49,817 nt of DNA from a virus. A program made the translations under genes and the position numbers. The notes below the pieces were generated by a model. That model was not told the origin of the DNA and made no database searches. It worked only from the letters and a program-made list of their open reading frames with translations. The first letter of the stretch is position 1. Each line of letters begins with the position of its first letter. Location of the stretch: positions 1 through 49,817 of the IMG/VR virus record IMGVR_UViG_3300042465_001782; one strand, 5' to 3'. Shown in pieces: positions 1-49,817 of the stretch.

Positions 1-3000
1 ATATGTCCTACATCTCTCTTACAAGTTGTTTGATTGTAAGATGCTGTACTCCAACTTGCTGAAATATAACTTATAACTTCGTTTTGAATAAATTCTCTAT
101 TGTTATAAATTAATTCTTTTGCTTGTAATTTATTTTGTGATACTTTTACGAATGTATTTCCTCTAAGAATTTTGAATGCAAGGTTTCTAGCATATTCAAT
201 ACCAGTAACAGTCTCCTGTATTTGTGAACCAGTTGCATCAGATGGATATTGATAATAGAATACTCCAGCATTTACAGTTCTTTCATTTCCACCATATAAT
301 AAATCCGTAGAAACTGCATCTATAATATGACCAACATCTCTTTTACAAGTTGTTTCAATATATTGGTGCGTACTCCAAGATGAACTTATATAAGGTATTA
401 CTTCATCCTTAATAAACTCTTTGTTATTAACCAAAAGAGTATATGCAGTTTGAACTTGCGCCGATTGAGTTACAAATAAAGTATTTAATACTAATTTTTG
501 TGCTAAACGTGATGCGTATTTAATACCATCTAATGTTTGATTCAATTGTGCTCCTTGTGCTTGTGATGGGAATTCATAATAGAACTTACCATTAAATACA
601 GATGCTGAATTTGCGTTCCATATTAAATCTTCTGCTGAACCACTAAGTATAAATGCCAAATCACGTCTACACTTACTTTCATCGTAAGATGCAGTACTCC
701 AAGAAGAACTTAAATATGCAATACTTTCTGATACTATAAAATCTAAGTTACTTTTTAGTATAGTATAAGCTGCTACTACATTTGAAGATGATATCGATGA
801 TGTATATAAAGTTACAGTTGGTAATGAACCAATACCATTTGCTATTATATTTGTTACAATAGAAATAGATGCGGATATTGCGCTAGCTTCAGTTTGTGTT
901 GCCGGTGTTCCTCCTAAATATTGAGTAGCATCAGTTACTTTAATATTTGCACCTGTATTTGGTGTTATTATTATTGGTATAGGAGTTACTGCATTTTTAT
1001 CAGCTCTTACGAATGTATGTGCTGCTTGTGGTAAATGTTTAACTGCTCCAGTTGATGCAGATACAAATGTGTGTACCGATTGTGGTAAGTGTTGTATAGC
1101 GTTTGCTGATGCAGATACAAATGTGTGTATAGAACCAGAAGCACTTCCAGCATCTCCTACATTTATTCTAAATATTCCATTTTGTCTTTGTAGACCGTTT
1201 GAAGTTGCTGATATAAATGTATGTGCGCTTGTATATGAAGATGGTCCTACATTGATATTAAATGTATTTGTAGTTACACCTGATATACTTAACCATCTAC
1301 CGCTTGGATAATCGTATCCAGCTCTTGGGTAAGATTTTGAAACTAAATTATCATCTAATATACAAGTATAAACTAATGAGTTATCCGAAATTTTAATGTA
1401 ATCACCATTACTAAATCCGTGAGATGCTATTGTTATAGTAACATCTCCAGTTTCAGCATTGTATGGTGCATTTGTTATTGTATGCTGTGTGTATCCAACT
1501 GATGTTATCTCTATTGATTTTCCAGCGTATGGGTCACTACCACTTCTAGGATAAGAATGCGTTGTTGCGTTACCATTTTGGTCACAAGTAAATGCTATCG
1601 ATGCACTTGCTAAAATAACACTTCTACCAACTCCCAATCCATGCTGTCCAACAGTTACATCCATATCTCCAGTTAGTGCATTGTAATTAACTGCGGATGG
1701 TTGAAAGTATTTATTAACTGCGGATATTCCAGCATTAACTGTCAATGTAGTTGGTGTAGTATTTGTTATTTTAAAAGAACGTCCTGCATATGGGTCTATA
1801 CCAAATCTAGGATAAGATTTAACCGATTGATTACCATCCATATCGCAAGTGAATGCGATTGAACCAGTTGTTATTACAATTCCTTCTCCTATACTTAAAG
1901 TGTGCGGTCCAACAGTCAATACAAAATTACCAGTTGCTGGGTCATAAGTTGCAGCGGTAGGAGTGAAAGATACATTAGGTCCTGATGCTCCAACATTTAC
2001 AGTTATAGTATTAGGTGTTACTGAAATTATAGTTAATTTATTATTATATGCACGTTGTCCAACTGAAGGTAATTTGTGTTCCGTTCTATTACCATCCATT
2101 TCACAAGTGAATACAAATGATTCCGGTTTTAAATAAATAAAATCAGATGCTTTATAGTTGTGGTTTGGAATAGTAATTACAAAATCTCCATTAGCCGGAT
2201 TGTATGTTGCCGTAGTTGGTTTAGAACCCGTACCATTTTGTAATATGTTTATAATTGCATCAAAGCTTCCTGATATACTTTTTGCCAATGAAGATGATAT
2301 AATTACTGAAGATGTATATTGATTTGTATTTGTTATTTTTACTAACGAATCAGTATTTTTTATTAATACAGGTAATGAACCAGTACCATTTTCAACAATA
2401 TCTAAAACAATATCAAAACTATTATTTGAAGCTGTAAGATATGTGGATGATATGATTGAAGATGTTGTGTAACTATTTGTAGTAGTTCTTTTAATTAAAG
2501 AATTTACATTTGTTACAATAGTTGGAATTGAACCAGTACCATTTGCTACAATATCAATTACGGTATCAAACCCAGTAGTTACTTTTACCTTTTCTTTATC
2601 AGCTGGTGTATTTGAAGATGTTATTTGTGTACCACCTAAAACATTTACACCTTTGTTTGTATTCTTAACAATAGTTGTTGGTATTGAACCAGTTCCGTTT
2701 GATACAATATTAATTATATTACCAAATGAAGATGATATAATAGATTTATCAGTTGTCCCTACTGATATTGATGATGTAATTTGTAGAGCCGTAGTTGCTT
2801 TAATTCCATCTGCAGTATTTAATACCACAGAAGGTGCAGAATTACTTCCACTTTCAATTACGTTTGCTACAATATCAAAACCATCCTCTATTGATTTACC
2901 ACCAATTGCCACTAACTTTGTTAAACCTTTTGTGAAGTTTAATGAATCAATTGTTTCTTCGGATTGAACTCCAGTAGCTTGAGATGGATATAGGTAATAG

Positions 3001-6000
3001 AATCTTCCAGCAGTTATACTTCTTTCATTACCACCATATACTAAATCCGTAATTACCGCATCTACAATAAATCCAGTATCTCTATAACACTTACTTTCAA
3101 TATACTCTAAGTTAGGATATGTTTCATTTGCATAATCAACAGTGTTTTGTTGTAAGAATGCTCTATTTTTTCTTACTAAAGTTGCTGCATTTGTTATTGC
3201 TGCAGATGGTACACTTAATATATTATTTTTAACAATATTTTGTACCAATCCACTACCATAATCAATACCAGTTATAGTACTATCTAATTGAGCAGTTGCC
3301 GATGGTACACCTGCTACGATTGCCTTTGATGGATATTCATAATAGTATTCTCCTGCAAATTTACTTCTTTCGTTACCACCATATACTAAGTCAGTTCTAA
3401 CCGCATCTAAAATATACTTAACATCCCTTCTACATTTGATATCATCGTAAGGTGCATCACTCCAAGAAGAACTAACATATTCAACTACTTCATTTGCAAT
3501 CAAATCTCTATTCAATCTTATTAAATTACTTGCATTTACTTTATTGTTTTCAGCTTGTATAAATGTTGAATTTAATACTGTCTTTTGTGCTAATCTATTT
3601 GCGTAATTAATACCATCAATAGTTTGCATTAATTGTGAACCAGTTGCTGCTGATGGGTATGTGAAGTAATAATATGATGCTACTCTACTTCTTTCGTTTC
3701 CACCATACACCATATCAGTAATTGCGGCATCTAATATATGACCAACATCTCTTTTACAAGTTGTTTCGTTATAATCATGTCCAATCCAAGAAGATGATAA
3801 GTATGCTATTGTTTCATCTTTAATAAATTGAGTATTGTTTCTTAATAATACTTTTGCTTTTGTTACATCCGAAGATGGTGCAACAAATGGAGTATTTAAT
3901 ATTACTTTTTGTGCTAAACGTGATGCGTAGTTGATACCATCCAATGTTTGTTGAAGCTGTGCTCCTTGCGCTTGTGATGGGAATTCCCAATAGAATAATC
4001 CGTTAAATATTGATGCTGAATTTGCGTTCCATATTAAATCTTCCGCAGAACCACTAAGTATAAATCCTAAATCACGTCTACATTTATCTTCATCGTAAGA
4101 TGCAGCTGACCAAGATGAACTTAAATATGCGATTGATTCAGAAACAATAAATGGAATATTATTTTTAAGAATTTCGTAAGCTGCTACACTATTAGATGAT
4201 GTTACTCTGTTTGTATATGTTTGGAAAGCCGGTGCTGAAAACTCACCACCTTCAATTATCTTTGTTACTATTGATATTGATGATGATATAAAGTTTACAT
4301 CACTTCCACTTGCATAAGATGAGGAAATATATTGTGATGCATTTGTTACTTTTATATTTGCATTTAACGAAGATGTTAATGCTGGTATAATAGATGTTCC
4401 ATTTTTTAATACTCTTTCAACTAAACCAAATGATGAACTAATACTTGCACTTTGTGCATTTGTTGCTGCAGAACTTGCTGTGAATATGGTATTAGTTACT
4501 TTAATTAAACCATAAGTATTTTGTACTAATACAGGTACAGTACTTACCGAATTTTGATTTGTTCTAACAAATGTATGAGTTGATTGAGGTAAATGTTTTA
4601 TAGCGTTTGCCGATGCTGATACAAATGTGTGAACTGATTGAGGTAGGTGTTTTATAGCGTTTGCTGATGCCGATACAAATGTATGTATTGAACCAGAAGC
4701 ACTTCCAGCATCTCCTACATTAATTGTAAATATACCATTTTGTCTTTCTACTCCATTAGCAGTTGCCGATACAAATGTATGTGCGCTTGTATATGAAGAT
4801 GCTCCTATATTAATATCAAATGTGTTTGTAGTTACATTAGATATTTCTAACCATCTACCGCTTGGATAATCATAACCAACTCTTGGATACGATTTTGAAA
4901 CTAAATTACCATCTAATATACAAGTATAAGTTAATGAATTATCAGCAATCTTAACATAATCACCATTACTAAATCCGTGAGATGCTATCGTTAAAGTAAC
5001 ATCACCGGTTTCAGCATTGTATGGTGCATTAGTTACGGTATGTTGAGTAGCCCCAACTGATGTTATTACAATTGATTGCTCTGCGTATGGGTCACTTCCA
5101 CTTCTAGGATAACTATGAGTTGTTGCGTTACCATCTTGGTCACAAGTAAATGCTATTGAATTATTTTCTAAAACAACACTTCTACCAACACCTAAGCCAT
5201 GCTGTCCAACAGTTACAGACATATCACCAGTTAGTGCGTTATAACTAGCCGTTGTAGGTGTAAAATATTTATTAGGACCTGATGCTCCAACATTAACCGT
5301 TAATGTAGTTCCAGTAGTATTGGTTATCATCATAGAACGTCCTGCAAATGGGTCTATACCAAATCTAGGATAAGATTTAACCGATTGGTTATTATCCATA
5401 TCACAAGTAAATGCAATTGAACCAGTTGTTATTACAATGCCTTCTCCGATGCTCAAATTATGAGAACCAACAGTCAATACAAAATCTCCGTTTGCTGGAT
5501 TGTAAGTTGCGTTAGTAGGAGTAAATTGTACATTAGGTCCAGATGCTCCAACATTTACAGTTACAGTATTATTTGTTACCGATTGAATTTTTAATCTATT
5601 AGTATAAGCCGGTTGACCTGCTGACGGTAGTTTATGCTCGGTTCTATTACCATCCATATCACAAGTGAATACAAATGATTCTGGTCTTAAATAAATTCCA
5701 TTAGATGTTTTCAATGTATGACTTGGAATAGTCATTACAAAATTACCATCTGCTGGGTTATACGTTGCCGTAGTTGGCGTAAATGATTTTACCCCATCGG
5801 TTATAATTCCAGTAATTAAAGCGAATGATGATGAGAGTGATGCCGTTGCAGAACCACTTACCGCAAATGATGCAGTTGTTTGTGTTCCATTAGTTACTTT
5901 AGTTAATCCTGTATGTGATGAAGTGAATAAAGGTTCTGCTACTAATCCACCACCAATAATAGTATTTACAATATCAAAATTTCTACCAATTGTATTTACT

Positions 6001-9000
6001 TCGTTTGATGTTACATTAGATGAAGTTATTTGAGAACCACTACTTACACTTATTGGATTATATTTATTCCAAATTAATCCAGTATTTTGTGCTAATAAAG
6101 ATTTAACCGAACTCAATCCTCTTGCTACAATTCCTTCTATAATTGAGAATGTATTACCAATAGAAGTTTGTTGAGTTACCGAACCACTAAATGAAGATGT
6201 TGCGTTTGTTAAAGATGATGCTCTAAAATTCTTTTCATCGTTATAAACAATACGTGGTGTATCTAATATTTGATTTTGAACAATAGTGTCTCCAATGATT
6301 TTTGCATATTTAACACCAGCAATAGTTGATGTTCTTTGAGTTGTTGTTGCTATTGATGGATAATCATAATAATATCTACCAGCAGTTACACCTCTTTCAA
6401 TTCCACCATATAATAAATCCGTTGCTACATTATCAACAATATACCCAACATCTCTTTTACAAGTTGCTTGATTATATTTTAAGTTTGGAAATGCAACATT
6501 GATAAATTGAATTGTTTCGTTTTGAATTAATTCTTTATTATTTAGTAAATTATTGTATGCTGATAAAGTTGATGCTGCTGGAGCTGTAAATGTTTTTTGT
6601 TTTAATAAATTATCAACTAACCCACTAGCATATCTGATGCCATCTGATGTTTGTCCTAATTGTCCCACACCATCACCATCTCCTCTTACAATTGCTAAAG
6701 ATGGATATTGATAATAATATTCACCAGCAATTATACTTCGTTCATTACCACCATATTTTACATCAGTTGCTACCGCATCTAATATATAACCAGTATCACG
6801 TCTACATTTTGCTTCGTTATAATAAAAATTAGACCAAGAAGAAGATAGGTATGTTATAACTTCATTTTGTATAAATGTTTTGTTATCTCTGATTGTATTC
6901 CAAACATCAACTACATCATTTATTGGTTCTACATATACTTTACCTCTAATTAAATTTAATGAAACTTCAGCTGCATGTTTCATAGCAGTTAGTGTAGGAC
7001 CTAATTGAGTAGTAGTTGCCTGAGATGGATATTGGTAATAAAATAAACCATTTCTAATACTTTCTTCATTACCACCAAATAAAAGGTCTTTTGCTGAACC
7101 ACTTACAATATATGCAACATCTCTTTTACAAGTTTCTTCTGGATATAAAAATCCACTCCAAGATGATGATACAAATTGTATTACTTCATCTTGAATAAAT
7201 TGTATGTTATTTACTAATATTTCATATGCAGTTACAATATCAATATTTGTTTTAGCTATCGAACCGCTTTGTATTGTAGCTGGATATGTTAAATTATTTT
7301 TAATTAAGTCAAATGGCGTTGTAGATGAGTTTACTATATCAATTTTACCACCCATTGAACTTTTATTCTGCGATACATAATATAATCTATTTGGTGCGTT
7401 ATATGGTACTGTAAAGGTTATTGTTCCTCTACTATCACCATTATTTACCATACCAATATTATAATCATATTTTTCAGTAATACCTTCTAATTGTTCCGTT
7501 CTAATCCAAAAAGGATATTCAATACCACCAAAAGTTTCTATTGCCTCTATATTAAATTTGTAAGTTTCTCCTCTAAATAAAGTTAATGTAGGATTACTAC
7601 CAATTCCCTCAAAATCAAATGAAGAACTATTGTTATTTGTTATTACAAACGATTTTTGATGGTTAGCTGGTATTGGTAAAATATTACTACCAGTACCATT
7701 TGCTAAAATATTATAAACAATACTAAAACTTGCACTTACGGAATTTATTGTTGCTAAAGATGATGTTACACCCAACATTTTTTGTTCGGTAGTTCCACCC
7801 TTTATACTAGCGCTTGTATTTGCTACATATGTTGGTTTAACAGAAACACCTTTTGTAATAATATTAATTACCGTACCAAATGATGAACTAACCGATGCTG
7901 TATAGTTTGTTGCAATGTTTGTTATTGGCTCAATTGAATCAGTACCAATTTGTTTACTATCACTTGTATTAGATTTAAAATTAAATGAACCAGTACCATT
8001 TGCTAATATACTTAACAAAGCTGCGTAGGATGCACTTATTTGTGTTAAATCTCCGGCAGATGCTGATATAGATGATGTTATTTGCTCTGCTCCTAAAATA
8101 TTATATGGAGAATCTGCACCATATCCCTTTATAGAACTTTTTGCCAATAGAGTTGGAAAGTTAGTTACGCCCTTATCAACAATTTCACTTATTAATCTAT
8201 AGTCAGCTGATATTTCATCTGCTGCAGTAGTTGATAATGTAGTACCTACGGATACTCTACTTTGTGTATATAATGATGGTGCGGTTAAACGAATTCCTTC
8301 AGCTGTATTTAATTTTGTTATTGCTGGTAATCCGTTTTCTAATCCTTTGTTTAATACATCAACAACACAACTCCAAGTTCCTCTTACACTATCTCTAGCT
8401 GCAATATTACCACCACTACCAGAAATAAAACGAGAACCAGATGAGTACATACCATACAAACCAAACGAAATGTTTGAGTTGTTTAGAGTAGCTTGTCCGC
8501 CATTGTTTACTCTAATTGCGTAATATGAGAAGTTATTAAAGAAAGATACCAGCTGAATGAAACCTCTACCATTTACCAAACATCCCACACCATTAGGAGA
8601 AATTTGTGTATAGGCATCCAATACCATTGAAGCCAATGGAGAATCTGGGTCTATCACATCACCATTAACATAAAGACCGCCACCACCTGGCGGAATATCT
8701 TCGTAAAGTTCGGTGAATGAATTCTCTTGGTTTGAAATTTGCGAGCAGTTCTGAACGTATGGTGAAGTTGTAATAAATGCGCCCGGTTGGAAAGCAATTG
8801 CAAATCCCTTTTCAGGATTTATTTGGTCTGGATATAATCTCAATCCTCCCATTGTTACCTCAGCTATATAACATCCAGAGTTTACATAGAATAGGTCTTC
8901 AGTAGGATTCTTAGCGTTAATTTTGGTAATACGCAAACCAGCACCCCATATTGTAGTGTTCTTAGGAAGTATCACAGGATTCTCCTCTAAATACGTTCCC

Positions 9001-9500
9001 GCTTGAACCTTAATTACATAACCATTAAAAACTGAACCCGTATCAAAACCATATCTGCCATCGTAGCCTGGCGTTGATAATGCAGCTGCTCTTTTAATTG
9101 TACGAAGTGGATATTGAATACTTCTACCATCATTTGTATCATCACCATCGGTAGAAGATACATAAAGTGTTGGTAAATTACTACCAAAGTCTTTTGCAAG
9201 AATACCAGCATATCTTTGAGTATCAACAGACACCAAAGCATTTGATGAAGTTACGGATAAAATTGTGTTTGGTGCTGCTGTTTTTAATATACCGTCAATA
9301 GTCAGCGAACCAGTAAGAAATACCGAACCAGTTATTTCACTTCTTGAACCCGTATCATTTCCTAAGAAAAAACTTTGAGATACAAAAATAGAACCGCTTA
9401 TAATGGCATTATTCCCTATATTGATATCTTCACCAACCCTAAAAGAACCACTTATATTTTGTTGTTCTTCAATCTGCTTACGAGGTATTAATCTTGCCAT
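1..9500 (-). CDS. Giant repeat-containing tail/fibre protein, 3' end outside window
   Basis: An open minus-strand frame runs from the ATG at 9500 to the window edge, at least 3166 codons. I checked the frame at six places (about 8054, 4913, 2099, 1118, 320 and the start) and it is constant. The N-terminus (to about residue 80) is rich in NISGS/ITGS-like fibre sequence. Next comes a right-handed beta-helix-like domain (YVSSTDGDDTNDG, then VQAGTYLEENPV and TIWGAG). The rest is modular: about ten copies of a C-(K/R)-RD-x-G-(Y/H)-I-x-DAV-x-TDL-x-YGGNER module, each preceded by an I-x-E-x(2)-YLSSSWS segment, and a second module with FTCDMDGN and SYPR motifs. Similar C-RRD/YGGN modules occur in giant structural proteins of T4-like marine phages. 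It is last in the neck/tail gene series, which suggests a virion surface or host-contact role. Exact function is unknown. Confidence 0.85.
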   Translation of the reverse strand, partial: MARLIPRKQIEEQQNISGSFRVGEDINIGNNAIISGSIFVSQSFFLGNDTGSRSEITGSVFLTGSLTIDGILKTAAPNTILSVTSSNALVSVDTQRYAGILAKDFGSNLPTLYVSSTDGDDTNDGRSIQYPLRTIKRAAALSTPGYDGRYGFDTGSVFNGYVIKVQAGTYLEENPVILPKNTTIWGAGLRITKINAKNPTEDLFYVNSGCYIAEVTMGGLRLYPDQINPEKGFAIAFQPGAFITTSPYVQNCSQISNQENSFTELYEDIPPGGGGLYVNGDVIDPDSPLASMVLDAYTQISPNGVGCLVNGRGFIQLVSFFNNFSYYAIRVNNGGQATLNNSNISFGLYGMYSSGSRFISGSGGNIAARDSVRGTWSCVVDVLNKGLENGLPAITKLNTAEGIRLTAPSLYTQSRVSVGTTLSTTAADEISADYRLISEIVDKGVTNFPTLLAKSSIKGYGADSPYNILGAEQITSSISASAGDLTQISASYAALLSILANGTGSFNFKSNTSDSKQIGTDSIEPITNIATNYTASVSSSFGTVINIITKGVSVKPTYVANTSASIKGGTTEQKMLGVTSSLATINSVSASFSIVYNILANGTGSNILPIPANHQKSFVITNNNSSSFDFEGIGSNPTLTLFRGETYKFNIEAIETFGGIEYPFWIRTEQLEGITEKYDYNIGMVNNGDSRGTITFTVPYNAPNRLYYVSQNKSSMGGKIDIVNSSTTPFDLIKNNLTYPATIQSGSIAKTNIDIVTAYEILVNNIQFIQDEVIQFVSSSWSGFLYPEETCKRDVAYIVSGSAKDLLFGGNEESIRNGLFYYQYPSQATTTQLGPTLTAMKHAAEVSLNLIRGKVYVEPINDVVDVWNTIRDNKTFIQNEVITYLSSSWSNFYYNEAKCRRDTGYILDAVATDVKYGGNERSIIAGEYYYQYPSLAIVRGDGDGVGQLGQTSDGIRYASGLVDNLLKQKTFTAPAASTLSAYNNLLNNKELIQNETIQFINVAFPNLKYNQATCKRDVGYIVDNVATDLLYGGIERGVTAGRYYYDYPSIATTTQRTSTIAGVKYAKIIGDTIVQNQILDTPRIVYNDEKNFRASSLTNATSSFSGSVTQQTSIGNTFSIIEGIVARGLSSVKSLLAQNTGLIWNKYNPISVSSGSQITSSNVTSNEVNTIGRNFDIVNTIIGGGLVAEPLFTSSHTGLTKVTNGTQTTASFAVSGSATASLSSSFALITGIITDGVKSFTPTTATYNPADGNFVMTIPSHTLKTSNGIYLRPESFVFTCDMDGNRTEHKLPSAGQPAYTNRLKIQSVTNNTVTVNVGASGPNVQFTPTNATYNPANGDFVLTVGSHNLSIGEGIVITTGSIAFTCDMDNNQSVKSYPRFGIDPFAGRSMMITNTTGTTLTVNVGASGPNKYFTPTTASYNALTGDMSVTVGQHGLGVGRSVVLENNSIAFTCDQDGNATTHSYPRSGSDPYAEQSIVITSVGATQHTVTNAPYNAETGDVTLTIASHGFSNGDYVKIADNSLTYTCILDGNLVSKSYPRVGYDYPSGRWLEISNVTTNTFDINIGASSYTSAHTFVSATANGVERQNGIFTINVGDAGSASGSIHTFVSASANAIKHLPQSVHTFVSASANAIKHLPQSTHTFVRTNQNSVSTVPVLVQNTYGLIKVTNTIFTASSAATNAQSASISSSFGLVERVLKNGTSIIPALTSSLNANIKVTNASQYISSSYASGSDVNFISSSISIVTKIIEGGEFSAPAFQTYTNRVTSSNSVAAYEILKNNIPFIVSESIAYLSSSWSAASYDEDKCRRDLGFILSGSAEDLIWNANSASIFNGLFYWEFPSQAQGAQLQQTLDGINYASRLAQKVILNTPFVAPSSDVTKAKVLLRNNTQFIKDETIAYLSSSWIGHDYNETTCKRDVGHILDAAITDMVYGGNERSRVASYYYFTYPSAATGSQLMQTIDGINYANRLAQKTVLNSTFIQAENNKVNASNLIRLNRDLIANEVVEYVSSSWSDAPYDDIKCRRDVKYILDAVRTDLVYGGNERSKFAGEYYYEYPSKAIVAGVPSATAQLDSTITGIDYGSGLVQNIVKNNILSVPSAAITNAATLVRKNRAFLQQNTVDYANETYPNLEYIESKCYRDTGFIVDAVITDLVYGGNERSITAGRFYYLYPSQATGVQSEETIDSLNFTKGLTKLVAIGGKSIEDGFDIVANVIESGSNSAPSVVLNTADGIKATTALQITSSISVGTTDKSIISSSFGNIINIVSNGTGSIPTTIVKNTNKGVNVLGGTQITSSNTPADKEKVKVTTGFDTVIDIVANGTGSIPTIVTNVNSLIKRTTTNSYTTSSIISSTYLTASNNSFDIVLDIVENGTGSLPVLIKNTDSLVKITNTNQYTSSVIISSSLAKSISGSFDAIINILQNGTGSKPTTATYNPANGDFVITIPNHNYKASDFIYLKPESFVFTCEMDGNRTEHKLPSVGQRAYNNKLTIISVTPNTITVNVGASGPNVSFTPTAATYDPATGNFVLTVGPHTLSIGEGIVITTGSIAFTCDMDGNQSVKSYPRFGIDPYAGRSFKITNTTPTTLTVNAGISAVNKYFQPSAVNYNALTGDMDVTVGQHGLGVGRSVILASASIAFTCDQNGNATTHSYPRSGSDPYAGKSIEITSVGYTQHTITNAPYNAETGDVTITIASHGFSNGDYIKISDNSLVYTCILDDNLVSKSYPRAGYDYPSGRWLSISGVTTNTFNINVGPSSYTSAHTFISATSNGLQRQNGIFRINVGDAGSASGSIHTFVSASANAIQHLPQSVHTFVSASTGAVKHLPQAAHTFVRADKNAVTPIPIIITPNTGANIKVTDATQYLGGTPATQTEASAISASISIVTNIIANGIGSLPTVTLYTSSISSSNVVAAYTILKSNLDFIVSESIAYLSSSWSTASYDESKCRRDLAFILSGSAEDLIWNANSASVFNGKFYYEFPSQAQGAQLNQTLDGIKYASRLAQKLVLNTLFVTQSAQVQTAYTLLVNNKEFIKDEVIPYISSSWSTHQYIETTCKRDVGHIIDAVSTDLLYGGNERTVNAGVFYYQYPSDATGSQIQETVTGIEYARNLAFKILRGNTFVKVSQNKLQAKELIYNNREFIQNEVISYISASWSTASYNQTTCKRDVGH
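610..2230 (-). repeat. Intragenic duplication, downstream copy
   Basis: This part of the giant gene closely matches 4020-5790 in both DNA and protein. Shared landmarks are an LIWNANSAS module, HTFVSASANAI-xHLPQS repeats, SYPR-x-GYDYPSGRW, and an FTCDMDGN series in the same order. Offsets are about 3.4 kb at one end and 3.56 kb at the other, so small indels followed the duplication. Boundaries are approximate. Confidence 0.75.
4020..5790 (-). repeat. Intragenic duplication, upstream copy
   Basis: Partner of the copy at 610-2230. Module order is the same and sequence identity is high by eye, with mostly third-position differences. That points to duplication followed by selection for protein sequence. 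Boundaries are approximate. Confidence 0.75.
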
Positions 9501-9503
9501 TTA

Positions 9504-9890
9504 TTATAATATTTCTGCTATTTTTCCTTTTATTTCAAAATCAGTTGTATTAACTTCATTTGGTAATCTAGTTACATCTGATGTAAATGTTACTATTATA
9601 TTATTTCCATTTGATTCAACCCCATATTTGTCTTGTGGTTGCTTTATCCCAAATAAATATACATCAATATAATCTTTGACATTATCTACCTCCAATATAT
9701 CCAATATAAATTTTTTATTTAATAGAGTTAAAGTAATTAATCTACCAGACTCATCTAAATCGATTGAATTTGGAGTATATGTGTATATAAAAGTATCTGA
9801 ATTTACTTTTAATACAAATTGCTTAAACCCCAATCTATCTCTCAATTTTTGAGTAGTATCTATGTTAATATTTGGTATTCTTCTGCTCAC
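9504..9890 (-). CDS. Small virion-associated protein, unknown
   Basis: A 128-aa protein with a GTG start (VSRRIPNINI), 1 bp after the stop of the preceding gene and 3 bp before the giant fibre gene. No named family is recognised. Its second half (DVYLFGIKQ, NNIIVTFTSDV, DFEIKGKIAEI) has the same layout as the C-termini of the two upstream genes: a beta strand with a turn, a strand pair, then a closing I-x-GK strand. This suggests a small beta-rich module of the tail or neck. Function is inferred only from position between tail-completion genes and the fibre. Confidence 0.7.
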   Translation of the reverse strand: MSRRIPNINIDTTQKLRDRLGFKQFVLKVNSDTFIYTYTPNSIDLDESGRLITLTLLNKKFILDILEVDNVKDYIDVYLFGIKQPQDKYGVESNGNNIIVTFTSDVTRLPNEVNTTDFEIKGKIAEIL

Positions 9891-9891
9891 T

Positions 9892-10248
9892 TTAAATAAA
9901 TTTTTCTACGTCTCCGTTTATTTTAACTTCATCAGTATCATCTATTTCATATGGATTATCAAATCTGTCCAATATAGGAAATTTTTCTCTAATAAATTTT
10001 AAATAAAAATCATTATCCCTTTGCTCAAAAATATAATCATTCTCTGATATAAATAATCCATTTATGAAAACATCAAATCTTGCAGAAGGTTTCCTTAAAT
10101 CTACCAATTCCGAATATAGTGTTTTCATACGAACCCCTTCTATTTTAAAAATCCAGTAAAATGGGTGTTGTAAATCGTGAGAGAATAATTCAAACTCATT
10201 TGGTTCGTTTATTTCTTTCATTATATTTTTAAGTTGATTTACATTCAT
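9892..10248 (-). CDS. Small virion-associated protein, unknown
   Basis: A 118-aa protein whose ATG overlaps the previous stop in an ATGA, so translation is probably coupled. Residues about 60-118 contain FDVFINGLFIS followed by YIF and a closing DEVKINGDVEKFI. This resembles the C-terminal part of the sheath-terminator-like protein encoded just upstream (FRVYINGDFIS, DEIAITGKF). It looks like a stand-alone or extended copy of that beta module. No catalytic motif or membrane segment is visible. Likely a tail-completion or baseplate-side structural protein. Confidence 0.7.
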   Translation of the reverse strand: MNVNQLKNIMKEINEPNEFELFSHDLQHPFYWIFKIEGVRMKTLYSELVDLRKPSARFDVFINGLFISENDYIFEQRDNDFYLKFIREKFPILDRFDNPYEIDDTDEVKINGDVEKFI

Positions 10249-11306
10249 AGTTCTTGAAATTTACCAGTTATAGCTATTTCATCATTAGATTCTATTGCAA
10301 AAGTTAAATTACTAAATACAAATATAATTTCTTTTGTAAATCCATTATATGAATATGTGTAAAATGATGGAGAAATAAAATCACCATTTATATAAACTCT
10401 AAACCAATTATCAGTATCAAATATACCAACCAATTCGGATGGTAATAATGGCTTCTTTACATTTGTTAATTTTACAGTTGTTGCGTTTACAAACTCACCC
10501 ATTTGAGAACCTCTAATTGCAACGAAATCAATAATTTGCCCATACTCATTATATAATGTAGGTGATGCGAATAAATCACCACTTAAATCAGTCTCAACAC
10601 CAAACACAACTCTTTTCTTTGAGTATTCTTTTTTAATTGTTGGAACTTTATTAAATGTTTCAGGAAGTAAATAAGCGTTTACAGTCATTGTGAATGTAGT
10701 ACGAATTACTCTTTCAGTTCCCTCACCAACTTCTTGCTGATTTTCAAATGAATCTAATCTTGTTCTAAATTTATATCCACTTTCAGTTCCCCAATATCTA
10801 TCAGTAGCGTATTGAAATGCTTCTACAATTTTATTCATATGTTCTGTAAATGATGTCCAAATCATTACTTCATATGTTACAGTCACATAATCAGGAACAG
10901 CAACGTTGTACAATTCCTTTACAGGTTGTACTCCATTTTGTAAACTGAATCTTTCGTATCTATTTGTTTTAGAATATGTTTGGTATGCCGGCATTCTAGC
11001 ACCATCCTTAAAATTTTGCCTAGTATCATCTCTTTGTATAGAGTTTCTCTTAAACATTATTAAAGGTATTTGTATTCTACCTCTTTGGTCTCTTAGATAT
11101 CCGTTCTTTCTTGCACCTTCCCATCTTTCAGCATTACCATATATTAATGGAACTTTAACAATTGCTGCGTTTTCTTCAACTTCAGGTATAATTGTTGCTA
11201 CCATATATTCAGCAATAGTAGTATCAATATCAATTAGTTTTACACCTTTTTGATATTGCTTTTCTATTGGTAGTTGATTTGCTCTATTTATATCGTTTCT
11301 TTCCAT
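10245..11306 (-). CDS. gp15: Tail sheath terminator/stabiliser-like protein (gp15-like)
   Basis: A 353-aa protein third in the series after the capsid gene: gp13-like, gp14-like, then this one. That is the T4 order for neck and tail-completion genes. Residues about 45-85 contain VKVPLIYGNAERW followed by IQIPLIMFKRNSI, the type of core seen in gp15-like sheath stabilisers (a 'VP-x-x-YG' strand, then a proline strand). A central YEVMIWTSFTEHMNKIVEAF segment fits the same family. T4 gp15 is 272 aa; the extra length here is a C-terminal beta module (FRVYINGDFIS, EIAITGKF) shared with the next two genes. The start overlaps the upstream stop (TAATG). The family call rests mainly on synteny. Confidence 0.6.
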   Translation of the reverse strand: MERNDINRANQLPIEKQYQKGVKLIDIDTTIAEYMVATIIPEVEENAAIVKVPLIYGNAERWEGARKNGYLRDQRGRIQIPLIMFKRNSIQRDDTRQNFKDGARMPAYQTYSKTNRYERFSLQNGVQPVKELYNVAVPDYVTVTYEVMIWTSFTEHMNKIVEAFQYATDRYWGTESGYKFRTRLDSFENQQEVGEGTERVIRTTFTMTVNAYLLPETFNKVPTIKKEYSKKRVVFGVETDLSGDLFASPTLYNEYGQIIDFVAIRGSQMGEFVNATTVKLTNVKKPLLPSELVGIFDTDNWFRVYINGDFISPSFYTYSYNGFTKEIIFVFSNLTFAIESNDEIAITGKFQEL

Positions 11307-11767
11307 TATACTATTCTCATTTCAGTTTGTATAGAACTACGTCTAGTCATAAATGTTGAACATATAAGTGAGAAATGTTCTTCCTCTCCAGTTCTACCAC
11401 CAATTAAAAAATCTTCTCTTACATTATCAATTTCAAAATAAGCATTGTTGTGAAAAATAATATCTCCAATTTCAGGATAGAATCCTTTATCTTCTAAAGT
11501 AAATCTATTAAAACGGAATTCAACAGTTTGTGATGCATCTGCTCCAAACCCTTCATAATTAGCGCTGGTATCTTGTCTATCAATAATAGCGTTACACTCC
11601 ATACCATTATAATAAGTTTTAGAAAGAGATTCACCATATAGATTTGTTTTACTATCTTCGATAATAAGCTTGTAAAGTACCACAGCGGTTGTTACCACTG
11701 CATCTACTAATTCTCTAGAGATTCCTTCGAAGAATCTTATATCTCTACCTAATGCAAATCTTGCCAT
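11306..11767 (-). CDS. gp14: Neck protein (gp14-like)
   Basis: A 153-aa protein beginning MARFALGRDIRFFEGISREL, with VVLYKLIIEDSKTNLYGESL at about 29-48. The 'YKI/L...TK-x-N-x-YGES' pattern is typical of T4-type neck protein gp14 relatives, which join the capsid portal to the tail. It is shorter than T4 gp14 (256 aa). Its position directly after the gp13-like gene (2-bp gap) and before the gp15-like gene supports the call. The stop overlaps the next start (TAATG), which implies coupled translation. Confidence 0.6.
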   Translation of the reverse strand: MARFALGRDIRFFEGISRELVDAVVTTAVVLYKLIIEDSKTNLYGESLSKTYYNGMECNAIIDRQDTSANYEGFGADASQTVEFRFNRFTLEDKGFYPEIGDIIFHNNAYFEIDNVREDFLIGGRTGEEEHFSLICSTFMTRRSSIQTEMRIV

Positions 11768-11769
11768 AA

Positions 11770-12933
11770 TTATCCGATATAAATTGCTAATGGTACTTTT
11801 TGCAACATTTCTTGTTGTTGCTTAGCTTCGTTAGCTTTATTTTCAAATTGTACTTTTCTACTCAACTCCTCCAATGTTTCTCTTAATTGAGTCATTAGAG
11901 CTTCCTTTTCGGTTTGTGCTTCACTTCTCAATGCTGCTCCATCTAAACTAATTTCAGAACCCGGAATTGGAATAGTTGAATATTTTTCTCTAATTGCTCC
12001 CAATAATTCTTTTACTAATGCAAGAGTATATTTTCTAATCCATTGCTTACCAACATCATTTATAGTAGTATATTGAATAAAATCATATCCTGCGTTTGAA
12101 AAATCAGAAACTACATTTGATTTTACCGATGTAGAATTTGCTATAAAATCTTTTCTTACAAAATAATCAATGTAAATATCAGGTTTTGTTGATATTGTTG
12201 TAGCTGTTGGTCTTGGGAATATAGTAAGTTTATTATCTACAATATTAAACGTATGTGCCGATTTTCTAATTTGGTCATTAAATTCAATATGTTGTATTCT
12301 TAATAAATCCTCAAATACAGGCATCAATACAAATTGTGCTGCCGGTGAATATGAACCAAATCCAAATTCATCAATTAAATTTAAAGTACCTTGTCCACTT
12401 ACTGAATACGGGTCAAAGAAACGATTGATTGCTGGCGTTGCTTCAAAATAAACTTTACTAACATCAATACGATTACCACTCTCACTTACCGCAGATATTA
12501 ATGTATCTAAATCATACACTTGCTGACCTTCGGTTAAAGTTATCTTTGTTTTCTTAATTTCAGTATTTCCACCAACTCCTACTAAAGTACCATATGCATC
12601 TGAAATTTGTACTAAATGCGGTAATATGCTACCTTCTACTAATTTTCCAGAATAGTTAGTACCAGTATCTCTACCTTTAAGAGAATACAGGTCATTACGA
12701 ATATTAAATTGATTTACTTGTGCGGAGTATTCAGATACCGATTCCTCAAAACATGCATAGAAGTTTTCATCCTGCAATTCTACGTTTTGAATAGGAAAAC
12801 CTAATCTTCTAGCACACCATAGTGCCATTTTTGGTGCATCTTCTTGGAATACATAATCATCATCGTATATTCCAAAGGGAGTTTGTCCCGGAAAGAATGA
12901 AGATGAACCCGGATATATTAATTCTTGTGCCAT
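11770..12933 (-). CDS. gp13: Neck protein (gp13-like)
   Basis: A 387-aa protein with an N-terminus LIYPGSSSFFPGQTPFGIYD, then WCARRLGFPIQNVELQD and FYACFEESVSEYSAQVNQFN. This is characteristic of the neck protein placed first in the gp13-gp14-gp15 series of T4-like and cyanophage genomes. It is longer than T4 gp13 (309 aa). A helical C-terminus (about 330-380, rich in E, Q and K) may be a coiled coil. It begins a new unit after the fibre gene at 13011, with an ATATTTATA element 27 bp upstream of the ATG. Family named from memory of conserved segments and from gene order. Confidence 0.6.
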   Translation of the reverse strand: MAQELIYPGSSSFFPGQTPFGIYDDDYVFQEDAPKMALWCARRLGFPIQNVELQDENFYACFEESVSEYSAQVNQFNIRNDLYSLKGRDTGTNYSGKLVEGSILPHLVQISDAYGTLVGVGGNTEIKKTKITLTEGQQVYDLDTLISAVSESGNRIDVSKVYFEATPAINRFFDPYSVSGQGTLNLIDEFGFGSYSPAAQFVLMPVFEDLLRIQHIEFNDQIRKSAHTFNIVDNKLTIFPRPTATTISTKPDIYIDYFVRKDFIANSTSVKSNVVSDFSNAGYDFIQYTTINDVGKQWIRKYTLALVKELLGAIREKYSTIPIPGSEISLDGAALRSEAQTEKEALMTQLRETLEELSRKVQFENKANEAKQQQEMLQKVPLAIYIG

Positions 12934-12959
12934 TTATAAGTACTTTTTTAATCGTTACC

Positions 12960-12968
12960 TATAAATAT
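12960..12968 (-). promoter_or_regulatory. Putative late-promoter element
   Basis: Coding strand reads ATATTTATA, followed by GG, 27 bp upstream of the gp13-like ATG. The same core recurs before other structural units. Confidence 0.4.
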
Positions 12969-13010
12969 AAAAAAATTAAAGAATAGTGTTTAGAATCGGA
13001 TTATCTAAAA

Positions 13011-14969
13011 TTATGCCACTTGCGTTACTGTCACAATTACCGATGGTGTTGCCGGTCTAGTTGGTGATACCTGCGTTCCCTTATATTGCAATTGTCCGTT
13101 TGCCGTTGTTTTTGACCAATACAATTCTACATAACTTCCGGATGTAATTGGAGTTAAGAAGTTTAATGCTGCCACTTGAAATCCACCACCACTTACCTTT
13201 TCAATAGAGAAATCCGTATTTGAATTAGCTATATTAGAACCTGTCATAGCAAACCAAACAGAAAAATCACACACTTGGTTTGATGTGGTATGTAGTTGTG
13301 CTGAAAATTGAATATTGTATAATCCTGTATTTTGTGCGTAAATTCTAGTTGGAAATCCACTAGCATTATTGCCCACATAGATACCTTCAAATTCAGGTAC
13401 CGGAACTTCTAACTTCATAGCGTATGCCGTATTAGCAGAACCAGTTTGAGTTTCTAATGAAGCCCATTGTCCGTAATTGAATAACTTATTTCCCCATCTA
13501 TAAAAAGAATGCGGTGATTGCAAATTTAAATCACCATCTATTTGTAGTGAACCTGTAAATGAGCCACTTACATTAATTGAACCACTTAAAATGGTGTTAC
13601 CAATTAGAGTATTATTACCAATTTGAGTTGTAGAACCACTTATAGTTTGATTACCTAATACATTCAATGAACCAGTTATCTCCACTGCATTTTCTGCAGC
13701 GTATATAAGATTACTTCTATTACCACCATCAATTCCATTACCTACAATAAAAGCGGATTGTACGGGTGATACAAAATTATATTGACCTGTTACGTGTTGT
13801 CTTTGACCTAATGCTATTGTTTGATAACCTTCGGCATGTGAATATGAACCGGATGCTATTGTTTCTTGACCTTCAGCATGTGAGTAATCTCCTTTTGCTT
13901 GTGTAAAATCTCCTTCAGCGTGTGAGTAGTTTCCTATTGCTTTAGTAACACTTCCTTCAGCATGTGATTGGTCTCCGGTTGCTAGATTTCCCTCTAATCC
14001 GTGAATAAGAGAACCTGTTATAGTTTGATTACCATTAAATTGATTAGAACCGGTTGTTGCGAATGAACCACTATCTATTGAGAATCCAGAAGTTCCTGAT
14101 GTACCACTTGTACCACTACTACCACTTACTCCAGAAGTTCCTGATGTGCCAGAAGTTCCGCTTACTCCAGAAGTACCGGATGTGCCAGATGTTCCACTAC
14201 TACCACTTACTCCACTTGTACCAGAAGTTCCTGATGACCCACTAATTCCAGAAGTTCCTGATGTACCGCTACTCCCATTTTCTCCACTTACACCGCTCGT
14301 ACCACTTGTTCCTACACTACCACTTACACCGCTAGTCCCACTACTTCCACTAATTCCAGATGTGCCAGAAGTTCCAGATGTTCCACTACTTCCACTTACA
14401 CCGCTTGTACCACTACTACCATTTACTCCAGATGTACCGCTTGTACCCGATGTACCGCTACTACCATTTTCTCCACTTACTCCAGACGTTCCCGAAGTGC
14501 CACTTGTTCCAGATGTGCCGCTTGTACCATCACTACCACTTATACCACTAGTCCCACTACTTCCACTTACTCCAGAAGTTCCTGATGTACCACTTGTGCC
14601 ACCAGTTCCACTTACTCCAGATGTTCCACTACTTCCAAAGAATGTACCATTTAAACCTGATGTTCCAGATGAACCAGCCGTACCACCTGCTCCAGTTATA
14701 CCGTTTGAACCGGATGTACCCGATGTACCATTACTTCCTATTCCAGAAGTTCCCGATGTGCCGGTTACTCCGCTTGTTCCAGATGTTCCCGAAGTACCAG
14801 TATCAAAACCTCTTGGCCCTACCGGTCCTTGAACTCCTGCCGTTGCTATTATTATTTCCGGTTGTGAAGTTTGGACAGTTATTTCCGTTATCGCAGTTTC
14901 AATTGCAACATTTGTTTTTGGTATTTCAACTTGGACAGTTGTAATATTTTTTTCTATTTGTATTGACAT
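13011..14969 (-). CDS. Collagen-like fibre with SHAEG repeats
   Basis: A 652-aa protein in four parts. Residues 1-50 are a beta-rich attachment region ending VQGPVGPRG. Residues about 58-295 are almost unbroken Gly-X-Y triplets, mainly GTS, GVS and GSS, a collagen-like triple-helix pattern with Thr or Ser instead of proline. Next (about 330-400) come SHAEG repeats (four SHAEG units separated by about 14 residues), as in head domains of YadA-type trimeric adhesins. The C-terminus (about 470-652) is beta-rich and resembles a C1q/TNF-like jelly roll (GLYNIQFSAQLH). It is probably a trimeric virion fibre. The stop of the upstream gene is 2 bp away, so the two are coupled. The density of Ser and Thr makes it a possible glycosylation target. 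Confidence 0.85.
   Translation of the reverse strand: MSIQIEKNITTVQVEIPKTNVAIETAITEITVQTSQPEIIIATAGVQGPVGPRGFDTGTSGTSGTSGVTGTSGTSGIGSNGTSGTSGSNGITGAGGTAGSSGTSGLNGTFFGSSGTSGVSGTGGTSGTSGTSGVSGSSGTSGISGSDGTSGTSGTSGTSGTSGVSGENGSSGTSGTSGTSGVNGSSGTSGVSGSSGTSGTSGTSGISGSSGTSGVSGSVGTSGTSGVSGENGSSGTSGTSGISGSSGTSGTSGVSGSSGTSGTSGTSGVSGTSGTSGTSGVSGSSGTSGTSGTSGFSIDSGSFATTGSNQFNGNQTITGSLIHGLEGNLATGDQSHAEGSVTKAIGNYSHAEGDFTQAKGDYSHAEGQETIASGSYSHAEGYQTIALGQRQHVTGQYNFVSPVQSAFIVGNGIDGGNRSNLIYAAENAVEITGSLNVLGNQTISGSTTQIGNNTLIGNTILSGSINVSGSFTGSLQIDGDLNLQSPHSFYRWGNKLFNYGQWASLETQTGSANTAYAMKLEVPVPEFEGIYVGNNASGFPTRIYAQNTGLYNIQFSAQLHTTSNQVCDFSVWFAMTGSNIANSNTDFSIEKVSGGGFQVAALNFLTPITSGSYVELYWSKTTANGQLQYKGTQVSPTRPATPSVIVTVTQVA
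14082..14798 (-). repeat. Gly-Thr-Ser triplet repeat region
   Basis: About 79 consecutive Gly-X-Y codon triplets inside the fibre gene. Units such as GTSGTSGVSGSSGTSG recur with silent variation. Occasional breaks (NGS, ENGS, SDG) interrupt the pattern. The DNA is a degenerate 9-bp repeat, which should make length variation by slippage easy. Confidence 0.85.
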
Positions 14970-14970
14970 C

Positions 14971-15351
14971 CTATCGTGTTACGTTTTTAGATAACTTAAC
15001 TTTACCTTCTAATAAACGGGTAACCTCATTACCTTTTACTAATTCTAAATCGTAAAATGCTTCACCGAAATTTAATGCGGATGAAGATGCTGCAGATATG
15101 TATATTCCTATTGAACCACTTGCCAATGGAGTTATAAAATTAGAACCACTTAAATTGATTCCCGTATTATCGGACTTTAAAGATGATGATAGTGAAAGAA
15201 AGACATCAGATGATTCAACACCCGGTCTGATTTGCATTCTAGCATGATAACCACTCAAATCAACTGCTGAACCTGATTCATCGTTCCAATTGATTTGAAA
15301 ATTTGTTGTTGCTCCTTGCTCTATTATAAAAGAGTATTTTCCTGCTGCCAT
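14971..15351 (-). CDS. Small virion structural protein, fibre-associated
   Basis: A 126-aa protein: an N-terminal FIIEQGATTNFQINWND, then VDLSGYHARMQIRPG and a C-terminal FYDLELVKGNEVTRLLEG. This combination ('EQGAT...', 'DLSGY-x-ARMQIR', 'YDLEL...RLLEG') is a recurrent small beta-sandwich protein beside fibre genes in many phages, similar in outline to N-terminal domains of BppU-type baseplate proteins. It is first in the fibre unit after the terminator that ends the capsid transcript, and is separated by 1 bp from the collagen-like fibre gene. Likely an adaptor or accessory fibre protein. Confidence 0.7.
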   Translation of the reverse strand: MAAGKYSFIIEQGATTNFQINWNDESGSAVDLSGYHARMQIRPGVESSDVFLSLSSSLKSDNTGINLSGSNFITPLASGSIGIYISAASSSALNFGEAFYDLELVKGNEVTRLLEGKVKLSKNVTR

Positions 15352-15373
15352 AAGTAATTCGGTTTAATACTCT

Positions 15374-15382
15374 TATAAATAT
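15374..15382 (-). promoter_or_regulatory. Putative late-promoter element
   Basis: Coding strand ATATTTATA, 23 bp upstream of the fibre-adaptor ATG and directly downstream of the capsid-gene terminator, where a new promoter is needed. Confidence 0.45.
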
Positions 15383-15418
15383 TAAAATGTTGGAAAGGGG
15401 TAAAAATAAAAAAGACAT

Positions 15419-15450
15419 AAAAAAGGGAGATGATTTCTCACCTCCCTTTT
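15419..15450 (-). terminator. Rho-independent terminator after capsid gene
   Basis: On the minus strand the stem AAAAGGGAG / CTCCCTTTT (extendable by TGA/TCA around one mismatch) is followed by a run of T. It lies about 50 bp after the capsid stop and closes the scaffold-capsid transcript. Confidence 0.8.
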
Positions 15451-15499
15451 AATATTGAACCGTTACCAGTTAAACTTAGTAAAGTATCAACTTTTATCC

Positions 15500-17164
15500 T
15501 TAGATAGAAGCTAAATCTTTAACATAAATCTTACCGTAATATTCAGGACGCACCATTTTCTTAGCGTATCTTGTCATCACACCTCTACGTGGAGTAAAGT
15601 TTTGAGGGTCATACACTAATGGAGTCATAATCAATGGAACATATGGAGCGTAAACAGCACCAGTCTCTAAGAAGTTGTTACCTCTATAACCCATCAAGAT
15701 TTCGTTAGAAGTCATGTAAGGGTTTTTGTAAACTGTGTATCTATTGCTCATAGAACCAACTGCAGTAACACCAGCAGCGAACTGCATTGCGTCTTTATCT
15801 GCATTTACAACGAATCCAGGAATTGATTCTAAAACAGTACAAACATCAGGAGAAGCAACGATAAAGTTAGCACCACCTCTTAATGTTAATTGATGAATCT
15901 TGTTAGATACTTTGTTCAATTTAACACCTAAAGTTTGAAACCATGCATTCTTTGTGTATGCATTAGAAGAACCACCTATGTTAGCCCAAGTACCGCTAGA
16001 ACGTACATATTCCTCACCTACAGTTGTAGACCAGTATTCAGTAGTCAAAGCGTTTGATTTTAACATATCTAAGATTTCTAAATCAATCTCTAAAGAGATA
16101 TAATCAGATAACATAGAAGTTAATTCAGCTTCAGCATCGATTGAATGGTATGCATTCAAATCTTGTGCTAATTCAGGAGTCCATACTGCTTTCAACTTAC
16201 GAGTCTTAGCAACGATTGCCTCAGATTTTAATTCAAGATCAATTTCAGGAATATCCAATGCAGTTGTTTGGTTACCATAAGTTGGTGTAGGAAGTTGACC
16301 TGATTGGTCTTCGAAATCACCTCTATCGTAAGCTACAGGAACTTCAGAATAAGTGATAGCCGCAGTACCAGCGTTTGCTAATGCAGCTCTTTGAGCTAAA
16401 GAAGCAGAAACGAAGATTACAACGTTAGTACCAGATACATAGTTGAATTGACTTAAGTTTGCAGTTACACCAGACGAAACTTGGAAAGAACGTACTGCTT
16501 CAGTATCAGCTGTTGCAGAGATGTTAGCTTTAGGAATAGTTAATTTAACTATTTGCTTTCCAGTTGTTGTATCACCAGATGTAGATGCTGAATAGAACGA
16601 ATCAAATCCACAATCAACCCAAGAAGCTGAAGTTTGTGCACTTACAGTAGCAGTTACAGATTGGTCGTTTACTGAATAACCATAACGTCCTTCACCATAA
16701 AGACCGTTTACAGCTGCTTTAGTTCTACCAAAATCAGCTGCGTCTGCACCAGATGCAGTTGTGTGGTTACCACCAAATAAAGATTGACCACTATATTGTG
16801 ATGCAGCTCCTTGTTGTGTACCATATTTGAAGTCTAAGAAGAAGATAAGACCTGAAGGTAAATTCATTGGTTGAACACTAACGAATTCCTTAGATGCGAT
16901 TTCTCCGAAGATTCTTCTTACTAAAGGTAAAGCAACACCAGACCACTCCTCAGAACCTGAAGATGTACCTGTTTGAGTTGCCTCATCCAACAATTGTTTT
17001 GCTTGGTTCTCTAAAAGAACAGCCATAGAGTGTTGGTCTCTATCTTTCATACCTTCTAAAAGGCCAGTTTTCTCCCATTTGCTTTTCAATTGACGTGTTT
17101 CAGCCAACATTACTGCTTGTGGGTTCTTGCCTTCCATAAGTTTGCTTAAATCAAAATTTGCCAT
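15500..17164 (-). CDS. gp23: Major capsid protein (gp23)
   Basis: A 554-aa protein (T4 gp23 is 521 aa). Residues 27-37 KSKWEKTGLLE, then MAVLLENQAKQLLDEA, PLVRRIFGEI and FVSVQPMNLPSG are hallmark gp23 segments. In T4 the prohead protease removes the first 65 residues after an (I/L)-x-E site; here LLDE|A at 61/62 fits both consensus and position. Mid-protein (about 170-290) is Ser/Thr-rich and may hold a surface insertion. The C-terminal half (YKNPYMTSNEILMGYRG, ENFTPRRG-like segments) is typical. It follows the scaffold gene by 26 bp and has an A-rich leader (AAATAAATAAAAATG) with no Shine-Dalgarno. A strong terminator follows. Confidence 0.97.
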   Translation of the reverse strand: MANFDLSKLMEGKNPQAVMLAETRQLKSKWEKTGLLEGMKDRDQHSMAVLLENQAKQLLDEATQTGTSSGSEEWSGVALPLVRRIFGEIASKEFVSVQPMNLPSGLIFFLDFKYGTQQGAASQYSGQSLFGGNHTTASGADAADFGRTKAAVNGLYGEGRYGYSVNDQSVTATVSAQTSASWVDCGFDSFYSASTSGDTTTGKQIVKLTIPKANISATADTEAVRSFQVSSGVTANLSQFNYVSGTNVVIFVSASLAQRAALANAGTAAITYSEVPVAYDRGDFEDQSGQLPTPTYGNQTTALDIPEIDLELKSEAIVAKTRKLKAVWTPELAQDLNAYHSIDAEAELTSMLSDYISLEIDLEILDMLKSNALTTEYWSTTVGEEYVRSSGTWANIGGSSNAYTKNAWFQTLGVKLNKVSNKIHQLTLRGGANFIVASPDVCTVLESIPGFVVNADKDAMQFAAGVTAVGSMSNRYTVYKNPYMTSNEILMGYRGNNFLETGAVYAPYVPLIMTPLVYDPQNFTPRRGVMTRYAKKMVRPEYYGKIYVKDLASI

Positions 17165-17190
17165 TTTTATTTATTTTTTTTATGGGTTTT

Positions 17191-18297
17191 TTATTTTATG
17201 ATACCAGCTAATTGCTTAAAGCGATTTGCTAATTCATTACTTTCTGCGATGATTTCTTTTTTAGGAGCTGTTGAAGCTTGAGCCTTAGAAGCAATACCTT
17301 CGGTAATGTTCTTTTTAACTTGAGCTACTTTTCTTTCAGTTCCTGTGAATTTCATTGATTCAGAAAGTGTTGCGTAAACTAATTTTACTTCTCTTACAGT
17401 TGAAGTTCTGTCTAAATTTTCTACAACTTTAACTTTTTGTTCGTTAGTTAAGTTATAACCTCTGAACAATTTGTTAGCGTATAATAATTTAGCGTTTAAA
17501 AGGTTTACTTCGTTGATTGTGTTTTTCAAAGATTTAATAACAGCCAATGCTTCTTCTAATTCAGCTTTAATAGCTTCGTTAGCTGCTGCATCTACCGCTG
17601 GTGCTTCTTCTTCAGCTTCATCATCTCCATATCCCATTTCTCTTAGAATTTCGTCTAAGTCGATTTCATCATCAGCCATAGCTGGGTCTTCACCCTCTAT
17701 TGCTGGTTCTTCAGTTGGTTCAGCTGCTACTGGTTCTTCAACCGGCATATCTTCACCTTCCATAGCTGGCGCTTCAGCAGGAATTTCTTCCTCACTTTCT
17801 TCACCTGCGATTTGTGCTTCTAACTCTCTGATGATAGATTCTAAATCTAACTCATCTTCGTCAGTTGCATCCATGTCCATTTCTGGAGCCATGTCTTCAC
17901 CTTCAAAAGCTGCTGGTTCTTCTGCAGGAATTTCTTCTTCTGCACCGAACTCATCTTCGCCTTCAGTAAGGTCTTTAACTTTGTCGTAGTCTTCTACTTC
18001 GCTTCCAGCTTCGCCAGATTGCTTAGAGATACCACTTAGGTCAGTTTGTGCTGAGTTTGCTTTGTCTGCTGGTTGTTTGTTATCACCACCGCCTAATTCA
18101 CTAGATACATCATTATCTTCGTTCATATCTGCTTCTTCTTCATCACCTTCCATTTCGGCTTGTAATTTCTTAGAAAGAATAGATTGTAAACGAGGAGTAA
18201 ATGCTTCTTCTAGTGCTATTTTAGCATTAGCGATAGCAGTTTCACGTACAGCTTTAGCATCAGCAATTGCTTCTTTCAACAATTTTGAACTTGCCAT
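17191..18297 (-). CDS. gp22: Prohead core scaffolding protein (gp22-like)
   Basis: A 368-aa protein with an N-terminal helix rich in A and K (KLLKEAIADAKAVRETA), a very acidic middle (about 50-235, repeated EE, EIPAEEPA and EGEDM segments), then helical K/E-rich sequence ending NRFKQLAGIIK. Position just before the capsid gene and after the protease and core genes is that of T4 gp22, which forms the core and is degraded by gp21. Several L/I-x-E sites are present. The acidic repeats (EIPAE twice, MEGEDM and similar) suggest internal expansion; T4 gp22 is 269 aa. An AAGGA sequence 8 bp before the ATG is one of the few Shine-Dalgarno-like sites in the window. Confidence 0.85.
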   Translation of the reverse strand: MASSKLLKEAIADAKAVRETAIANAKIALEEAFTPRLQSILSKKLQAEMEGDEEEADMNEDNDVSSELGGGDNKQPADKANSAQTDLSGISKQSGEAGSEVEDYDKVKDLTEGEDEFGAEEEIPAEEPAAFEGEDMAPEMDMDATDEDELDLESIIRELEAQIAGEESEEEIPAEAPAMEGEDMPVEEPVAAEPTEEPAIEGEDPAMADDEIDLDEILREMGYGDDEAEEEAPAVDAAANEAIKAELEEALAVIKSLKNTINEVNLLNAKLLYANKLFRGYNLTNEQKVKVVENLDRTSTVREVKLVYATLSESMKFTGTERKVAQVKKNITEGIASKAQASTAPKKEIIAESNELANRFKQLAGIIK

Positions 18298-18322
18298 TTG
18301 TTTTCCTTATTTATCGGATTTC

Positions 18323-18348
18323 TGAAGTCATTGTATTTGTGGACTTCA
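18323..18348 (-). promoter_or_regulatory. Leader stem-loop before scaffold gene
   Basis: Perfect 7-bp stem TGAAGTC / GACTTCA with a 12-nt loop, 25 bp upstream of the scaffold ATG. On the minus strand it is not followed by T residues, so it is more likely a leader structure or binding site than a terminator. Confidence 0.35.
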
Positions 18349-18408
18349 ATAGAATTTTTTATTGGCGTTTTGGTCACTACACATAAAGGTGAGTATTCAT
18401 TACCAATG

Positions 18409-18431
18409 GAAAAACCTATATGAAATAGGTT
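18409..18431 (-). terminator. Weak terminator after methyltransferase gene
   Basis: Stem AACCTAT / ATAGGTT with a 5-nt loop, followed on the minus strand by TTTTT (the stem end plus three further T). It lies about 57 bp after the methyltransferase stop. Confidence 0.45.
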
Positions 18432-18440
18432 ATTGTATCA

Positions 18441-18448
18441 ATAAATAT
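18441..18448 (-). promoter_or_regulatory. Putative late-promoter element
   Basis: Coding strand GTATATTTATTG, in the 190-bp gap upstream of the scaffold gene. That gap holds this element, the weak terminator and the leader stem-loop, but no gene on either strand. The element is upstream of the terminator, so it may not drive the scaffold-capsid unit. Confidence 0.25.
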
Positions 18449-18487
18449 ACAAAAGATTGAGAAAACGTAATTTTTCTAAAAAATTCT

Positions 18488-19810
18488 TTAGAAAAGATAA
18501 ATAAATCCAGAATACTTATCTGATTTAAGTTTTTGGCGAATACGCTCATCTGAACAACCAAAGAAGTTGGCTGCATCTATAATTGAATAAAATTCTTTAC
18601 CTTCACAACTTATGATAGGTAATTCTAATGTAATGTTTCTTTCCCACAAATCTTGCATTTCGTTGTAGGTAATATCCCATCCATCGGCTTTCTTCCAATG
18701 GCGGTATTTGGGATTGTTTGATTCTATATAATTTCTAGCCATTGATTCGCTCATATCACCACCAATCAATTCTGCTACCTGTTTTGGATTTTCAAAAGGG
18801 ATACCATCAACTTCGTATTTAATATCCGGCTTCGTTTCCTCACCAATGATTTGCCACTCTTTATATTTTGATTTAGTTGAACGGCATCTTCTTTGAACTT
18901 CGGTAGCTACTAATACATTTGGGTCTATTGATATAGCTGCTTCTCTAAATGATTTGTATTCCTTACCATCTACTATACATTCATAAGTTCCATCGAATTC
19001 AATATCTTCAGCAGCAATATCAGGGTTTCCTTTTACAAATACTAATATGTTTTGGTGAACCGATGCTATCTTACGATTTCTTTTGAAGTAGGTATCAACC
19101 ACTCTAGCAGCCTGATGTTGCGAATTGAATAGAATCATATCGTTATAGAAGTGTAGTCCAGCTTCCTCACAAGCTTGAATAGTTTTAGATACCAATCCTT
19201 TATACTTTCCGATTTTGTAATTTCCAGTTAGAGATTGCTCTCTTACTTCGGATACTACTACTGCAAAGAATCTATTGTTCTTTAACTTTTTCGCAGCCTT
19301 TCCTAATATACTGAAATACTTTTCATCAAACTTATCATCTTCCATAGTTGATATATCTAAAGGATTATCACTATAAACTTCTAAATCATAATAAGGTGGG
19401 CAAGTAAAAACAAAATCAAATTGTTCATCTACTAATACATCAAGTATATCATCACTATCACCAGTTACCCATTTTGGTTTATCTGATTGCTTTCGGTTTT
19501 CTTCTATTTGTTGTTTGGATAAATCAATACCCATATACTCATATCCCATTTCAGTTGCTACAATACCCCTAACACTTCCGCCGGCAAATGGGTCTAATAT
19601 CTTACCTTCTTTTGGAGTGAACCATTGATACATATGCTCACAAAGAGTTGCATCGAATATTGAAATTGTATTATCTTCCCAGAAACGGGCTCTACTTTCG
19701 GTATCCTCTCTACCTAATTCCGATTGAATATTATAGGTTTGTACCCAGTACCTCTTACGGTCCTGCCATTCTTTAGTTCTTGTATCTAATATGGAGAAAG
19801 GCTTAATCAT
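18488..19810 (-). CDS. DNA methyltransferase with DNA-binding repeat modules
   Basis: A 440-aa protein. Residues about 70-95 DPFAGGSVRGIVATEMGYEY-MGID are the SAM-binding motif; VFTCPPYYDLEVY at about 135 is the catalytic (x)PPY motif of amino-methyltransferases (N6-adenine or N4-cytosine). The C-terminal third carries three similar modules: DGKEYKSFREAA, DGIPFENPKQVAELI and EGKEFYSIIDAANFFGCSDE. They resemble NUMOD-type helix-turn-helix units that usually accompany homing endonucleases. No nuclease domain is present. It interrupts the head gene series, has its own promoter and is bounded by terminators on both sides, so it behaves as an inserted accessory gene. Likely role: modification of phage DNA against restriction. 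Confidence 0.85.
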   Translation of the reverse strand: MIKPFSILDTRTKEWQDRKRYWVQTYNIQSELGREDTESRARFWEDNTISIFDATLCEHMYQWFTPKEGKILDPFAGGSVRGIVATEMGYEYMGIDLSKQQIEENRKQSDKPKWVTGDSDDILDVLVDEQFDFVFTCPPYYDLEVYSDNPLDISTMEDDKFDEKYFSILGKAAKKLKNNRFFAVVVSEVREQSLTGNYKIGKYKGLVSKTIQACEEAGLHFYNDMILFNSQHQAARVVDTYFKRNRKIASVHQNILVFVKGNPDIAAEDIEFDGTYECIVDGKEYKSFREAAISIDPNVLVATEVQRRCRSTKSKYKEWQIIGEETKPDIKYEVDGIPFENPKQVAELIGGDMSESMARNYIESNNPKYRHWKKADGWDITYNEMQDLWERNITLELPIISCEGKEFYSIIDAANFFGCSDERIRQKLKSDKYSGFIYLF

Positions 19811-19813
19811 ATG

Positions 19814-19844
19814 TAAAGATACGAAAAAAGCTTGGAATAACCAA
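19814..19844 (-). promoter_or_regulatory. Host-type promoter of methyltransferase gene
   Basis: CTTG at the -33 position, 20 nt, then TATCTTTA at the -7 position (minus strand), one base from the Bacteroidota consensus in each box. The start would lie nearly at the ATG, so the mRNA may be leaderless. The -33 box sits within the terminator hairpin. Confidence 0.45.
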
Positions 19845-19850
19845 GCTTTT
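19826..19850 (-). terminator. Strong terminator after core-protein genes
   Basis: Perfect 10-bp stem AAAAGCTTGG / CCAAGCTTTT with a 5-nt loop, followed on the minus strand by TT and then CG. T-rich flanks on both sides make it potentially bidirectional. It lies 24 bp after the stop of the gene at 19874. Confidence 0.85.
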
Positions 19851-19873
19851 CTTTATATATTTTTAAAATTTAT

Positions 19874-20713
19874 TTATTCAGAATATTCAGCATCTCTATC
19901 TAAATTCATTATATAATCACTTTCTACCTTTGCCATTCTCGCTCTCCATTTTTTTAATTCGTCAGTACCTTTTTTTAATTGTTGTAATAACGTTGTTTTT
20001 TTATTCAATTCCTTTTCAGCAAAATATTTTTTAGATAATTCTTTTTGTACATCTTCCAAATTTCTAACTTTATTAGATAATGCTAAATATGCATTGTACA
20101 TAGGTACACCAGCTTCTTTAATAATTGATTCGTTAGGTACACAATTTGGAACTTGCTTACCACCTTTATCTTTCATACCAATTTGCTGATACCCTTTCCA
20201 ACAAGGACCTTTATCTTCAGCTATTTTACTTTCTTTACTAATGTTTTGTTTTTTGTAATTAGATAGTGTTTGTAATGCGTTTTTTAATCTTTGTTGAATA
20301 AGGTTTTTTTGTTCGGATGATTTGGTTGCTGCCATTTTATCTTTTAGTGCCTTAATTCTATTATTTAAATTTTGTATTTTTTCGCCAGTTGATTTTGCAG
20401 GTTCTTCGTTAATATTTTCGTTTGAATCACCATATTCGTGATAGTTTCCAGATGCTTGAGAAATTAAGTTTTCTGCTTTAGCGATATGGTCTTGAATCCA
20501 AGCTGGGATTTGTTTTTCATCCTCACCCATTTTAGCTTTCAATTCAGTTGCCATCTTAATAATGATATCGATTGAATTATTTGCCATAGAAACTTCGTGG
20601 TCTTCACCCTCACCTTCTTTAATGAATGCGTTTGCAAATGGATTAGAAATTACTTTACCCATTTCAAATTTACCAAATGCTTTTTGCGATACCAATCCTG
20701 CTAAACTAATCAT
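19874..20713 (-). CDS. Prohead-region protein with CWKGY...NCVP motif
   Basis: A 279-aa, largely helical protein, last of the portal-protease gene group and ended by a strong terminator. The middle holds a compact cysteine motif, CWKGYQQIGMKDKGG then KQVPNCVP (about residues 170-195). The same motif is familiar from structural proteins of other large phages, though its role is unknown. The flanking sequence is rich in K, E and Q (coiled-coil prone, about 110-160 and 215-265). It is separated by 1 bp from the upstream gene. Probably a core or internal head protein; no enzyme motif is seen. Confidence 0.7.
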   Translation of the reverse strand: MISLAGLVSQKAFGKFEMGKVISNPFANAFIKEGEGEDHEVSMANNSIDIIIKMATELKAKMGEDEKQIPAWIQDHIAKAENLISQASGNYHEYGDSNENINEEPAKSTGEKIQNLNNRIKALKDKMAATKSSEQKNLIQQRLKNALQTLSNYKKQNISKESKIAEDKGPCWKGYQQIGMKDKGGKQVPNCVPNESIIKEAGVPMYNAYLALSNKVRNLEDVQKELSKKYFAEKELNKKTTLLQQLKKGTDELKKWRARMAKVESDYIMNLDRDAEYSE

Positions 20714-20714
20714 A

Positions 20715-21269
20715 TTATTTCTTTTTATTACCTAATCTTTCGTGCATTGTATCTGTAGCGATATCTGCAATTTCATAGTAACGATTTAAGATGTGACCCA
20801 TATCTTCATATAAAGAATGTAATCTTTCATCCATTTGTTTTGCTTCAACAGCGAACTTATCAAATGATTTACCCATTTTATCCAATTCCTGCATATTTCT
20901 TTTTACAGTCACATTATCAAACCAATCACCACTCTCTCTCAATGTCATTTCTTTTGCAGCCTCAACAATAGCACCTAATGTGTTTGCAACCTCAGTCATA
21001 TCAGATTGTCTTTTCATTTGGTCTTGAAAAGTGTTGTAAGTAGAAATAATTTCTAAGAAGTGTTTTTTAACTTCAGTAGATAATTTTCTATCTTCACCTT
21101 CTAAGTTTTCAGCTATACTGAATTTACCATTAACTATCTTTACTTCTTTCAAGTTAGTTTTACGGATATCATTGTATGCTTTCGCTACAGTAGTTCCTTT
21201 ATTGCCATCAACTTTTAAGGTTATCTTATTGTTGTGTACGAAATCGTATATATCAAAGTTCTTTGCCAT
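20715..21269 (-). CDS. Putative prohead core protein, unknown
   Basis: A 184-aa helical protein (TYNTFQDQMKRQSDMTEVAN, MDERLHSLYEDMGHILNRYY), 2 bp downstream of the prohead protease gene. No family recognised. Its position next to gp21 is similar to the small core proteins gp67/gp68 of T4, but sequence similarity is not apparent. An internal AAKEMTLRESGDWFDN segment could hold an L-x-E protease site (TLRE|S). Confidence 0.65.
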   Translation of the reverse strand: MAKNFDIYDFVHNNKITLKVDGNKGTTVAKAYNDIRKTNLKEVKIVNGKFSIAENLEGEDRKLSTEVKKHFLEIISTYNTFQDQMKRQSDMTEVANTLGAIVEAAKEMTLRESGDWFDNVTVKRNMQELDKMGKSFDKFAVEAKQMDERLHSLYEDMGHILNRYYEIADIATDTMHERLGNKKK

Positions 21270-21271
21270 TA

Positions 21272-21868
21272 TTATGCTATTTCAGTTATTATTTCTCTCA
21301 TTAAATCCTGTGCTTTGCAGTATTGACCACAAACATCAGTTCCTATTTGTTGTAAACCTCTATTTACCGATTCGTTTACAGGCACCATAAATGCACCATG
21401 TGTAGATGGGTTAGATACAAAATCCCAACCAATCAATTCAAAGTCATCCTGAACCTTTACTTTGCCTTCTCCGATATTAGTTACTGAGCCCATACCTCTT
21501 GATGAGATACCTAATAGAATACCAGCTTTTAATAATTCTTTTAAGATGTTACCAGATGGCGTTGGTAGAATTTCTACTGTCCCACAAAGGTCATCACCTT
21601 CCCAATGAATTTCTCTTACGTTATGAGATACGTTCTTTAAATTAATTACAGTAGAATCCGGATGGTCTAATTCACCCAATGCTCTACGTTCTTTAATTAG
21701 TATTTCGTATTTCTTAGCTTCTCTCATTAAGATTTCTCTAGGATATACTCTACCATTTTGGTTTTCAGCAGATGCTCTTTGTAGAATACCCTTTACTAAG
21801 GTTCTCCCTCCGTCATCTTCTTGTACCTTACCTTCGAATAGGTTTGTTTCTATTAAGAGTGATTTCAT
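21272..21868 (-). CDS. gp21: Prohead maturation protease (gp21)
   Basis: A 198-aa serine protease of the T4 gp21 type (herpesvirus-assemblin-like fold). NGRVYPREIL at 38-47 is a typical early motif; GELDHP gives the catalytic His69; GISSRGMGS at 120-128 gives the catalytic Ser (122 or 123); IGWDFVSNPS (D149) completes the family pattern. It cleaves scaffold, core proteins and the capsid protein during head maturation. It lies between portal and scaffold genes as in T4. Length is close to that of T4 gp21 (212 aa). Confidence 0.93.
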   Translation of the reverse strand: MKSLLIETNLFEGKVQEDDGGRTLVKGILQRASAENQNGRVYPREILMREAKKYEILIKERRALGELDHPDSTVINLKNVSHNVREIHWEGDDLCGTVEILPTPSGNILKELLKAGILLGISSRGMGSVTNIGEGKVKVQDDFELIGWDFVSNPSTHGAFMVPVNESVNRGLQQIGTDVCGQYCKAQDLMREIITEIA

Positions 21869-21876
21869 TTATATTC

Positions 21877-22365
21877 TTATTTTTTAGATTCCATTTTGCT
21901 TCTAATCTTATTAGCAATAGTACCTAATTGAGATTTATCAACACCTAAACTATCAACAACCTGTGCAACTAATTGTAATTTTTGCATAGGGTTTAATCTA
22001 GCATCTTTGATTTTATCAATTGCTTGAGATAATTTCATTTTAATTGCAGCTGGAATTGTTGCGGATGGTAATTCAGTAGATATTGCTTCTACTTTATATT
22101 CCTCCCCATCGACTTCAAACTCATCATCTCCTGCTTGCTTTGCGTTAGAAACGGCCGCTCCAAAAGCATTACCTTCACTCTTTTCACCCTTACCATTCCA
22201 AGCAGAATCAATTTTATTAAAGAAAGATTTCTTTTCTTCATCTGACATTGCATTAATATCTTTACCTGCTTTATCTAAAGCTTTTTGAAAGAATGCTTGA
22301 TATTCAGATTCTTCTGTCATCACTTCCTTAACTAATTCTTTTAGTCTTTGTCTAGTTATGTTCAT
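21877..22365 (-). CDS. Small prohead-region protein, unknown
   Basis: A 162-aa protein beginning MNITRQRLKELVKEVMTEE, a basic/amphipathic N-terminal helix common to several core proteins of large phages. It is followed by FFNKIDSAWNGKGEKSEG and a C-terminal helical part (LSQAIDKIKDARLNPMQKLQ). The N-terminal helix parallels that of the next upstream gene (MEARLKEIIRTIVKEI), so both may be targeted to the prohead in the same way. The genes are 1 bp apart. Function unknown. Confidence 0.65.
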   Translation of the reverse strand: MNITRQRLKELVKEVMTEESEYQAFFQKALDKAGKDINAMSDEEKKSFFNKIDSAWNGKGEKSEGNAFGAAVSNAKQAGDDEFEVDGEEYKVEAISTELPSATIPAAIKMKLSQAIDKIKDARLNPMQKLQLVAQVVDSLGVDKSQLGTIANKIRSKMESKK

Positions 22366-22366
22366 A

Positions 22367-23056
22367 TTATAATGTTCTTATTTTTTCTGAAAGATTCATT
22401 AACCTCTCTTTTATCTTATGTAAACTCTTATTTGTTCTTTTATAGTAATCTCCTCTCTTAACTCCATTCTCATTCTTTATCTTAGAATACCAGTTAACAA
22501 ATTTCTCTACTTCACCTAATTGTTGTTTGATAGATGTTATACCCTTACTCATTTTAGATTTAGGAGAACCATCTTCATTTTTAATTGCTAACCAACGATT
22601 TTCGTTTAAACTAGCCGCATCATCACTCTTTGTCAATACCATACCACTCTTATCAGCAATTTCACCAGAATCACTACAATCAGTTGCGGTTGGTTTTATT
22701 TCCAATGGTTTTTTAGAATTAGCAGGAATATCGTTTTTCAACCAATCCTTTTCTTCACCAACAATTGTACCGCCAGATAATTTAGCTAATTTAGCGTTTT
22801 TACCAGCAACTTCGGATGGTTTTGAAAATGGTGCACCAGCACTACTTGTTATTCCTTCTTCTAAATCATCAACAACCTCACCACCAGTTACTTTAGCCAA
22901 TCTATTGTTTTTCTTTCCAGTTTGACCAGGTTTAGAAAATGCGTTTGGAGTATCATATCCAGCAACTGCACCAGTTACAGTCATTTCCTCCAATTCCTTT
23001 TCAGATTGGATTTCTTTAACTATTGTTCTGATTATTTCTTTTAATCTAGCTTCCAT
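22367..23056 (-). CDS. Prohead-region protein with internal repeat, unknown
   Basis: A 229-aa protein. After an amphipathic N-terminal helix there are two related segments of about 35 residues: VAGYDTPNAFSKPGQTGKKN-NRLAKVTGG and a second with APFSKPSEVAGKNAKLAKLSGG. The TGxVAGYDTPNAF motif recurs in head-region proteins of T4-like marine phages. The C-terminal part is helical and basic. The start overlaps the upstream stop (TAATG). Likely an internal head or core protein; no catalytic motif. Confidence 0.65.
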   Translation of the reverse strand: MEARLKEIIRTIVKEIQSEKELEEMTVTGAVAGYDTPNAFSKPGQTGKKNNRLAKVTGGEVVDDLEEGITSSAGAPFSKPSEVAGKNAKLAKLSGGTIVGEEKDWLKNDIPANSKKPLEIKPTATDCSDSGEIADKSGMVLTKSDDAASLNENRWLAIKNEDGSPKSKMSKGITSIKQQLGEVEKFVNWYSKIKNENGVKRGDYYKRTNKSLHKIKERLMNLSEKIRTL

Positions 23057-23925
23057 TATTTTACTTTAGATTTTAATTCTTTGATTAACTCATAAGAAAG
23101 CATAATAGATGAAACTTGATTATCAGATACAGATTTACCCATTTTCATTTTTTCTAAAACAGAAATAGTTTCAGATAATTTAATTGTAGTAACTTTGTCT
23201 TGAATTTTTAATTTGATAGATTTTAGTTCAGATACGATATTTGGTAATTCTACTGAAAGGTAATCTTTAAATTTAGATGTATTTGAAATATTGTTTATAT
23301 ATTCCTTTAACAAATTCTTTTGCTTTGAATCTAAATTTGTATATTTTTTATTAAATGTTTCAACAAGAATCTTATAGGTTAATAATCGTAGGTCTTTGTC
23401 TTGTTGTTTATATGATTCAATTAATTTAGTATCTTCTACTTTGTTAGTTTTGATAGAAGGTCTAGCTATAATATTTTCGATTAAGGTTACTTTTGAATTA
23501 AATACATCTTTAATATCATAGTTTTCTGATTTTTTAGATTCAAAAACTTTATATATAGATGCCAATACCTTATAATTTGTTATAGGAGATGAAAGAAACT
23601 GCTCTAATTCAAATTTCTCATTAATTTGCTTAATAAGATTATATTTTTCTTTTGCAAGTTTACCTTCGTTTAATTTAGAATGTGCTTGTGATACAGTATC
23701 AACAAACATTTCCGCTTTGCTTTCAGAATTATATTTTTCTTTTAATAGTAAATCATAAAGACGTAATTCTTTATTTAATTCAGTACCAGAAGCAAAGAAT
23801 TCTTTTACAATGTTTTTTGCGTTTTCCGTCTTATCACCGTTAAGTACCTCTAATGTTATTTGTCTTACTAAAAGCTCAAATAACACTCCGGTATTCTTAA
23901 CCTTAGAATGTTTTATTTTTTTCAT
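23056..23925 (-). CDS. Conserved head-region protein, unknown
   Basis: A 289-aa, helical, lysine-rich protein starting MKKIKHSKVKNTGVLFELLV. The segment 'KHSK-x-KNTG-x-LFELLVRQIT', followed by a YNLIK and NYKVLASIYKVFE segment, is a recognisable conserved unknown found between portal and protease genes in large myoviruses. No enzyme motif is visible. It starts after a 67-bp gap that holds an ATATTTATA element, so it may begin a transcript with the core and protease genes. Confidence 0.7.
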   Translation of the reverse strand: MKKIKHSKVKNTGVLFELLVRQITLEVLNGDKTENAKNIVKEFFASGTELNKELRLYDLLLKEKYNSESKAEMFVDTVSQAHSKLNEGKLAKEKYNLIKQINEKFELEQFLSSPITNYKVLASIYKVFESKKSENYDIKDVFNSKVTLIENIIARPSIKTNKVEDTKLIESYKQQDKDLRLLTYKILVETFNKKYTNLDSKQKNLLKEYINNISNTSKFKDYLSVELPNIVSELKSIKLKIQDKVTTIKLSETISVLEKMKMGKSVSDNQVSSIMLSYELIKELKSKVK

Positions 23926-23966
23926 TTATTTCCCTATAATTTAACCTATATCTATAAACTAACACA

Positions 23967-23975
23967 TATAAATAT
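23967..23975 (-). promoter_or_regulatory. Putative late-promoter element
   Basis: Coding strand TTTATATTTATATG, 41 bp upstream of the ATG at 23925, in the gap after the portal gene. Confidence 0.4.
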
Positions 23976-23992
23976 AAACTTTTTAATGTTTA

Positions 23993-25771
23993 TTAAAATT
24001 TACTGTCATCTAACAGATTATTTTCATCTAAAAGGTCAGTTTTTTGTGTTTTTTCACTTAAAATCTTCTTTTTTGCTGAAATTCCGTTTATATATTCTCT
24101 TGCTAATTTTTTACTTGATTCGATTGAACGAGTTTCTCTCTTTCTCTCTTTCTCATTTTCTTTGTTACCCAATGGGTCTCTACCATATGGATGTTTATCT
24201 TTACCATATGTATTTCCCTCCCTTGGCCTACCACCTTTATTATCCACAATCTCCTGCTTCATTTTTTGAATTTCTTCCTCAACGTTTTGTTGTTCTGGCG
24301 GGTTTGCTGGGTCTTCTCCTTGCTGTTCAATTGAGTTATAACGGAATCTATCTTTAAGGTCTAATACCATTTTAGCTCTCTCCATATCCATTTCATCCTC
24401 ACTCATACTAAATACGTTATGATATACCCAATCGGTAGATAACATATTCATTCCTTTGATATCAGTTGCTAATCTAACTTTCTCACTCCATAGATTTACC
24501 TTCTCTTGCTCATATATTGTAGATGAGTTAGTTAAAGTAAGTTGGAAGTTTGTCATTTCAGCATCATCAATACCTTGTCCAGCTAAGTGAACAATTGCTA
24601 TCTTATATAATTCACTAACGATTGTTCTTTGAATTCTTTCGATTGTTCTAGCAAAACGAACATCTTCTGCAGCCAATGTAGCTTTACCATTAACGTTCTC
24701 ATCATATGATAAGTAAGCCTTTGGAACTTTCAATGCTGCAAATAGTTTAGCTTTTAAGTAATCAATATCTTCAACTGCTGCGTATTCTAATCCAGCTAAG
24801 TTTTCAATAGCCGTACCACTATCTCCACCCCTAACAGGTAAGAAGAAATCTTCAGTAAGATTCTGAATATTATATTTTAAGTTGTAATCGCCACTATTTT
24901 TATCAACAAATGGAGTTTTCTTCATTTTGTTGATAATCTTTTGCATATAGTTATCAACCTCTTGTGGGTTAATATTACCAATATCAATTTTGAACACTCT
25001 CTTTTCAGGTGCTCTCATAATACGATGGATTAACATCGCATCTTCCATTAAAGATAATTGTTTCCATACTCTACGACCATTTTCAATCATAGCCTTACCA
25101 TATGGAAGGAAGTTTGTATCTGATAATAAACGAAAGTGAGCCATTTCATAGTTCTCATATTCTTTTTTACCAAATCTATCTAATTCAACTTTAAACTTAA
25201 CATAATTTTGATTCATTGGGTCAGTACCTTCCAATCTTTCCGTATTATATACAGAGTATGGAGTTACATTAATAATACCTTTACCTTCTGCTATTTCCAA
25301 TGCTAAAAAGAAATCACCATATTTTACCAAGTTTCTTACCCAAGGCCATAAATTGAATTCAATATTAACTACATCATAAAATAAGTTATGAAGTATTGCA
25401 CTTACATTCTCATTTGATGATTTAATTTGTAATACATCACCATATTCATTCTTTGTAGTAGATTCATCAGCGTAGATATCTAATGCCGATGCTATAATCG
25501 GGTCATTATCCATAGCATCATAATCTCTAAAAAGTTCTCTACGAACTTGATGATATGCCATTGATTGTGCTCCCTGATTAGTCTCATAGTAAGACCTTTG
25601 TAACTTTGTATATCTATCTCTAAGATTTACGAAGTTTGTATTCATTTGGCGGTCATCAGTATCAACAACCTTACGTTTACCATCTTTATCAACGGTTACG
25701 ATAGCTTGGGTCGAGAATAACTTCTTTAACCTTCCAAAAAAACTTCTATCATCTATTTCTTGTTCTGCCAT
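23993..25771 (-). CDS. gp20: Portal protein (gp20)
   Basis: A 592-aa protein (T4 gp20 is 524 aa) directly after the terminase gene. Conserved portal segments are DPIIASALDIYADESTTKNE at about 90-110, FNLWPWVRNLVKYGDFFL, MLIHRIMRAPEKRVFKIDIG and a KVPKAYLSYDENVNGKATLA segment. It forms the dodecameric DNA entry channel at the capsid vertex and docks the packaging motor. The C-terminus (about 490-592) is charged, with E/K-rich sequence and a short glycine-rich stretch (KGGRPREGNTYGKDKHPYGR). Confidence 0.95.
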   Translation of the reverse strand: MAEQEIDDRSFFGRLKKLFSTQAIVTVDKDGKRKVVDTDDRQMNTNFVNLRDRYTKLQRSYYETNQGAQSMAYHQVRRELFRDYDAMDNDPIIASALDIYADESTTKNEYGDVLQIKSSNENVSAILHNLFYDVVNIEFNLWPWVRNLVKYGDFFLALEIAEGKGIINVTPYSVYNTERLEGTDPMNQNYVKFKVELDRFGKKEYENYEMAHFRLLSDTNFLPYGKAMIENGRRVWKQLSLMEDAMLIHRIMRAPEKRVFKIDIGNINPQEVDNYMQKIINKMKKTPFVDKNSGDYNLKYNIQNLTEDFFLPVRGGDSGTAIENLAGLEYAAVEDIDYLKAKLFAALKVPKAYLSYDENVNGKATLAAEDVRFARTIERIQRTIVSELYKIAIVHLAGQGIDDAEMTNFQLTLTNSSTIYEQEKVNLWSEKVRLATDIKGMNMLSTDWVYHNVFSMSEDEMDMERAKMVLDLKDRFRYNSIEQQGEDPANPPEQQNVEEEIQKMKQEIVDNKGGRPREGNTYGKDKHPYGRDPLGNKENEKERKRETRSIESSKKLAREYINGISAKKKILSEKTQKTDLLDENNLLDDSKF

Positions 25772-25817
25772 AATTTATTATTAATTTCTACAAAATCCTA
25801 TTTTGACATTATATAAC

Positions 25818-25825
25818 ATAAATAT
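25818..25825 (-). promoter_or_regulatory. Putative late-promoter element
   Basis: Coding strand CGATATTTATG, 46 bp upstream of the portal ATG in a 71-bp gap. Confidence 0.4.
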
Positions 25826-25842
25826 CGTAAAATATCAAAACA

Positions 25843-27438
25843 CTACAACCATTGGGATAAATCTTCAAAATCATCACCAACTCTCATTTTCCAAGGGTTA
25901 TCATCCATACTGTTTCCCCCACCATAAATACCATTATATGTATTTGATGTAATACCACCTACCGCACTTTTAGTTAAATCGATTCCCTCTTGTCTTAAAC
26001 GAAGTGCCGTATCTCTTACCCATAGTCCAATTGAAAACGCCATTACCAAGTCATCATTATAACCCTTCATAGCTTCTGCTCTACCATTCATATAGATAAA
26101 TGTAAATAACTCATCTATTAAACGAGAAGAACGAACTATAACTGATTTCTCTCTAAAATAATCCGTTAGTTTTGATATGATTAAAGGTCTAGTCTTAGAA
26201 GTAGTTGAAAAACCAGCTACTAATCCTCTATCTTCAGCTCTATATTTATTTGTCATTTGATTCTCAGTATCAATATATTTTAAATCCTTACTCATATAGA
26301 ATAAGTTTTTATATCCTCTATCAATTACTTGTTGAATTGTTGCCCAACCAATGTTTGCATTCTCCACCACAAGTAAAGCATCATTATATTCAGTTGAAAG
26401 TGCTACTAAGAAATTCCCAAAATCTTTTGTATCAACTTTACCTTTATATTCTGCTACTTGAGTTGCGTTTACGATATCAATTACATGACAAGTTGAATAA
26501 TCGGCCCCATCGCCTCTCGCAACATCGGCAACAACCATATAAGATTTATTATAATCAGGATGTTCCCATTTCCAAAGGTTTCCATCAAATCCACCTTTCT
26601 CTATTGGTTCTTGAATATATGTTTCTTTAAAAAACATTAGCGTTTCCGGTTCAATTACTGTCTCACCAGAAGATACGAAGTCACAATCACACTCTTGTGC
26701 TGCTTTCTTTGTACCTAATAATTTTTCTTGCTCATCTCTCCATTTTTGGTCTCTTTCAGGATGTACTGTCCAATGTAATCTTATTGTATTGAATGGGTTT
26801 CTACTTTCCTCAGCTCCTAACCAAGTTTGGTGAAACCAATTACCCACACCATTTGGAGTAGAAAGTGCAATACAACTACCACCCGTAGATAGTGTTGATT
26901 GAGCCGCCACCCAAATCTCATCGATATCATCAATGAAGGCGGCCTCATCAAATATAAGAAGTGATAGGGCTTCAGAACGTCCTGCATCAGGAGATGAAGC
27001 AATAGCCTTAATTTGAGAACCATTTGTTAATCGAAGGGAAAGTTTGTTATCTTCCATAGAACCTCCTTTAAGCCAACTAGGAAGCAATTCATGCATCACT
27101 CTTACCTTTGTTACTAAGTTCTTTGCAACATCTTGCTTTGTTGCAATAACCAATACGTTAAAATCCGAATTGAATATCATTTTCCAAAGTGCGTATCCAG
27201 CTGATAACGTTGATATACCAGTTTGACGTGATTTAAGAACTACGTTAAACCTATTACTATTAAATTGTGTTAGGGTCTTTTCTTGAAATGGAAATAAGTG
27301 AAAGGGTATCTTACCTCTCACCGGATGCTGAATCATACAATACTTCTTCATAAAGTGAATCGGGTCTACCGCACACTTTTTGTATTCTTCCGCAATAATA
27401 TCTTTTAGAGATTTCTTTTGTGTTATACCTGTACTCAT
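25843..27438 (-). CDS. gp17: Terminase large subunit (gp17)
   Basis: A 531-aa DNA packaging motor. N-terminal ATPase: a P-loop-like VLKSRQTGIST at 67-77 and Walker B LLIFDEAAFI followed by a serine-threonine coupling motif (IALSTPNG). C-terminal RNase-H-like nuclease: YMVVADVARGDGADYS, ALLVVENANIGW and DDLVMAFSIGLWV supply the acidic residues. T4 gp17 has SRQLGKTT at this loop; here the usual lysine position is isoleucine and a lysine lies upstream at 69, as in terminases with a displaced P-loop lysine. One base separates it from the upstream gene. Confidence 0.96.
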   Translation of the reverse strand: MSTGITQKKSLKDIIAEEYKKCAVDPIHFMKKYCMIQHPVRGKIPFHLFPFQEKTLTQFNSNRFNVVLKSRQTGISTLSAGYALWKMIFNSDFNVLVIATKQDVAKNLVTKVRVMHELLPSWLKGGSMEDNKLSLRLTNGSQIKAIASSPDAGRSEALSLLIFDEAAFIDDIDEIWVAAQSTLSTGGSCIALSTPNGVGNWFHQTWLGAEESRNPFNTIRLHWTVHPERDQKWRDEQEKLLGTKKAAQECDCDFVSSGETVIEPETLMFFKETYIQEPIEKGGFDGNLWKWEHPDYNKSYMVVADVARGDGADYSTCHVIDIVNATQVAEYKGKVDTKDFGNFLVALSTEYNDALLVVENANIGWATIQQVIDRGYKNLFYMSKDLKYIDTENQMTNKYRAEDRGLVAGFSTTSKTRPLIISKLTDYFREKSVIVRSSRLIDELFTFIYMNGRAEAMKGYNDDLVMAFSIGLWVRDTALRLRQEGIDLTKSAVGGITSNTYNGIYGGGNSMDDNPWKMRVGDDFEDLSQWL

Positions 27439-27439
27439 A

Positions 27440-28123
27440 CTAATCTTTAAGTGGTCTTACTAAATCGTAATTTTTATCTTTTAATTTATCGTAAGCCTCA
27501 TTTCTTAATTTAGTAGCTTGCTCAATCTCACCTTCAAACTTAACAATCTCCAAAAGGATTTCTGCTTTAAGTTCTTCTACATCTCGTTCCATACTCCAAG
27601 TTTCAATCTTACCATCTTCTTGAACTACTTCGTATGTTTGTTTTGAATCTCTATAAGCTTGTTTGAATTGAGCCACTATATCATTACCATGTGCAATCAT
27701 ATTAGAATATATTTTATAATCTTCATATGCTTCCCACAATCCATCATATTTTATCTGAGCTTCTCTCAAAGTAAGACAGTGTAAACAATATCCAGTTTTA
27801 GATATGATTTTTTTATCAACTCTACCTATTTTTATTGTTTTACAATTATCAGATTTACAACTATTTAACTTATCTAAATAAGCTCTTACTTCTTGCATTG
27901 TATCTGATAGTTCCGATGTTTCTATCTTACCTCCTTCATGTTGTATCCAAGTCTTACCTCTATCATCAGTCCATCTTTCACCAACCTCATGCTTTACAAT
28001 TTCTTTATCTGCCCCAGAAAATGATATTTGTGTGTTTTTTTCATATTCACCACCCGTCAATACCATATCCACCAACTTTCTACGTGTTGGGTGCATAAAC
28101 TTTTTATTGAATTCCTTTGCCAT
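27440..28123 (-). CDS. Zinc-finger protein in terminase-small-subunit position
   Basis: A 227-aa protein immediately before the large terminase gene, the slot of T4 gp16 (small terminase). It shows a four-cysteine zinc-binding pattern C89-x4-C94 and C113-x2-C116, and a charged C-terminal helix (about 175-215, MERDVEELKAEILLEIVKFE) that may form a coiled coil. A central coiled coil fits small terminases, but the zinc finger does not occur in T4 gp16, and I see no sequence match. It could therefore be the DNA-recognition subunit or an unrelated regulator of packaging or late transcription. Confidence 0.6.
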   Translation of the reverse strand: MAKEFNKKFMHPTRRKLVDMVLTGGEYEKNTQISFSGADKEIVKHEVGERWTDDRGKTWIQHEGGKIETSELSDTMQEVRAYLDKLNSCKSDNCKTIKIGRVDKKIISKTGYCLHCLTLREAQIKYDGLWEAYEDYKIYSNMIAHGNDIVAQFKQAYRDSKQTYEVVQEDGKIETWSMERDVEELKAEILLEIVKFEGEIEQATKLRNEAYDKLKDKNYDLVRPLKD

Positions 28124-28144
28124 ATTACTTACGATATATTTGTA

Positions 28145-28157
28145 TATATAAGTATAT
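28145..28157 (-). promoter_or_regulatory. Repeated upstream element, ATATACTTATATA
   Basis: Coding strand ATATACTTATATA, 21 bp upstream of the zinc-finger gene. The identical 13-mer precedes the two coiled-coil genes at 31391 and 35075. Confidence 0.4.
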
Positions 28158-28174
28158 CAAAATTCAGAAAACGA

Positions 28175-30967
28175 TTATTTATCAAAGAAAATTCCTAAAA
28201 TTTGATTTAGGGGTGCGAATGCACCTGTTAATTTGTAGGTGTTGCCACCATAGACAAATACAATACCCTCATTTGGTACAATTTTTTCAAATCCACCAAG
28301 TGCATTTAAGCGAGATAATTCTAATTTTAATTTTTCAATCTTCTTAGGGTCACCACTTGCTTTTACTTGCGATATTGTTGATTGTAAACGAGCTACCATT
28401 TGTCTTTTGGCACTATCAGGGTTTGCTGTAAGAACCGAGTCCATAAACGATAACACATCCGCACCAACTCCTAAAAATATCTCCTCAAATCTCATTAGAT
28501 TTTGCTTTCCTATTTTTTGTTGGTCTTGCTTATCAGTTTGTTCAGCCCATGCTCTTAATTTGTCATCGGTTATTTCTGCTATACGGAAACTCTTGTCACC
28601 AAAAGCCCATCTCTTTATTAATCCTATCTTTTGTTGATAATCTAACTTCTTAGCTTTCTTTTCTACAAAATTAGTCCACCAAGATTGATGATAATCAGCT
28701 ACACCATCCGAGTCAGCTAATCCAAATTCAGATTGTAGTTTAGAAATCATTCCCAAATACTTTCCTTGTAATTTAGAAAGATGTTCTGATTTAGGAAGTT
28801 TATTAATTGGAGGTCCTTGTATTGTGTACTTTGATTGAACATGTGCATTTACTTGCTTAATCATACCACCCAATATAGATGCCGCTTGTTGGTTCTCACC
28901 TACGATAGTACCATCGATATCATAATCAAACGTACCATGAAATACCAATAGGGGTTGATTATAAGGGATTACGTTTACAGAGGTTGGATATATTACTTCC
29001 AAGTTCATAAACGAACTACCATCTTTAAATATCTTCTTACGCTGAGGTTCGGATAGTGCTGCTATTGCTTTTGATAAATCCTGCATAGCGAAGTTATATG
29101 CATCGGTTAATCCACCTCTACCGGCAAACTTATCTGCTACCTGTCCTATTGTCATAGCACCAGCTCCTTTGTTCTTTAGGTGTGATTTGTTACGAGCTGC
29201 AACTAATCTACCATTTACCCAACTAACTGCCAATGCCTGTCCATCAGTCTTTTCTCTTGCCAATTCCAAATCACCATTTAATGCCCTTACCACAATTTGT
29301 TTTAAATCACCAAATGTAAGATTCATCTCAATATCAAATGGATGATTCATATGTCCATAAGCCCCACCTTCTAATAATATTGATTCTTTTATTGGTTTTT
29401 CAATTTTAGCTAATTTCTCATAATAGTTGATATCTTCCCATAAATGGTCCATAGCTATTTCAGTTGCAATACGAACATCAGTTGTATGTTCCATTTCAAC
29501 TTTAATACCATTCATTAATTTAGGTTTGATATATTCTGCTGCAAATTGGTTTGGGTCATAGTATCCTTTCTCATCATACTTCTTAGCCAAATCAATTAGC
29601 GTTTTACCTTTTGCCAAACCACCAGGAATAGTATCAGTATCTTCATCAATCTCCTCATATCCACTCATTCCGCTGTTGTTAAGTTTCTTACTATTTTTCT
29701 TAACATCTTTAGTATCAGGTGCACCATTAATATATCCACCCGGTAAACTTAAACCCACACCAGCTCCACCACCAAGTCCCATCTCATCTAATATAGAATC
29801 AAAATCTGAAACTATTTCTTTAATATCTTCTTTTGATATTATTGTATCTTTTTGATTATCAGGCAATTCCCAAAATCTTTTAGGTTTATCTATTGCTTTA
29901 TTTGGTTCGGTTTCTTGCCAGTCTTCTACTTTAAATGGGTCATCTGCTGGGTTCAATGTACTTTGTGTTACATTCTTTAATTTGTAATAAGCTTTTCTGA
30001 ATTGAGTTTCTGTATCTTTTGATTTTCCTCTACCTCTCATAGCGTCTGCTTTAGGTGTATGTAATTGAGTATATCCACCTTGTGCATACCAAGATTCTGG
30101 CTTTGCTGTGTTTAGTATTCTAGGTTGCCCATCTGCTACAAATGATGTATCAGGCTCATCTTGTCCACGAAATCCACTATTAGATGCCGTTTCTTTTAAC
30201 GTTTCTTTTTTAGGAATTCTGAATGTTGCTACCTTCTTACCATTGATTGTTGGCATTCCCCAATCATCAGTTCCTATTGTTTTTACAACTACTTTTTTAT
30301 TTTTAAATCTACCCATTAAGATAGTATCGCCAATTTTTACGTTTAGTTTAATTTCTTCGTTAATACATTCTTTTAAACTCTTTAACTTAAGAGTGATTAA
30401 TTTGAATATCTGAGAATCAAACTTTGGATATGCTTTTGTGAAGTTTTTCTTTCTATCATCCGAACTACCAGCACTTAACCAATAACGAACATCAGTTCCA
30501 CTAATAGGATTTGCCGTAGCAGGTGATGCGTACACATATCCTTTATCTAAATATCCTTGCTCTACCTTACCTTTATATGGAGTGAAGTACTTACCACTTA
30601 AACGATTTTCATCCTTTTCACCAACTACAACTATTAAACCAGTTGTATCAGAGTCATACTTCTTTAGTATTTCCTCAGGTGCATAAGGATTTTTAATATT
30701 GACAATTTTGTTTGATGGAATACCAAACATAGTTGTCATTATTACTTTCTTTTCCTTAAAATTAAATGGAGATTTCTTTGAATCGGTAACATTAGAAGTT
30801 CCGATATATACACTATCCTTACCGAATTTGCGTACTAAGTTATCATAAGTTGCGTAGTGTCCCTTATGAAATGGTTGAAAGCGGCCCGAATAGACAACAA
30901 CTACTTTGTCCATTTGAGCTGCTTCTCCCAATATTGTTTCTATTAAAAAGTTTGATAATTCGTTCAT
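28175..30967 (-). CDS. Nucleotidyltransferase / DUF5661 / ligase-like fusion
   Basis: A 930-aa, three-part protein. N-terminus: YSGRFQPFHKGH (H34, H37) and ISGTDVR at 155-161 are the HxGH and ISxTxxR motifs of NMNAT/cytidylyltransferase enzymes, which join a nucleotide to a small substrate. Middle (about 455-535): GKTLIDLAKKYD, NGIKVEMEHT and ATEIAMDHL match the DUF5661 pattern. C-terminus: EKTDGQ (K573) is motif I of covalent nucleotidyltransferases (DNA/RNA ligases, capping enzymes); E657 in MNLEVIYP, EGIVF (E900) and the following YKL fit motifs III/IV/V. A plausible job is nucleic-acid end repair supplied with nucleotide by its own front domain, but substrates are unknown. It starts with ATG after an A/T element. 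Confidence 0.8.
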   Translation of the reverse strand: MNELSNFLIETILGEAAQMDKVVVVYSGRFQPFHKGHYATYDNLVRKFGKDSVYIGTSNVTDSKKSPFNFKEKKVIMTTMFGIPSNKIVNIKNPYAPEEILKKYDSDTTGLIVVVGEKDENRLSGKYFTPYKGKVEQGYLDKGYVYASPATANPISGTDVRYWLSAGSSDDRKKNFTKAYPKFDSQIFKLITLKLKSLKECINEEIKLNVKIGDTILMGRFKNKKVVVKTIGTDDWGMPTINGKKVATFRIPKKETLKETASNSGFRGQDEPDTSFVADGQPRILNTAKPESWYAQGGYTQLHTPKADAMRGRGKSKDTETQFRKAYYKLKNVTQSTLNPADDPFKVEDWQETEPNKAIDKPKRFWELPDNQKDTIISKEDIKEIVSDFDSILDEMGLGGGAGVGLSLPGGYINGAPDTKDVKKNSKKLNNSGMSGYEEIDEDTDTIPGGLAKGKTLIDLAKKYDEKGYYDPNQFAAEYIKPKLMNGIKVEMEHTTDVRIATEIAMDHLWEDINYYEKLAKIEKPIKESILLEGGAYGHMNHPFDIEMNLTFGDLKQIVVRALNGDLELAREKTDGQALAVSWVNGRLVAARNKSHLKNKGAGAMTIGQVADKFAGRGGLTDAYNFAMQDLSKAIAALSEPQRKKIFKDGSSFMNLEVIYPTSVNVIPYNQPLLVFHGTFDYDIDGTIVGENQQAASILGGMIKQVNAHVQSKYTIQGPPINKLPKSEHLSKLQGKYLGMISKLQSEFGLADSDGVADYHQSWWTNFVEKKAKKLDYQQKIGLIKRWAFGDKSFRIAEITDDKLRAWAEQTDKQDQQKIGKQNLMRFEEIFLGVGADVLSFMDSVLTANPDSAKRQMVARLQSTISQVKASGDPKKIEKLKLELSRLNALGGFEKIVPNEGIVFVYGGNTYKLTGAFAPLNQILGIFFDK

Positions 30968-30983
30968 TATATAGTTGTTCCTA

Positions 30984-30992
30984 TATAAATAT
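30984..30992 (-). promoter_or_regulatory. Putative late-promoter element
   Basis: Coding strand CGAATATTTATATAGG, 17 bp upstream of the ATG at 30967. Confidence 0.4.
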
Positions 30993-30998
30993 TCGATA

Positions 30999-31391
30999 TT
31001 ATTGTTTTACTACTTTCATTGCACCAGCTGATTGTTGTGCTTGTTGTTCAGCTGCTTGTTGCTTTCTAGAAGGTGCACCTGGTTGATATTGAATAGTACC
31101 ATCTTGTAAATTAATTCTACCTTGTGGATACTTATCATCTAATGCATCTAATATTTCGTTTAATTCTAAACTAGTAGATTTAAGTTCATCTTCACCTTTT
31201 TGTAAAAATTCATCTAAATTAGTTAATTCATTTTGAATTTCTCTTTTTCTCATGTAGATTTGCCCGAATTCATTGATAATCTTTGCAGATTTTTGATTTA
31301 ATTCTGTGATAAGTTCGAATGTCTTTTCATCTAATTTAACAGCTTCAATTTCAACTGTTGTTTTTTGTGGAATGTTATCTAATCCTGCCAT
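30999..31391 (-). CDS. Coiled-coil protein, paralogue of the gene at 34824
   Basis: A 130-aa protein of heptad-like charged sequence (about 20-85). ELNQKSAKIINEFGQIYMRK and LNEILDALDDKYPQGRINL align with the 83-aa protein at 34824-35075 (ELNNRKNQLFIEVGQI; LNSILSELEQKYPSGEIDL); both end near a GT-(I/V)-x-Y motif. Here a Q/A-rich tail of about 25 residues is added (KQQAAEQQAQQS). The role is unknown; as short trimer- or dimer-forming helices flanking the sugar cassette they may be fibre accessory or chaperone proteins. Confidence 0.7.
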   Translation of the reverse strand: MAGLDNIPQKTTVEIEAVKLDEKTFELITELNQKSAKIINEFGQIYMRKREIQNELTNLDEFLQKGEDELKSTSLELNEILDALDDKYPQGRINLQDGTIQYQPGAPSRKQQAAEQQAQQSAGAMKVVKQ

Positions 31392-31414
31392 AATTTTGTT
31401 TTTTATTGTTTATA

Positions 31415-31427
31415 TATATAAGTATAT
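31415..31427 (-). promoter_or_regulatory. Repeated upstream element, ATATACTTATATA
   Basis: Identical 13-mer to those at 28145 and 35089, 23 bp upstream of the coiled-coil gene ATG. Confidence 0.4.
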
Positions 31428-31441
31428 TGTTTTTTTATTTT

Positions 31442-32590
31442 TTATAAGAATTTTTCCAATTCCTTTATTACCATTTCCGATGTTATTGATTTTGTACACT
31501 CAAACTGCCTATCCGTACCCTTATGGTCAGGGCACCAATTCCAATCCCCCGGATCCAATTTAAGTCTATTAAAGCATCCTTCGCATTTTCCTTTAGGTGC
31601 TGCAATTCTTATACAATCTTGCATTTCGGCCCAATCATATGAAAACCCACTAATTAATACAGTTGGAACGTTTAGTGACCAGCTCAACCAACTCAAACCA
31701 CTACCTATACCTATAAATGCTTTTGATTTTAACATTTCATCCATAACCAATTCCAATGGTCCGTTTGGATGCTGAACTATTCCTTTTGGTAATTTATTTC
31801 CCATATAATCATCACCTTCCTTTGAAAGTAATTTTACAGTATAACCTCTATTATTTAACCAATCAACGACATCTTGCCACCCAGCTGGGTTATTCCAAAA
31901 TTTAGATTGTGCAGTTCCAAATACACCAATACAAACTTGTTTAAGATTTTTATCTATGTATGGTTTTCTTTTTTTTATTTTAGGTCTAATTTCCGTATAT
32001 TCCAATCCCAAAATATCCGTGCACATTTTTTGCATTGTTTGGTGCTTTGGGTCTATTGGATTTTTTAAACCATTTATAGTACCATCTTCATTATAAAATA
32101 AACCAACACTATACATTGCATATAAATCAGTAACGTTTGTACCTGGAGCTACAAATTCAATTTCCTTATAATCTTGCTCAAACATATCATTCATAAATGT
32201 AGATGTTACTACTTTACAATTGTACTTCTTTCTAAACTCATCTATGTAAGCAACCCAAGATAATGAATCACCTAATGCTCTTGAATCCAATGAAATATAA
32301 ATTCTTTTATCAGTTGGATTGTAAATGTACTCATACCATAATTTATTATTTTCATAAATTAAAATTTTCCATTCTACAAAATATTCAATATTACACTTAC
32401 ACCAACAATTGTTTGCTATTGTAGTAGAAAATTTAATTTGGTTAGTTTTATTATCAATAAATTCAACTTTATATTCTGCCTTTTTACTTCCTTTTATTTC
32501 TAAAAAAGCACATTTTACAAAATTAATAATTACTTTATTATCAATATTTGCAATTGGATTTAGATTCTTTTTTAAATTATCATATATCAT
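31442..32590 (-). CDS. Autotransporter O-heptosyltransferase-like glycosyltransferase
   Basis: A 382-aa GT9-type glycosyltransferase close in pattern to bacterial autotransporter heptosyltransferases (TibC/AAH type), which add heptose to Ser on adhesin repeats. Features: ISLDSRALGDSLSWVAYIDE near 100; a Rossmann-like donor domain (CIGVFGTAQSKFWNNPAGW, FIGIGSGLSWLSWSLNVPTV); and C336-x2-C339-x13-C353-x11-C365 with DWNWCPDHKGT and RQFECTKSIT, the iron-binding four-cysteine finger of that family. I chose the ATG at 32590 because it overlaps the upstream stop as ATGA; a TTG three codons earlier is possible. Sugar donor and target are unknown. A phage fibre is a reasonable target. Confidence 0.85.
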   Translation of the reverse strand: MIYDNLKKNLNPIANIDNKVIINFVKCAFLEIKGSKKAEYKVEFIDNKTNQIKFSTTIANNCWCKCNIEYFVEWKILIYENNKLWYEYIYNPTDKRIYISLDSRALGDSLSWVAYIDEFRKKYNCKVVTSTFMNDMFEQDYKEIEFVAPGTNVTDLYAMYSVGLFYNEDGTINGLKNPIDPKHQTMQKMCTDILGLEYTEIRPKIKKRKPYIDKNLKQVCIGVFGTAQSKFWNNPAGWQDVVDWLNNRGYTVKLLSKEGDDYMGNKLPKGIVQHPNGPLELVMDEMLKSKAFIGIGSGLSWLSWSLNVPTVLISGFSYDWAEMQDCIRIAAPKGKCEGCFNRLKLDPGDWNWCPDHKGTDRQFECTKSITSEMVIKELEKFL

Positions 32591-34767
32591 GTATTCCAAG
32601 TTTTAACTGTTAAATCTAATAATGAATATCCTTCCGCTTGTTTACTATACATTTTATTAGTTGTATATCTTGGTCTTGGGTGATTGTGAAAAACGTGATT
32701 AAACCAAAGGTCACCAACATCCCAACCACAATCTATAAGTCTATCTGCCCACCATTGCTTTTCTCTATTAGGAATTAAATAACAATGTGCCAAGTCTTGA
32801 TTTGCAGCAGTCTTTGAAAATAACTCATCTATTTTTTCTTTACTTCTTGATGGGTTATCTGCAAATGAAATGAATGGTACATTATCTCTTTCTGAAAGGA
32901 AACAAGCTCTATGTATAATTTCAACAAATTCTTCCAAACCAGTATAAATAAAAGCATCAGCTTCAAATATTAAAGTGTAATCAAAGTTTTCAGTATCCAT
33001 CGTTTCCAACGCTCCTCTATGTGCTAAATAACATCCATAGTGTCTACCAGTCATCCAACCCAAACCAGCACCAGGGTATAATTCTCCCGGCTTATTATCT
33101 TTACTTATATGCTCAGGTCTTCTACAATTTTCAGCTGGCGCAAATCCTTCATATACTTCATTAACAATTGGTTGATATACCATTCCATATTTTTCTAATT
33201 GCTTAAGAGATTGAATACTAACCATCTCTCTCATATCATCAGGTCTAGTCAATAAATGTTTTACCTGAATACGAGGTTTCTTACGTCTCCAATTTCTAAA
33301 TCCAAGAATACATTGATTGTAAAAGAATTCATCTACTGCTCTAGTAACACCAGGAAAGAAACTTCCACCATAATCATCTCCACTAATAGTTCCACCAGGT
33401 TTTACTTTGTTGTACCAATAATGAATATCATCATTAACATCTTCATAACTATGCCCAGCATCTAACATTATATAATCAATACTACTATTACTAAATTGAT
33501 TAGCTGCATTATGTGATGTATCTTTAATTATTTCAAACGAACCATAGTTTTCTGAAAGTACTGTGTTATCTACAAATTCATAAAATATATCTCCATTAAA
33601 TGCTCCAACTATGTTTTGGTGCAACTCCTCATCATCAGTTCCCTTAAATGTATCAATGGTTATAAACTTAATATCTTTTTTAGATTCTTTTATTTTGCTT
33701 GCTAAATAATTTGTAGATTTACCGAACCAAGTACCAACCTCAACGAAAGTATCTCCATTTTTTGATTCTTCAACAAATTGATTATACAATTCATCAAATG
33801 CAAACCAACCGGGAATATAATTGAAATCAGGCTTAAGCGTATCTAATATAATTTTTTTTGTTGCTTTTAAATCATCATCAATATAAGTTACTAATGAATT
33901 ATTATCATAGGTATCTAAATATGTATGTAACTTTCTAAATATAGAAGGTAATTGATAACTCAACGCCTCTTTAATTGATAACGGATTTAATTCTAATTTA
34001 GAACTAAAATAAAACATATCACTTGCTGCGTAAAATGTATCAACATCATTACGTTCTCCCCATATAACACAATTTTCAGGTTTGTGTTTCATAAGAGGTC
34101 CCCAATAATGTTCAAAGTTTCCAGCCTGATTTCCTACGAAATGAAATTTAATTTTGTATTTTTCTAATTGAGTTGCTAATGCAAATATTTCACCTTGATT
34201 TTTACCTGGTGCAAATAAACCAACATTAAGAATATGTTTCCAATCGGATTCAAATCCTAATTCTTTTTGTGCCGCTTCCTTATCAAATTTATATTCCTCA
34301 ATTGGATATTCCCATAATTGGGTTTCAACTCCAGTATGCTCAAACTTTTGTCTACTCCATTCGGATACTAAAATGTATCTATCAGGGTGATAATTTATTT
34401 CAGATGGATTGGTGAATGAACCATGTGTAGATGCTACAATAAAATAATTTCTATCTTTTGTAAAAATCCCATCTAATATAAATGGAGCTAAATCAAATTG
34501 TGGGATTTCCTGAAAATGTATAATATCAGGTTTAAACTGATTTATTACATTTAGTATTTCCGATTTATCATCTCCCAACGTGTGAACTTCTACTAATGAT
34601 TTTATTCTATTTTTTTGAACCACAAAAGCATCACCACCACTATTGTTTATTTCAACAACTTGGATATCAAAATCATTTAAAAAATGTTTTACCTGCTTAT
34701 ATAGATATTGTGGTTGCCCTCCAGTAGATAAGTGGGGTGCAATATAAAGTAACTTCTTTTTAGACAT
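32587..34767 (-). CDS. GT4 / methyltransferase / GT25-like fusion enzyme
   Basis: A 726-aa protein with three enzyme domains. Residues 1-310: GT-B glycosyltransferase of GT4 type (LYIAPHLSTGGQPQYLYKQV, IIHFQEI, HILNVGLFAPGKNQGE, FYFSSKLELNPLSIKEAL). Residues about 325-490: class I SAM methyltransferase (FVEVGTWFGKSTNYLASKI, E343; IDYIMLDAGHSYEDV). Residues about 500-726: GT25-like glycosyltransferase (YGCYLAHRGALE, then LIFEADAFIYTG with D604 as the likely metal site). It could assemble a short methyl-capped sugar. Stop overlaps the heptosyltransferase-like start (ATGA), so the two are co-translated and probably act together. It has its own host-type promoter. Confidence 0.85.
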   Translation of the reverse strand: MSKKKLLYIAPHLSTGGQPQYLYKQVKHFLNDFDIQVVEINNSGGDAFVVQKNRIKSLVEVHTLGDDKSEILNVINQFKPDIIHFQEIPQFDLAPFILDGIFTKDRNYFIVASTHGSFTNPSEINYHPDRYILVSEWSRQKFEHTGVETQLWEYPIEEYKFDKEAAQKELGFESDWKHILNVGLFAPGKNQGEIFALATQLEKYKIKFHFVGNQAGNFEHYWGPLMKHKPENCVIWGERNDVDTFYAASDMFYFSSKLELNPLSIKEALSYQLPSIFRKLHTYLDTYDNNSLVTYIDDDLKATKKIILDTLKPDFNYIPGWFAFDELYNQFVEESKNGDTFVEVGTWFGKSTNYLASKIKESKKDIKFITIDTFKGTDDEELHQNIVGAFNGDIFYEFVDNTVLSENYGSFEIIKDTSHNAANQFSNSSIDYIMLDAGHSYEDVNDDIHYWYNKVKPGGTISGDDYGGSFFPGVTRAVDEFFYNQCILGFRNWRRKKPRIQVKHLLTRPDDMREMVSIQSLKQLEKYGMVYQPIVNEVYEGFAPAENCRRPEHISKDNKPGELYPGAGLGWMTGRHYGCYLAHRGALETMDTENFDYTLIFEADAFIYTGLEEFVEIIHRACFLSERDNVPFISFADNPSRSKEKIDELFSKTAANQDLAHCYLIPNREKQWWADRLIDCGWDVGDLWFNHVFHNHPRPRYTTNKMYSKQAEGYSLLDLTVKTWNT

Positions 34768-34783
34768 ATTTTATTAATTGTAA

Positions 34784-34815
34784 CAAAGATACAAAATAAT
34801 TCTTAAACTACCAAA
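34784..34815 (-). promoter_or_regulatory. Host-type promoter of glycosylation genes
   Basis: Minus strand TTTG, 20 nt, TATCTTTG, a full match to the Bacteroidota primary-sigma consensus (-33 TTTG, -7 TAnnTTTG), with the ATG about 16 bp further on. It separates this cassette from the fibre unit. Confidence 0.7.
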
Positions 34816-34823
34816 TTTATTTT

Positions 34824-35075
34824 TTAATAGCTAACAGTACCTTCTAATAAATCAATTTCTCCACTTGGATATTTTTGCTCCAATTCAGATAAAATTGAAT
34901 TTAATTCACCAACAGTTGTATCAAATTGCATTTCTCTCTTATCTAAGATATTTTTTAATTCTCTAATTTCTAAGTGAATTTGTCCAACTTCTATAAATAA
35001 TTGGTTTTTCCTATTGTTTAACTCTTTTATACTAGCAACAACAGATTCTTCTAATTTTTCTATTTTATTTTCCAT
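34824..35075 (-). CDS. Short coiled-coil protein, paralogue of the gene at 30999
   Basis: An 83-aa, almost entirely helical protein (KLEESVVASIKELNNRKNQL; EIRELKNILDKREMQF) ending YPSGEIDLLEGTVSY. It matches the core of the 130-aa coiled-coil protein at 30999-31391, and the two genes bracket the glycosylation cassette. It follows the S74 tail fibre gene by 36 bp. Possible fibre assembly or capping role; not established. Confidence 0.7.
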   Translation of the reverse strand: MENKIEKLEESVVASIKELNNRKNQLFIEVGQIHLEIRELKNILDKREMQFDTTVGELNSILSELEQKYPSGEIDLLEGTVSY

Positions 35076-35088
35076 AAATTATTGTTTA

Positions 35089-35101
35089 TATATAAGTATA
35101 T
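35089..35101 (-). promoter_or_regulatory. Repeated upstream element, ATATACTTATATA
   Basis: Third copy of the 13-mer, 13 bp upstream of the ATG at 35075, between the fibre stop and the coiled-coil gene. Confidence 0.4.
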
Positions 35102-35111
35102 ATTATTTTTG

Positions 35112-38100
35112 TTAAGAACCAATTTTTGATTCTAAATCTCTAACTTTTTGTGTTAATTCTTGCACTGCCTTCCACAATACAAATACCAATTCTCCTTTAG
35201 CGATACCAGATGTCATCCATTTTTTTGGTCCATCTACGTTGTCTGGGTCATCAAACCAATCATAATCCACAAATTCCTCCAATCCAGCTGATTCTAATTC
35301 CTCCGCAATAACCCCTATTTGTTGAGGTCTATGTTCCTTCTCAGCATCAACTTTCCAATAGAATGTTCTGATAGGTGTATTATTTACAGCTTCTAATAAT
35401 GATGGGTGTTCCCAATTTATTATTTCTTCTTTATATCTTCTTGCTGAAGTATTTCTACCAAGTTTCCATTGTGATAATGAAAACTCCATATCTCTAATAG
35501 TACCACCCAAATCACCCGAACCAGGAATATTTACCATTTGAACGGTAGGTCTTGGTGTGCTTCCAACGGTGTGTGTTGTTATTGCACCACTATTAGCGCC
35601 AGGATTCCAAGAAATAACACCAGTACCCATTTCAATATTGTTATTATTCATAGCAATTTTTCCAGTACCAACTTCTATATTAATAGCAGTGCCAGTTGTA
35701 GTTCCAGATAATTGAAGCAATGTATTTGTTGTATCGCCAATAAGTGATATAAATCCTTTTCCATCTAATATTGGTGTAGATACTGCATCATCCCTTCTTA
35801 ATCTAATGTATCTATTAGGAGATGATGCAATTTGAATACCTGTATTTGTTAATTCTACAACGTTTACGTTTGCAGCTATATCAATAGTTGGATGGCTCGC
35901 ATATATGTTTATATCCAATTGACTAGAACCACCACCACTCGCATTATAAGTGTATCCTTGAACAATATAGAATAGTTTAAGAGTATAAGTTGTTGAGTTT
36001 ACATTTGGTGCAGTGAATACAAAGTTTCCAGTATATCCATAAATATTTGCATAACTATCATCCGCACCACCTTGCCAAGTAGCAGAACCTATCGTTACTT
36101 CAGAAACTAAAGTTCCAGAAAAGTCCGTTCCTAGTGTGGCCCCTTGATAAATTCTATATCCCCAAGACAATTCCAAATTACCATCTCTATTAAAAGCATC
36201 AATACCACCTGCGCCCGGCCATAGTACGTTACTATCTGTGTAAGTACCAGCAACAAGGTCAAAATTCACCCCATCACTTTCTAAATTTATATTTACACCA
36301 ATAGAAGCTACTGGACTAGTGTATGATGAAATCGAGTTTCCTGTTCCAGATATACTGGTCCCTGCCGATGCCAAATTTGTCAATTCACCATAGTTTACTT
36401 TAAGACGTGTTGTACCAGCTTCTTTAATAGCAATACCAGGAAGACCAGGGTCAAGGAAAATTCTACTATTACCATCTCTAAGAATATTATTATCAACTGT
36501 CCAACTTCCAATAGAACCAGCGGTGGCCTCAATTCTTCCATATATGGTAGCGTTTGATACTGTTAATCCAGTAGATGATAACGAAAAATTTGGTCCAGTT
36601 AAACTACCAGTTCCATTTGCATCAGCTGTCATTGAAATTGCCACAGTTCCAGTACCAACTGTTACAGTATCTCTGAATGTACCACTTGCTCCACTTAAAT
36701 TTCCTTTAAAGAAAGCATTACCAGAGGTATCAATATAAAAATTCTTTGAGTGAATAGAACCAGCTGCTGCTAATGTAAGACCTGAGCCCGGATTATATCC
36801 ACTAAGATTTTTAGTACCACTATAAATTGCATCAGATGCTAATTCCCAACCACCAACAGATCCAGCATTATGAGCATCACCATTATCAAATGTACCAAGC
36901 TTACTACCATCATTTGCAGTTGCTATGTTTTTAATTCGTATATTTCCTGCAATTTCTAATGCAGTACCATCCCATTTCAAATATCTACTACCTGCCGCAT
37001 TTACTAAAGAAAATCTAGGTTTATATGTACTTGGAGTTTCACCACTACCACTATATATACCCAACCAAACGCCAGGACTCTCATATCCGATATTAGCATA
37101 TTGACCTATCGCCATATACGGGTCAGGTCTACCTCCAGCTAATACAATGTTTGCAAAAGCACTACCAGAATTGTTACCAATATTAATTGTATTTTTTACA
37201 AATGATTCTTCAAATATTGCAATCTTAGCTGCTACAAAGAATTCTTCTTTTCCTAAAAATTGCCAATATGCGTTATCAGTACCAGCAGTAGGTGATTGTG
37301 CACCAACAATAGTTCCAGATTTATTATAAGTCGTTGGACCACTACCACTTATTGCTGCATAATATGTTGTTGGATTTGTACCATATATTACCGCATCTCT
37401 CCTTTTATTTTGAGTTTCAACCGAACCACTATAATTAGTTGCATTGTTCCATTCACCCCTCATTACAATACCAGGTCCAGTTGCTCCTTCATATTGAAGT
37501 GAAAGTGATTGCGTTTTATAAATCGTACTTTCAGGCCTAATCATAATACTACTAGAAACGTATTCACATTCTACTTGATATACAATTTCAGCATTTGGAT
37601 TTGTTTCAGGCGATGTCCACGAAACTATATTTGGCATTCTTGCAGGTACTCCAGTAACATAACTTCCAGGTAACCAACCATTTGCCAATGTTATGTGAGA
37701 TGATTTTGAATATATTGAAATTCTACATTGATTAGGATATCCAGTTACACCATATGCATCAGTTGTTGCATTTATAAATCCAGAAGGTTTATTAGTAAGT
37801 TCTGTATTACCTCTATAAACTCTAATACCCGTTCCAGTATTTGAAGTTGTAAATTCTCCAGATACTTTATAAATTGCTGATGAGTTTTCATTATCCAGTT
37901 TAACATCATATGGAGCTGGAGGTGTAAATTGTACAGCTATTGATTGTGTTACAAATTGAGTCTGTCTAGCCAATGGTCTTACTAATGTATTTGTTGATGA
38001 TGAATCTCCTTCAAAATCAACTCTATACACAATTTGTCCAGATGTATTTGTAGCTGGCGCATCCCAACTAATTATATCTCCAATTGAAGCAGGATTTGAT

Positions 38101-41100
38101 GATGGGAACTTTGGTGGAGTTCCTCCAGTTAATCCAATCCAAGCAGATTTTGAAAATATAGATGCGGATGAATATCCCAATACCCCAATCGGGTCATTAT
38201 TAAAATCTAAATCATTTGGGTCATTTGGTAATGGTAATGGATTTGCATTTATCAATTGTTGATTACCATTAAATGTGGTAATCTTCATACCAGTTCCAGC
38301 AAATTGCTTTGTCCATAAATCTGCTGTTATAGTTGTACTTTCATTTGATGCTACCAATTTATATGCATCAGCTCCAGCCTTTATACCAGATATTGTTAAT
38401 TGAGCCTCCGCCCTATATGGATTTAATGTTGGTGATACATATGGGTTACCATCAGTTAATTTAACTTTAAATGTTTTTATTACATCAGGACCTACATCAT
38501 TATAGTTTACATCCGGTAATGTAAATGTTACGGGGTTTGTACTACTATCTCCTTGAAATGTAACTTCCCCAGACTCAGAACCATCAGGAGCTATATCAGA
38601 TATTGTAAGAAATACTCTATCAGCTGATGATGTTGTATTAAATGCAGTTGCAGATAATATGATTGGTTGGGATGATGCCGCTGATACTCTACCATTTCTA
38701 TCATAGTTTACCGTATACGAAGATGCTTTAAAATCAATACTACGAGCCTTTGGCGGAGTTACATTTTTTGTAAATGTTTGTGTACGAGTAAAAATAGATG
38801 AAGTTGGTAAATGCCCAGCTCCCAATGCGTAAGGATATACTTGAATTGTATAAAGTGCACTTGCCGAAACATATGGATAATCAAATCTATTATAAGTCAT
38901 CGTTCCAGTCAATCCAGACAAAGATGAAGATGCTAATGAACCAGTTCGTATATTCCAAATACTACCACCCCTAGTTTCAATTGAATTAATTGTATAAGTA
39001 CCTTTTCTAGCATCAGCGTTTGCAAAAGATTCTGTTGTTACTAATTTTAAAAAATCAGCTCCTTCTTTTATTTGTATTGTTGTATTAGCTGCAGAGTATC
39101 CAACTGGGGTAACAAATCCAACTTCATCGGCCGTTAATGCTACTGATGTTGGCGATATTACTATTTGAATTGGTGGTGCACCTTCCAATATTTTCGTATA
39201 ATTAACAACAACACTTGCCGTATATATTGATGATGTATAGTATGGATGAATTATTAATGGATATTCAATACTTCCACTTAATTGAGTAAAGTTTGAAGAT
39301 TGAGATACAATTAACGATGCAGTATATGGTACACCAAATGATGATGTAAAATGTACATTACCTGCTTTAATTTCTTTTTCTATTATAGATGCAGTTGCTA
39401 TATGGAATGTACCATGTGTATCCAAATTATTCAATACCCCAGCACTAGCACTAAAAGCAAGATATCTAGAACCTTGCTTTAATTTAATATCAGTAATAGA
39501 TGGTGTATAATCATTAACTATACCTCTTGAATTAGCTCCAAGTGTAATTGATATTGGACTTACTTCAAATACAATACTTTCATCTCCTTGTTTACCTTCA
39601 GGTACAATCGTAAATGTTTTATCTAAACTAACTGATGCCGATGTCCAAGGCTCAGTATATGTAAATGTTAATGTTAAGTTTTTAGTTTGGTTTGCCGTAG
39701 TTCTTACGTTTCCGCTTACTATTTGAGATGGTATTATATTTTTATTATCATCTTTTGCAACAACTGTTATAGTTGGGTCTAAACTTTGAGTATGATAATA
39801 TAACCAATATTCAGGAATCCAATCTTTGTTAATTGACATTGATGGATAAATCTGAAATGATGCTGTTACAAATGCGATTTCAGATGCGGCAGTTCCTCTT
39901 TTTGCAAAAGATGCCGTAGCGAATCCAAATGCTGGTTTAAATATTGTTTCTGTTCTTGGATTTATTGTGAATGAATCTGCATTATATGTTACCACACCAC
40001 TATCCAATCCATCTTGCAAATCCTCCAATATAATAGATGCTACAACCGAACCAGATGTTTCGTATGCAGGTCCAGATGCCGCAGATCCTGATGACATTAT
40101 ATATATTGTTCTTCTAAAATCAATCGAGTCTCTATTAAAAGTTGCGTTATAATTTATCTCACCACTTCCCAATGAACCGGTAGTTAATCCGTATATGTAT
40201 CTACTTGAAGATGCGTATGCTAAGTTTACAAATTTTTCAGCTCCATCTGCAGAACGTGATATGATGTGTAGTTGTTTATCTGGCCATCCCTTTTCAGGTT
40301 TAGTTGTACTACTTAATTCAATATCATTTACACCATCGATACGAATAGCTTGAACTTCTAAAGAGGCAGTACTACTATTTCTAATTTGAGTTCCTCTATA
40401 AGGTCTAATCAAATAGTTTACACCACCAAATCCATCTAATACTCTTGTGAATATTACTGTATCAGTAAACCCTTCAACTTCTCCTGTAATTTTAACTAAT
40501 TGAACAGTCTTATCTAATCTAGAACCAGTAAAATTACCAACCGTCATTGTTGGTGCATCTGATGTAATATCACTTAATAAGCCAGGATATCTTTGTCCAG
40601 TAAATGATGCAGTGTAATCAGAATAAACTAATTCATTTCCGTCAAAATCAAAAGATTGTGATGTGTATGTAACCGAACCTGTTAATAAGTTTTTTGTTAC
40701 AGTAAATCCAACTACTGTTGGTGGTATTGGGCTAGAACCAGAATCAAATTGAAATGATAATGACCTAGGATTAAATACAAGTCCTTTTCGTATTGTTTGT
40801 AAATTACCACCATTAAATGTTTTAGTTTCTTCAACCAAAACAGGAATATAATTGTTATTTATATCGTAAAATTCAAATCTATATACAAAAGTTTCTACCG
40901 GCAGAATTCTAGGAACAGATTGTATAAATGTAATTTCATCTGGAGAAAATGCTGTTTCTTGTGATGCTTTTAAACTAACCTCAGATATATGCCAATCATT
41001 TCCACTTACATCAAAATATAATCTAGCATTATCTATTTGTTCAGCTTTTATATTTTCAGTAATAATTTGTTTTTGAAGTAAAGCATTTTGAGTATTTAAA

Positions 41101-42488
41101 TTTACTATACTTTGTTTAACTTGAAGTGTAGATGGAGAGCCATTTATAATCGTTTGTCTAGAACCACTTATGTATGCTTCAATGTAATTATTAACATTAC
41201 CTACTGCTTCTTTCCTAACATTAAAATTTAAAGTATATTCAATACCTTCATTTATATTTAAAGATTTTGTTGTAAAGAATTTTTGAGTTCCAACAGTACT
41301 ATTTAATTTTATAGAATCAAATAAAAATGTTTGATTAAATGCAGTTACTAAATTATTCGATGATGTTAGCCAATATTCTTTAAAATTACTATTATCAAAT
41401 AATCCATAATTTTCTTGGTTTTTTGTAGTAGATGCCAAATCAACTAAAAGCTCATTTGATTCTAATTGTATTTCTTGAACGAATTGAAAATCGGATAAAT
41501 CGGTTGTTGATTTTCTAAATATTTTAACTCTAGCAGCATCTCCAACAAATGTTGTTAAATCCGCTATTGTTATTTTTGCAAAAGAACCAGTCAATGCTGT
41601 TTTTAAATTATCAACTCCTTCTGTATAATTAAATGTAGATGTGTATGGTTCTGACTCTATACTTACAACAACTCCATTTTCTGTATATGGTGGTTGTATT
41701 AATATTTCTCTTGAATTTACTATTTGAGTTACTAAAGGTCTATATGGTATAAGTGGAGCTGCGCTTCCAAGTGGTGAAGTTGCATCTGGTACTAATAAAT
41801 TTGTTTCCAAATAAGTCCCAACCATAGAAGCTGTCCAAAATGAATTACCAACGGTTTCTAAAATATATGTAGTTGGGGATGTATAATTCTTTAATGAAGT
41901 TCCAGCAACTGGGTTTTGTGCAATTCCATTTACAATACCACTTTGTGTTTTTGGTGCAACTACATTTGAAAATATTGGTTTAACTATTTCAGTAATATTA
42001 ACTTCAGGTCTTTTATAAAATCTTACCTTATCTTCGTTTGCAAGTAATCTATTAACTTTGAATTCCCTTTCCCACTTAACATTATAAATTCCGGCCCACT
42101 CAGCTGGGATTTGTTGTGTTATCCCATCAGCATCTATATATGTTTTTAATTCACCCAATATAGTAATTTTTGCATTACCAATTGGAGTATCTTCATATAT
42201 GTAAACAGCTATAACTTTTGATAATCCTTCATAATATTCAGGAACACCATTACCAGGTTCAAAATAAATTGGGTTTCCTTCAACATCTAATATTTCTATT
42301 TTTATATCAGTACTTTCTTTCAAATACTCAGAACCTTCAATTAGAAATCCATTCTTACCTCCAGTAAATGATTCTTTGAATTCAGTAATTCTAAAATACT
42401 GCGAATTTGGATTAGAATCTAAAACAAATGTTTGGTATATTGTTAAAGGTTGCGTTAGATTATCTGCGAATTTTTTTATTCTTGCCAT
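35112..42488 (-). CDS. Long tail fibre with S74 chaperone domain
   Basis: A 2458-aa protein. The N-terminus (1-170: LTQPLTIYQTFVLDSNPNSQ, then KVNRLLANEDKVRFYKRPEV) is an attachment domain seen in other large-phage fibres. The long middle (about 200-2000) is beta-rich, with repeating ASxSGSL/TYTSS sequence and Ig-like spacing (VSPTSVALTADE, EVSPISITLGANS). The C-terminal 111 residues match peptidase S74 (NTSARRYKEEI, PQQIGVIAEELE, KAVQELTQKV): an intramolecular chaperone that helps trimerise the fibre and cuts itself off, with S2348 as the likely cleavage residue. It is probably the receptor-binding fibre. The neighbouring glycosyltransferases could act on it. Confidence 0.9.
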   Translation of the reverse strand: MARIKKFADNLTQPLTIYQTFVLDSNPNSQYFRITEFKESFTGGKNGFLIEGSEYLKESTDIKIEILDVEGNPIYFEPGNGVPEYYEGLSKVIAVYIYEDTPIGNAKITILGELKTYIDADGITQQIPAEWAGIYNVKWEREFKVNRLLANEDKVRFYKRPEVNITEIVKPIFSNVVAPKTQSGIVNGIAQNPVAGTSLKNYTSPTTYILETVGNSFWTASMVGTYLETNLLVPDATSPLGSAAPLIPYRPLVTQIVNSREILIQPPYTENGVVVSIESEPYTSTFNYTEGVDNLKTALTGSFAKITIADLTTFVGDAARVKIFRKSTTDLSDFQFVQEIQLESNELLVDLASTTKNQENYGLFDNSNFKEYWLTSSNNLVTAFNQTFLFDSIKLNSTVGTQKFFTTKSLNINEGIEYTLNFNVRKEAVGNVNNYIEAYISGSRQTIINGSPSTLQVKQSIVNLNTQNALLQKQIITENIKAEQIDNARLYFDVSGNDWHISEVSLKASQETAFSPDEITFIQSVPRILPVETFVYRFEFYDINNNYIPVLVEETKTFNGGNLQTIRKGLVFNPRSLSFQFDSGSSPIPPTVVGFTVTKNLLTGSVTYTSQSFDFDGNELVYSDYTASFTGQRYPGLLSDITSDAPTMTVGNFTGSRLDKTVQLVKITGEVEGFTDTVIFTRVLDGFGGVNYLIRPYRGTQIRNSSTASLEVQAIRIDGVNDIELSSTTKPEKGWPDKQLHIISRSADGAEKFVNLAYASSSRYIYGLTTGSLGSGEINYNATFNRDSIDFRRTIYIMSSGSAASGPAYETSGSVVASIILEDLQDGLDSGVVTYNADSFTINPRTETIFKPAFGFATASFAKRGTAASEIAFVTASFQIYPSMSINKDWIPEYWLYYHTQSLDPTITVVAKDDNKNIIPSQIVSGNVRTTANQTKNLTLTFTYTEPWTSASVSLDKTFTIVPEGKQGDESIVFEVSPISITLGANSRGIVNDYTPSITDIKLKQGSRYLAFSASAGVLNNLDTHGTFHIATASIIEKEIKAGNVHFTSSFGVPYTASLIVSQSSNFTQLSGSIEYPLIIHPYYTSSIYTASVVVNYTKILEGAPPIQIVISPTSVALTADEVGFVTPVGYSAANTTIQIKEGADFLKLVTTESFANADARKGTYTINSIETRGGSIWNIRTGSLASSSLSGLTGTMTYNRFDYPYVSASALYTIQVYPYALGAGHLPTSSIFTRTQTFTKNVTPPKARSIDFKASSYTVNYDRNGRVSAASSQPIILSATAFNTTSSADRVFLTISDIAPDGSESGEVTFQGDSSTNPVTFTLPDVNYNDVGPDVIKTFKVKLTDGNPYVSPTLNPYRAEAQLTISGIKAGADAYKLVASNESTTITADLWTKQFAGTGMKITTFNGNQQLINANPLPLPNDPNDLDFNNDPIGVLGYSSASIFSKSAWIGLTGGTPPKFPSSNPASIGDIISWDAPATNTSGQIVYRVDFEGDSSSTNTLVRPLARQTQFVTQSIAVQFTPPAPYDVKLDNENSSAIYKVSGEFTTSNTGTGIRVYRGNTELTNKPSGFINATTDAYGVTGYPNQCRISIYSKSSHITLANGWLPGSYVTGVPARMPNIVSWTSPETNPNAEIVYQVECEYVSSSIMIRPESTIYKTQSLSLQYEGATGPGIVMRGEWNNATNYSGSVETQNKRRDAVIYGTNPTTYYAAISGSGPTTYNKSGTIVGAQSPTAGTDNAYWQFLGKEEFFVAAKIAIFEESFVKNTINIGNNSGSAFANIVLAGGRPDPYMAIGQYANIGYESPGVWLGIYSGSGETPSTYKPRFSLVNAAGSRYLKWDGTALEIAGNIRIKNIATANDGSKLGTFDNGDAHNAGSVGGWELASDAIYSGTKNLSGYNPGSGLTLAAAGSIHSKNFYIDTSGNAFFKGNLSGASGTFRDTVTVGTGTVAISMTADANGTGSLTGPNFSLSSTGLTVSNATIYGRIEATAGSIGSWTVDNNILRDGNSRIFLDPGLPGIAIKEAGTTRLKVNYGELTNLASAGTSISGTGNSISSYTSPVASIGVNINLESDGVNFDLVAGTYTDSNVLWPGAGGIDAFNRDGNLELSWGYRIYQGATLGTDFSGTLVSEVTIGSATWQGGADDSYANIYGYTGNFVFTAPNVNSTTYTLKLFYIVQGYTYNASGGGSSQLDINIYASHPTIDIAANVNVVELTNTGIQIASSPNRYIRLRRDDAVSTPILDGKGFISLIGDTTNTLLQLSGTTTGTAINIEVGTGKIAMNNNNIEMGTGVISWNPGANSGAITTHTVGSTPRPTVQMVNIPGSGDLGGTIRDMEFSLSQWKLGRNTSARRYKEEIINWEHPSLLEAVNNTPIRTFYWKVDAEKEHRPQQIGVIAEELESAGLEEFVDYDWFDDPDNVDGPKKWMTSGIAKGELVFVLWKAVQELTQKVRDLESKIGS

Positions 42489-42510
42489 AGTAGTTTCTAT
42501 TATTCTTATT

Positions 42511-42519
42511 AATAAATAT
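42511..42519 (-). promoter_or_regulatory. Putative late-promoter element
   Basis: Coding strand CGAATATTTATTAATAAG, 22 bp upstream of the fibre ATG, in the 92-bp gap shared with the divergent plus-strand gene. Confidence 0.4.
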
Positions 42520-42532
42520 TCGGATTATTATT

Positions 42533-42540
42533 TATCTTTA
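42533..42540 (+). promoter_or_regulatory. Possible -7 box for the plus-strand gene
   Basis: TATCTTTA, the same -7 box as the methyltransferase promoter, 40 bp before the plus-strand ATG. No matching -33 TTTG is found at 20 nt, so support is weak. Confidence 0.3.
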
Positions 42541-42552
42541 TAATTATATATA

Positions 42553-42572
42553 GAAAACTAAAGAAAACTAAA
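42553..42572 (+). repeat. Direct repeat, possible operator
   Basis: Two perfect head-to-tail 10-bp copies of GAAAACTAAA, followed by a partial third (GAAACG), just upstream of the ribbon-helix-helix-like gene. The position suits autorepression. Confidence 0.45.
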
Positions 42573-42580
42573 GAAACGTT

Positions 42581-42754
42581 ATGAAGAAGTACGCAATGAT
42601 ACAAATAGATGCTGAAATACATCAAGCATTAAAGGAATTTTGTAAAGAGAAAGGATATAAGATAAACGGGTTAGTAGAAACCCTTATAAAAGAAAAGGTG
42701 CAGTCTTTAAACAAGACCACACCTAAAAATGTATTACCGGTTGTTAGAAGTTAA
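42581..42754 (+). CDS. Ribbon-helix-helix-like small DNA-binding protein
   Basis: A 57-aa gene and the only one on the plus strand. MKKYAMIQIDAEIHQALKEF is a beta strand followed by a helix, and CKEKGYKINGLVETLIKEKV gives a turn and second helix. This is the strand-helix-helix plan of Arc/CopG repressors. It is divergent from the fibre gene (92-bp shared gap) and its last 11 bp overlap the 3' end of the recombinase gene, convergently. Direct repeats lie just before its ATG. Likely a transcriptional regulator, perhaps of the fibre promoter or of itself. Family is recognised from pattern, not from a search. Confidence 0.75.
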   Translation: MKKYAMIQIDAEIHQALKEFCKEKGYKINGLVETLIKEKVQSLNKTTPKNVLPVVRS

Positions 42755-45700
42755 TCTTACTAAACCCATCTATTTTTTTAATTTCAATAAGTCCATCCAC
42801 AATATCTCTCATTTGTTCTAAGTGAGAAATAACCCAAATGAAATCAAATTGAGTTTTAAGATATTGCATCATCATAAATAAAGATGATAGGTTATCTGCA
42901 TCCAATGTACCAAACCCTTCATCAATTACTAAGAAGTTTGGTCTAGGCAGGTTGCATATGTTAATTAGAGCCACTCTAATCGCTAATCCCGATATGAACT
43001 TCTCCATACCACTACACATCTCTAAAGCCCATTCCTGGTCCTCATAAACGATTCTAGCGTTAATGTTCTTTCCGTCCGTATCCATAGAGATTGAGAAATC
43101 TACTACTTGTCCTAATATATTGTTCACTTCATTTTCAATTGCTGGAAGTGCTTTGGATATTAGTTCGTAGGGTACACCATCTTTCTTAACTGCATCTAAA
43201 TAGAATGTATATAATTGGTTTTTACTTTCCAATTCTTTTACTTCCTCCATCTTAGCTACCATATTGTCAATGTAAGTTTTGGTTGCACCTACCTCTGACA
43301 TTAATTTTAACATCTTTTTATTGACATTAGATATTTGAGTTTCAATACCTTGCTTTTCTTCTTTAAGAGTTTCAATTTGATTTATTAAAGAAGTATTGTT
43401 TGTGATAGTTTCTACATTATCATTATATCTTTTAATATCAGCCTTTGCTGTTTCTAATTGATGTTGTAATAATTCAATTCTTGATTCTGCGGTTTTACCA
43501 TCGGCTTCTAATCTTTCTCTTAATGTAATTAATCTACTATGCTCATCAGTCCATTGTTTCCATTGACGGAATTGGTCTTCAACTCCAGCCAATTCACCTA
43601 ATTGAGTTATAAGAGCACCATGTAATATGTTTAGTATTTCTAATTGATTACCTTGCTCTCCTAATTTCTTTTCAGTTTCATTTGCATCCTTTACGAATAC
43701 ATTGTTCATACAAAAGTTACAATTAGGGTCATACTCATGCTCTGCTAAATGTGATAACTTCTCTTTGTTAGTTTCAATTGATTGTTCTAATAATTCAATC
43801 TGATGTAAGGTATCTCTAATTTGTCCTTTAACTAAATTCAATTGGATTTGTGCTTCACCAATATCAGTTCCGTTTATAGTAACTTTAGAATCAACCATTT
43901 CTTTGGCTTCTCTAACCAATTCTTTAGCCTCCGTATGCTTTTCAACTAATTTGTATTTAGTACCACCCCAAGTTGTTAAATCACCCTCAATTGTTTTAAG
44001 TTTTGAATTTAGAGTATCAATGTTTAAATTACCTTGAATTGGAACGATTTGTTGAGATAGTGTTACGATTTGTTCTTCCAAATCACCTTTACGAGTTTCC
44101 AATTCTAACTTCTCTGCATCCAAACTATCATACTCCTCTCTCTTTGAATTCAAGTCGTTTTCTTTTTGGGCTAATTCCGAAGTGAAGTCGGTCTTTCTGA
44201 AATTTCTGATAAGTGCATTCACATCTTTGATATCATTGGTAGCAGTATCATACAACTTATCAAATATATCAAGTCCCATAAACTGAGCCATCAAGTCTTT
44301 CCTTTCGGATTGTGATTTATCAATGAATAGTGCGTTGTTAGCTTGTAGTGAAAGGGCCGTCATAATGAAATCCTCATATCTACCCACATAGGTTTCAATT
44401 ACTTGGTTGGTATCCCTTCTCTCCGTTCCGTTAAGTGATTCCCTACCACTATCTCCCTCTCTCCAAAAATCAACATCCACTTTTACGTTCTTTCCTTTAT
44501 TAATAGTTCTTCCCTCTCTACGAATACCATAGATAACTCCATCTACGGAGAATTCTAATTGGCAATGGAAATCTGATTTACGATTATTCATAATAGCAGA
44601 TGCTTTGTAAGCCCTACTACACTTATCAAATAAACAAAATGAGATTGCATCAAATAGAGATGATTTACCCTGTGCATTTGGTGCGAATAATCCCATCAGT
44701 CCGTTTATCTTATCGAAGTTGATTACGTTCCTCTCTCCATATGAGAACATATTACTGAAATCAAACTTAATTGGTTTCCAGCTTATGTTTCTTTGTAGTT
44801 CTGATGGTTGTATTCTACTATTAATGTCACGATTTATTTTCTCTATTCCAGCTAAGTCCTCTTTGGTTACGAATGGCATCATACGTTCAATATACTCACC
44901 GATTAAAGAGTTTTGATGGTTTATATCAGCTATGCTATCTACTTCCAACCTTGCTTCTCTATCGTTGGTTTTCTTCTTATTGAATGTATCCGTTCTAATG
45001 ATTGTAAAGTCCTCCACACCATACTTTGCCGTAATATCAGCCATCATTCTCTTTGTATCTGCGGTATCGGTATTAGTTATCCTCACTCTTAAACGAGGAT
45101 ACAATGGCATATCAGTTACATCCGGCACAATACCACCATCAACATCTAAAGTATAATATCCGTAATCGTTTTGGATATCAACTTCCTCATAGGTCATTGT
45201 ATCTAAATCCCAAACTAAGAATCCGTGTTTGTCTAATGTCTCACCGAAGTTTTGTTGTACCAAAGAACCAGCATATACCACCTTACATCCGCTTGGTGAT
45301 ATCATTTCTTGTCTTTTATGTATATCTCCTAATAAGGCTAAATCATATCCATCAAATATTTCAGTTGTAAAGTGTCTACTACTAACTACATACCCTACAT
45401 CGGTTGTAGAGTTATCAACAGGTCCGTGAAATAGTGCAATCTTCTTATTACCAAATAGAGTATCGGCTTTTGGCCAATTATCTTTGTTATCGAATATACT
45501 GAATACTGCAAAATCAACATCTCCGATTCCGTAAACTTGCGTATCTTTTAAATACGTTAGATTTGGTAATTTCAATGCATCAACGATTGGAGTAAGTACA
45601 TCCAATCTGTCCGAATTATTCATATTACAATCGTGATTACCAGCGATTACAATAGTAGGACATAGTTTGTTACATTCGGTAAACAACCAACTAATCTCAC

Positions 45701-45887
45701 TTACCAATTCAGGACTCATTTCCAATTTAGCATGAGCTATATCTCCAGCTAAGTAGATAATAGAATCGTCCGTTCCTCTTTTTTTGATTTCTTCGAACAT
45801 TGAGTAAAATACTTCTCTAAACTCTTTGTGTCTTTTGATATTACGAATGTGTATATCCGCAATGTGATAAATTCTCTTTAACCTCAT
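42744..45887 (-). CDS. Mre11-Rad50 (gp47-gp46) fusion recombination nuclease
   Basis: A 1047-aa protein joining two subunits that are separate in T4 (gp47 and gp46) and in bacteria (SbcD and SbcC). Residues 1-330: metallophosphoesterase nuclease with D11-x-H13, GD49, GNHD 83-86 and FHGPVD motifs. From about 380: an SMC-type ATPase with Walker A PNAQGKSS (K408), long coiled coils, a zinc-hook C723-x2-C726, an ABC-signature-like SGMEKFISGLAIR, and Walker B FLVIDEGFGTLD (D989, E990). It processes DNA ends for recombination-dependent replication. The start overlaps the primase stop (ATGA). Confidence 0.95.
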   Translation of the reverse strand: MRLKRIYHIADIHIRNIKRHKEFREVFYSMFEEIKKRGTDDSIIYLAGDIAHAKLEMSPELVSEISWLFTECNKLCPTIVIAGNHDCNMNNSDRLDVLTPIVDALKLPNLTYLKDTQVYGIGDVDFAVFSIFDNKDNWPKADTLFGNKKIALFHGPVDNSTTDVGYVVSSRHFTTEIFDGYDLALLGDIHKRQEMISPSGCKVVYAGSLVQQNFGETLDKHGFLVWDLDTMTYEEVDIQNDYGYYTLDVDGGIVPDVTDMPLYPRLRVRITNTDTADTKRMMADITAKYGVEDFTIIRTDTFNKKKTNDREARLEVDSIADINHQNSLIGEYIERMMPFVTKEDLAGIEKINRDINSRIQPSELQRNISWKPIKFDFSNMFSYGERNVINFDKINGLMGLFAPNAQGKSSLFDAISFCLFDKCSRAYKASAIMNNRKSDFHCQLEFSVDGVIYGIRREGRTINKGKNVKVDVDFWREGDSGRESLNGTERRDTNQVIETYVGRYEDFIMTALSLQANNALFIDKSQSERKDLMAQFMGLDIFDKLYDTATNDIKDVNALIRNFRKTDFTSELAQKENDLNSKREEYDSLDAEKLELETRKGDLEEQIVTLSQQIVPIQGNLNIDTLNSKLKTIEGDLTTWGGTKYKLVEKHTEAKELVREAKEMVDSKVTINGTDIGEAQIQLNLVKGQIRDTLHQIELLEQSIETNKEKLSHLAEHEYDPNCNFCMNNVFVKDANETEKKLGEQGNQLEILNILHGALITQLGELAGVEDQFRQWKQWTDEHSRLITLRERLEADGKTAESRIELLQHQLETAKADIKRYNDNVETITNNTSLINQIETLKEEKQGIETQISNVNKKMLKLMSEVGATKTYIDNMVAKMEEVKELESKNQLYTFYLDAVKKDGVPYELISKALPAIENEVNNILGQVVDFSISMDTDGKNINARIVYEDQEWALEMCSGMEKFISGLAIRVALINICNLPRPNFLVIDEGFGTLDADNLSSLFMMMQYLKTQFDFIWVISHLEQMRDIVDGLIEIKKIDGFSKINF

Positions 45888-46822
45888 ATATTATTTAGTT
45901 TGGATAGAACTAAGTCATCCCATCCAGTTTGTTTTGCTCCCTTTAGGAGTTCGTTTACTTTTTTAAATCCCATTTCACCAGCATCCTTATCAGTTGGTAT
46001 AATGTTACGAACTTTAATTCCATTCTTTAAAAAGTAATCAGTATGTTTAGTTGAATCTGCAATAGCATCTGAATCTAACATAATAGTTACTTCTTTAACA
46101 CCTTTCTCTATAATTTTATTCTTTAATTTACTTAATAAGAACTTACCAAGCAAAGGAATACAATTTCTCTTAATTGAGAATGAATCAAACACACCCTCAC
46201 ATAAAGTAATGGGTTCATTCCAATTGATTTGATTATCAAATACAATTACATCTCTATTAACCGGCGGATTCTTATATTTCATTCGTTCTTCTTTGTAATA
46301 TGAACGAGCTACGAAGTAATTCAAGTCACCATTCTCATCATACGAAGGTACAATGATTCTGCCAAAGTATAATCCATCAGAACAATATCCGATGTTGTAT
46401 TTAACGATATCAGCTTGGGTAATTCCTCTTTCTTTAAGGTAGTTAATAGCTTGATTGTATTCAGGTTGGAATCCATTTGGTTTGAAGTGTAATTGTTTGA
46501 ATTCTGATGGTAATTGTAACTTAGCTACATACTCATCTTTCTCAACTAATGTATAATCATCCTCACCATAGATATCTTTCAATCTATTGAGGTCTCTTAT
46601 ATCTACATTGAGTTTGCGAAGGAGGGATTGGATACTCCTTCCCTTAGAATCACATACCCAACAGTGCCACCTTTGGGTATCTAAGTTTACTTGAAGTTTT
46701 TTCTTATGGTGGTTACAAAATGGACAATGGTGAGCCTGCTCATTTCCCTTTAAGGATGAGCCTACACCCAATGTGGTGTCTAAAATGTTAATGACCGTTA
46801 GTTTATTCTTCCCAAATAGCAT
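45884..46822 (-). CDS. gp61: DNA primase, DnaG type (gp61-like)
   Basis: A 312-aa protein with an N-terminal CHC2-like zinc ribbon (C33-x2-C36, C54-x2-C57; HHCPFCNHHKKK and WHCWVCDSKG) that recognises template, and a C-terminal TOPRIM catalytic domain (CEGVFDSFS glutamate, then VTIMLDSDAIAD). It makes RNA primers on the lagging strand. Size is near T4 gp61 (342 aa). It opens the primase-recombinase unit and is translationally coupled to the fusion nuclease. A host-type promoter lies just upstream. Confidence 0.93.
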   Translation of the reverse strand: MLFGKNKLTVINILDTTLGVGSSLKGNEQAHHCPFCNHHKKKLQVNLDTQRWHCWVCDSKGRSIQSLLRKLNVDIRDLNRLKDIYGEDDYTLVEKDEYVAKLQLPSEFKQLHFKPNGFQPEYNQAINYLKERGITQADIVKYNIGYCSDGLYFGRIIVPSYDENGDLNYFVARSYYKEERMKYKNPPVNRDVIVFDNQINWNEPITLCEGVFDSFSIKRNCIPLLGKFLLSKLKNKIIEKGVKEVTIMLDSDAIADSTKHTDYFLKNGIKVRNIIPTDKDAGEMGFKKVNELLKGAKQTGWDDLVLSKLNNI

Positions 46823-46839
46823 ATTATGTATATTCTATA

Positions 46840-46871
46840 CAAATATACAACTTTTTTGGGAATTATCCAAA
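46840..46871 (-). promoter_or_regulatory. Host-type promoter of primase operon
   Basis: Minus strand TTTG, 20 nt, TATATTTG, with the primase ATG 17 bp further on. Spacing matches the glycosylation promoter exactly. Its -33 box touches the stop region of the previous gene. Confidence 0.7.
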
Positions 46872-47072
46872 TTAATGATTGGAATTCTTTACATCGTAAA
46901 GAAAATCAGCTAAAAACTGCATTTTTGCTGCAATTGGTGCTTTTGGTTGGTTTGCTTCCAACATTCCTTTAAGGTCTACTAATGATGCTGCTGCTATTTG
47001 TAGTGCATCATCTTTTGCGTTTAAATAAGCTTCGGAGATTCCGTACTTGTGTGCGATTTCAGGTATTGTCAT
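46872..47072 (-). CDS. Small protein, unknown
   Basis: A 66-aa protein, MTIPEIAHKYGISEAYLNAK, helical throughout. The first 25 residues (IPEIAHKYGISEAYL) have the helix-turn-helix look of a sigma-like or DNA-binding segment, but the rest does not match a family. It is 4 bp after the GIY-YIG gene. It could be a small regulator; evidence is weak. Confidence 0.6.
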   Translation of the reverse strand: MTIPEIAHKYGISEAYLNAKDDALQIAAASLVDLKGMLEANQPKAPIAAKMQFLADFLYDVKNSNH

Positions 47073-47076
47073 AACT

Positions 47077-47487
47077 TTAATTTATAATATCCCTACGGAA
47101 GAATTTTCCCATAAGGTTTTCGTTTATTGCTTGTTCGTTGGCAAGTACATCGTAATGAAACTGCCATTTAATTTCGTAATATGATAAGGATTTTTTGGAA
47201 AAGCAAAACTGAATGATTTCTCTTTCAAAATCATCAGCTCTACCCTCTTTTACTTCGGATTTAATCCATTCGTTTGATGAATAGTATTTCTCCCAATCGG
47301 AAGCACTTCTAACAACTCTCTTTCTAGTCTTGCCCTTAAGGGGCTTCAATCTTCGAACCTGATTTAGGGATTTCTTCCCTATATAAAATCTACCAGTTGG
47401 TATGTGTATCATTTTATAGACAAACCCAACTGCACCTTCCGGTGTGTTTTCCTCCGTAACAATATTTCCATTAAATTTCCAACTCAT
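47077..47487 (-). CDS. SegE-type GIY-YIG protein
   Basis: A 136-aa protein: GFVYKMIHIPTGRFYIGKKS (19-38) is the GIY-YIG motif, followed by LKGKTRKRVVR and SDWEKYYSSN, then FCFSKKSLSYYEIKWQFHYD. This arrangement matches the SegE subfamily in T4-like phages, some of which are free-standing homing endonucleases. Catalytic R and E equivalents appear to be present. It lies between small virion-side genes and the replication genes. It may be an active homing nuclease or a domesticated repair nuclease. Confidence 0.85.
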   Translation of the reverse strand: MSWKFNGNIVTEENTPEGAVGFVYKMIHIPTGRFYIGKKSLNQVRRLKPLKGKTRKRVVRSASDWEKYYSSNEWIKSEVKEGRADDFEREIIQFCFSKKSLSYYEIKWQFHYDVLANEQAINENLMGKFFRRDIIN

Positions 47488-47490
47488 TAA

Positions 47491-47682
47491 TTACTTATTA
47501 GTAACAGTATCAGAATACTTCTTTTCTTGAAGTTTTCCTCCTCTAGCTTTAACAATAGCTCTGTCATCCCCTGCTAAGTTCTTACCGCCATCAGGACTGA
47601 TAGGTGTTTTATCCTTTCCTTTGATATCAATCATACCCGTTTTAGGTGGAGTTTTTTTGTATATATCTAAAATACTTGCCAT
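47491..47682 (-). CDS. Small basic protein, unknown
   Basis: A 63-aa, lysine- and glycine-rich protein (MASILDIYKKTPPKTGMIDI; SPDGGKNLAGDDRAIVKARG). No family recognised and no helix-turn-helix or membrane segment. The composition suggests a disordered nucleic-acid or core-binding protein. Separate ATG with an AAATAAACAAACAAA leader; an ATATTTATA element lies 18 bp upstream. Confidence 0.6.
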   Translation of the reverse strand: MASILDIYKKTPPKTGMIDIKGKDKTPISPDGGKNLAGDDRAIVKARGGKLQEKKYSDTVTNK

Positions 47683-47700
47683 TTTGTTTGTTTATTTGAA

Positions 47701-47709
47701 TATAAATAT
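47701..47709 (-). promoter_or_regulatory. Putative late-promoter element
   Basis: Coding strand TTATATTTATATTC, 18 bp upstream of the small basic-protein ATG. Confidence 0.4.
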
Positions 47710-47723
47710 AAAGTAAAACCTTT

Positions 47724-48617
47724 TTACGAATCAAATCTAATAATAAAGTTTACTGGATAGTCTGGAGTTGATTTAATTGGTTGTGGTAATTTAGCCACAG
47801 CAACCATATTTAATTCATTATCATATAATCCAATTGTTGTAATCATAGGTGCCAAAAATGAGCCTGTCGGGTCTGCACTTACATAATCCTCATAATAATT
47901 AAATTCATTATTAATAATTTTTGTACCAGCATTATAAAAAGATTTACTTACTAAATCATCAGGTCTTATTGAACCCGGCCTTTGTACTATATATGTATTT
48001 ACAACACCATCAGTTTCATTTACCGCACTTGGATTTTGAGAAAAGTTAAATTCATTTTCTAATACTGAAATGAATATTTCATTCTCATATATTGTTTTGG
48101 TTGAACGAAAGTTTAAAGTAAATTGAGATAAAACAGAACCACTAACTATATCTTTAGCTACAACTATCAATCCCCTATCATAAAATATATTACCTTTTAT
48201 TTGATTACCATATTTTAAATTAGAATATCCATCATCAGTATATGTTCTACCCAACTGCTCATCTTCCAATACAACAGTACCAGGCTTTATTCCCTCACCA
48301 TAATATATTTGTGGGATAGAAAATACAGCGATATCATCTTCCAAAATTCTTTCATTGGTTGATGCATATGAAATTCTCCTACCAACTTCTGTCAATAGTG
48401 ATGCGGTTGCTGGATTATTATAAAATTGGCTTTTTATAGATGCGTACACTACTTTTTTATTGAATCCATTACTTACTTCATCAATATCCAAATCAATAAG
48501 TGTTCCAGCTGGATTTTCAGCAAAAATAGGACTAATATCATTCTCATCCAAAGTCCATTCTTTATAAACTTTTAGAGGTCTTACAATTACATCTGATTTT
48601 TGTATTTCTTTCAACAT
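47724..48617 (-). CDS. Virion structural protein, paralogue of next upstream gene
   Basis: A 297-aa beta-rich protein. Its last part (ENEFNFSQNPS, MITTIGLYDNELNMVAVAKL, PQPIKS) matches the C-terminus of the gene at 48688 (NREFNYSNNPT, FITTIGLLNDANECVAVAKT, SQPIVKS), so the two are duplicates that diverged. The middle (NIFYDRGLIVVAKD) corresponds to YPERGIIILNP of the paralogue. The same segments are known from tail or baseplate structural proteins of T4-like marine phages. It begins after a terminator, with an ATATTTATA element 6 bp before the ATG. Confidence 0.75.
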   Translation of the reverse strand: MLKEIQKSDVIVRPLKVYKEWTLDENDISPIFAENPAGTLIDLDIDEVSNGFNKKVVYASIKSQFYNNPATASLLTEVGRRISYASTNERILEDDIAVFSIPQIYYGEGIKPGTVVLEDEQLGRTYTDDGYSNLKYGNQIKGNIFYDRGLIVVAKDIVSGSVLSQFTLNFRSTKTIYENEIFISVLENEFNFSQNPSAVNETDGVVNTYIVQRPGSIRPDDLVSKSFYNAGTKIINNEFNYYEDYVSADPTGSFLAPMITTIGLYDNELNMVAVAKLPQPIKSTPDYPVNFIIRFDS

Positions 48618-48623
48618 ATCTTA

Positions 48624-48632
48624 TATAAATAT
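48624..48632 (-). promoter_or_regulatory. Putative late-promoter element
   Basis: Coding strand CGAATATTTATATAAG, directly after the terminator at 48642-48663 and 6 bp from the ATG, so any transcript from it would have almost no leader. Confidence 0.4.
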
Positions 48633-48641
48633 TCGTTTAAC

Positions 48642-48663
48642 AAAAAACCCCCAATTAAGGGGG
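48642..48663 (-). terminator. Rho-independent terminator
   Basis: Minus strand CCCCC, TTAATT, GGGGG followed by TTTTTT, 25 bp after the stop of the structural gene at 48688. Confidence 0.85.
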
Positions 48664-48687
48664 CTTTCATATTATATTAATTTTTAA

Positions 48688-49817
48688 TTAGAATGATAAT
48701 TTCACTTTAATTAAAACTTCTTTATCAAATGATTTAACAATTGGTTGAGAAGTCTTAGCTACTGCCACACATTCGTTTGCATCATTCAACAAACCTATTG
48801 TTGTAATAAATGTTTGAGGGTCAGTTTCAAATGTTGGTTCAGTAAAGAAACCATCTGCATCTAAGTAAGTAGGGTTGTTTGAATAGTTAAATTCTCTATT
48901 TGTTGCTCTTACAAAGAAATGTTGTGTTGATACATTTTCAGTTCTTCTAGCATCAAAATCCTTACCTGCTCTAATTGCATGATATATTCTTTTGTGATTT
49001 TCCTGGTCAGCTGCTGTTGAGTATGATGGTATTAAAGTTCCAACAGTTTGGAAATTTTCATTAAATACACTACCAACCACATTACCTACTGCTGTTGGAT
49101 TAAGAATTATAATACCTCTTTCAGGATAGAATAAACCATAACCTTGTCCAGAAGTTGGGTCAGTTGTGTTTTTTACAGTTGCTTCATTTTGAGTTCCTAA
49201 ATTCAATGAACCAGAAACTACTTTAAATACATTACCACTCAATCCATAAGAATCACCAAATTTCTTACCACTATTATCAATAAAAGTAAACAATCCATTA
49301 GAACCAGAAACTTTTAATGACCAGTTACCAGCATCCATAGATTCTCTATAACGAGCTCTAGCTACATTAATTACATAGATATCATTTGAATCCGTTGCAG
49401 CTGCAACTGAATTATCAAATTGGAATTTAGCTAAAGTTGGGTCTAACAACATTGATTTATATTGTGCGTAAGTTGCTTTAGTTGGTAATAAACCATTAGG
49501 GTCTATATCTAAAGTAACAGAACCACTACCATCAACGTGTCCGTATGCTACTGCAAATTGAACTTCTTCAATATCAGTATCAATTGGGTCAGTTTGATAT
49601 ACATTGTAGTAATACTTACCACTTTGGTCAGTTTGTGATGATGCTGTAAAGAATGACATCAATGAACCAGAATCACTACTCCATAATCCGGTAGTTACTA
49701 CTTCTATTTTTGCATTTACTTTATCAAATTCACCAAATCTTTTATAAAGACCAGTACCAGTTACACCGGTTGATGCGATTTGTTGACCTGCAGGTAAAAC
49801 TGAGTTTAATATTTGTA
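48688..49817 (-). CDS. Virion structural protein, 5' end outside window
   Basis: The frame is open from the stop at 48688 to the window edge, at least 376 codons, so the true start lies beyond the window; an internal TTG at 49662 is not the start because GLYKRFGEFDKVNAKIEVVT precedes it in frame. Contents include YYYNVYQTDPIDTDIEEVQF, ARARYRESMDAGNWSLKVSG (a segment shared with structural proteins of large marine phages), YPERGIIILNP and the ITTIGL...VAVAK C-terminus it shares with the next gene. Likely a tail or baseplate component. Confidence 0.8.
   Translation of the reverse strand, partial: QILNSVLPAGQQIASTGVTGTGLYKRFGEFDKVNAKIEVVTTGLWSSDSGSLMSFFTASSQTDQSGKYYYNVYQTDPIDTDIEEVQFAVAYGHVDGSGSVTLDIDPNGLLPTKATYAQYKSMLLDPTLAKFQFDNSVAAATDSNDIYVINVARARYRESMDAGNWSLKVSGSNGLFTFIDNSGKKFGDSYGLSGNVFKVVSGSLNLGTQNEATVKNTTDPTSGQGYGLFYPERGIIILNPTAVGNVVGSVFNENFQTVGTLIPSYSTAADQENHKRIYHAIRAGKDFDARRTENVSTQHFFVRATNREFNYSNNPTYLDADGFFTEPTFETDPQTFITTIGLLNDANECVAVAKTSQPIVKSFDKEVLIKVKLSF

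What the first reader, a model, noticed from the sequence alone, without database searches (positions are those of the whole stretch)
31442..34767. Phage-encoded glycosylation cassette with an autotransporter-heptosyltransferase-type enzyme
The downstream gene has the full four-cysteine finger (C336, C339, C353, C365) and the DWNWCPDHKGT / RQFECTKSIT context of TibC/AAH enzymes, which put heptose on Ser of bacterial adhesin repeats. It is translationally coupled to a GT4-methyltransferase-GT25-like fusion. Together they could build a methyl-capped glycan on a protein. The neighbours are a long S74 tail fibre and, further away, a Ser/Thr-rich collagen-like fibre, which makes virion glycosylation plausible. 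Such a coupled set in a myovirus structural region is not something I know as described.
Basis: partly seen in the sequence, partly recalled or inferred. Interest (0 to 1): 0.78.

Follow-up and report, generated by a model that had tools for sequence, protein, structure and literature searches.

The report
Phage heptosyltransferase for collagen-like fibres
This freshwater phage carries a TibC-type sugar-transfer enzyme coupled to a second sugar-transfer and methylation enzyme; relatives in hundreds of phages and some bacteria sit with repetitive Gly-Thr-Ser proteins and with genes that make the heptose donor, so these phages probably coat a collagen-like fibre with heptose, which would give one use for the unexplained heptose-making enzymes of viruses.

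Summary
The 382-aa product of 31442-32590(-) passes NCBIfam's curated cut-off for TibC/AAH heptosyltransferases (261.6 bits against 200), and its AlphaFold model matches TibC at TM 0.86. All four iron-finger cysteines, the catalytic Asp, Thr226, Lys230 and Trp305 are kept. Its start overlaps (ATGA) the stop of a GT4 + methyltransferase + GT25-like fusion. The pair is conserved, in the same place, across a clade of freshwater T4-like phages, and related enzymes occur in at least 589 viral stretches. (1) In many relatives the gene is followed, with overlapping stop/start, by HldC-like and HldA-like genes of ADP-heptose synthesis; these look ancestral and lost in the window's branch. (2) The partner is a (Gly-Thr-Ser)n collagen-like protein: the closest bacterial homologues lie beside one in 10 of 11 loci, against 0 of 7 for classical AAH-type enzymes. 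17 of 38 viral contigs with (GTS)6 repeats encode the enzyme, against 0 of 30 with Pro/Gln/Lys collagens. The likely acceptor in the window is the 62-triplet (GTS)n fibre at 13011-14969, not the adjacent S74 fibre. Activity, donor and virion glycans are untested.

The parts
31442..32590 (-). TibC/AAH-type (TIGR04414) heptosyltransferase, 382 aa: N-terminal beta-barrel, GT-B catalytic domain, four-cysteine iron finger; D108 (TibC D110), T226, K230, W301 (TibC W305), C336/C339/C353/C365 kept; V282 at the position of TibC R286
32587..34767 (-). GT4 + Methyltransf_24 + GT25-like fusion, 726 aa; stop overlaps the next start (ATGA)
13011..14969 (-). Collagen-like fibre, 652 aa, longest uninterrupted (GXY) run 62 triplets, 82% Ser/Thr in X/Y, dominated by GTS; proposed acceptor
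35112..42488 (-). Long S74 (endosialidase chaperone) tail fibre, 2458 aa, beside the cassette in most relatives; alternative acceptor, no GXY repeat
34824..35075 (-). 83-aa coiled-coil protein between S74 fibre and cassette, related to the 130-aa protein downstream; role unknown
30999..31391 (-). 130-aa protein after the heptosyltransferase; hldC-like and hldA-like genes lie between the two in many relatives, and neither is in this window

Best explanation
The cassette is a late-region protein O-glycosylation module of a freshwater T4-like phage. The 382-aa enzyme, from a divergent phage/methanotroph group of the TibC/AAH family, transfers heptose from an NDP-heptose (most likely ADP-D,D-heptose) to Ser/Thr of Gly-Thr-Ser repeats in the phage's collagen-like fibre (13011-14969). 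The coupled GT4-methyltransferase-GT25-like protein then probably extends and O-methylates the glycan. Many relatives make part of the donor pathway themselves with HldC-like and HldA-like genes in the same operon; this lineage appears to have lost them and would rely on the host. Shown: family, predicted fold, catalytic residues, coupling, conserved synteny, selection, the hld operon in relatives, the association with (GTS)n proteins. Inferred: activity, donor, acceptor, order of sugars, presence of glycan on virions, and its benefit (stability, protection or adsorption).
For: Enzyme: TIGR04414 261.6 bits against 200; AlphaFold model pLDDT 88.7, Foldseek TibC 4rap/4rb4 TM 0.86, E 1.9e-32, then WaaC and other GT9; D110, T226, K230, W305 and four Cys in 80/80 clade proteins. 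Conserved unit: pair in the same order in the relatives that cover it; GT4 homologues fused to or beside the enzyme in distant phages; one 1226-aa ORF with GT4 and TibC domains at the same site in isolated phage Mel-JY01. Donor: hldC-like genes start mostly at -1/-4 of the enzyme's stop; both hld genes in 46 loci and hldC alone in 19, of 170 with readable downstream sequence (not dereplicated); best NCBIfam matches are rfaE_dom_II and rfaE_dom_I; present in the sister group of the window's clade, so probably ancestral. Acceptor: 10 of 11 phage-like bacterial enzymes lie within about 155 bp of an exported (GTS)n protein, against 0 of 7 classical ones (nominal p 2.5e-4), while the four large neighbours of classical ones that were scanned are TIGR04415 strand-loop-strand autotransporters; 17/38 (GTS)6 viral contigs encode the enzyme against 0/30 with Pro-Gln/Lys collagens (p 6e-6); terminase relatives without the enzyme, including the complete Flavobacterium phage immuto genome, have no GXY run.
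Against: TibC Arg286, which contacts adenine and is needed for activity there, is Val here in all but one clade protein (Leu in that one), so the nucleotide of the donor is open. The window has no hld genes, and no gmhA was found in 13 records. The hld proteins score below their families' equivalog cut-offs. The (GTS)n fibre lies about 16.5 kb from the cassette, and in distant phages the distance test is only moderate (Fisher p 0.003). A 133-kb clade contig shows no GXY run (it may be a fragment). 21 of 38 (GTS)6 contigs show no enzyme (fragments possible). No biochemical evidence.
Confidence: 0.68

Rival explanations
1. The cassette glycosylates the adjacent S74 tail fibre, or another virion protein, rather than the collagen-like fibre.
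For: The S74 fibre is next to the cassette in most of the clade, and phage modification genes often sit beside their target (general knowledge).
Against: S74-fibre homologues are replaced or missing in distant loci that keep the enzyme. The bacterial homologues have no phage fibre but do have (GTS)n partners. (GTS)n content predicts presence of the enzyme.
Confidence: 0.15
2. The enzymes modify the host surface (LPS or capsule) during infection, for example to block superinfection, as LPS-modifying phage genes do.
For: GT9 and GT25 families include LPS enzymes; a phage heptosyltransferase has been read this way in a wastewater huge phage (PMC10747093).
Against: The enzyme is closer to TibC than to LPS heptosyltransferases and keeps the TibC-specific beta-barrel, thumb and iron finger. 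It lies in the late structural region. Its bacterial relatives pair with exported repeat proteins.
Confidence: 0.1
3. The enzyme is a (GTS)n glycosyltransferase, but its donor is not ADP-heptose (for example another NDP-heptose or another NDP-sugar).
For: Arg286, the adenine contact that excludes guanine in TibC (PMC4358343), is not conserved in most of this group. Some heptose nucleotidyltransferases also make CDP- and UDP-heptose (PMC11573728).
Against: The hldC-like genes lack the Arg of the STTR5 promiscuity motif and their best family is heptose-1-phosphate adenylyltransferase.
Confidence: 0.2

Closest known systems
TibC / AAH bacterial autotransporter heptosyltransferases (BAHT, TIGR04414; PDB 4rap, 4rb4)
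   Same: Family score above cut-off, predicted fold TM 0.86, beta-barrel, hairpin thumb with a hydrophobic tip pair (YM for FV), iron-finger cysteines, catalytic Asp, phosphate-binding Thr and Lys, Trp
   Different: Phage-encoded, in the late region; Val for Arg286 and Gly for Pro300; coupled to other glycan enzymes; partner is a (GTS)n collagen-like protein, not a strand-loop-strand autotransporter
HldA/HldC (split RfaE/HldE) ADP-heptose synthesis and the viral NDP-heptose enzymes of Tang et al. 2024 (as described in PMC11573728, PMC11461863)
   Same: The genes downstream of the enzyme in relatives have these as best families
   Different: Below equivalog cut-offs, absent from this window; here they have a linked user enzyme, whereas those papers call the role in viruses unsolved
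Mycobacteriophage virion glycosylation (cited in PMC12619734)
   Same: Phage glycosyltransferases acting on virion proteins
   Different: Targets there are capsid and tail tube C-termini; here a different enzyme family and, by inference, a collagen-like fibre
Mimivirus collagen glycosylation by L230 (from memory, not tested)
   Same: Virus-encoded glycosylation of a viral collagen-like protein
   Different: Hydroxylysine-linked there; Ser/Thr-linked heptose proposed here

Membership tests
TIGR04414 / BAHT (TibC, AAH) | Curated family score | tested here: met
   261.6 bits against 200
TIGR04414 / BAHT (TibC, AAH) | TibC fold with N-terminal beta-barrel and GT-B domain | tested here: met
   Predicted model, TM 0.86 over about 373 columns; strands 19-89
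TIGR04414 / BAHT (TibC, AAH) | Four iron-finger cysteines | tested here: met
   80/80 clade proteins; metal binding itself not testable
TIGR04414 / BAHT (TibC, AAH) | Catalytic Asp110 and ligand-binding Thr226, Lys230, Trp305 | tested here: met
   80/80
TIGR04414 / BAHT (TibC, AAH) | Arg286 contacting adenine | tested here: not met
   Val in 80/80, aliphatic or Thr/Ala in most of the wider group; not part of the family's curated definition, but it lowers the claim about the donor
TIGR04414 / BAHT (TibC, AAH) | Hydrophobic thumb tip (Phe265-Val266) for dodecamer assembly | tested here: inconclusive
   Tyr-Met pair in a thumb three residues shorter
TIGR04414 / BAHT (TibC, AAH) | Strand-loop-strand (TIGR04415) autotransporter partner | tested here: not met
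   No TIGR04415 in the window proteins scanned; so it is filed as a TibC-family enzyme, not as an autotransporter heptosyltransferase
TIGR04414 / BAHT (TibC, AAH) | Heptose transfer to Ser | not testable with these tools
   needs biochemistry
GT4 (PF00534) | Curated cut-off | tested here: met
   34.9 against 26.4; Foldseek BshA and other GT4
Methyltransf_24 (PF13578) | Curated cut-off | tested here: met
   67.4 against 26.3; substrate unknown
GT25 (PF01755) | Curated cut-off | tested here: not met
   17.2 against 24; profile search of the PDB gives only GT25 and procollagen galactosyltransferases but at E 0.06-0.29; hence 'GT25-like'
HldC / HldA (TIGR02199 / TIGR02198), genes of relatives | Equivalog cut-offs | tested here: not met
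   Best-matching families but 90-101 against 181.5 and 91-117 against 345; hence 'HldC-like' and 'HldA-like'
Collagen repeat (PF01391), 13011-14969 | Curated cut-off | tested here: met
   103.1 against 27.2

The most novel reading that the evidence does not exclude
A large, phage-rich group of TibC-like enzymes has a different acceptor from the known family: collagen-like (GTS)n triplets instead of autotransporter strand-loop-strand repeats. Many phages carry, in one operon, donor synthesis (HldC/HldA-like), the priming heptosyltransferase and glycan-extending and methylating enzymes: a dedicated viral O-heptosylation pathway that builds a methylated, heptose-rooted glycan on a triple-helical fibre, possibly with relaxed nucleotide specificity of the donor.
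Probability: 0.45. Interest if true: 0.88.

Novelty: new variant of a known kind. Interest (0 to 1): 0.8.

Why it matters
The authors who reported functional NDP-heptose enzymes in viruses say that why viruses make heptose is unsolved, and suggest looking at neighbouring genes (PMC11573728). Here such genes are stop/start-coupled to a protein heptosyltransferase in many phages, which gives a concrete, testable answer. It also proposes a new acceptor class, (GTS)n collagen-like repeats, for a well-studied enzyme family, with bacterial pairs simple enough to test in the laboratory, and points to widespread glycosylation of fibres in freshwater phages, which could affect adsorption and particle stability.

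Tried and rejected
LPS heptosyltransferase reading: the TibC family fits far better. The cytidylyltransferase-like gene 28175-30967 as the ADP-heptose synthase of the cassette: its N-terminus is of the NMN-adenylyltransferase type. gmhA in 13 phage records: none. TIGR04415 repeats in the window's fibres: none. Arg286 loss as the mark of the (GTS)n group: not strict, since one bacterial (GTS)n-linked enzyme (L634) appears to keep Arg. Distance of enzyme to collagen gene within phage contigs: only moderate, so I relied on the bacterial and presence/absence tests. STTR5 promiscuity motif in phage HldC: not found. Literature for phage autotransporter-type heptosyltransferases or heptosylated collagen-like proteins: nothing on point.

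Full report
What is there. The window is one 49.8-kb viral record carrying T4-like structural genes on the minus strand: terminase, portal and Gp23-type capsid protein. The closest isolated relatives by terminase are Flavobacterium phages (58%) and Microcystis phage Mel-JY01 (56%), so the host is not settled. Between an S74 tail fibre (35112-42488) and a cytidylyltransferase-like gene lie the two genes of the finding. Their overlap is ATGA.

The enzyme. 31442-32590(-) passes the curated cut-off of TIGR04414, aligns with TibC at 2e-47, and its AlphaFold model (pLDDT 88.7) has TibC as its first structural match, TM 0.86, followed by WaaC and other GT9 enzymes. From the TibC structure paper (PMC4358343) I took the functional residues. 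The catalytic base, Thr226, Lys230, Trp305 and the four iron-finger cysteines are invariant in 80 clade proteins, but Arg286, which contacts the adenine, is Val in all 80. The hairpin thumb keeps a hydrophobic pair, Tyr-Met instead of Phe-Val. dN/dS is 0.11-0.20. I therefore take it as a functional TibC-family glycosyltransferase with an open question about the nucleotide of its donor.

The upstream protein. GT4 and Methyltransf_24 pass their cut-offs; the C-terminal part is GT25-like below cut-off. A profile of that part finds only GT25 enzymes in the PDB, weakly, and has a conserved E-x-D motif.

Spread and synteny. In distant phages the enzyme is often fused behind, or next to, GT4-type domains, with other glycosyl- and methyltransferases. 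In Mel-JY01 one ORF, annotated as FkbM methyltransferase, carries GT4 at its N-terminus and the TibC-like domain at its C-terminus. Such fusions support joint action.

Donor genes. In many relatives the next two genes are HldC-like and HldA-like: best families rfaE_dom_II and rfaE_dom_I, though below equivalog cut-offs. Their starts mostly overlap the preceding stops. On a tree of 91 rows the hld-bearing rows include the sister group of the window's clade, so the genes are probably ancestral and were lost several times, also in the window's branch. The authors of the work on viral NDP-heptose enzymes state that their role in viruses is unsolved.

Acceptor. The window's 13011-14969 fibre has an uninterrupted run of 62 GXY triplets with 82% Ser/Thr, mostly GTS. 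I tested the link in three ways. First, bacteria: in 301 genomes of the Methylobacter order and 369 of the Polaromonas class, enzymes above cut-off fall in two score groups. The AAH-like group (about 655 bits, 7 loci) has no GXY neighbour, and the four large neighbours that I scanned are strand-loop-strand, AIDA-type autotransporters with 15-39 repeats. The phage-like group (about 298-327 bits, 11 loci) adjoins a small, apparently exported (GTS)n protein in 10 cases; near the 11th lies a protein with a similar N-terminus and a poly-Ser tract. The loci are partly from related species, so the p of 2.5e-4 is nominal. Four of these genomes hold only one to three GXY12 loci in 2.6-5 Mb. Second, viruses: of 38 contigs with (GTS)6 repeats 17 encode the enzyme, against none of 30 contigs with Pro-Gln/Lys collagen repeats, p 6e-6; contig sizes were not exactly matched and habitat was not controlled. 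Third, terminase relatives without the enzyme have no GXY run. Physical distance inside phage contigs is only a moderate signal.

Mechanism. Shown: enzyme family, predicted fold, residues, coupling, synteny, selection, linked donor genes in relatives, association with (GTS)n proteins. Inferred: heptose transfer to Ser/Thr of the GTS fibre, then extension and methylation by the fusion. Rivals are modification of the S74 fibre, of host LPS, or use of another donor.

Judgement. A new variant of a known kind: a TibC-family enzyme by sequence and fold, in a group with a different partner class, in phages, with donor genes attached in relatives. The search of open-access full texts found no description, but most subscription papers and preprints are not held.

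Noticed in passing
window 42744-45887(-): One 1047-aa ORF joins an SbcD-like nuclease (residues 4-342) and an SbcC-like ATPase (311-1046), i.e. what is gp47 and gp46 in T4 as a single protein.
   Followed up: no
window 28175-30967(-): Protein with an NMN-adenylyltransferase-like N-terminus and a long remainder; its length varies from about 780 to 1490 aa between relatives.
   Followed up: partly
window 34824-35075(-) and 30999-31391(-): Two small coiled-coil proteins that flank the cassette are related to each other and conserved in the clade; function unknown.
   Followed up: no
window 3-9500(-): Fibre-like protein of at least 3166 aa with long internal repeats, running off the window's edge.
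   Followed up: no
L082:4750-8430 (PP395634.1): GT4 / TibC-like fusion annotated as 'methyltransferase FkbM'; annotation should be revised.
   Followed up: yes
L168, L171, L172, L176 (genome contigs): TibC-like enzymes in MAGs of Rickettsiaceae, Flavobacteriales, Bacteroidetes and a Pacearchaeota may be phage contigs binned into MAGs (L172 carries a terminase match; the L176 protein lacks the cysteine finger).
   Followed up: partly
L617, L618: One methanotroph genome (G182) has two classical AAH-type enzymes, each beside a giant strand-loop-strand autotransporter.
   Followed up: partly
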